Source: a virus. From it: 32,863 bases of DNA. The DNA lies in IMG/VR virus record IMGVR_UViG_3300034356_001657, positions 1 to 32,863 of that record; one strand, given 5' to 3'. Positions 1 to 32,863 of this stretch are shown piece after piece; the first letter of the stretch is position 1; each line of letters begins with the position of its first letter. Both the position numbers and the translations under genes were made by a program. The notes under the pieces were generated by a model. The model did no database searches and was not told where the DNA came from. It saw nothing but the letters and a program-made list of their open reading frames with translations.

Positions 1-582
1 TGGGGGTCTGTTGCACTGCTCCAACATCGCTTCGTATCGCGGGCCCCCTTTCAAGTACATTGTCACATGCCTAAACGGCGTCAGCATCATAGGCGACATA
101 GGCGTCGTACCGACACGGTGCATGACCGCCGAGCCGTCGGCCTTCAGTGTTATTTCTTCAATGAACTCTGGCCACCGAGCCCATACGTTCGCTAGCCGTT
201 GAGACGCAAACTTCTCTGCTTTGGTGGCCTTTACAGGGTTGATGCGAGGGATTGTGTGCTTCGGAAACCACGTTTTATTCGCGTCGAAGACGCCGTCGCG
301 TCGGATCGTGACGGGGTGTTTCAGTGCGCCGATGGCGATTACCCCCTCGGTCTCTAGCACTTGATGCCCTTTCGAGATAGCCGCTTTGGCCTCCGCTATA
401 CTCGTCACCGTTATAAAGGTGGCGCACACAGGCGTCAGCCTGACGCGGATAGTCCCTGTCTCGGGGTCGTGGTGTAACTCTACGCATGACTTTTTAACGA
501 TGAGTCTTATGAACTCGGGGTTTATTCCGGGAGTGTCGGTAATGTAGAAAGGCTCGGCTGCAGACCAGCATATTTTTTCCAT
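1..582 (-). CDS. Hypothetical phage protein, 3' end outside window
   Basis: Reading leftward from an ATG at 582 there is an uninterrupted frame of 194 codons to base 1, so the C-terminus lies outside the window. A good ribosome binding site (AGGA) lies about seven bases upstream of the ATG on the minus strand. The product begins MEKICWSAAEPFYI and continues as a mixed alpha/beta-looking soluble protein. There is no signal peptide, membrane segment or cysteine cluster. I do not recognise a family. It is the only gene immediately downstream of the inverted-repeat region at 647-909. A minus-strand TATAAT at 753-758 could drive it with a leader of about 160 bases passing through one repeat arm. 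Existence is well supported by the open frame and RBS; function is unknown. Confidence 0.75.
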   Translation of the reverse strand, partial: MEKICWSAAEPFYITDTPGINPEFIRLIVKKSCVELHHDPETGTIRVRLTPVCATFITVTSIAEAKAAISKGHQVLETEGVIAIGALKHPVTIRRDGVFDANKTWFPKHTIPRINPVKATKAEKFASQRLANVWARWPEFIEEITLKADGSAVMHRVGTTPMSPMMLTPFRHVTMYLKGGPRYEAMLEQCNRPP

Positions 583-646
583 GTGTTTTTCCTCGTGTGA
601 ATGTGTGGAGACGCAGGACATGATATCTTATGGGGTGGCGTTTGTC

Positions 647-700
647 CACTTTGACAGACGATCGACAGAAGATCGACAGATATCTGTCGCGCTGGAGGCC
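647..700. repeat. Left arm of long inverted repeat
   Basis: It pairs with 856-909. The inner 36 bases (665-700) match the reverse complement of 856-891 at 35 of 36 positions. The outer 10 bases (CACTTTGACA, 647-656) match the reverse complement of 900-909 exactly. The 8-base spacer between the two blocks has the same length in both arms but a different sequence. The arm contains the 16-bp palindrome at 674-689 and a doubled GATCGACAGA at 660-669 and 671-680. Confidence 0.9.
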
Positions 701-752
701 TAGGGAGCCGTGGGGCGACACTTGTACGACAGATAGACAGAACTTCTCAGAA

Positions 753-758
753 ATTATA
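753..758 (-). promoter_or_regulatory. Candidate minus-strand -10 box (TATAAT)
   Basis: A perfect sigma70-type TATAAT on the minus strand in the AT-rich core. No good -35 is visible 16-18 bases upstream. It points at the partial gene 1-582. If used, its transcript would cross the left inverted-repeat arm, giving an operator-like arrangement. Confidence 0.4.
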
Positions 759-784
759 ACGTACGTGAATACGAAAAGAGATAC

Positions 785-793
785 TGATATAAT
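785..793 (+). promoter_or_regulatory. Candidate plus-strand extended -10 promoter (TGATATAAT)
   Basis: A TGnTATAAT extended -10 match on the plus strand; the -35 region is poor. No plus-strand gene follows, and a transcript would run antisense to the 1061-1708 gene. It may therefore serve a non-coding RNA or origin priming, or be a chance match in an AT-rich segment. Confidence 0.35.
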
Positions 794-855
794 ATTTTCT
801 CGTATATAGAAATAGTATATTTATCTGTAGTTCAGTAGAAAACCATATACGGCGC

Positions 856-909
856 GGCCTGCAGCGCGACAGATATCTGTCGATCTTCTGTAGAAAAGGT
901 GTCAAAGTG
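856..909. repeat. Right arm of long inverted repeat
   Basis: This is the inverted partner of 647-700, with 155 bp between the inner arms. It contains the second copy of the perfect palindrome CGACAGATATCTGTCG at 867-882. Conservation of both blocks and of the spacer length, with divergence of the spacer sequence, suggests selection on two separate binding elements per arm rather than a recent duplication. Confidence 0.9.
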
Positions 910-984
910 TCGTCGACCAGGCTGCAGGCCGCGTCGTTATTGAGTTGTACCGAAAACGTATCTGTCGCACGTTGCGAGGGCCGA

Positions 985-1032
985 CCAGATTCGGACCGAG
1001 ACGGCCAGATTCGGACCGAGACGGCCAGATTC
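985..1032. repeat. 20-bp tandem direct repeat, 2.4 copies
   Basis: The unit CCAGATTCGGACCGAGACGG occurs at 985-1004 and 1005-1024, with a partial CCAGATTC at 1025-1032. The copies are exact. The repeat lies just past the 3' end of the 1061-1708 gene in the non-coding region. It may be an iteron or repressor-site array, or simple slippage. Confidence 0.85.
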
Positions 1033-1060
1033 CAAACATGGTCGGCCGTCACCGTGGGGG

Positions 1061-1708
1061 CTAATGGTCGTCGTCTTCGGCCAAACGGCGCACAATGGGG
1101 GGATTGTACTGTTTCAGGTATTCATAGTGCTTTCGCTTCAGTGGTTTGCCTGAGTCCGGAGCACCTTGCTGTTTTTGCATGAGACGACAAACGCCCCGCC
1201 ACCCTGAGTCCTTCGCCATGATGACGCGAACGGCTTCGGCCGTGAACTCATGGTCGAGGAACCACAGGAACGTCTCCAGACGGCCTAGAAGCATCAAACA
1301 CTGGTATAGCCTACGTCTACCATTGGCTGATAGATACGCGGCCTCATAGGCTGCCCCCAGAGCTTTGCCGCAACCTAATACGGCGACAGGGTCGTCGATT
1401 TCGCAGACAGCTATCGCGATGTCGCATTTTATTCCGTCCCTAAGCATGTCGAGAACAAAATTTTCGGCTGCCTCGCGCTGTTCCAAAATGCCAATTAGCC
1501 TCGCCGTTTTATTCGAGTCTTGCTTGATAGTCAGACCTGTCCAGTGCAATCCCTGATAGAAGGCACCTAGACGGCGCGCTATGTGATTTGAGACGCGTAC
1601 GGCTGTCAGTCGGGCTAGTTTGGGGTTATTCGTTAATCTGGCCGCTTCCTGAGCGTTTAAGCTGTAGTCGTTCAGCCATTGCTTGTTTCGTTTTTTACGG
1701 TCTGCCAT
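1061..1708 (-). CDS. Hypothetical phage protein (215 aa)
   Basis: The ATG at 1708 has a strong upstream site (GTAGGAGA). The product has a strongly basic N-terminus (MADRKKRNKQW), then a helix-rich body. An alanine- and cysteine-containing hydrophobic segment lies mid-protein, and the tail is basic then acidic (RRLAEDDDH). No recognisable catalytic motif or transmembrane segment is seen. The basic N-terminus would fit nucleic-acid binding, but that is inference only. The gene lies beyond the terminator at 1751-1780 and so probably has its own promoter or depends on readthrough. Its 3' end abuts the repeat-rich non-coding region, so a role in binding that region is conceivable but untested. 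Confidence 0.7.
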   Translation of the reverse strand: MADRKKRNKQWLNDYSLNAQEAARLTNNPKLARLTAVRVSNHIARRLGAFYQGLHWTGLTIKQDSNKTARLIGILEQREAAENFVLDMLRDGIKCDIAIAVCEIDDPVAVLGCGKALGAAYEAAYLSANGRRRLYQCLMLLGRLETFLWFLDHEFTAEAVRVIMAKDSGWRGVCRLMQKQQGAPDSGKPLKRKHYEYLKQYNPPIVRRLAEDDDH

Positions 1709-1750
1709 GTTCGGGTCTCCTACGGGGTTAGCGGGATAAGCATATCACGG

Positions 1751-1780
1751 AAAGAAAAAGCCCCGCACGTGGCGGGGCTT
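1751..1780 (-). terminator. Intrinsic terminator of the leftward operon
   Basis: Read on the minus strand, a 9-bp stem (AAGCCCCGC / GCGGGGCTT, 1758-1766 with 1772-1780) and a 5-base loop are followed by a U-rich tract (TTTTTCTTT). It lies 18 bases past the stop of the 1799-2131 gene and fits a Rho-independent terminator for the leftward operon. The plus strand lacks a comparable U tract. Confidence 0.85.
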
Positions 1781-1798
1781 ATTCGGTCTATCGCGGCG

Positions 1799-2131
1799 CT
1801 ATAGTGGCGTCACACGTCCGAACCGGACAGGGAATACGATGTCCGGACACTTGATTGTACGCCCTCGTGCGTCGGATGCGGCCAGCATGACCGCGCCCGC
1901 GTAGACCTGTCCGGCCACGTCTACGGCGTACAGCAGGTCGGTCGCGTTGCAGTACCAACGGCCGCTGATCCGGCCGTCGTCGTCGTGCCAGACGTCTATG
2001 TCATGGCCGTCGATGTGCACGGTTTGCACTTGTAAGAAGTCTATACCGTGTAATTTTTTGAAAGATTCGACCGTGAAGTCTCCCCGTGACACTTCACGCG
2101 TCACGGGGTCAATTGTAATTACGTTGGGCAT
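1799..2131 (-). CDS. Hypothetical phage protein (110 aa)
   Basis: The ATG at 2131 has an AGGAG site eight bases upstream. The start overlaps the end of the 2119-2973 gene by 13 bases, so the two are probably translationally coupled. The product is acidic and beta-rich, with an HIDGHDIDVWHDDDGR segment (about residues 39-54) and a hydrophobic AGQVYAGAVMLAAS stretch. The layout is loosely like small phage proteins annotated DUF3846, but I would not assign that without a profile search. It is the last gene of the operon before the terminator at 1751-1780. Coding status is well supported; function is unknown. Confidence 0.75.
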   Translation of the reverse strand: MPNVITIDPVTREVSRGDFTVESFKKLHGIDFLQVQTVHIDGHDIDVWHDDDGRISGRWYCNATDLLYAVDVAGQVYAGAVMLAASDARGRTIKCPDIVFPVRFGRVTPL

Positions 2132-2973
2132 CGCACTGGCTCCTGATTTGCTAATTCGGCGCGACAGTCATCGAGACGGCCGCATGATATGCTGTACACG
2201 TCTACGCCGTCAGGTAGATAAGGCGAGTCGTCGAGGTCAAGCTGGGCAAGATAGTTTTTGTCCGTTGGGTGATCGCCCCACGATGGCCAGCGATCTGGCT
2301 CGCACTCTTGCCAGCGAAAGCCGAGACGGCGCAAAAAGCACGGATGGCCTAGCGTCGCCGCGAAAACTTCACGCTGGACGTGCTGGCCTGCGCTTTTCAG
2401 CTTGACCAGTACCGACGTTTTGCGGCCGTCTTTTTCCCAGCACCATAGGCCGTAAACGTCGCAATCTATGCCTTGTGCGTCGAGGGCGTCGACCATTTCA
2501 CAGTAAGCCAACGACCGGCCGATCATGTCTTTAGCCTTGACCGTCCAGCTGGCTGACAGTTGAAAAGCGATAGACCGCACCGGATTCGGCGTAAACTCCG
2601 AACCACGGCGGATCATGCTTCTCATGTCCCCGCCGATATAGCGGGGCACGTCTGGCCGTTGGCCTGCGTAGTCGTGTACGTACCGCATCGCGGCCGCGTT
2701 TTGAGCGGCTGGCGGATTCGCTGCAGCAAGTTGCTGCATCCGTCGCGCGCCTTCCGGCCAGCCGTCGCGCAGCATGTCCAGATATTGCGGCAAGTTTACG
2801 CCATCGTCCCAGTCTTCTGACTTGCGCGCGTTTTTACCGGATCCATAACTCCCCTTGACCATTTTCGAGACGGCGCGGTGATCGTCGTCCAGTTCGACAG
2901 ATAGCATAGTTACCAGCGAAGGGAGATCGGTCTCGTAAACGCGGTTAAACTCGTCTTGCTTGATAATATTCAT
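2119..2973 (-). CDS. VWA-like partner protein of MoxR-type ATPase (DUF7192-like)
   Basis: The chosen start is ATG 2973, which forms an ATGA overlap with the stop of the AAA+ gene upstream. An in-frame TTG at 2991 lacks a better RBS. The 284-aa product has an N-terminal helical part with GWPEGARRM (about residue 71) and VPRYIGGDMRSMIRRGS (about 109-125). A strand FQLSASW (137-143) follows, then the amphipathic helix IGRSLAYCEMVDALDAQGID and a strand DVYGLWCW. This order resembles a von Willebrand A fold whose DxSxS metal site begins with Q138 instead of Asp. MoxR/CobS ATPases usually work with VWA partners, and the coupled position supports that. The DUF7192-like assignment is from memory of similar phage proteins and is not proven here. 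Confidence 0.7.
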   Translation of the reverse strand: MNIIKQDEFNRVYETDLPSLVTMLSVELDDDHRAVSKMVKGSYGSGKNARKSEDWDDGVNLPQYLDMLRDGWPEGARRMQQLAAANPPAAQNAAAMRYVHDYAGQRPDVPRYIGGDMRSMIRRGSEFTPNPVRSIAFQLSASWTVKAKDMIGRSLAYCEMVDALDAQGIDCDVYGLWCWEKDGRKTSVLVKLKSAGQHVQREVFAATLGHPCFLRRLGFRWQECEPDRWPSWGDHPTDKNYLAQLDLDDSPYLPDGVDVYSISCGRLDDCRAELANQEPVRCPT

Positions 2974-4055
2974 GGTTTGATCTTGTCCCAAGTTGCTTGA
3001 TCTAAGCCGTTGCGGACGGCCAATTCTACAGCGCGATCGGTCGGGTAAATCTGCAGGAATTTTTGTAGACGTCGCGTCGCCCGCGGGCTGATTACATGGC
3101 GGACGTTTAACGAGGCCGCTTTACTGCGGATCCCCTGTACAATCTCGGACGGGATGCGACCATATAATGCGGTCTCCATGTCTTGATCATAGTTCCAGTC
3201 GATTTCCGTGAAGCGGTCTTTAAACGCGCCATCCTGACGGGCACGCCCCGTGTACGTCTGATCCGCACCTAACATGCTGGTATTACCTGCGGCCATCGGT
3301 TTGAAGTCTGGATGGCGTTTCACCTTGCCACAAGGGAACTCGTAGCTGGTGCCCTCTATTAAGTTTAAGAAGGCTGTCAGGGCGTCCGGTGCGCTTGCGT
3401 CGACTTCATCCCACAGGAACACGCCGCCGTCTTTATACGCGGCGTATAGGCTAGACGATTGGTAGTTGCCGTTGGCATCTTTAAAGCCTATCAGGTCGTA
3501 CTTAGAATCCACTTTTCCGGTGTGATAAAACTCCAGCCCGAAAGATTCGGCCGCCATTTCTGCGGCGGTAGACTTGCCAGAACCAGCAGGCCCTTTCAAG
3601 TATGGTGGTTCGCCGATGTTTAATAGCTGGATCAGTAATCCTAAACTGCCGTGCGCCGGACGGCCTGCGAAGTCATAAGGTGGTAAGCTCTCGATCTGGA
3701 TCGTCACTTGACGGTCTGGCAGCATGCTGGCGACAATTTCACGTATTTTCGTCTCGTCTATTGCCGCCGGTTGAGTGAATAACGCTAGCGCGTCCTGTAG
3801 TTTTTTCATCGCTTCTGAATTGTCCGCCATGGGTTGTGTCTCCTGTTTTGCGGGTTGTGGTTTAACTTGTTGTGGTTGTGGCTGGCCTAGTCGAGCGCTG
3901 ACCAACGCGTTTAAATCGGCTGGACGGTCTACGCATTGCAAAAAATCCGCTTTTGTTGCGAATTTCACCAGCGAGGCCTGCGCACCATTGGCAATAAACC
4001 AGCGTTTTATGTCTGATCTATTGCCTGCAAAGTCGCTTAAAATCTTGTCTCTCAT
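2970..4055 (-). CDS. MoxR/CobS-like AAA+ ATPase
   Basis: The start at 4055 is chosen for its AGGGGA site; an in-frame extension to 4163 would run through a palindrome and the stop region of the preceding gene. The product is 361 aa. Residues 1-50 form a helical N-terminal domain, followed by a Q/P-rich linker (about 57-76) and the AAA+ core. Visible motifs are Walker A GPAGSGKS (155-162), Walker B GVFLWDEVDAS (211-221), sensor 1 AAGNTS (255-260), arginine finger R281 in KDRFTEID, and sensor 2 SPRATRR (323-329). In the MoxR/CobS family these ATPases remodel or insert metal into target proteins together with a VWA-domain partner. The next gene (2119-2973) looks like that partner. In phages the client is not known. 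A palindrome (4088-4111) sits 33 bases upstream of the start. Confidence 0.92.
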   Translation of the reverse strand: MRDKILSDFAGNRSDIKRWFIANGAQASLVKFATKADFLQCVDRPADLNALVSARLGQPQPQQVKPQPAKQETQPMADNSEAMKKLQDALALFTQPAAIDETKIREIVASMLPDRQVTIQIESLPPYDFAGRPAHGSLGLLIQLLNIGEPPYLKGPAGSGKSTAAEMAAESFGLEFYHTGKVDSKYDLIGFKDANGNYQSSSLYAAYKDGGVFLWDEVDASAPDALTAFLNLIEGTSYEFPCGKVKRHPDFKPMAAGNTSMLGADQTYTGRARQDGAFKDRFTEIDWNYDQDMETALYGRIPSEIVQGIRSKAASLNVRHVISPRATRRLQKFLQIYPTDRAVELAVRNGLDQATWDKIKP

Positions 4056-4087
4056 AAAATCCCCTTTTTGGGTTAGTAAAACCAGCG

Positions 4088-4111
4088 AAGCGCACCGGAT
4101 CCGGTACGCTT
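4088..4111. promoter_or_regulatory. Intercistronic palindrome, copy 1
   Basis: A 24-nt near-perfect palindrome with a single mismatched pair, centred on CCGGATCCGG. It lies 12 bases after the stop of the 4123-4512 gene and 33 bases before the ATPase start at 4055. On the minus strand it is followed by GGTTTTACT, as in copy 2. There is no long U run, so a strong intrinsic terminator is unlikely. An RNA-processing or stability hairpin, an attenuator or a protein-binding site are the main alternatives. Confidence 0.75.
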
Positions 4112-4122
4112 GACTTGTGTCA

Positions 4123-4512
4123 CTAGTAGACAGGGCGGTAATAAGTCTCGTCTGGATAGACAAGGCAGACGCAAACCACGGCCGCTTCGTCCATACATTT
4201 AAACGCCGTCACAATGCCGTCTACGATCGCCCGTGGATAGGTCTGGACGTCTTGCGACCCAATCCAGACGTTTGTCAGATAGACCGCGCCGTCTTTTTTC
4301 GCCGCGTTGAAGGTCGAATAGTCGTGCTGGCGGTAGATCGCTATCTGATAAAACGCGTCAGACTCGCGCACTGAGTAGTCGTAAGAGATGCAGCCGCTCA
4401 CGTCGTGCACCAGTTCAATCCCAGCGATTACGGCGTTTTTCTGGTCTTCGGTTTGCACGATCTCGTATGAATAGCGCGAGTTTTCGTCGTTGTTGATTTC
4501 AATTAAATACAT
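4123..4512 (-). CDS. Hypothetical phage protein (129 aa)
   Basis: The ATG at 4512 has an AAGGA site eleven bases upstream. The product is acidic and rich in Tyr, Ile and Val (MYLIEINNDENSRYSYEI, YQIAIYRQHDY, YPDETYYRPVY). A hydrophobic stretch AAVVCVCLVY lies near the C-terminus, more like a buried strand than a membrane segment. I recognise no family. It lies between two palindrome-separated blocks of the leftward operon, so it may be expressed at a different level from the ATPase pair downstream. Confidence 0.7.
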   Translation of the reverse strand: MYLIEINNDENSRYSYEIVQTEDQKNAVIAGIELVHDVSGCISYDYSVRESDAFYQIAIYRQHDYSTFNAAKKDGAVYLTNVWIGSQDVQTYPRAIVDGIVTAFKCMDEAAVVCVCLVYPDETYYRPVY

Positions 4513-4538
4513 GGCGTTAAATCCTTGTTAATTAGGGT

Positions 4539-4775
4539 TCAATTTAAGTGGAACAGTTCGACAGTTGCGACAATAGCGCGAAGTTGTTCGTAGACGGCCG
4601 ATCTGGTGGTGCGTCCGGCAATGTCGCGGCCTGTGCCGTCCGCCTCGGCCTGTAGCATAGCGCCGCCGTAGGCATAGTCGACCCGTAGACGGTGCGCAGC
4701 ACCAGCTGCAGCAAGCGCAGCGTTGATCTGATGCAGCTGGTGCGCGATGTCTTCTTTCGTGATTCGTGCGGACAT
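4539..4775 (-). CDS. Small hypothetical phage protein (78 aa)
   Basis: The start is set at ATG 4775 because the AGGA site lies ten bases upstream. The ATG at 4784 would sit directly against that site, and longer in-frame starts would run through the palindrome at 4808-4833. The product is a mostly helical small protein, MSARITKEDIAHQLHQINAA at the N-terminus, then an alanine-rich turn and a C-terminal helix. A different-frame open frame over the same bases (4528-4935) is arginine- and cysteine-rich, lacks an RBS and is taken as a shadow. Function is unknown. Confidence 0.65.
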   Translation of the reverse strand: MSARITKEDIAHQLHQINAALAAAGAAHRLRVDYAYGGAMLQAEADGTGRDIAGRTTRSAVYEQLRAIVATVELFHLN

Positions 4776-4807
4776 AATGGTCATTTCCTGTATTGAGTAA
4801 AACCGAC

Positions 4808-4833
4808 ACAAAGCACCGGATCCGGTGCGTTGT
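4808..4833. promoter_or_regulatory. Intercistronic palindrome, copy 2
   Basis: A 26-nt palindrome with one mismatched pair and a perfect 16-bp core GCACCGGATCCGGTGC (4813-4828). It lies eight bases past the stop of the 4841-5044 gene and 33 bases before the next start at 4775, the same distance as copy 1 from its start. AGTAAAACC (plus strand) is also conserved at an identical offset from the centre in both copies (4075-4083 and 4796-4804). Confidence 0.8.
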
Positions 4834-4840
4834 AGCTGTT

Positions 4841-5044
4841 TCACTTGCCAGAATCCCAAGCTGCAGCGTGAATAGCTGCAGCGAGACGGACAAAGCGCAC
4901 GCCGTCGATCTGGCGCACCATGGCCAGCGCTTCATCGTTGGCGACGATGTCGGACGCGTCGCAACAGCAAAGCAAAACTTCGGCCTCGTGCTGGGTCAGC
5001 TGTTCCGCGTGGAATTGCTGCAAAATAAATTCAGGTTTGAACAT
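4841..5044 (-). CDS. Small hypothetical phage protein (67 aa)
   Basis: ATG 5044 is preferred over an in-frame GTG at 5053 because the TAAGGAG site lies eight bases upstream of the ATG. That site is inside the last codons of the 5050-5295 gene, so the two are probably coupled. The product (MFKPEFILQQFHAEQLTQHE at the start) is helical and acidic, with a CCC run (residues 26-28 approximately) and an alanine-rich C-terminal helix. The three adjacent cysteines are unusual for so small a protein and could bind metal, but there is no paired Cys/His motif. No family is recognised. Confidence 0.7.
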   Translation of the reverse strand: MFKPEFILQQFHAEQLTQHEAEVLLCCCDASDIVANDEALAMVRQIDGVRFVRLAAAIHAAAWDSGK

Positions 5045-5049
5045 GGCGA

Positions 5050-5295
5050 TCACTCCTTACCAAAGCGTGCGACAGTGTCGCGCTTGATCTGGCAAACGGT
5101 TTTAAACTTGGCTATCACTTCACGGCCGTTGCCGCCGTGGGCAACTTCCATCGTAACGCCGTTATAGCCGATCCAACGGCTCAACGGACGGCCGCCACAG
5201 CTGACCCACTGCCCGCGCTGCAGCTTAAGACGGCCTGATGTGATAGCCGCATGCGTCTCGGCGTCCCACAGGTTTACCACTGGCAAATACTTCAT
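5050..5295 (-). CDS. Small hypothetical phage protein (81 aa)
   Basis: The ATG at 5295 is preceded by GGGAG eight bases upstream. That site lies inside the end of the 54-aa gene upstream, whose stop is at 5299. The product begins MKYLPVVNLWDAETHAAITS and has the look of a small beta-barrel fold: LQRGQWVSCGG, a GYNGVTMEV strand and a basic C-terminus. SH3-like or DNA-binding folds are possible but unproven. Function is unknown. Confidence 0.7.
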   Translation of the reverse strand: MKYLPVVNLWDAETHAAITSGRLKLQRGQWVSCGGRPLSRWIGYNGVTMEVAHGGNGREVIAKFKTVCQIKRDTVARFGKE

Positions 5296-5298
5296 GGT

Positions 5299-5463
5299 CT
5301 ACACTCCCACAGCTAAAACGGAATCGACAACGGACGGGCAACGGCCCTCGGCCATAAGCTCAACCAGAACCAGCTGGCAAGCCGTCTCGGCGTTGTCTGC
5401 GGACTGCATACGCTCAGTATGCTGGCCGCGGTCGAAAGTCACATAAACGTAGAATTGGCGCAT
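5299..5463 (-). CDS. Small hypothetical phage protein (54 aa), first gene of leftward operon
   Basis: This small frame reads from ATG 5463 to TAG at 5299-5301 on the minus strand. It has an excellent AAGGAG site nine bases upstream. The product begins MRQFYVYVTFDRGQHTER and contains a hydrophobic helix AETACQLVLVELMAEG. Its 3' end carries the RBS of the next gene, and the stop-to-start gap is only three bases, so it belongs to the operon. It is probably the promoter-proximal gene, since the divergent control region begins directly upstream. No family is recognised. Confidence 0.7.
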   Translation of the reverse strand: MRQFYVYVTFDRGQHTERMQSADNAETACQLVLVELMAEGRCPSVVDSVLAVGV

Positions 5464-5496
5464 CTCTTAAACTCCTTAGTTAATCGAGCCTTAATA

Positions 5497-5511
5497 GTAG
5501 CAATCTGCTAC
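5497..5511. promoter_or_regulatory. Operator-like inverted repeat at left edge of control region
   Basis: GTAGCA-ATC-TGCTAC: two 6-bp arms with a 3-base centre, 34 bases upstream of the first leftward start codon, where a promoter or operator is expected. The 12-mer CAATCTGCTACC (5501-5512) recurs at 5894-5905 just before the first rightward gene. The shorter GCAATCTGC recurs at 5522-5530. Confidence 0.5.
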
Positions 5512-5586
5512 CTAATAGCCAGCAATCTGCGACGAATCTACAGAAACAAGCGACGAATTGCAGGCCGTCGCCCCGTCTCGGCGTCT

Positions 5587-5705
5587 CACTGGGGCGCACG
5601 GTCTACCGGTCAGGCCGTGCCAGCCGTGCCACTGGGGCGCACGGTCTACCGGTCAGGCCGTGCCAGCCGTGCCAGCCGTGCCCCGTCTACCCGTCAGGCC
5701 GTGCC
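5587..5705. repeat. 43-bp tandem duplication with degenerate third copy
   Basis: Bases 5587-5629 and 5630-5672 are identical 43-bp copies (beginning CACTGGGGCGCACGG). A shorter relative covers about 5673-5705 and carries an extra copy of the 9-bp CCAGCCGTG. The array is very GC-rich and non-coding. Exact identity implies either recent duplication or homogenisation. Confidence 0.9.
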
Positions 5706-5711
5706 TGTCTC

Positions 5712-5787
5712 GGGGCTTAGGGGGTAGGGGGCTTTGCTGAAACAGGGGGGCACCTATTCGGGGGGCGGGTGAAAAAACCAGGGAGGG
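5712..5787 (+). other. G-tract cluster, potential G-quadruplex
   Basis: Eight runs of three to six G occur on the plus strand: 5712-5715, 5720-5724, 5727-5731, 5745-5750, 5760-5765, 5767-5769, 5781-5783 and 5785-5787. The first three are separated by loops of four and two bases. Such spacing can form a G-quadruplex in single-stranded DNA or RNA. No coding explanation is seen. Confidence 0.55.
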
Positions 5788-5893
5788 TGTTGCGTATGGT
5801 GTATGGGGCTGTCACACACTCACTCTGTAAACGCTACTGAGTTTATTCCGTATCTGCACCGGTCGTATCCGTCGCAGCTGTTGCATCAGCCGA

Positions 5894-5905
5894 CAATCTG
5901 CTACC
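5894..5905 (+). promoter_or_regulatory. Repeat of operator-like 12-mer before late operon
   Basis: CAATCTGCTACC, identical to 5501-5512, about 25 bases upstream of the small terminase start. It falls between a weak TTGCAT (5881-5886) and TACCAT (5902-5907), so a bound protein could affect late transcription. Confidence 0.45.
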
Positions 5906-5930
5906 ATGAAAATATCCAAGGGAGAAACGT

Positions 5931-6797
5931 ATGCAACTACAGAGAAAACAGCTCGGTCTTGTTCAAACAGACTGGGAGATTCAAGAAGGGGAACTGCAGC
6001 TGAGCGCCTTGTCGGCCAAGCTCACCGCAAAGGACCTGAAGGTAATCAACTTCTTCATGGAAGGCCACCCACTGATTGAGTGTGGAACGCTCGCCGGATA
6101 CTCGGCCGAAGACCCACGGGTGATCCCCCGTCTCGTCCGTAACGTGCTCGAGAAGCCTGAGTCTCAGCAATTCATGGAAGTCGCTAAACGCGTCTACACC
6201 CAACGAGCAATGCAGCAAGTCTGCTATGACAAAATGAATTGGATGGCCGACATGCAACTCGTGTTGGGTAAAGCACTGGGCCGCGAGAAAACGAACTTTG
6301 TTGCGGTAGCCGACGGTGAAGTGATTGAACGCCGAGTCACGAAAGACGATTTAAACGCCGCGAAGTCGACATTGGAACTCATGGGCAAAGCGTTCGGATG
6401 GATGACCGAAAAACGCGAGCTCACGGTCGAGCACCGGGCAGTCGTCCGGGTCCGGGACTTCTCAGGCAAAGGCAACCACTTGGACGTGTCTGCGGCGTCG
6501 TCGTCAGACGAAGCGTTGCTGGAGCAAATCAACGAGCAGATGATTGCCGAGACAGAACTACTGGACGGCAAGTACCAAACGCGTGATCCTGAAAAAATTT
6601 ATTACGACTCTGATGACTTCCCGACCGTAAAACCGGGAGACCCTGAGCCGCCAGCATGGGACCGACCCGTCTCGATAGACGACGACCCGGGCCCGGTCTG
6701 CACGCCATTTGGTCACGTAAGAGCAGGCGTGGTTCGCGCGCCGGTCGCGGTAGACAACGCTCCGGCTATCCCTAAACAAACGCCGGACTGGGACTAA
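5931..6797 (+). CDS. terS: Terminase small subunit
   Basis: The ATG at 5931 has an AAGGGAG site seven bases upstream. The 288-aa product fits small terminases. Its N-terminal helix-turn-helix-like region has LTAKDLKVINFFMEG and AGYSAEDPRVIPRLVRNVL (about residues 30-70), then KPESQQFMEV and central helices for oligomerisation. The C-terminus is Pro- and Asp-rich and looks disordered (about 225-288). Small terminases recognise the packaging site on concatemeric DNA and recruit the large subunit. This gene is first in the rightward operon, beside the repeat-rich region that could hold its cognate site. It is separated from the large subunit by the lysis cassette, which is less usual than direct adjacency. 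It is long for the family, mainly from the tail. Confidence 0.75.
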   Translation: MQLQRKQLGLVQTDWEIQEGELQLSALSAKLTAKDLKVINFFMEGHPLIECGTLAGYSAEDPRVIPRLVRNVLEKPESQQFMEVAKRVYTQRAMQQVCYDKMNWMADMQLVLGKALGREKTNFVAVADGEVIERRVTKDDLNAAKSTLELMGKAFGWMTEKRELTVEHRAVVRVRDFSGKGNHLDVSAASSSDEALLEQINEQMIAETELLDGKYQTRDPEKIYYDSDDFPTVKPGDPEPPAWDRPVSIDDDPGPVCTPFGHVRAGVVRAPVAVDNAPAIPKQTPDWD

Positions 6798-6799
6798 CC

Positions 6800-7174
6800 A
6801 TGGCTACACTACCTGAAGGCGCACCATTCAAAGCTAGCGAGTTCAGCTGCCGTTGCGGTTGCGGTCTCGGACTGAAAGACGTCCCGCAGTCAACGATAGA
6901 CAAATTGGTAAAGGCTCGTGCAATTGCCAAAGTTCCGTTTATAATCGATTCAGCTATCCGGTGCGTAACGCATAACACGAAAGAAGGCGGCGCGAAGAAC
7001 AGCGCCCACTTGCGAGGTTACGCGTTAGACATCCGAGCTCGGGACTCCCGCACTCGGTACAAGATACTGACAGCCTTGCTGGCTGTAGGATTTACGCGGA
7101 TCGGATATAACAAAAAATTTATTCATGCCGACGACGACCCGTCGCTAGACCCGGAGGTGATTTTTGACTACTGA
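6800..7174 (+). CDS. M15 family peptidase, probable endolysin
   Basis: The ATG lies two bases after the terminase stop. The 124-aa product matches the Peptidase_M15_3 / D-Ala-D-Ala carboxypeptidase-like fold. The zinc site reads SAHLRGYALDI (68-78; H70 and D77) with the third ligand H109 in IHADDDP. Upstream there is FSCRCGCG (15-22) and the substrate-side SAIRC (51-55). Such enzymes cut peptide bonds in peptidoglycan. No signal peptide is seen, so export should depend on the holin encoded next, the usual arrangement for a cytoplasmic endolysin. Length is typical for single-domain phage M15 enzymes. The C-terminal codons overlap the next gene, including its TTG start. Confidence 0.9.
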   Translation: MATLPEGAPFKASEFSCRCGCGLGLKDVPQSTIDKLVKARAIAKVPFIIDSAIRCVTHNTKEGGAKNSAHLRGYALDIRARDSRTRYKILTALLAVGFTRIGYNKKFIHADDDPSLDPEVIFDY

Positions 7175-7217
7175 GAACCGAGTGACTACTGAGAACCGAG
7201 TGACTACTGAGAACCGA
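7164..7217 (+). repeat. Three 18-bp tandem repeats over the holin start
   Basis: NTGACTACTGAGAACCGA occurs three times in frame (7164-7181, 7182-7199, 7200-7217), with a fourth GTGACTAC beginning at 7218. The first copy starts with TTG and the others with GTG, so each unit begins with a possible initiation codon. Confidence 0.9.
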
Positions 7218-7439
7218 GTGACTACACAAGCCGATACCGAAAAACCATGGTACGAGTCCAAAACAATTATCGGTGCAGTCGTGGCCGTCGGTAGCGGCCT
7301 TGCCGCAGCCTTTGGCGTCGTCTTAGCGCCAGAGGACCAATCGGCTATCGTAGACGTCGTCGTCGCGTTAGGCGCTTCTGTAGGCGGTCTATTGGCCATC
7401 TACGGACGAGTCAAAGCCAAAACGACGCTTCGCAAATGA
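7164..7439 (+). CDS. Holin-like membrane protein, TTG start within an 18-bp repeat
   Basis: The best start is TTG 7164, six bases after a perfect GGAGG (7153-7157). No ATG exists before the membrane part. The 91-aa product begins with three TTENRV repeats from an 18-bp tandem repeat, then KPWYESKTIIGAVVAVGSGLAAAFGVVL (first membrane segment, about 32-52) and AIVDVVVALGASVGGLLAIYG (second, about 61-81). It ends in a basic tail. Two segments with a short polar loop and a basic C-terminus fit class II-like holins, which open the inner membrane so the endolysin can reach peptidoglycan. In-frame GTG codons at 7182, 7200 and 7218 could give shorter forms. It overlaps the endolysin by 11 bases. Confidence 0.75.
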   Translation: MTTENRVTTENRVTTENRVTTQADTEKPWYESKTIIGAVVAVGSGLAAAFGVVLAPEDQSAIVDVVVALGASVGGLLAIYGRVKAKTTLRK

Positions 7440-7633
7440 ACACCGTACTCAAAATACTGGGGGCACTTGCAGATGCGTACAGAGCATGGCAATCGTTACG
7501 TCGTACAGACCAGCATCATCGCACTGACGCTGATCCTGAGTCTGAGTGGATGCGCCAGTTCGGTGCCGTGCCAAGCGACAAAACCGACGCTGGAAAGTCT
7601 GACGTTCCAAAACGGACAGATGACAGTCAGTAA
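7436..7633 (+). CDS. Small protein overlapping Rz1-like gene (Rz-position, 65 aa)
   Basis: ATG 7436 forms an ATGA overlap with the holin stop, strong evidence for coupling. The 65-aa product has an amphipathic N-terminal helix (MNTVLKILGALADAYRAWQS), then a charged part with DADPESEWMRQFG and a Lys/Asp-rich tail. A clear transmembrane span is absent, so it is not a classical i-spanin, though it sits where Rz usually overlaps Rz1. Small proteins with an aspartate-tryptophan-FG motif are common at this place in phage lysis cassettes, but their role is unclear. Most of its length overlaps the lipoprotein gene in another frame. Confidence 0.6.
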   Translation: MNTVLKILGALADAYRAWQSLRRTDQHHRTDADPESEWMRQFGAVPSDKTDAGKSDVPKRTDDSQ

Positions 7634-7715
7634 AGATGACTCGGCCAAACTACTGAAGTATATTAACGACTTAGAGTATTGTGCCCACAACAGGATAGAA
7701 ACCAATGGACGATAA
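7473..7715 (+). CDS. Rz1-like o-spanin lipoprotein
   Basis: ATG 7473 is chosen because it gives a compact signal peptide; an in-frame TTG at 7467 is an alternative, and the RBS (GGGGG) is modest. The 80-aa product has a basic N-terminus, hydrophobic core (SIIALTLILS) and a lipobox LSGC, so it should be lipidated on the cysteine and sent to the outer membrane. The mature part has a LTFQNGQMTVSKDDSAKLL segment followed by YINDLEYC, a pattern seen in Rz1/LysC-type o-spanins. O-spanins pair with an inner-membrane partner to fuse the outer and inner membranes at the end of lysis. The partner may be the tail-anchored protein encoded next or the overlapping 65-aa protein. Confidence 0.75.
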   Translation: MRTEHGNRYVVQTSIIALTLILSLSGCASSVPCQATKPTLESLTFQNGQMTVSKDDSAKLLKYINDLEYCAHNRIETNGR

Positions 7716-8130
7716 CCCGCAGTTAACAGCGCTGCTGCAAAGCATACAGCAGTCGGTCTACGGCAATCGACAGGATACGGCAAGCCTGAAAGAGTCAGTG
7801 TCGGACATGGCACGGTCGGTGATGGAGTTAGCCAAAACATCGGTGCGTTACGAAGAACGACTGATGCACATAGAGGCCCGGATGGAGAAAGACATACAGC
7901 AACAAGCTGACCAGTTGTCCGAACTAACCGGCGAGTTCAGGGAGGTAAGGGAAGATATCAGCCAGCTAACGCAAGACCTGCAGTCACTGGCTAACACGGT
8001 AAAGACCTTGCAAGAAGACTATCAAGAGCGAAAGGACAGCCAACGCTGGCTAGTTCGTGAAATCGTGGGTAAGTTAATTTGGCCAGCTATGGCGTTAGCA
8101 GCAATGGCGCTGCTTTGGTTCAAGGAGTAA
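7705..8130 (+). CDS. Tail-anchored coiled-coil membrane protein of lysis cassette
   Basis: The ATG at 7705 overlaps the lipoprotein gene by 11 bases and has an AGGA site. The 141-aa product is a long, heptad-rich helix (about residues 15-115; RMEKDIQQQADQLSELTG and ISQLTQDLQSLANTVKTLQ). It ends with a hydrophobic segment KLIWPAMALAAMALLWF (about 123-139) that should anchor it in the inner membrane. The layout resembles XhlA-type proteins and could serve as an i-spanin with a C-terminal rather than N-terminal anchor. The position directly after an Rz1-like gene favours a lysis role. Without a homologue search I leave the function open. Confidence 0.65.
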   Translation: MDDNPQLTALLQSIQQSVYGNRQDTASLKESVSDMARSVMELAKTSVRYEERLMHIEARMEKDIQQQADQLSELTGEFREVREDISQLTQDLQSLANTVKTLQEDYQERKDSQRWLVREIVGKLIWPAMALAAMALLWFKE

Positions 8131-8139
8131 GCGCCGTCT

Positions 8140-9600
8140 ATGTTTGAGTTTCGGTTCAGTCCCGCAGGCCCTGTGCTAGACGAGTATATGTCTAGCCGTA
8201 GCCGCAACACGTTTATCATGGGCCCTATGGGCTCCGGTAAAACATTCGCCAGCTGCATGCGTATGTTTACGCAGATATGCAGCCAGCCGGTAGACCAGTT
8301 CAATAAACGTCGGTCTCGCTGGGTCGCGGTACGGAACACGTACCCTGATCTCGAAGGTACGACCATGAAAGACTGGCTAGAGCTGTTCGGCGCGCCAGAA
8401 CTGGGTAAAATGAACCGAGACTACCCGCCGACGCACAAGCTATCGTTTGCCATGGAAGACAACACCTACGTCGAAGCCGAGGTCGTGTTCTTGGCACTGG
8501 ATAGGCCGGACTCAGTGCGTAAGTTACGCGGTATGCAGTGTACCGGCTTCTGGCTGAACGAGGTCAAGGAGCTCGACGAGGAGATCGTCGATATGTGTGA
8601 CTTACGTCACGGCCGATATCCGAACAAACATGAGGTGCCGGGGTACTGGCACGGTATGATAGGGGACACAAACGCCCCTGACGACAACCATTGGTACTAC
8701 AAAAAAGCCGAAATAGACCGGCCGAAAGGCTGGGTTTTCCTGAAACAGCCCGGCGGTCTACTGCAAATAGACACGCCGACCGGCAAACAGTGGGTACTGA
8801 ACCCGCGAGCCGAAAACTTGCAGAATTTACCCGAGGATTATTACACCGCCGGTATGCAAGGCAAGAAAGAAGCGTGGATAAAGGTCAACTTGGCCAATAT
8901 GTACGGCCATTTATCGAGCGGAAAGCCGATTTACGAGCACGATTGGAACGACACGACCCACGTCAGCCAGTACCCGCTGGTCCCGCTACCCGAAAAAGGG
9001 AATTTTTTCATGGGTTGGGACTTCGGGATGACCCCGTCTGTCATCATCGGCCAGTTAGACGGTCCTCAGATGCGGATCCTAGACGAAGTGGTAGGCGAAA
9101 ACATCGGTATTCGGTCTTTTGCACGAGACTACGTCATCCCATACCTGCGACAGCAGTACAAAGGGGTCTCGCTGAAGTCGTTTCGGTGTATGTGCGACCC
9201 GTCAGGCGACGACCCAAGGGACACTGAAGGCGGATCCCCCATAGAAATCCTGAACGAACTAGGTTTCGAGGCCGAACCGTCGCCTACGAACCACCCGGAA
9301 ACGCGGTGGGAGGCCGTCAGGTACTTCCTGTCTCGTCTCGTTGGCGGTAGACCGTGCTTTGTGTTGTCGCCGAATTGCGATACACTTCGCAAAGGGTTTA
9401 ACGGAGGCTACCAGTTCAAACGGATGCAGGTCTCCGGCCAAGCAAGGTACAGCGAGAAGGCAGACAAGAACAGTTTCTCGCACCCGCACGACGCTTTGCA
9501 GTATTTGTGTCAAGCAGCGTGGGGCGGATACAACCCGATGAACACAGGGCCAAAAGTCCACGTCTCAAATCAACGCGTTACAGGAAAAGCGGGTTATTAA
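8140..9600 (+). CDS. terL: Terminase large subunit
   Basis: The 486-aa product is a clear packaging ATPase-nuclease. The ATPase domain has Walker A GPMGSGKT (28-35) and a Walker B-like TGFWLNEVKE (135-144; E141 probably catalytic). The RNaseH-like nuclease domain has acidic residues in MGWDFGMTP (D294), CDPSGDD (D353) and HPHDALQYL (D451), which would hold the two metals. It pumps DNA into proheads through the portal and cuts concatemers. The start is ATG 8140 with an AAGGAG site overlapping the stop of the preceding gene; the spacing is long (about 12). Length and motif order are normal for a Terminase_6-type protein. The portal gene follows two bases after the stop. Confidence 0.95.
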   Translation: MFEFRFSPAGPVLDEYMSSRSRNTFIMGPMGSGKTFASCMRMFTQICSQPVDQFNKRRSRWVAVRNTYPDLEGTTMKDWLELFGAPELGKMNRDYPPTHKLSFAMEDNTYVEAEVVFLALDRPDSVRKLRGMQCTGFWLNEVKELDEEIVDMCDLRHGRYPNKHEVPGYWHGMIGDTNAPDDNHWYYKKAEIDRPKGWVFLKQPGGLLQIDTPTGKQWVLNPRAENLQNLPEDYYTAGMQGKKEAWIKVNLANMYGHLSSGKPIYEHDWNDTTHVSQYPLVPLPEKGNFFMGWDFGMTPSVIIGQLDGPQMRILDEVVGENIGIRSFARDYVIPYLRQQYKGVSLKSFRCMCDPSGDDPRDTEGGSPIEILNELGFEAEPSPTNHPETRWEAVRYFLSRLVGGRPCFVLSPNCDTLRKGFNGGYQFKRMQVSGQARYSEKADKNSFSHPHDALQYLCQAAWGGYNPMNTGPKVHVSNQRVTGKAGY

Positions 9601-9601
9601 C

Positions 9602-11818
9602 ATGGCTGAAAGCAAAATCGTTATCACAAAGCAGCTTGTCAAGAAGACATACGGCCACGACTACACCGACGGCGCGTTAGACAAGCTGGCCCAAAAGGTC
9701 GAGGAAGATATCGCCACGGCAATATCGGACCGGTGGGAAGCCGAAGAACGGATGCGTCGAGCGCTGATGATCTACAACGGCGAGTACGAACCCGAACAAC
9801 TCAAAGCAATGAAACGGTCTCAGGTATTTATCAAGGTAGCCCGGTTCAAGGCCAACGTCGCTGAAGCTCAGATGGTCGACATCGTCATGCCGCCCACGGA
9901 TACGAATTTCGCAATGGAGCCGACCGAGATTGTAGACCTTGACTTCGGGGCTAACGCTAGCGAGCCGGTCTCACTAAACGGTCGGCAGTTCCTGATGCCT
10001 GACGGCAGCCCGGTGACAGGCGATACGTTAATTCGCCGCAGCAAGGAGGTCGCCGAGGAGCGCTGCCGCAACATGCTGCGACTAATCAAGGACCAGCACA
10101 CTGAATGTAACATGGACGCGGAGCAACGCGACGTGATCCACAACGGCGTGAAGCTGGGAACCGGTGTACTCAAGGCCCCGGTGGTTAAACCTTCGCAGAA
10201 CCGTCGCTTTTTGGAAACTAAAAACGGCATGCAGATGGTCGCGGAGACCGTCTACAAACCGGCAGCGACCAGCGTATTCCCGGGCAACTTCTTCCCTGAT
10301 ATGTCCGCCAGCACAGTCTCTGAGTGTGAGTACATCTGCGAGCGGACTTTCATGTCTCGCAAGCAGCTGCGCGATCTGAAGCGTTTCGGCGGTAAAACGT
10401 ACAACAAAGTGCAGCTGGATAAAGTTCTCGACATGAAGCCGGACCAAACGCAACACAGGCCCGGCGCTACCGACGACATGCGGTACATGATGGGCTTCAA
10501 CGCTGCGCTGAACGACACCCGATACGAAGTGTGGGAGTACCACGGCGTTATCGAACCGAGCATCTACACTGAAATCACCGGCAAGGAAGTGAAGCAGTCA
10601 GATACTAACGACGATATGTACGGCGTTATCTACTACTGCGGCGGCATTGTGTTCGGCGCACGGTTCTACCCTGTCACTTATGAGCAGACGTTCCCGTATA
10701 ACGTGTGGAACTGGGAAAAGTCAGACGGCTGCATCTTCGGTAAAGGTATTCCAGAAATTCTGGAAGACGAGACCGACATGATCAACTCAAGCTGGCGCAT
10801 GACCATGGACAACGCGGCCATCACAGCAGGCCCTCAAGTGGCCGTGAATACATTGCTGTGCGAACCTGAAGACGGCGTCTACGAGATAACCCCTTGGAAA
10901 GTATGGAAAGTTAAACGCGGTAACGTCGATTTAAACCAAGCGATCAGCAAGGTTGAATTTAATAGCCGCATCAACGAAACCATGAGTATCTACCAAGCGG
11001 TCCGGCAGATGGCGGACGAAGTGTCAGGCGTGCCGATGATACAGCAAGGCGAGTCAAGCAGCCCATACCAGCAGGTCGGTGCGTTGTCTATCCTACTGAA
11101 CGCAGCGAATACGGTCCGCCGTCGCCAAGTGAAAGACTGGGACGATAACATCACAGTACCTATGGTGAGCGGCTTCTATGCGTTTAACATGGACTTTAGC
11201 GACGACGCGTCAGTCAAGGGCGACTTTAAGGTCAAAGCCCGCGGGGTTAGCGAGCTTCTGGTCCGTGAACAGCAGGCGCTGGCTCTGACGAACTTCCTGA
11301 CTGTGTGCAATAACAGCCCGTCACTGCAACCGCTACTGGCCATCAAGCAAAAAGAAATTATCGCGTCTTTCGTGAAGACCCAGCGTCTTGACGCAAGTCT
11401 GATCCCGACTGCCGACGAGATAACGGACTACATTGAGAAGCAGAAACAAAGTCAGCCGGTAGACCCGAACGTACAACTCGCGCAAATCCAGACTGAACAG
11501 ATCACGCTGAAGCACCAGAACAACGTAGAGCTTGCCCAAATCGAAAGCAAGCTGCGTCAGACCGAACAGCAAAGCACCAATGAGTCCAAGATGGTCATGG
11601 CGCAGGTCGAGTTCGAACGGATTGCGATGCAGGAACGCGTCGAGCTTCAACGCTTGGCGTCTCAGCAGTTGATTAGTGAACAAACGCTGATCACAAAAAT
11701 GCAAGAGACCGAAGCTAAACTGGCCGATAGTCGCCAAAAATTCTTGGCAGAAATCAACATAAAACGTGCAATGGGCACCGAAGCTAACTTCGGATTAGAG
11801 ACGGGAGCTGCAACTTAA
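9602..11818 (+). CDS. Portal protein
   Basis: The 738-aa product follows the large terminase directly, the expected place for the portal. It has an N-terminal helical region (KLAQKVEEDIATAISDRWEA), a wing/stem core with ERCRNMLRLIKDQ, an NVWNWEKSDGCIFGKGIPEI segment and DETDMINSSWRMTMDN (about residues 397-412). These are typical of podoviral portals. The C-terminal 120 residues are Gln/Glu-rich coiled coil (VQLAQIQTEQITLKHQNN onward), like the long barrel of P22-type portals. Twelve copies would form the packaging and ejection channel. The length suits podoviral portals with a barrel. The stop overlaps the next small ORF in TAATG. Confidence 0.9.
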   Translation: MAESKIVITKQLVKKTYGHDYTDGALDKLAQKVEEDIATAISDRWEAEERMRRALMIYNGEYEPEQLKAMKRSQVFIKVARFKANVAEAQMVDIVMPPTDTNFAMEPTEIVDLDFGANASEPVSLNGRQFLMPDGSPVTGDTLIRRSKEVAEERCRNMLRLIKDQHTECNMDAEQRDVIHNGVKLGTGVLKAPVVKPSQNRRFLETKNGMQMVAETVYKPAATSVFPGNFFPDMSASTVSECEYICERTFMSRKQLRDLKRFGGKTYNKVQLDKVLDMKPDQTQHRPGATDDMRYMMGFNAALNDTRYEVWEYHGVIEPSIYTEITGKEVKQSDTNDDMYGVIYYCGGIVFGARFYPVTYEQTFPYNVWNWEKSDGCIFGKGIPEILEDETDMINSSWRMTMDNAAITAGPQVAVNTLLCEPEDGVYEITPWKVWKVKRGNVDLNQAISKVEFNSRINETMSIYQAVRQMADEVSGVPMIQQGESSSPYQQVGALSILLNAANTVRRRQVKDWDDNITVPMVSGFYAFNMDFSDDASVKGDFKVKARGVSELLVREQQALALTNFLTVCNNSPSLQPLLAIKQKEIIASFVKTQRLDASLIPTADEITDYIEKQKQSQPVDPNVQLAQIQTEQITLKHQNNVELAQIESKLRQTEQQSTNESKMVMAQVEFERIAMQERVELQRLASQQLISEQTLITKMQETEAKLADSRQKFLAEINIKRAMGTEANFGLETGAAT

Positions 11819-11985
11819 TGCGCGCAATAACTTGGCAAGAGCTAGAAAGTAAAATAAACTCCGTAATTAACGAGACCAGAGACGAGCTGGAGACGGCGCA
11901 GAGTTTTGAAGAACTCAAAGCCCTTCAGGCAAAACTCGAACTGGCCAGAGACTTATTACAGCATTTTAAACGTGACTCCGCATAG
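11818..11985 (+). CDS. Small coiled-coil protein (55 aa) between portal and scaffold
   Basis: A small frame begins at ATG 11818, sharing one base with the portal stop (TAATG), and ends in TAG at 11983-11985. The product, starting MRAITWQELESKINSVINET, is almost entirely an amphipathic helix with heptads (FEELKALQAKLELARDLLQHF). A GGGAG site lies about ten bases upstream. Neighbours and overlap indicate co-translation with portal and scaffold, so a head-assembly role is likely, though no family is recognised. The frame fills what would otherwise be a gap of about 175 bases. Confidence 0.65.
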   Translation: MRAITWQELESKINSVINETRDELETAQSFEELKALQAKLELARDLLQHFKRDSA

Positions 11986-11993
11986 GACTCCGC

Positions 11994-12953
11994 ATGAACC
12001 TGAAAGATGTAAACCTAGAAATTAAAGCCGAAGTAGACGAAATGGCTACTTTATGGGGCGCGGAAGGCTCAGACCACACTGACCCTGCTGCGGATTCCGA
12101 AAACGGCGATGACAGTTTTGAAAGCACTGACGAGTCGAACGAAGACCCGAGCCAGAAAAAAGCCGACACACCGGTAGACGAAACGCCCGCAGCCGAAACG
12201 CCAGCGGCCGAAACGCCAGCCGAAGAAATCGACTTCACGCCGCCAGCATGGATGGCGCTGCTGCCTCAAGAGGTCCGAGATCAGGCAGAGAAAGACTTTA
12301 AAAACAGTCGGGGCAGCGTAAAGGCGCAGAGTAATCGCGTCTCTCAGTTGACCAAGCACTTGGAAGAAACTCGAGCGCAGTTAGACAAGGCGAAACGGCT
12401 GTCGCAAACTCTACCGACCATCGACCTAGCGTCCGACAAGGACTTGGAAGAACTCGGGAAAGAGTGGCCAGACGTTGCACAAAGCCTGAAGGCCGTCGCC
12501 AGCAAACTTGGCGCACAGGTAGCCCAGCACAACGCGAGTATTTCGCAGTCGCTGTTGGCCGCGCAAGAGAATCAAGCAAGAGCACTGGAGACGGAGATTG
12601 CAGAGCTCGACGAAGCATCGAAGAACGAGCAACGGGCTATCGTACAGCGCCAAGTGCCTGACGTAGACCAGATTGTGCGGGACCCGAAGTTCGGAGCGTG
12701 GCTTACTGCCCAAACCCCGGGCGTTCGAGCGATGATTAACTCGCCGCACGCAGGGGATAACATCACGTTATTCAAACTATACAAGGGGGCTACGCAAGCG
12801 GCACCGTCAAACAAAGACAAGCTGGCCGAGTTTGCAGAATTGCCGAGTAAAGGCGGCGCAACGAAGGCGGCGAGTCTGAAAGACGACCCAAATGCTGATC
12901 CTACTGAATTTTGGAAAGACTTCGAGACACAACAAAAACAGTCTCGTAAGTAA
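11994..12953 (+). CDS. Capsid scaffolding protein
   Basis: The 319-aa product precedes the major capsid gene. It has the usual scaffold layout: a highly acidic, low-complexity N-terminus (about 1-75, including PAAETPAAETPAEE), a central coiled coil (about 98-215: VSQLTKHLEETRAQLDKA and LETEIAELDEASKNEQRA) and a small C-terminal part with PNADPTEFWKDFETQQ that may bind the coat. No protease motif is seen. Scaffolds guide procapsid assembly and leave before maturation. An AGGA site lies upstream of ATG 11994; the stop is 15 bases before the capsid start. Identity rests on composition and position rather than a signature motif. Confidence 0.75.
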   Translation: MNLKDVNLEIKAEVDEMATLWGAEGSDHTDPAADSENGDDSFESTDESNEDPSQKKADTPVDETPAAETPAAETPAEEIDFTPPAWMALLPQEVRDQAEKDFKNSRGSVKAQSNRVSQLTKHLEETRAQLDKAKRLSQTLPTIDLASDKDLEELGKEWPDVAQSLKAVASKLGAQVAQHNASISQSLLAAQENQARALETEIAELDEASKNEQRAIVQRQVPDVDQIVRDPKFGAWLTAQTPGVRAMINSPHAGDNITLFKLYKGATQAAPSNKDKLAEFAELPSKGGATKAASLKDDPNADPTEFWKDFETQQKQSRK

Positions 12954-12968
12954 ACAGGAGTAAGCAAC

Positions 12969-13991
12969 ATGGCTTTATACGGCGACGCAAGTATCACCCC
13001 CCGCATTGGCTTCTTAGCTGAGAAGAAAATGCTGGAACACGCAGAACCAATTTTGGTTCTTAATAAGTTCGCGATGTCAAAACCACTGCCACGTAACGTA
13101 GGTACTTCGGTTATGTTCCGCCGTCCAGTCCCTCTGGCGCTGGCTACCACGCCTTTAACTGAGAACGTGACACCGCCGCAGACGACTTTCGCTTACGAAA
13201 ACGTACCTATTGCGGTCAACGAGTACGGCGCGTGGATGGGATTGACCAACAAAATCACTGACTTGCACGAAGACCCTGTCGGTTCTGACATGGCCATGTT
13301 GTCAGGGGAGCAAGCGGCTGAAACTATCGAAATGATCATGCACGGCGTGGTCGTGGCAGGTACGCAGGTTATCCGTGCGAACGGTGCAGCTCGTACTGAC
13401 ATCAACACCGGTCTGACTTTAGGTCACGTCCGCCAAGCGGTCCGTACCTTACGCCGTCAACGCGCTAAGAAACTGACTGAAGTGTTAGCAAGCTCACCAA
13501 ACTACGCGACTCGCGCAGTCGAAGCGTCTTACGTGGCTATCTGCCACTCAGACTTAGACTACGCAATCCGCAGTCTGGCAGGCTTCACGGCGGTAGCTAA
13601 CTACGGCAACCGTCAGCCGTTATGCGCCGAAGAAATCGGGTCGGTTGAAGACGTGCGCTTCATCACTTACCCACTGTTCGCACCGTTCATGGGCCAAGGC
13701 TCACTGACTGTCGGCTCGAACTTGAACTCTGCGGGCGCTGGTGGCAACCGCGTAGACGTCTACCCAATCTTAGTATTAGGTAAGCACGCGTTCGGCGCTA
13801 TCGCACTGAAGGGCTCAAGCGAGTTCGGCGGCGCAATCAAGCCGATCGTTCGTCAACCGGGCACTGCGGACTCTAACGACCCGCTGGCACGTTCAGGCTC
13901 AGTAGCTTGGAAAACGTGGTTCGGTTGCGGCATCCTGAACCAAAACTGGATGGTTCGTATCGAAGTCGCAGCGCTGGCAGTACCATCGTAA
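12969..13991 (+). CDS. Major capsid protein, N4-gp56 family (HK97 fold)
   Basis: The 340-aa product has the hallmarks of N4-gp56-type coat proteins. An early KPLPRNVGTSVMFRRPVPL segment (about 38-56) is followed by VTPPQTTFAYENV and EYGAWMGLTNKITDLHEDP. A distinctive C-terminal block reads GGAIKPIVRQPGTADSNDPL then SVAWKTWFGCGILNQNWMVRIE. These proteins form the icosahedral shell. A strong AGGAG site lies upstream, codon usage looks even and high-expression-like, and a hairpin terminator follows directly, as expected for the most abundant virion protein. Length matches the family (roughly 330-420 aa). Confidence 0.93.
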   Translation: MALYGDASITPRIGFLAEKKMLEHAEPILVLNKFAMSKPLPRNVGTSVMFRRPVPLALATTPLTENVTPPQTTFAYENVPIAVNEYGAWMGLTNKITDLHEDPVGSDMAMLSGEQAAETIEMIMHGVVVAGTQVIRANGAARTDINTGLTLGHVRQAVRTLRRQRAKKLTEVLASSPNYATRAVEASYVAICHSDLDYAIRSLAGFTAVANYGNRQPLCAEEIGSVEDVRFITYPLFAPFMGQGSLTVGSNLNSAGAGGNRVDVYPILVLGKHAFGAIALKGSSEFGGAIKPIVRQPGTADSNDPLARSGSVAWKTWFGCGILNQNWMVRIEVAALAVPS

Positions 13992-14006
13992 TCGACTGAA
14001 AACTAG

Positions 14007-14029
14007 AGCCGGGGGAGACCCCGGCTTTC
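14007..14029 (+). terminator. Hairpin terminator after major capsid gene
   Basis: An 8-bp GC-rich stem (AGCCGGGG / CCCCGGCT, 14007-14014 with 14019-14026) with a GAGA tetraloop is followed by only a short TTTC. Position 15 bases after the capsid stop supports a leaky intrinsic terminator or a 3'-end stabilising hairpin, which would keep capsid mRNA above downstream genes. Confidence 0.7.
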
Positions 14030-14057
14030 GACATTAGCAAACATCACCGAGAACACC

Positions 14058-14528
14058 ATGACCAGAAACAACGCTAAAAAATTAGGCAAGCCTAAGCTGT
14101 TGGCCCAAGTTAAAGCCGAGCTAGGCGTAGACTTACCGAACGACCTGACCGTCGACAAGATCCTTGACTACATGCAAGAACAAGGGTTGTTGGACGTAGA
14201 AGACGTTGAAGGTGCCGCTGACGCCGAGGTCGATACTGACTTCGTAGACGCGTTAGAAGGCGTCACCCACGTCAAGCTGCTGGTTCACGAAGACGCGGAC
14301 TTAGGTCGCAACTACGTGACCGCGTCAGACGAACACGGTAACGCATTTCAGATTATGAAAGGCGCAGAAGTGACCGTCCCTATAGGCGTATACCACTCGC
14401 TGAACGACGCTAAAGCGACCGTGTTCGACAGCAAGACTGACGACACTGGCCAGCTGATCATGCGCCCTGTCAGCCGCCACACGCACCCATTCAGCGTTAT
14501 CGGCTTCATCAAGAAGAAAGGCAAATAA
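14058..14528 (+). CDS. Capsid-associated hypothetical protein (156 aa)
   Basis: This is the first gene after the capsid terminator. The product has a lysine-rich helical N-terminus (KKLGKPKLLAQVKAELGVDL), an acidic linker (VEDVEGAADAEVDTDFVDA) and a beta-rich C-terminal domain with THVKLLVHEDADLGRNYV, KGAEVTVPIGVYHSLNDA and HPFSVIGFIKKK. Proteins of this size right after the coat gene are often head decoration or head-completion proteins; the acidic linker between two modules would fit a decoration protein. No family signature is recognised, so this is context-based inference. The RBS is weak (GAG). Confidence 0.6.
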   Translation: MTRNNAKKLGKPKLLAQVKAELGVDLPNDLTVDKILDYMQEQGLLDVEDVEGAADAEVDTDFVDALEGVTHVKLLVHEDADLGRNYVTASDEHGNAFQIMKGAEVTVPIGVYHSLNDAKATVFDSKTDDTGQLIMRPVSRHTHPFSVIGFIKKKGK

Positions 14529-15158
14529 ATGAACTATCTGGAACTTTGTCGAGAAGTCCGTCTACGGACGGGCGTGGCGGGTTCCGGTCCTGTTTCCGTG
14601 ACGGGGCAGACCGGCATTATGGAAAAAATTGTTGCGTGGGTTGCTGAAGCATATACGGACGTGCAAGCAGAACACGCGCGCTATAAATTTTTATGGAACC
14701 GGTCAACTCCGTCTACGATCCCGGGGCAGCGAGTCTATTCTCTCGCCGAGTTATCAGCGCCCGGGCTGAACTTCATAGCGGATATGCGTGCGCAGGGTGC
14801 GTCCGACCCTATGCTGTTCGTCGAGTGGGATGTTTGGCTAACCAAGTACGACAACAACACCGAAGCGGGAACGCCTCGGGCGTATACGGTAGCCCCAAAC
14901 AACACAGTTATCATGTACCCGACGCCGACCGAAGTGGCGACGCTAAGCCTGACGTACTACCGCAGGCCGGTGCCATTCGAGACGGCTACGTCGGTGCCAT
15001 TGTTTGACGCTCACCAGTACGCGATCGTGTGGCGAGCAGTCATGTACTTCGCAGCTGACCAAGAAGATAACTTACTGTACAATCGTGCAGAAGCTAACTA
15101 CTTAGAAAAGTTACACGCATTAAACCGCGAGTACCTGCCGAAAACTAAAACTCTCTAG
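14529..15158 (+). CDS. Head-tail adaptor protein
   Basis: The ATG directly follows the preceding stop. The 209-aa product begins MNYLELCREVRLRTGVAG, followed by VAWVAEAYTDVQAEHARYKF, then a beta part with PGQRVYSLAEL and TEVATLSLTYYRRP. It ends in helices with DAHQYAIVWRAVMYFAADQED. This is the known phage adaptor layout, a helical bundle with an inserted beta domain, for proteins placed under the portal to continue the DNA channel. The gene lies between the capsid and nozzle-like genes, as expected. A strong AGGAGGGGG site for the next gene begins at its 3' end. Confidence 0.8.
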   Translation: MNYLELCREVRLRTGVAGSGPVSVTGQTGIMEKIVAWVAEAYTDVQAEHARYKFLWNRSTPSTIPGQRVYSLAELSAPGLNFIADMRAQGASDPMLFVEWDVWLTKYDNNTEAGTPRAYTVAPNNTVIMYPTPTEVATLSLTYYRRPVPFETATSVPLFDAHQYAIVWRAVMYFAADQEDNLLYNRAEANYLEKLHALNREYLPKTKTL

Positions 15159-15172
15159 GAGGGGGCCGACCA

Positions 15173-16777
15173 ATGGGTAAGCCTAACGATGTAATTCCGG
15201 TGGCTTTCAGAGGCGGCCTTAACCTTATCAGCGCCCCCGTGGAAATGAGCCCGGGCGAAGCTATCCAACTTTTAAACTACGAAGTAAATCAGGTCGGTCG
15301 ATACCAGTCTATCCTCGGGTTCGAACGTTTCGACGGCAAGCCAGCGCCGTCAGCAGTACAGCCGCAAGCACTTGACGGCTATCCGTTCGAGAATGACGAA
15401 GTCGAGTTCGATAACGTAGAGCTGGAGCGGGCCAACCGCAGAGCGTCAATCCTAGCGGTTCCCGGCGAAGGTCCGGTCCGTGGCGTTTTCTTTTTCGCAG
15501 GCGTCGTGTTCGCGTTCAGAGACGACGCAACGGGCGCGTCTAAATTATGGAAAAGCTCACCGGCCGGATGGCTTAGCGTCGCAACGCCAGCCCGCGTAGG
15601 GGGCGGTCGGGTTCGTACCACTATCGCCAATTTCAAAGGCAGCGCCGGAACTAAAGAAGTCCTATTCGTAGACGGCGTAAATAAAGCCTGTCGGTTCGAC
15701 GGAACTACGGCTACGGAAATAGCGGGCCCAATCACGCCCGACAAACCAACTCACGTAACGGTGCTCCCGAGTCAGGTCTTGTTGCTGGGGTATCGCGGCG
15801 GCTCGCTGGTATTTAGCGGAGTAGGCGAGCCGACTAAATTCAGCCCGATAGACGGCGGCGGCGAGTTCGGACTTGCAGACGAGCTCGTAGACGTGCAAGT
15901 CGAAGCCAACAACAGCTGTGCAGTGTACTGTCGCAACCGAACGTATGTTTTGTACGGCAAGTCAAAACTGGACTTCAACCTCACCGACCTTTCGCTGCAG
16001 ACTGGGGCTATCGCAGATTCAGTGCAGTCGCTCGGCGACTCCATATACCTTGACGACCGGGGTTTGACGCGACTGCAAAGGGTTCAGCAGTTCGGCAATT
16101 TCGCAATGGCCACGTTTAGCCAGAAAGTCCAGCCTATTCTGGACAACTATAAAACGCGAGTGACCGCGTCTATGGTCGTCAAGGACAAGAACCAATACCG
16201 GTTGTGTTTTGACGACACGACGGGGATCATCGTCACGTTCTTCGGCGTCGAAGTGAGCGGCATCACTACGTTTAACTATGGGAAAGTCATACTTTGCACC
16301 ACGTCTGCTGAAGACGCGACAGGGCGAGAAGTTATTTTCTTCGGGTCGGACGACGGGTTCGTCTACCAAGCCGAACGCGGGTTCAGCTTTGACGGCGAAC
16401 CGATAGTGACCGTATGCAGACCTGCTTTTTACAGCCCGAACCCTGAACATAACTTCAGATACTACTGGGTGCTACTGGAGACCACGACAGTCGGTCGTAA
16501 ATTCCTGACAGTCGTACCTGAGTTTGACTACGCGGACGACGGGTCTCCGGCTGATGAGGCCCAAACGTCCGAAATAAGCGGCGGCGGGGGCTTCTACGAT
16601 CAAGGAACGTGGGACGAAACCGCATGGTCCGCCGCCATAAACCATCGGTCTAAATTCTACATAGACGGCGTCGCGCAGAATATGTCGCTGTTAATAACGT
16701 CGGAGTCTAGCACCGCTGCACCGCATGTATTAAACTCTATGCGTATTCGAGTGTCGCCAAGAGGACAACTAAAATGA
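15173..16777 (+). CDS. Tail nozzle / head-closure structural protein, P22 gp10-like
   Basis: The 534-aa product starts with GGLNLISAPVEMSPGEAIQ and GRYQSILGFERFDGKPAPS. This 'ordered list then FDGxPxPS' opening is typical of the podoviral nozzle/tail-hub family with repeated beta blades. The body is almost all beta strands (VRGVFFFAGVVFAFRDD, KEVLFVDGVNKACRF, VTVLPSQVLLLGYRGG), consistent with a beta-propeller. Such proteins close the channel below the adaptor and bind the fibres. The start has an excellent AGGAGGGGG site. It overlaps the next gene by ATGA. Family name is from recall, function from layout and place. Confidence 0.75.
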   Translation: MGKPNDVIPVAFRGGLNLISAPVEMSPGEAIQLLNYEVNQVGRYQSILGFERFDGKPAPSAVQPQALDGYPFENDEVEFDNVELERANRRASILAVPGEGPVRGVFFFAGVVFAFRDDATGASKLWKSSPAGWLSVATPARVGGGRVRTTIANFKGSAGTKEVLFVDGVNKACRFDGTTATEIAGPITPDKPTHVTVLPSQVLLLGYRGGSLVFSGVGEPTKFSPIDGGGEFGLADELVDVQVEANNSCAVYCRNRTYVLYGKSKLDFNLTDLSLQTGAIADSVQSLGDSIYLDDRGLTRLQRVQQFGNFAMATFSQKVQPILDNYKTRVTASMVVKDKNQYRLCFDDTTGIIVTFFGVEVSGITTFNYGKVILCTTSAEDATGREVIFFGSDDGFVYQAERGFSFDGEPIVTVCRPAFYSPNPEHNFRYYWVLLETTTVGRKFLTVVPEFDYADDGSPADEAQTSEISGGGGFYDQGTWDETAWSAAINHRSKFYIDGVAQNMSLLITSESSTAAPHVLNSMRIRVSPRGQLK

Positions 16778-17457
16778 CGGACCAAATCACCCCGTGGGAA
16801 CACACGGACCTATTCGCGCCCGGCACGACGATCAGAGCGGCACCCGTTAACGCGAAGTTCAGTGCAATTGCGGAGAACTTGACCTCGGTTGCACAGTTCG
16901 CTAACACCAAAGCTATCTCGTTCAGAGACGCCCCAGCGAAGTCTGTCATCGAGGCCCTGACGCTCAACAGTTTCATGTACATCAACGGTGCGGGTGAAGT
17001 CGCCCTCTACCCTAAAGGCGTATTTGACAGTGAAATCCAGACCGCGCTGGATGCGGCGGCCGACGCAGGCGAGTATGCAGCTGCGGCCCTTGTCTCCGAA
17101 AACAACGCCAAGGCGTCGGAGATAGCTGCAGCCGCCAGCGCTGAAATAGCGCAAAGCGTGGCAGGAGCTATCGCAGGCGGTGCATTTTTCGCAGGCGACT
17201 GGAACGCGTCTACGGGCGTCTACCCTGCAGCCCCCGAAGAAGGATCAAGCATCTGGCGGGCGAGCACCGACGGAACCGGCGCTACCGCCGCGCTAGTCGC
17301 AGGGGACTACATCATATGGGACATCGTCGCGACTACGTTCAGGCCAATGCCGGGGATGCCTCGAGTGCTGGCTGCTAACGCCGCCACGGCGCTAGACATC
17401 GCTCGAATCGAAACCAAAGCAGACGCGGCTATCGCGTTAGCGGCAGCAGGACTCTAA
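16774..17457 (+). CDS. Putative tail-fibre anchor protein (227 aa)
   Basis: ATGA overlap with the nozzle-like gene indicates coupling. The N-terminus (PWEHTDLFAPGTTIRAAPVNAKFSAIAENL in two parts) looks like a virion-binding segment of podoviral fibres. Residues about 88-130 form an alanine-rich helix (AALDAAADAGEYAAAALVSE), followed by a small domain with FFAGDWNASTGVYP and AALVAGDYIIWDIV resembling fibre carbohydrate-binding or knob modules. It ends in an Ala-rich helix. It probably links the receptor-binding protein encoded one base downstream to the tail. It ends without a classical tip domain, so it may work with that partner. Confidence 0.6.
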   Translation: MTDQITPWEHTDLFAPGTTIRAAPVNAKFSAIAENLTSVAQFANTKAISFRDAPAKSVIEALTLNSFMYINGAGEVALYPKGVFDSEIQTALDAAADAGEYAAAALVSENNAKASEIAAAASAEIAQSVAGAIAGGAFFAGDWNASTGVYPAAPEEGSSIWRASTDGTGATAALVAGDYIIWDIVATTFRPMPGMPRVLAANAATALDIARIETKADAAIALAAAGL

Positions 17458-17458
17458 C

Positions 17459-19531
17459 ATGATCAACCAATCGTTACGAACACAACTTCAAGCTAAGATA
17501 AACGCCGCCACAGTAGCGACGCCGCTAAACGAGCTCATGCTGCTGCGAGTGGCAGCGCAGGGCATGAACGTAGACGAGACGAACCTAGACACGTTAATCC
17601 CGCCGAAAGTAGACGCGGTGGTGCCTGCCGACACAGCCGTCTCGTTTGTGGAAGCATGGCGGTCGCTAGCCCTGCTAGGGAATGTAACGTACCAAACTCC
17701 GGTAGCAGTGGCCGCAGGGGATGAACTGTTCGTCGACGCTTTAGGTAAAACGAAAACCGAAAAGTATCCGATGCGTGGAGCGGTGGCGACGACCAACGTC
17801 CCTCTTGACGCCCTGACACTGAACTCTCACCACGTAGCGTTACGCGGTTCGCTGAGCGCGGGCCCATTAGCGGCAAACACCGGCACTGTGGGCGGCGCGG
17901 GGTTCTCGGCAGACTTAGCGCTGTCGGACGGGAACCGGCTGCGCCTCACCGCCGCGAAAGCCGACGCCGCGCTGCAGCAGGCTTTTGCCGCCGTGATCGG
18001 TCCTGACGAGACAACAGTAGTCAGCACCCATACGTTAGCAGCGTTGGTCAACGGGTCAGACTACGCGACAAACACTTACGTTGTCGGGGCTTTCGAAGTC
18101 AGCGCCAACGTGTTTCGCATTTACTACACGACAGGCGGCCCGGGTTTCACGTCGGCCTACATCCTTCGGTACGTCACGCTGACCTACAACACTGGGACTA
18201 AAGCGCTAAGTTCTGCAGCAGGGGCGACGGTCGCCACGTCTGCGGATACAGGAGCTTTTTACCGAGCGTTCGCTCCGCATCGCCAAGGCGAGCGGTACGT
18301 CATCGTCGGCGCTAGCGGGACCGGCGCGCTGTGGTGCCTAGACATGCAGACCAGTTCGGTCGTCACATACACCGGCACGACTGCAATCTCTTACGCCACT
18401 GAGTTCGACTTGTCGACTGCCGGATCCGAAGCGGCTTACGTCCTCGCGGGGGCTACGCCTAAAATTTTAAGGGCGGGAGTTGACACCACAATCACGGTCC
18501 CTGCAAACGTAGTGACCGACGGATGCTTCGGCTCAACGTGGCAAGTAATATTAATCGGGCCTCGCATGTTCCTGTGCGTCAAAGCAGCCAACCCAGTAAA
18601 GCTGGTCAAGTTCAGTACCAACTGGGCGACTGCGAGTATCTACACCGTGGCAAGCCTAGTGCCCCCGTCTGTCGTTTCGGCGACCAATGCAAGAGCGCTA
18701 GTCCTTCGCAGTGACGGCAATCGATTTTTTGTGAAGACGGACATAACCGCACCTATGTTTTCGTTTGTGTGGGACGGTCTATCTGCGCCCGTCGCCATCG
18801 ATACGTCGTGCGGGTGGTTGATGACTACACCGACGATATCCTACTTCCGGACCCGACTACCGCTAATTACGTCGAGCGACCGAGTAGTCTACTCTATGCT
18901 TACGGGGCGGTATGTAGGCGATGGCGTGTCTACTTACACATTCAACATGGTCAACTATTTCTCGTTTGACGCGGCAGAGTTCACAGGCTACACCCCGGCG
19001 AAGCTCGGCGATGTTATGACCTCAGCAGCAGCCAACGGGCTGGTAGAGCTGTCTCTTAGCCCTGAAACCCAGCGATTGCCGACTGCGCAGACTCCGCTAA
19101 GAAGCGAAATTGTCTACGCCCGCGGGCTGCGCAGCACGCTTAAACGGGACAGAATGGCTAGCAAGGTTGACGTACAGGCGTACCCAACAGGTACGATGAC
19201 CGTGCAAAACTTCGCAGGACCTTACGTCGACCAAGTTCGGCTGCAGGACACGCCGGTATCCCCCGCTCCATTGTCTCTCGCCGCAGGTGCCGCGCTGTTG
19301 TCGTCGCCAAACGTCGCGATTTCAGTGTCGGCAGGCGGTAACACCGCAGGTCAGAACTCCGCCGCTGCAGTCATCGTGCTTGCGGTAGACGGGGCTGATG
19401 TCCGCAATAACGATGTGACTTCCGCCGCAGGCTACGCAGCACGGGTGTCCGCGTATATCGAATCAGACAAACCGCTGTACGTCGCGTTCGCAGGTAGAAC
19501 CGGCACAGTTCACTCGGAGCGCGAACTATGA
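17459..19531 (+). CDS. Probable receptor-binding/tail spike protein (690 aa)
   Basis: This follows the anchor gene by one base, with an AGGA site. After a short helical N-terminus (MINQSLRTQLQAKINAA), the product is beta-rich. Many short strands carry aromatic or Thr residues (YIVGAFEVSANVFRIYYTT-like segments, RYVIVGASGTGALWCLDM, YVLAGATPKILRAGVDTT). That suggests a propeller or stacked-sheet body of about 450 residues and a separate C-terminal module (about 600-690; VAISVSAGGNTAGQNSAAAV). No glycosidase signature is visible. It is a good candidate for host recognition because of place, length and fold type. I do not recognise the family. Confidence 0.6.
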   Translation: MINQSLRTQLQAKINAATVATPLNELMLLRVAAQGMNVDETNLDTLIPPKVDAVVPADTAVSFVEAWRSLALLGNVTYQTPVAVAAGDELFVDALGKTKTEKYPMRGAVATTNVPLDALTLNSHHVALRGSLSAGPLAANTGTVGGAGFSADLALSDGNRLRLTAAKADAALQQAFAAVIGPDETTVVSTHTLAALVNGSDYATNTYVVGAFEVSANVFRIYYTTGGPGFTSAYILRYVTLTYNTGTKALSSAAGATVATSADTGAFYRAFAPHRQGERYVIVGASGTGALWCLDMQTSSVVTYTGTTAISYATEFDLSTAGSEAAYVLAGATPKILRAGVDTTITVPANVVTDGCFGSTWQVILIGPRMFLCVKAANPVKLVKFSTNWATASIYTVASLVPPSVVSATNARALVLRSDGNRFFVKTDITAPMFSFVWDGLSAPVAIDTSCGWLMTTPTISYFRTRLPLITSSDRVVYSMLTGRYVGDGVSTYTFNMVNYFSFDAAEFTGYTPAKLGDVMTSAAANGLVELSLSPETQRLPTAQTPLRSEIVYARGLRSTLKRDRMASKVDVQAYPTGTMTVQNFAGPYVDQVRLQDTPVSPAPLSLAAGAALLSSPNVAISVSAGGNTAGQNSAAAVIVLAVDGADVRNNDVTSAAGYAARVSAYIESDKPLYVAFAGRTGTVHSEREL

Positions 19532-19974
19532 AAATCATATCGAACCCGCCGCTAGACGCGGCCCCAGTTGAGCCGACGTTTCCGGTGTTCAGCTATGCTA
19601 ACGCCCAAGTGACGATCGCAGGCAACCCAAGTTCGGTAGACGCGGCGCTGCACTACGCGTCCGACACGCAGCAGGTGTCGCTAGCTGCCAGCATCGTCGG
19701 CACCGACAACAATGGCCCCTACGTGGCACCGATCACGCTGCCCGGGATTGTAGGGTTGCCGTTGGTTCGGTACGCTAACGGAGCCCCGACGAACGAAGAA
19801 GACTACTTACAGACGACCATCGTCAACGGTGCGGTCGTATCTAGCGGAGTCCTCCGGTCAGGCGCGTGGAAGTTAGTGCCCGAGCGAGTTAATCAGGCCT
19901 TGGCGGAAATCAAAGCACCGTTTAGACTGGAGTTACCTGTGGTAACTTTCATTGTGATGCGGAGCTTTGCATGA
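19528..19974 (+). CDS. Hypothetical tail-region protein (148 aa)
   Basis: ATGA overlap with the spike-like gene and another ATGA overlap at its 3' end tie this to a translationally coupled trio. The product has a Pro-rich N-terminus (NPPLDAAPVEPTFPVF), beta strands (AQVTIAGNPSSVDAAL, QQVSLAASIVGTDN) and a C-terminal part with SGAWKLVPERVNQALAEIKA. No signature is recognised. Its place between the spike and the papain-fold enzyme suggests a virion protein or a chaperone for them. Confidence 0.65.
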   Translation: MKIISNPPLDAAPVEPTFPVFSYANAQVTIAGNPSSVDAALHYASDTQQVSLAASIVGTDNNGPYVAPITLPGIVGLPLVRYANGAPTNEEDYLQTTIVNGAVVSSGVLRSGAWKLVPERVNQALAEIKAPFRLELPVVTFIVMRSFA

Positions 19975-20420
19975 GCTTAAACTACCATCTGCCGGTCATC
20001 TACGGGGGGTCTCTAGCCCCCGGCAGCTTGGCCATACAAGGATTTACAGGGTCTGCAGTTAGTCACGTCGGCATACTTCTGCCGCGAGACGGCGGAGTGC
20101 TCGAGTCCGTCGGGGGCAAAGGCGTCAGTATCGCGTCGATGAGCGACTTTACGAGACGGTATTCCCGAGTAATGGTCGGCGACTATCCGTCTTTCTACAC
20201 ACCCGAAGACGCAATCGAAAGAGCTCTATCGAAACGTGGGCAACAGTACGACTATCCTGCGATTTTCGGTATACTGACGCGCACCGGCTGGAACCACGAC
20301 GGCAAGTGGATCTGCTCCGAGCTACTAGCGTGGGCTACGGGGACGGTCACGGGCAACGTGGCACGATACACCCAGCAGGACGCCTTAATAATCACGCGTA
20401 ACCTCAAGAGAATTAAATGA
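19971..20420 (+). CDS. YiiX-like permuted NlpC/P60 (papain-fold) hydrolase
   Basis: The 149-aa product has the order expected of the permuted papain-like YiiX/LRAT branch. SHVGILL (31-37) gives the catalytic histidine H32, and WICSELLAW (113-121) gives the cysteine C115, with His before Cys. GQQYDYPAIFG (90-100) matches the conserved strand-turn. These enzymes cleave amide or ester bonds in peptidoglycan or act on lipids. Placement among fibre genes suggests a virion-borne wall or envelope-opening enzyme rather than the lysis endolysin. It is coupled by ATGA at both ends. No signal peptide is seen. The fold call is confident; the substrate is not known. Confidence 0.8.
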   Translation: MSLNYHLPVIYGGSLAPGSLAIQGFTGSAVSHVGILLPRDGGVLESVGGKGVSIASMSDFTRRYSRVMVGDYPSFYTPEDAIERALSKRGQQYDYPAIFGILTRTGWNHDGKWICSELLAWATGTVTGNVARYTQQDALIITRNLKRIK

Positions 20421-21124
20421 ACCTAGTATTGACTCAGTCGCCGACAGACTTGTACGCAGGATCCGGAATCGAAACCGGCACCGAGCTAATCGTCCAGAAC
20501 ATTGGGTCAACGCTGGTTAGCTTTTCAGTGACGGTAGACGGCAACAGCCGAGACTATGTGGCCCAACCTAACCAATTGGTTCAAGTCTCGGCAAGCGCCA
20601 CGCGGGCTTTTGCCACTGCGTACCAAGCGGGAATACAGGACGCTAGTATGGTGTCCGTCCGAAGCCGCGCCCAGTTCGACATGGTCAAGCCCTTCACCGG
20701 CGTAGACGTCGGACCCGCAGGCCCTGCAGGCCCGACCGGAGCGACAGGCCCTGCAGGAGACGGGTCTACGTTTCCAAGCACCGCTACTCAGTTGACGGTT
20801 ATCGGTAACGCGTTACGCGCTGCAGGGGCCAGCTCGTGTGCTCGTGCAGACAGCAGCGACATCGCTGACGCGGGGCTGGTTATCGGCATCGCCACTAACG
20901 ACGCTGCAGTTGCAGAGACGGTGCAGGTTCGGTCCGCAGGATACATGACACATGCAGGCTGGGACTGGTTTGCAGGCGAACAAATTTTCGTAGGCGTAGA
21001 CGGCGCACTAACACAAGTAGCGCCGACGACAGGTTTCTGCCAAACTGTAGCCGTAGCAGTGACCAGCACCACGATTCTGGTGCGAATTAACTCACCGATA
21101 TTGGTGTCATCAATTCTATCGTAA
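20417..21124 (+). CDS. Fibre/decoration protein with collagen-like repeat (235 aa)
   Basis: ATGA overlap with the hydrolase gene. The N-terminal about 95 residues are beta-rich with SFSVTVDGNSRDYV and the DMVKPFTGVDV segment. A collagen-like Gly-X-Y run (GPAGPAGPTGATGPAG, about residues 99-114) follows, encoded at 20711-20764. The C-terminal domain, with AGLVIGIATNDAAVAET, WDWFAGEQIFVGVDGALTQV and PTTGFCQTVAVAV, matches a recurring phage head/tail-fibre tip fold. The collagen-like stretch should trimerise as in other phage fibres. Probable surface-exposed virion protein. Confidence 0.65.
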   Translation: MNLVLTQSPTDLYAGSGIETGTELIVQNIGSTLVSFSVTVDGNSRDYVAQPNQLVQVSASATRAFATAYQAGIQDASMVSVRSRAQFDMVKPFTGVDVGPAGPAGPTGATGPAGDGSTFPSTATQLTVIGNALRAAGASSCARADSSDIADAGLVIGIATNDAAVAETVQVRSAGYMTHAGWDWFAGEQIFVGVDGALTQVAPTTGFCQTVAVAVTSTTILVRINSPILVSSILS

Positions 21125-21133
21125 GGACAAATC

Positions 21134-21769
21134 ATGGGTGCCAAGACAAACTATCTGGAAAACAAAGTAATCGATTGGCTGTTCCGAGGCCAAGCGTTCA
21201 CGCCTCCGGCGACGATTCACTTTGCGCTGATCCGCGCAACTGCGGGCGTTTCACCACGAAGCACGGCGGTTACGGTAGGGCAGACTACGGTCCCTGCAAC
21301 GCATAACGGTCGCATGTACCGTTGTAGCACTGCGGGCACGACCGGCGGCTCCGAGCCAACATGGACCACTACAGACAACGCCACGACAACGGACGGAACT
21401 GCAGTATGGACTGAAATGACTAACGACTTTGAGACAGAGTCGGCAGTAGTTACCGGCGCAGAAGTGACCGGCGGCAGCTACGCTCGCGCCTCACTGGCCG
21501 CGTCGTTGGCTAACTTTGCAGGTACTCAGTCGTCGGGGTCCACCACGGCTAGCACCGGCACGTCAGGGACTACATCAAACAACGTGGCGGTTACGTTCCC
21601 TGCGCCTACGGCGAACTGGGGAGTAGTGGCGGCGGTATTAATGGAAGACGCGGCGACAGCCGGAAACGCACTAACTTACGGCGTTTTAAATTTACCGAAA
21701 ACGATCAACAACGGCGACTTAGCCCCGTCGTTTGCGATTGCAGCGTTGTCCTATCAGGAAGATAACTAA
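21134..21769 (+). CDS. Phage tail fibre protein (211 aa)
   Basis: AAGGA lies six bases before ATG 21134. The N-terminus MGAKTNYLENKVIDWLFRGQ followed by AFTPPATIHFALIRATAG is the signature opening of a family annotated as phage tail fibre protein and found in many siphoviruses and podoviruses. The middle part is Thr/Ser-rich (TTTDGTAVWTEMTNDFE), then a GSTTASTGTSGTTSNNVAV strand and a C-terminal NWGVVAAVLMEDAATAGNAL domain. It is short for a fibre and probably forms a small tip or collar part. The stop overlaps the next start as TAATG. Confidence 0.75.
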   Translation: MGAKTNYLENKVIDWLFRGQAFTPPATIHFALIRATAGVSPRSTAVTVGQTTVPATHNGRMYRCSTAGTTGGSEPTWTTTDNATTTDGTAVWTEMTNDFETESAVVTGAEVTGGSYARASLAASLANFAGTQSSGSTTASTGTSGTTSNNVAVTFPAPTANWGVVAAVLMEDAATAGNALTYGVLNLPKTINNGDLAPSFAIAALSYQEDN

Positions 21770-22545
21770 TGAACTTATCGGCGGAACTGAGCAAACCAGA
21801 GTACCAGACAGGCACGTATGCCGAACGGCTGGCGTTACTGCGTTCGAAAGTGACGCCGACAATCGGCCGGATCCAAACGGGCAACCTCAAGAACTTAGAG
21901 GCCATCATCGCCAGCGGTTTATGGCGAGACAAGATGGCCGACATGCGCGAGCAGGCCCGGGCGGTCATGTCGGACTCGTCGTCTACACAGGCGCAAAAAG
22001 ACCAAGCGCAACTGAAGCTGCGAGTTGTAGCGGGTTTCCACGAGGCTATCTCAGAAGCCAAGATCGCTAACAAAGCCGACCCGGAACAAGGCGGCCACAG
22101 CATTAACATGGACGACCCTACGGTGCAGCTGAATTTCGCGGCTGCGCAGCATCCGTCGGTCGGACTTATTACCGCAGCGGAAGCGGCACAAGTCATGGCA
22201 CTGGCTACGTACTCCAAGCCTGCATGGCCGGACGCTACCATCAGGGATATAGTCGGGCACTTCAACCCTGCTTTACTCACGGCGGACGAGTGGACGGTCG
22301 TGGACCCTGCTGCGGCCAGAAAGCTGCGGCTTCGTCTACACGCAGCCCCGCCAGAAGCGACAAGCATCGTCGTACAAATGCGCGAGCTTGACGACGAATG
22401 GTCAGATTGGTTTCACGTAACGTCGGTCCACGGGGTCGAACAAGTCAGAGGGTACATCTTCGACGTGCCGTCGAACGGCTTGCCTCGACAGTTCCGGTGG
22501 AAAGGCGCGACTTATGTTATCGACGGCACCGTGACGGCGGTATAG
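21769..22545 (+). CDS. Hypothetical virion protein (258 aa)
   Basis: TAATG coupling with the fibre gene. Residues 1-105 are helical (RLALLRSKVTPTIGRIQTGN, WRDKMADMREQARAVM). The middle part has AEAAQVMALATYSKPAWPD. The C-terminal about 70 residues are beta (TSIVVQMRELDDEWSDWF, RQFRWKGATYVIDG) and resemble a small carbohydrate- or fibronectin-like module. Placed between two fibre genes and followed by one base before the next start, it is probably part of the same appendage. No family is recognised. Confidence 0.65.
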   Translation: MNLSAELSKPEYQTGTYAERLALLRSKVTPTIGRIQTGNLKNLEAIIASGLWRDKMADMREQARAVMSDSSSTQAQKDQAQLKLRVVAGFHEAISEAKIANKADPEQGGHSINMDDPTVQLNFAAAQHPSVGLITAAEAAQVMALATYSKPAWPDATIRDIVGHFNPALLTADEWTVVDPAAARKLRLRLHAAPPEATSIVVQMRELDDEWSDWFHVTSVHGVEQVRGYIFDVPSNGLPRQFRWKGATYVIDGTVTAV

Positions 22546-22546
22546 C

Positions 22547-24745
22547 ATGGCCTACGCACTCTCGACGCAAGGCCAGCTGACGAACACCCACGTCAGCCTA
22601 ACCAACCTAGCCAACGCGTCGACGACCGCGTGGCAGATCGGCGGGACTTACGTCGTTCCTTCGCTGAGCACAGATGTAGAGCTGGCGGGGGCTAGCGGGG
22701 CTACGACGCAAGGCTTGCGGGTCTACGCCGACGGCCGACTGTCTATGCGGTCAGGTAACGTAGACCGCATAATCACGACCGCAGGCGCGGTGCAAGCAGG
22801 CGTCCCGTTCACTTGGAAGATAGTAAACAACCTGACCACGGGGGTGTGGGAACTTTACCTAAACGACATGGCTGCCCCTGTCGGCACCTTCGCACGAGGG
22901 ACTACCGCGTGGGCTGTCAACCAGATCGGCCGACTTGCAACGGGCCTCGCCACTCCAGTAATCGTTAGGAAGTTTCATTGCTCTGGCAGCACGTATTCGG
23001 GGACTTGGGACGCCACGACAGCGCCCGGACTGGGCGTCGGTTGGGTAGACCTAACTAACGTTAGGGCGTTGACGCTGCAAAACCCCGGGACTGTTGGCGA
23101 CTCGTGGTGGATTTACTACGAGGACCCTGCGGTCCCTGAGCTAGACTTGTGCCTGTCTACGAAAGACCAAGGTACAGGCAGTTACGTTACTATGCCCCCG
23201 TGGGTTTTCAACGCCAACGCTAACTCGGGTTTTGCTACCATCGAAGCTGAAGTATCTATTGACGATTTCAGAGGCGGAACTCACGGCTACATATTCGGAA
23301 ACTCGGGGTCTACGTCCAGCGGCCTGCGGGTCAACGCGAGCACTTTTGCGCTAGAGTTCTGGCTGGGCGGCGTCGTTCAGATAACGTCACCGGCTAACGC
23401 GGTCACGCTAGGCCAGAAGTTTAAAGTAAAATTACAATGGTCTAAGGCTGCAGGGCAGCTGCAGATGCACCTAGACGGTGTGCAGGTCGGGGCCACCTAC
23501 GCGGTCGCTAACTTAACCCAGCGTTACGACCAGCTGGGCCGGTTCCATACGTCTCAAACTACGGGCATTACGATTTACGAAGTGGCTGCAGGGGGTTTCT
23601 GCTCCACGTACAACTCCCGGTGGGACACGTACACCATCCTTTCCACGGGTACAACGTGGCCTGACTTGGTGGGCAACACCAATAGCCGACCGCTCACCAT
23701 CGTAAACGCGACAGGCGCAGCTGACAGCTGGTGGGATGTTCCGGTAGGGCCTCCGGCCGGTGACACGGCGTTACAGGTCGCGACGGCAGCAAGTTCGGCT
23801 CAATCGGCAGCACTAACCACAGGTGCTACGCTTTCGACTACGCTTTCGTCTACGTCGTCTCTATCGGCTGGGATTGCAGCCGGAGCCAGTTTGGCGGTGT
23901 CCGCGAAAGCCCGGGCCCTTGTGCAAGCCTCAGTGCTGACGCAGTCATCTTTCTCGGTGACGATGACCGCTAGGTCTTCATTAGCCGCAAGCACACTGAC
24001 TATACCGTCTCTAGGTTTTGCGGCAACCCTGCGCGCTCGTTCTAGCGTAACGGGGCAGGTCACTGCGAGACCCCGACTAAACGCTGCGGCTACAGCGCGA
24101 AGCACCACAGTTGCGGCCCTCAGCACACGACCGCAGCTTGCTGCGTCTGTAAGAGCCCGCAGCACCGTTGCGGCAGCACTGGTGTCGCAGACGCGACTAG
24201 CCTCGGCGGCTACTTCTCGAAGCAACGGCTCTGCGTCACTGAGTACCCGACCTCAACTCGGGGCGTCAATATCGGCTCGAAGCGCGGTCACGGCCGCGAT
24301 AGCTACTAGAGTAAGCATGGCCGTATCAGCCGCGTCGCGAAGCAATATCGCGTCCGACCTGACCACGGGTACGTTAGTCGCTATGGCCGCCAGCCTCAAG
24401 GCAAACGGACGAATCACGGCGGGACTTACGTCTCAGGCGGTCCTGTCCAGCGGTCTGTCAAGTCACAGCAGCGCCAGTCTGTCCATGACGGCCCAAATTC
24501 AAATGGGCGCGTCCTTGTCGTCTTTCAGTGACGTAGACGCAGAAATAGCCCGCCAAGTGCGAGCCATGGTTCGCGACGGCGGTTTCCTGAAAGTGCAGCC
24601 CGACGCAGAAATTGGGTCAGGGAATAAGCCTATCGTTATGGTCGGGGGCCTCTATAAAGAGCAAGACGGAGACGAGGGCGTGGCGCTGGTTTATGACAAC
24701 GGCTTTTTGCGGTTCATTCAGGTCGGCGAAACTCTGGTCATTTAA
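22547..24745 (+). CDS. Large fibre with two LamG-like domains and Ala/Ser 20-residue repeats (732 aa)
   Basis: The N-terminal about 200 and next about 200 residues are two similar concanavalin/LamG-like jelly-roll domains. The first has RVYADGRLSMRSGNVDRI and TWKIVNNLTTGVWELYLND; the second has LRVNASTFALEFWLGG and KVKLQWSKAAGQLQMHLDG. Each ends in SWW (DSWWIYYEDP, DSWWDVPVG). Residues about 410-670 are Ala/Ser/Thr-rich with a regular 20-residue period (ARS or SRS at 475, 497, 517, 537, 557, 577 and 597). A compact C-terminus (KPIVMVGGLYKEQDGDEG, FLRFIQVGETLVI) may be the tip or assembly domain. This fits an adhesive fibre whose repeats form a beta-solenoid shaft. No chaperone or peptidase motif is seen. 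Confidence 0.75.
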   Translation: MAYALSTQGQLTNTHVSLTNLANASTTAWQIGGTYVVPSLSTDVELAGASGATTQGLRVYADGRLSMRSGNVDRIITTAGAVQAGVPFTWKIVNNLTTGVWELYLNDMAAPVGTFARGTTAWAVNQIGRLATGLATPVIVRKFHCSGSTYSGTWDATTAPGLGVGWVDLTNVRALTLQNPGTVGDSWWIYYEDPAVPELDLCLSTKDQGTGSYVTMPPWVFNANANSGFATIEAEVSIDDFRGGTHGYIFGNSGSTSSGLRVNASTFALEFWLGGVVQITSPANAVTLGQKFKVKLQWSKAAGQLQMHLDGVQVGATYAVANLTQRYDQLGRFHTSQTTGITIYEVAAGGFCSTYNSRWDTYTILSTGTTWPDLVGNTNSRPLTIVNATGAADSWWDVPVGPPAGDTALQVATAASSAQSAALTTGATLSTTLSSTSSLSAGIAAGASLAVSAKARALVQASVLTQSSFSVTMTARSSLAASTLTIPSLGFAATLRARSSVTGQVTARPRLNAAATARSTTVAALSTRPQLAASVRARSTVAAALVSQTRLASAATSRSNGSASLSTRPQLGASISARSAVTAAIATRVSMAVSAASRSNIASDLTTGTLVAMAASLKANGRITAGLTSQAVLSSGLSSHSSASLSMTAQIQMGASLSSFSDVDAEIARQVRAMVRDGGFLKVQPDAEIGSGNKPIVMVGGLYKEQDGDEGVALVYDNGFLRFIQVGETLVI
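23969..24394 (+). repeat. Protein repeat of 20 residues (60-bp period) in fibre gene
   Basis: About six to seven units beginning ARS/SRS and carrying an internal TRPxL or similar core (ARSTTVAALSTRPQL, ARSTVAAALVSQTRL, SRSNGSASLSTRPQL, ARSAVTAAIATRVSM). Spacing is exactly 20 residues between most units. DNA copies are diverged, so this is conserved at protein level rather than a recent tandem array. Confidence 0.8.
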
Positions 24746-24792
24746 TCCGTCTACCACTACAATGGGGATACAGAAACACGGAGACGCCGACA

Positions 24793-26202
24793 ATGGCACA
24801 GAATACCAACCCGATCCAGTTAGTAGAACCTACGAAACCGCTAGGCAACGTAGCTATCACGTCAGTCGACAAGACCATACCGGCCCCCGGTGACGGCGGC
24901 TTATATACGGTCACTGACACGGGCCGACCAGAAGACACCCAAACGCCCGTAGGCCCGACCGACCCTGTCGGCAATCCGTATACGCCAGACCCGAAGCCTG
25001 TGGCACCAGTGACGCCGACGACTCCAGTGACGCCGACGACTCCAGTGACGCCGACGACTCCAGTAGCGGGCGGGACAACGACAACGGGCAAGGTCGGTCT
25101 CTACGACGTGGCGCTACCTAAAGTCCCTGAGACGACTCAAGTCACGGTCAAAGCGGATACGGGACCTGCGTACCAAGTTCAAAAACCCGTGGCGTCTACG
25201 TCAGCCACTACAGCGCCGTCAGTCAATTACGACCCGAGAAGTGAAGCGTTAGTCGAGAACCGACTAGAAGCACTGATGGACCCGAACAGCGCGGTCAACC
25301 GTAAAGCGATGTCTATTGCCCAGCAAATTGCGGCGCAGCGCGGATTGCAGTCGTCGACTATCGCGGCTGAGGCAGGCACGTCAGCGCTGATTGATAGCGC
25401 ACGGCAGATCGCCTCGCAAGACGCCAACACTTACGCGCAGATGCAGGGGCAGAACCAACAGTACAACCAAAACTGGAACTTAAATAAAGACAATCAGGTA
25501 TTCCAGTCTGGCGAGAACTCACTGAACCGCCAGCAAGAAGCTCAGATGTTCGATAAAAACGCAGCGTTGCAGTCGTCTCTGATGCAATCGCAGCTGCAGT
25601 TCCAAGCGAACGAAGCAACCAAAGGTCGCGAGTTTCAGACTTTGATGGCGGACCTTCAGTACAAACAGCAACAAGGGATGCTGGACGCTCAAGGAGCTCA
25701 ACAGCTTACGCAGATGCAAGAGTCTGCAAAGCTGACGAACCAGCGGGACGAGCTGCTACAGAAGTACAATAAAGAATTGACTGTCGTCAACAACGACCAA
25801 CGATGGAAAGAGACGCTGTTTAACGCGGCCCAACAGCAAGACGTAATATCTAAGCAGCTTAATCAGCAGCAGCAACTGCAGTACGCCGATTCTCAGACTC
25901 GGATTATGAACGCAATGACCGAAGCGATCGGGCAAGCGATGTCGAACCCGAACATGACGGCAACGCAGCAGCAAGCTATGATTGACCAAATCAGGTCTAT
26001 GTACCAGCAACAAGCCTCAGCGCTAGCCGTGGTGTTTGGTGCCAAGGCAAACACGCCGAACGTGGGCGTTAACGACCCGACAGCCACGCGGCCGGTCGTG
26101 ACTAATCCGGTAATCGACACGCAGCCGCCGGGCTCTGGTTTGTTCCAGCCGCCGGTTGACCGGATCCCCGTAGACCGTGTGCCGGGAGTCATTGAGCGAT
26201 GA
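24793..26202 (+). CDS. Gln-rich internal/virion protein with PVTPTT repeats (469 aa)
   Basis: GGAGA site before ATG 24793. The N-terminal 105 residues are Pro/Thr-rich, including three exact PVTPTT units (residues about 72-89) that look like a flexible linker. Residues about 150-410 are a long Gln- and Asn-rich helix (VENRLEALMDPNSAVNRKAM, QQLTQMQESAKLTNQRDELL), and the C-terminus is Pro/Asp-rich. A helix-rich, low-cysteine protein in the late block next to other coiled-coil proteins fits an internal core or ejection protein. No enzymatic motif is seen. The stop overlaps the GNAT start by ATGA. Confidence 0.65.
   Translation: MAQNTNPIQLVEPTKPLGNVAITSVDKTIPAPGDGGLYTVTDTGRPEDTQTPVGPTDPVGNPYTPDPKPVAPVTPTTPVTPTTPVTPTTPVAGGTTTTGKVGLYDVALPKVPETTQVTVKADTGPAYQVQKPVASTSATTAPSVNYDPRSEALVENRLEALMDPNSAVNRKAMSIAQQIAAQRGLQSSTIAAEAGTSALIDSARQIASQDANTYAQMQGQNQQYNQNWNLNKDNQVFQSGENSLNRQQEAQMFDKNAALQSSLMQSQLQFQANEATKGREFQTLMADLQYKQQQGMLDAQGAQQLTQMQESAKLTNQRDELLQKYNKELTVVNNDQRWKETLFNAAQQQDVISKQLNQQQQLQYADSQTRIMNAMTEAIGQAMSNPNMTATQQQAMIDQIRSMYQQQASALAVVFGAKANTPNVGVNDPTATRPVVTNPVIDTQPPGSGLFQPPVDRIPVDRVPGVIER
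25006..25059 (+). repeat. Three exact 18-bp tandem repeats (PVTPTT)
   Basis: CCAGTGACGCCGACGACT occurs at 25006-25023, 25024-25041 and 25042-25059 without change, in frame. Exact identity suggests recent expansion of a linker. Confidence 0.92.
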
Positions 26203-26636
26203 TAAGAGACGGCAAACACGAGGACATCCCAGCAGTGATTGACATAGGTCAGTCGCTGGTGAGCCTCACTGACCGCAGTCAGGTGAACATTAAGAAAGCG
26301 GCCGCCACGCTGCGTCAGTCAATTAGCAGTGCGCAGCATTGCTTTTTCGTGGCCGAAGTAGACGGGAAAATCGTAGGCTTTATCGTCGGTGCCATTCAAG
26401 ACGTGTGGTATAACGACGATAAAGTTGCCACTGACTTAGGGCTGATGACGCGGGCGGGGCACGAAGGTCAAGCGGTATGGCTCATTCGTCGGTTCTTACG
26501 GTGGGCTCGGTCCAAACAGGTCCCCACGTTGATGGGCGTCAGTACAGGTGCGGAGTCTGCGGAAAGAACAGGACAGATGTACGAAGCCCACGGGCTGACT
26601 AAGGTCGGCGGCATGTATTACGGGAGTTTAAGATGA
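26199..26636 (+). CDS. GNAT-family N-acetyltransferase
   Basis: ATGA overlaps at both ends (26199-26202 and 26633-26636) lock this gene into the virion operon. The 145-aa product has GNAT order: N-terminal MIRDGKHEDIPAVIDIGQSL, strands CFFVAEVDGKIVGFIVGAI (48-66), a shortened acetyl-CoA loop RAGHEGQAVWLIRRFLRWAR (85-104) and TLMGVSTGAESAERTGQMYE with final GLTKVGGMYYGSLR. GNATs move an acetyl group from acetyl-CoA to amines, on proteins, tRNA or small molecules. The loop lacks a textbook Q/RxxGxG/A, so activity is not certain. Homologues lie near internal-protein genes in other podoviruses, from memory. The target could be a virion or host protein. Confidence 0.8.
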   Translation: MIRDGKHEDIPAVIDIGQSLVSLTDRSQVNIKKAAATLRQSISSAQHCFFVAEVDGKIVGFIVGAIQDVWYNDDKVATDLGLMTRAGHEGQAVWLIRRFLRWARSKQVPTLMGVSTGAESAERTGQMYEAHGLTKVGGMYYGSLR

Positions 26637-27385
26637 GTAAGGTATTCAAAAGCGTCGGCAAAGTTTTTAAGAAAGTCGGCAGCGCGGTAGCTAAGACCGT
26701 GAAAAAGGTAGTCAAGTCGAAAGCATTTAAGGTTGTGGCAGCTGCGGCCCTCGTCTACTTCGGCGGCGCGGCGCTTATATCCATGGCTAACGGAGGCACC
26801 GCGGCGGCGGGCATAGGCTCGGCATGGACCGGGGCCTCGACCGCGACGACGCAGGTCCTCGCAGGTAACTTCTCTAACGCCGCGTCCGCTATCGGCTCCG
26901 GCTGGACGGGTGCCGCGAAGGGCGCTGCTACGTTTGCGCAAGGCCAAGCCGCGTCGACGGGTCTGTACTCAGCGGCAACAGCCGCACCTACTGCAGTTGC
27001 AGCTCCGGCCGTCGCCACGCCCCCGCTACCTGCGGCCACGGTGACTACGCCAGCAGTGCCGGGCGGTGCCGCAGGCGCAGGCTCAGCGGTCGGGTCTTCG
27101 TCAGCGGTCGGGTCTGCCTCACCGGGCCTATTCAACTTAGGCGAAATGGGTAAAGCGGCATTAATCACCAGCGGGATGCAAATGGCGGGCAGTGCAATCT
27201 CCGGCGCAGGGCAGGACAAATCCGAGCGAGACGCGAGAGACCGAGCCACTTATGCAGGCGTCAACAACGTGGGCGGCAACGGGCTGAATACTGGGGGCCT
27301 TTTCCAGCCGCTCGGCATGGACGAGATCACGCCGCAGTGGCAGCCTACCAATATCGACGAATTGATCCAGACTTACCGAGGCTAA
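26633..27385 (+). CDS. Internal virion/ejection-type protein with amphipathic N-terminus (250 aa)
   Basis: Starts by ATGA overlap with the GNAT gene. The N-terminus is lysine-rich and amphipathic (VFKSVGKVFKKVGSAVAKTV), followed by a hydrophobic segment AFKVVAAAALVYFGGAALIS (about 35-54), then a Gly/Ala-rich, low-complexity body and a C-terminal LNTGGLFQPLGMDEI segment. A basic amphipathic helix plus one membrane-like span would let it insert into host membrane on ejection, as internal proteins of podoviruses do. This is inference from composition and position; no signature family is recognised. Confidence 0.65.
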   Translation: MSKVFKSVGKVFKKVGSAVAKTVKKVVKSKAFKVVAAAALVYFGGAALISMANGGTAAAGIGSAWTGASTATTQVLAGNFSNAASAIGSGWTGAAKGAATFAQGQAASTGLYSAATAAPTAVAAPAVATPPLPAATVTTPAVPGGAAGAGSAVGSSSAVGSASPGLFNLGEMGKAALITSGMQMAGSAISGAGQDKSERDARDRATYAGVNNVGGNGLNTGGLFQPLGMDEITPQWQPTNIDELIQTYRG

Positions 27386-27386
27386 T

Positions 27387-27830
27387 ATGCAACCGACCGA
27401 AGTACAAGCAACACCCGAAGAAGAAGCAATGCTGCAACAGGCCACTGACGTCGCGCTCGAGATTATCCATGGTGAGGGCGTCACGGGCGACGAGATAGCC
27501 AAGATGGTGCTGTCAGCCGCCGACGTCATCCAAGGTCTAGGCCAAGCGACGGCTACGACAGTTCTGGCCGTAGAACAAAAGATGCAGCTTAGTGACGACG
27601 TAAAACTCGAGCTAGCTTACGAAGTCATGGCCGAGCTCGCTGACCTTGCGATACAAGCTGGGGCACTAGGCCAAGACGAACTGACAGCCGAGACGGTCGA
27701 GAAGGCCGTGCAGTACGCGCTGGCTCAATATATCGAGCTACAGGAAGCGACAGGCCAGCTAGACCCTGCCGCATTGCAGGCCAGCGTGCAAGACGCGCAG
27801 CAAATTGCGGGGGCGGAATATGGCGGCTAA
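27387..27830 (+). CDS. Acidic hypothetical virion protein (147 aa)
   Basis: The start follows the previous stop by one base. The product is strongly acidic and almost fully helical (ATPEEEAMLQQATDVALEII, DELTAETVEKAVQYALAQYI), with no basic patches. It lies between a basic membrane-active-looking protein and a coiled-coil protein, so it could be a partner or chaperone for an internal protein. It overlaps the next gene by 11 bases. No family is recognised. Confidence 0.65.
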   Translation: MQPTEVQATPEEEAMLQQATDVALEIIHGEGVTGDEIAKMVLSAADVIQGLGQATATTVLAVEQKMQLSDDVKLELAYEVMAELADLAIQAGALGQDELTAETVEKAVQYALAQYIELQEATGQLDPAALQASVQDAQQIAGAEYGG

Positions 27831-28770
27831 CTTTATCAAGGGGCTGGGTCAGGGGCTGTTCGCAGCGGCGGGCACACTGAACCAAGGGATGATGGGAGAC
27901 ATCCAAGACAGACGGCAGAAGGAAGCGGAAGCTCGTCGCGAAGCGTCCATCGAAAAACGATGGCAGGCAGAGTCGGCGGCACGTAAAGCTGAGCGGGCAG
28001 AAGACGCGCGCATGCGTAAAGCCGAAAAGGACGCTGACAGGGCAGAAAACGCCGAGTGGCGTAAAGCGCAAATAGAAGACCGCAGAGCAGACCGAGCTGA
28101 TCAAGCGGCGTTTAGAGCTCAACAGATGGACTTGAACACCCGCAAGTCCTTGTCTGACGATATCTCGAAAGTAGACCAGCAGACCATGATGGGGTTGAGT
28201 CGTATCAACGAGCGTTATGCTCGCGCCGCACTGAAGCTGCAGGAGCAGGGCCTTATGGGGCCTGACCTGTCGAAAGCTATCGGCATCTTAGAGACGCAGA
28301 TGAAAGATGAAGTAGCTCAGTTCGCCACGCAAGCGGACGTTCGCCGCCAACAGGTAGCCGAAATCTACGGCGAAGAAGGGCTGCAGTACGTTAAAGGCAT
28401 GAGCTACACATCCGACTACGGGCTCGACAAGGACGTGAGCGTCGATAAGATCGTAGAAGACGTGAAGAAGCCGACGCCAAAACTAGACCCGTCAGGCAAA
28501 CCGGTCCCTACAGTAGACGTAGCAGGCGAAGAAGAAATCCCGTCGTTCAGTTTCGGGCCTTTGTTCGATACCAGCCGTCGCGCGGTGTCTGAGGAAATCC
28601 CTAAGCAGGAAGCACGAGACTACGCGTGGGAGCTGTGGAACCGGCCAAAAAGTCCCGTTGACACCGTTACCGGTTTCGCTGGGGCTGTCGGCGGATCGCT
28701 GGCCGGTCTCGCTGACCGAGGCACCAACAAGGTCAAAGGGCTCTACGACTGGGCCGTGACCAAGGAGTAG
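27820..28770 (+). CDS. Coiled-coil internal virion protein (316 aa)
   Basis: ATG 27820 is preferred; an in-frame TTG at 27805 has no better RBS. The product starts MAANFIKGLGQGLFAAAGTL, an amphipathic/hydrophobic opening. Residues about 30-110 are a highly charged, Ala/Arg/Glu-rich single helix (KRWQAESAARKAERAEDARM). Then helices continue (MDLNTRKSLSDDISKVDQQT) to a C-terminal region with GFAGAVGGSLAGLADRG that could touch membrane. A long charged helix between two small hydrophobic segments fits ejection-apparatus or internal core proteins. The intrinsic terminator at 28799-28825 follows. Confidence 0.65.
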   Translation: MAANFIKGLGQGLFAAAGTLNQGMMGDIQDRRQKEAEARREASIEKRWQAESAARKAERAEDARMRKAEKDADRAENAEWRKAQIEDRRADRADQAAFRAQQMDLNTRKSLSDDISKVDQQTMMGLSRINERYARAALKLQEQGLMGPDLSKAIGILETQMKDEVAQFATQADVRRQQVAEIYGEEGLQYVKGMSYTSDYGLDKDVSVDKIVEDVKKPTPKLDPSGKPVPTVDVAGEEEIPSFSFGPLFDTSRRAVSEEIPKQEARDYAWELWNRPKSPVDTVTGFAGAVGGSLAGLADRGTNKVKGLYDWAVTKE

Positions 28771-28796
28771 ACCGTCTCAGATTATACGGCTATGAT
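28768..28796 (+). promoter_or_regulatory. Candidate promoter overlapping the terminator
   Basis: A -10-like TATGAT (28791-28796) lies 16 bases after TAGACC (28769-28774, 4 of 6 matches to TTGACA). Initiation would fall at about 28803, inside the terminator's first arm, so transcripts made here would lack an intact terminator and could feed the giant gene. Weak evidence. Confidence 0.35.
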
Positions 28797-28798
28797 AT

Positions 28799-28825
28799 AG
28801 GGGCTAATTCAGCCCCTTTCTTTTT
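28799..28825 (+). terminator. Intrinsic terminator before the giant gene
   Basis: A 7-bp stem AGGGGCT/AGCCCCT (28799-28805 and 28811-28817) with loop AATTC is followed by TTCTTTTT. It lies 29 bases after the stop of the preceding gene and 18 bases before the giant gene, so the latter probably depends on readthrough or a nearby promoter. Confidence 0.8.
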
Positions 28826-28842
28826 ATCCGGAGACATACCTA

Positions 28843-31800
28843 ATGGCAGATTACTACGGCGTCGGCCCAATTAACCTACGTAGCCTCGTGGGATTGGACA
28901 CACAAGCCACCGCACAGCAAGAAGAACAGAAACAGCAAGGCCTTTTCGGTGACAGCATTGACGCTGCACAGATGGGCGCGGCCAATTCCATTGGTGGTAT
29001 TCTGGACTTTGCAGGTGCGGAGGGTATGGCTCGGTCGTTCTACGGCATCGCCGACGACCAGATCAATCAGATGTCTGACTCGGGCCGCGAGGCTATGCAG
29101 AAAGAGCTGATCACGAGAGACGAGCAGGGGGACTTGGCCCTCGGTGAAGGTGCCACGGATTTGGATACGTGGATCCTGCAGTTTGCAAACCTTGTGGGCA
29201 ACGCTGGCGCGACAATGGTTCCCGGCGGACTGGCCGTTAAAGGCCTGAAACTTGGAACTGCAGGCGCTGCAACTGCGTTCGGTATCACCGGCGGCTCTGC
29301 CGCGACAGGTATGGCCGCCGAACAAGGCCGAGACGAAATTCGAAATATGTCCTCGGAACTTCTGATGAAGTCCCCGAAGTACGCCGAAATCCGCCAAATG
29401 GTTGAAGACCAGTACGGCCAAGAAGACGACCAAACAAAAGACGCCATCACTCGGGAGTCTATTGCCGAAATGGTGGCGGGTGAGATCAAGTCAGACCCGA
29501 AACAGCTGGCCGTAAACTTCGCAGGTTCAGCGCTAGCGGACCCGATCATCGGTCGCGCACTGACCGGTGCCCGCATCGCTAAGAGCGGCATCAAAGCCAG
29601 TGCACTCCGTGGCGCAGCGGTCGAAGGTTTGACCGAGGCAGGACAAGCCGGTGTCAGCCAGTACGGCATTAACGAAGTGCTGCAGCCCTACGACAGTCGC
29701 GGATTGTATGACGGTGTCACCGAAGCCGCGCTGTCCGAAGGTATCTTAGCCGGTACGTTTGGTGCCACAGCCGGTGCGTTCGGCGGCGCGGTAGACCGCA
29801 AAGCCAACAACCCTGCGCCAGAAATTACCAAGTCGAAAGGCCTGAACGAAGCTATCGGGTCTCTGCGTAACACCGTAACTGATGCAGCTATCGACGTCGC
29901 TCCAGCGGCACCGACCGCGCCTTCAGCGACCGGGGGACTGTACGACATCCCGACAGCAGGCACCCCGATGGCTGAATCCGCGAGACCGTCTACACCGGTT
30001 CGTACTACAGTCGACCAAGATTTCAGCCGGTTTGACGAGCCTACGCAGACTCGTCAGTCAAGCGGCCGCCGGATGGGCCCATATCAGCAGGTTCAAGGTC
30101 CTCAGCCTTCGCTCGACACGCCTACGATTGCACGAAACCAATACGGCACCGCGAACCCTGCGTCGTTCGGCCGTGTTGGCGACAACCTTATATTCAGTGA
30201 ACAGCCGCAGCAGAAGGCCCCGGATTTAGCTCAGCTGGCGTATGAACAGTTGATACGGACCCGTGAGGACAAGCAGGCTGCTGAAGACGACGAAGCATCA
30301 GCCGCAGTCAAGGCCGCGTTTGGTGATGTCGCAGACCAGTTCCGCCAAATAAACCGGGGCACATCGCCGGTACAGCAGTCGTTGGCCAACGTCGGTAAGT
30401 CTCCAACGTCCGCAGAACTGACTGCGCAAACCATGGTAGACGCGCGCCAGCAACAGGCCGACGCTGAAGGCGAAGAAGCGGCGCAGGCTACGTCTGCCGC
30501 GTTTGCTGACGCTGCACGGACGGTAAAAATGCAAAGTGACCGATGGCAGAAGCGCATGCCTGCCGTCATTCCGACAGCTCCGGCAGCTAAGGAAGGCGAA
30601 GTCGTGGCCCCTGCGGGAACTGACATCGTTCCAGCTGGCGACCGAGTGAACTGGGAAGACTTGAAAACAGGCAAAGCCGCGTATCTTCGTGAGAAAGACC
30701 GCGTAGTCATCGCAGGTCAAGACCCGTCGTTCGACCCGAACGCGCCGGAGTACCGATCGCCGCAACCTGAACCAGAGCCGGAGTTCACCCCAGCCGGTTT
30801 CCCCGCGACCGTAGACAGCCGAGGCCAAGTTCGTCGAAACGGCGATGTCTTCGAAGCTCCAGACAACTCAGGGGTCAAGGTCCGCGACAGCGGTAAGCCT
30901 TTCACCACGGCTCAGCAAGCCTTACGCAGCGAGACGGCCAAGAAGATGGGCGGTCCCGTCGTAGCAGTACCTTTTGGTGACGGCGGCTTCGGTGTTCGTC
31001 TGGCACGCCCTGAAGAAATCGAAGCTAAGGTCGACGTGGTAGACGAAGACGGCGAGCCTGAGAACGACTACACATCGGCGGACGCTGCACCACTAGAAGA
31101 ACCGAAAGACATCCCAACGCCACCGGCTAAGCCGATGTCAACCAAAGCCATGGTTACTCGTTCGGCCAGTTACAAGAAGGCGACCGAGTGGGCGGCTGAC
31201 AAGGATTACGTCGTCGAGCCCGTTCAAACAGATAGTGGCTGGACCTTCCGAGTAAAAAAGTCTGAGCCGACCGTAGCGTCGGCCCCTACCCGAGTGACCG
31301 AAATCACTCCAGAGTGGCGGACTTCGAAAGCGAAAGACCTGAAGACGGTAACACAATCTGATCCTGAACGGGCTCGGGCTGCTTTGCGCATCCCGGGTAA
31401 GCGTAAAGGCGAACCGGCAGGCGAGTATCGCGAGCGTCTACAGCGTACCGTAGACGCGTCTCAGGAAATTCTGCAACTGTCAGACGCTGACATCGACGGC
31501 ATGAACGCACAGGACATGACGCGCCTGATCACGTCAGTTGGCGAAAAAGCCAAGTTCAAAACTGCCGCTAAGCTGGCCCCTGCCGTCCGTAAAATTCGGT
31601 CGGATATTGAACGCAACTTAAAATTTAGCGAGAACCGCAGCCGATTCCGTAACGAGCTGGGGCGCTACGTGCAGAACGAGAAGCCGGTGCCGCTTTCGCT
31701 GCTCAATGAAGCCAACCAGTATGAATCTGCAGACTATCGCGGCATTAGCGCGAGCGAACGAGACGTATACCAGCCGGGCGATACCGCCGCAGCACAGGCG

Positions 31801-32863
31801 CTGGGTCTGTCTGAAGTTCCGACGCCGAACACTGACGCCACGGTAGATGAGGTTGCGGCGGCTTTAGAGAAAGTGAAAGCTAAATTCGAGAAACTGAACG
31901 ACAACGACGCTGCAGAAATCGGCCGTAAAATTGCGGATTACCGAACGGATACCGAAGCTCGCACGATTACGCCTAGCCAAATGGTTGCGCTGGGGTTCCC
32001 TGAGTCCGTGAAGAACAGCGCGGCGCTGGAGAAACTGGCTCGTAGCCAGATCCGCGACTCGTCTCGGTATAAACAAATCGCCAAGGAAGTTAACGACTTC
32101 AAAGCTGCAGAGCAGGCTGCACGAGACCGCAAGATGGAAGGCACTACCGTTGTGCAGGACCGCGAGTCAGGCGAATATGAAGTGACTTATCGCGGCGAGA
32201 AAGTTCGCATGTACCGCGACAACGGCGTCAACGACAACAAAGGCTGGTGGTATCGTTTGCCAGTTGAAGGCGAGACGAACTACGACACCCGCATGTCTAT
32301 CGGCTTCAACAAAGCTGACGCAGTACAGTCCGTGAAAGAGTTCATCGACGGCCGCTTGGCCAAGACCGAACCCAAGAAAACCAGCTACGACGTCACCCTC
32401 CAGCTCGGCGGCCCGGTGACGTTGAAGCTGGATAGGCCCTTAACAGACTACACAAGTGAGCAGTTTAACGAAGTTCTATTGGCTCAGAAAAAAGACACAG
32501 GCCGTGGGGGTTCTGGTGTTTTCTTCGAGCAAGAGCGGTCGAAGGCTATTGCAGCGAAACTGAGAAAAGGGGAACCTGTATCTGACGAAGTGGCGGCAGA
32601 GTTCCCGTACTTAGTCAGGCAGGACCTGTCAGCCGATGAAGTCGACCAGATGATAGATGACCTGCGTGACACGTCCGGTGCGGACCGCACTAAAGCAATG
32701 CGGGCCTACAAGCCAGACATCGCAAAGTCTGCTATCATTGCCGACAAGCCTGAGTTTGGTCTGTCGTCTCGTCGTGTGATGACCATCGTAGACGAACAGC
32801 TGGCCAAGGTCGGGGGCACCGGCGGCATCAAAGTGAAAGTGGTGCTGACGCAGGCCGAACTCG
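28843..32863 (+). CDS. Giant multidomain 'polyvalent-type' virion protein, 3' end outside window
   Basis: From ATG 28843 (CGGAGA site upstream) the frame stays open for 1,340 codons to the window end. Residues about 107-175 are hydrophobic/Gly-rich (MVPGGLAVKGLKLGTAGAA), and 262-319 contain EGLTEAGQAGVSQYGINEVL and GILAGTFGATAGAFGGAV, typical of giant phage virion proteins. Then come Pro/Gln-rich linkers, a duplicated helical module (about 465-510 and 525-570) and two copies of a small KPFTTAQQA.../GGFGVRL-like beta module (about 685-725 and 765-805). Further on are a GEYEVTYRGEKVRMYRDNG module and LRKGEPVSDEVAAEFPYL near residue 1,245. These match domain mixes of polyvalent proteins packaged and ejected with DNA. 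Catalytic domains, if any, would lie downstream. Confidence 0.8.
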   Translation, partial: MADYYGVGPINLRSLVGLDTQATAQQEEQKQQGLFGDSIDAAQMGAANSIGGILDFAGAEGMARSFYGIADDQINQMSDSGREAMQKELITRDEQGDLALGEGATDLDTWILQFANLVGNAGATMVPGGLAVKGLKLGTAGAATAFGITGGSAATGMAAEQGRDEIRNMSSELLMKSPKYAEIRQMVEDQYGQEDDQTKDAITRESIAEMVAGEIKSDPKQLAVNFAGSALADPIIGRALTGARIAKSGIKASALRGAAVEGLTEAGQAGVSQYGINEVLQPYDSRGLYDGVTEAALSEGILAGTFGATAGAFGGAVDRKANNPAPEITKSKGLNEAIGSLRNTVTDAAIDVAPAAPTAPSATGGLYDIPTAGTPMAESARPSTPVRTTVDQDFSRFDEPTQTRQSSGRRMGPYQQVQGPQPSLDTPTIARNQYGTANPASFGRVGDNLIFSEQPQQKAPDLAQLAYEQLIRTREDKQAAEDDEASAAVKAAFGDVADQFRQINRGTSPVQQSLANVGKSPTSAELTAQTMVDARQQQADAEGEEAAQATSAAFADAARTVKMQSDRWQKRMPAVIPTAPAAKEGEVVAPAGTDIVPAGDRVNWEDLKTGKAAYLREKDRVVIAGQDPSFDPNAPEYRSPQPEPEPEFTPAGFPATVDSRGQVRRNGDVFEAPDNSGVKVRDSGKPFTTAQQALRSETAKKMGGPVVAVPFGDGGFGVRLARPEEIEAKVDVVDEDGEPENDYTSADAAPLEEPKDIPTPPAKPMSTKAMVTRSASYKKATEWAADKDYVVEPVQTDSGWTFRVKKSEPTVASAPTRVTEITPEWRTSKAKDLKTVTQSDPERARAALRIPGKRKGEPAGEYRERLQRTVDASQEILQLSDADIDGMNAQDMTRLITSVGEKAKFKTAAKLAPAVRKIRSDIERNLKFSENRSRFRNELGRYVQNEKPVPLSLLNEANQYESADYRGISASERDVYQPGDTAAAQALGLSEVPTPNTDATVDEVAAALEKVKAKFEKLNDNDAAEIGRKIADYRTDTEARTITPSQMVALGFPESVKNSAALEKLARSQIRDSSRYKQIAKEVNDFKAAEQAARDRKMEGTTVVQDRESGEYEVTYRGEKVRMYRDNGVNDNKGWWYRLPVEGETNYDTRMSIGFNKADAVQSVKEFIDGRLAKTEPKKTSYDVTLQLGGPVTLKLDRPLTDYTSEQFNEVLLAQKKDTGRGGSGVFFEQERSKAIAAKLRKGEPVSDEVAAEFPYLVRQDLSADEVDQMIDDLRDTSGADRTKAMRAYKPDIAKSAIIADKPEFGLSSRRVMTIVDEQLAKVGGTGGIKVKVVLTQAEL

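Follow-up and report, generated by a model that had tools for sequence, protein, structure and literature searches.

A non-coding inverted repeat with phased GACAGA sites around an unstable A+T-rich core: a possible replication origin in an uncultivated podovirus-like phage

The window analysed here is an entire viral record of 32,863 bases, a partial genome without end repeats that derives from an uncultivated podovirus-like phage of a poorly described group. Genes for the terminase, the portal and an N4-type major head protein can be recognised (Table 1), and gene direction is leftward in 1-5.3 kb and rightward in 5.9-32.9 kb. The element described below sits in a non-coding gap of about 480 bp, in a genome that is compact elsewhere, between genes 1061-1708 and <1-583, both of which read leftward as the original prediction had stated. 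A strong intrinsic terminator on the minus strand (1758-1780) lies immediately upstream of gene 1061-1708 and would isolate this gene and the element from the leftward genes upstream; directly downstream of the same gene are 2.4 perfect copies of the 20-mer CCAGATTCGGACCGAGACGG (985-1032). Searches for relatives of the two flanking genes gave none that was recognisable. A weak match of the 1061-1708 product to L003 (34% over 72 residues, inside a 1333-aa gene) is uninformative, and the single-sequence structure model of this product is poor (pLDDT 43) and unusable for structure searches.

The element is built on a long inverted repeat, the 54 nt arms of which are complementary at 47 of 54 positions (87%), lie 155 nt apart and have their axis of symmetry at 778. 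Matching is complete over the outer 10 positions (647-656), is lost over an 8-nt spacer (657-664), and holds at 35 of the 36 inner positions (665-700). A chance origin is excluded by the inverted-repeat score of 33, as none of 60 Markov-simulated windows scored above 14. Each arm contains the palindrome CGACAGATATCTGTCG, which is found at no third place in the record. The repeat finder and the letters themselves thus bear out the inverted repeat as it was first described, including its palindromes.

One word, GACAGA (TCTGTC in reverse), builds both arms as well as a mirrored pair of sites between them. Nine of its 24 copies in the window fall within 653-966, which is the tightest hexamer cluster of the window, and the element also holds four of the seven CTGTC-N6-CTGTC-like places found on both strands of the window. 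In each arm three tandem units with an 11-bp period run outward from the palindrome; both arms retain the palindrome and units 1 and 3, which are nearly identical, while unit 2 has drifted. The equal-length but unrelated 8-base spacers, from which selection on two elements per arm had been proposed, are accounted for by this drifted middle unit, with helical phase being what is kept. The proposal of separate elements is therefore supported, but the arms consist of phased 11-bp tandem units, and a further mirrored pair lies between them. The members of this inner pair (CGACAGATA and CTACAGATA) are mirrored about the axis of the arms to within one base, and shuffles of the right half produce the right-hand mirror site with a frequency of 0.0004 (0.04%).

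Table 1. Features of the element, its flanks and recognised virion genes (window coordinates)
Feature	Coordinates	Strand	Details
Left arm	647..700	.	Outer unit CACTTTGACA (647-656), middle unit, inner 36 nt with palindrome
Right arm	856..909	.	From repeat finder and letters
Palindrome, left copy	674..689	.	CGACAGATATCTGTCG
Palindrome, right copy	867..882	.	CGACAGATATCTGTCG
Third copy of the arm's inner GC-rich edge	921..937	+	GCTGCAGGCCGCG; inverted relative to 849-865; repeat finder
Left tandem array	651..679	-	Read leftward: CTGTCGATCTT CTGTCGATCGT CTGTCAAAGTG, third unit with CTGTCAA; 11-bp period
Right tandem array	877..909	+	Read rightward: CTGTCGATCTT CTGTAGAAAAG GTGTCAAAGTG; 11-bp period
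Inner left sites	717..742	.	GACACTTGTACGACAGATAGACAGAA; contains GACAGATA at 728-735
Inner right site	822..830	-	CTACAGATA; mirror of 727-735 (CGACAGATA) within 1 nt
Outlying single site	959..967	-	CGACAGATA
AT-rich core, candidate unwinding element	741..850	.	26% G+C; TATAAT at 788-793 (+) and 758-753 (-)
Best sigma-70-like promoter	620..648	-	TGGACA-17 nt-TATCAT, 10/12; reads into gene <1-583
Upstream gene	1061..1708	-	215 aa; candidate binder by position only
Downstream gene	1..583	-	Cut by contig end
Terminase	8140-9600		Recognised
Portal	9602-11818		Recognised
N4-type major head protein	12969-13991		Recognised

The core is the most A+T-rich 110-bp stretch of the window, the mean G+C content of which is 56%, and it holds the least stable 100-bp stretch, 5.5 SD above the mean; the AT-rich core that had been reported is thus an extreme of the window in both A+T content and instability. 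Its curvature, as predicted with a wedge model, is ordinary. The back-to-back TATAAT boxes that had also been pointed out are present, but they are weak evidence of promoters, as the best -35 matches are 3/6 and both boxes together are expected in 7% of shuffled cores. The best sigma-70-like promoter lies outside the left arm, which its -35 touches; the nearest tandem unit has its centre some 42 bp upstream of the start inferred for this promoter, and the last array unit is 20-25 nt from candidate -10 hexamers. No outward promoter was found at the right arm. A search for DnaA and IHF sites gave a single one-mismatch DnaA match and no convincing DnaA box.

Phage records, plasmids, viral contigs and 84,980 genomes yielded no relative that carries this region. 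Neither an exact arm piece searched in viral contigs nor blastn of the element against phages and plasmids gave anything credible, and the 19-mer and the paired palindromes found no copy of the element in the 84,980 genomes and viral contigs; the single hit of the palindrome in viral contigs is to an RNA phage (L023, judged from its proteins) and is attributed to chance. Contig IMGVR_UViG_3300033992_000498 (L004; 17,178 bp) is 100% identical to window 4466-21643 and is a second assembly of the same phage, which begins at 4466 and so lacks the element. The nearest relatives, Pseudoalteromonas phage vB_Pun_Y3 (L008; OR779980.1) and contig G003, have only virion genes in common with this phage. 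Both carry O-like replication genes, annotated in Y3 and recognised in G003 by sequence resemblance only. Within the O gene of Y3, the early region of which is lambda-like, five 22-bp palindromic iterons (TTACCCGAAAACGGGTA) are followed by an A-rich stretch with AAAAGAAA repeats (46188-46353); by its layout this would be a lambda-type origin, the array being of the kind described for ori-lambda (PMC5043065). The A+T-richest stretch of Y3 is the cro control region and not the iteron array, so that A+T content alone cannot tell an origin from a switch. No inverted repeats comparable to the element were found in L004-L010 or in the Y3 regions examined.

We tentatively favour the view, drawn from anatomy, that the element is a theta-type replication origin with symmetric initiator arrays, and give it a probability of about 0.4. 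The clustering of the word, the phased units in both arms, the inner mirrored pair and the non-coding location all argue for an origin, as does a core that lacks good -35 boxes. Phased initiator sites adjoining an A+T-rich region define the origins of lambda and of iteron plasmids (PMC5043065), and both parts are present here, in the 11-bp units of the two arms and in the adjacent, easily melted A+T-rich stretch; Y3 has an array of this sort as well. A phage initiator would bind GACAGA/TCTGTC cooperatively in the phased tandem units that flank the core, with the palindrome serving as the nucleating site. Facing each other, the two initiator assemblies would melt the core between them, allowing the replication machinery to be loaded there, plausibly in both directions. 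Melting is preferred to static bending because the core is the least stable DNA of the window yet is not especially curved. An initiator bound at the left arm could in addition regulate the neighbouring leftward promoter, as those of iteron replicons often do, and origin and control roles may coexist.

There are nonetheless observations that speak against an origin. The cognate initiator gene of an iteron-type theta origin is usually close by, and no recognisable initiator, helicase loader or other replication gene was found in the 32.9-kb partial contig, which also holds no recognisable repressor or recombinase; since Y3 and G003 carry O-like replication genes, an origin could be located in the part of the genome that is absent from the contig. 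Iterons have a period of about 22 bp, and an 11-bp tandem period is commoner among transcription regulators. The GC skew of this partial genome has no clear turning point at the element and so lends no support, nor does the search for DnaA boxes, and the cro region of Y3 illustrates that A+T-richness is not by itself the mark of an origin.

It is rather unlikely that the element is a phage origin of true two-fold symmetry, with equal tandem initiator arrays flanking a single melting core outside genes, and with a layout like that of eukaryotic-virus origins instead of the one-sided, lambda-type layout seen in the closest sequenced relative. Lambda-type origins (ori-lambda and the Y3 O-gene array) share with the element repeated palindromic initiator sites in helical phase and an adjoining A+T-rich stretch. 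In Y3, however, direct iterons of about 22 bp lie on one side only and inside a coding gene, whereas the element is intergenic, its short 11-bp units form mirror-image arrays to the left and right of the core, and no O gene was recognised in the contig. In herpes simplex OriS and OriL, an AT-rich spacer is also flanked by inverted binding boxes (PMC12543377), but the boxes, the protein, the virus class and the spacer length are unrelated, and the likeness is one of layout only. Plasmid iteron origins and the origin of PLE, a phage satellite, likewise have repeated binding sites in a non-coding region, although these are mostly direct repeats, whereas the core of the element lies between inverted arrays.

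A promoter-control region of the same anatomy is almost as likely as an origin, on account of the adjoining promoter and an 11-bp tandem layout that resembles PhoB/OmpR-type operators. A regulator of the phage or its host would bind the CTGTC units at the -35 of the gene <1-583 promoter, activating or repressing it, and assemblies on the distant mirrored array would meet by looping over the core or would control the weak core promoters. The position of the sole good promoter relative to the left arm and its nearest unit favours such an arrangement. PhoB/PhoP-type regulators bind tandem 7+4 nt units with an 11-bp period, and the PHO-box word of E. coli is CTGTCAT (PMC4415409, PMC4832192). The tandem units have this 7+4 nt form and period, and the best PHO-box match of the window (14/18) lies inside the element at 732-715, but that match is away from the promoter, the array units score 11-12/18, the word is CTGTCGA, and the distance to the -10 differs from that usual for PHO boxes. 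Although a PHO box or similar OmpR-PhoB-type operator resembles the element in its tandem 11-bp period, the word CTGTC and an adjoining promoter -35, it has no palindrome, mirrored second array or AT-rich core, and a PHO-type array leaves the palindrome, the mirrored copy and the extremely unstable 110-bp core unexplained. A control region is further disfavoured by the lack of an outward promoter at the right arm, by a core that is not unusually curved, and by the distance of 193 bp between the palindromes, which does not correspond to complete helical turns of 10.5 bp. A replication origin and a symmetric repressor switch were the functions first suggested, and both fit the anatomy; the back-to-back promoter part of that suggestion is weak.

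Other explanations are much less probable. An inserted MITE-like miniature inverted-repeat element, or an RNA hairpin processed between the two genes, would suit a 263 bp feature with terminal inverted repeats and an AT-rich interior, and the region as RNA folds far better than shuffles (z -12.5). The record nevertheless has one copy and the 84,980 genomes and viral contigs have none, inspection by eye gives no convincing target duplication at 646/910, no Rfam family matches, five adjacent mismatches break the stem, and there are additional sites within the core and beyond the arms (727, 822, 959), so that we consider this improbable. We give as little credence to an invertible segment, in which a recombinase would flip the core between the inverted arms and so switch a promoter: 30 contiguous identical nt, spacers included, are indeed inverted around approximately 155-200 bp containing TATAAT boxes, but the core promoters are poor, the palindromic sites have no direction, a diverged middle unit breaks up the arms, and neither a recombinase in the window nor a second copy of the region was found. 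Clustered repeated sites without a gene, in a symmetric layout, might also mark a partition site or another nucleoprotein landmark with a centromere-like, packaging or segregation role; this too is very unlikely, as no ParA/ParB-like pair adjoins the element and an unstable core would not be needed, and the giant gene at 28843 that resembles the 'DdrB-like ParB superfamily' gene of Y3 is 28 kb away in the virion block.

If the favoured reading as a replication origin is correct, a mirror-image origin can occur in a phage related to Y3, which uses a one-sided origin of the lambda type, and the element would be a ready-made target for finding the initiator. As a control region it would instead represent an operator of phased tandem units that is present in duplicate around a core that melts. 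On either reading this remains a prediction, of a compact and testable element in a little-described podovirus-like group.

The left part of the genome has other features of note. GC-rich tandem 43-bp repeats (5587-5705) are located where the leftward and rightward genes diverge, and near the leftward genes there are two 50-nt copies (4075-4124 and 4796-4845), 74% alike, each carrying the palindrome GCACCGGATCCGGTGC and, after it on the minus strand, T-rich DNA; these are probably paired terminator or processing elements. A MoxR/CobS-like AAA ATPase (phrog_249; 2970-4163) adjoins a DUF7192 protein (2119-2991), which is distantly related to proteins of Rhizobium, mycobacterial and staphylococcal phages.
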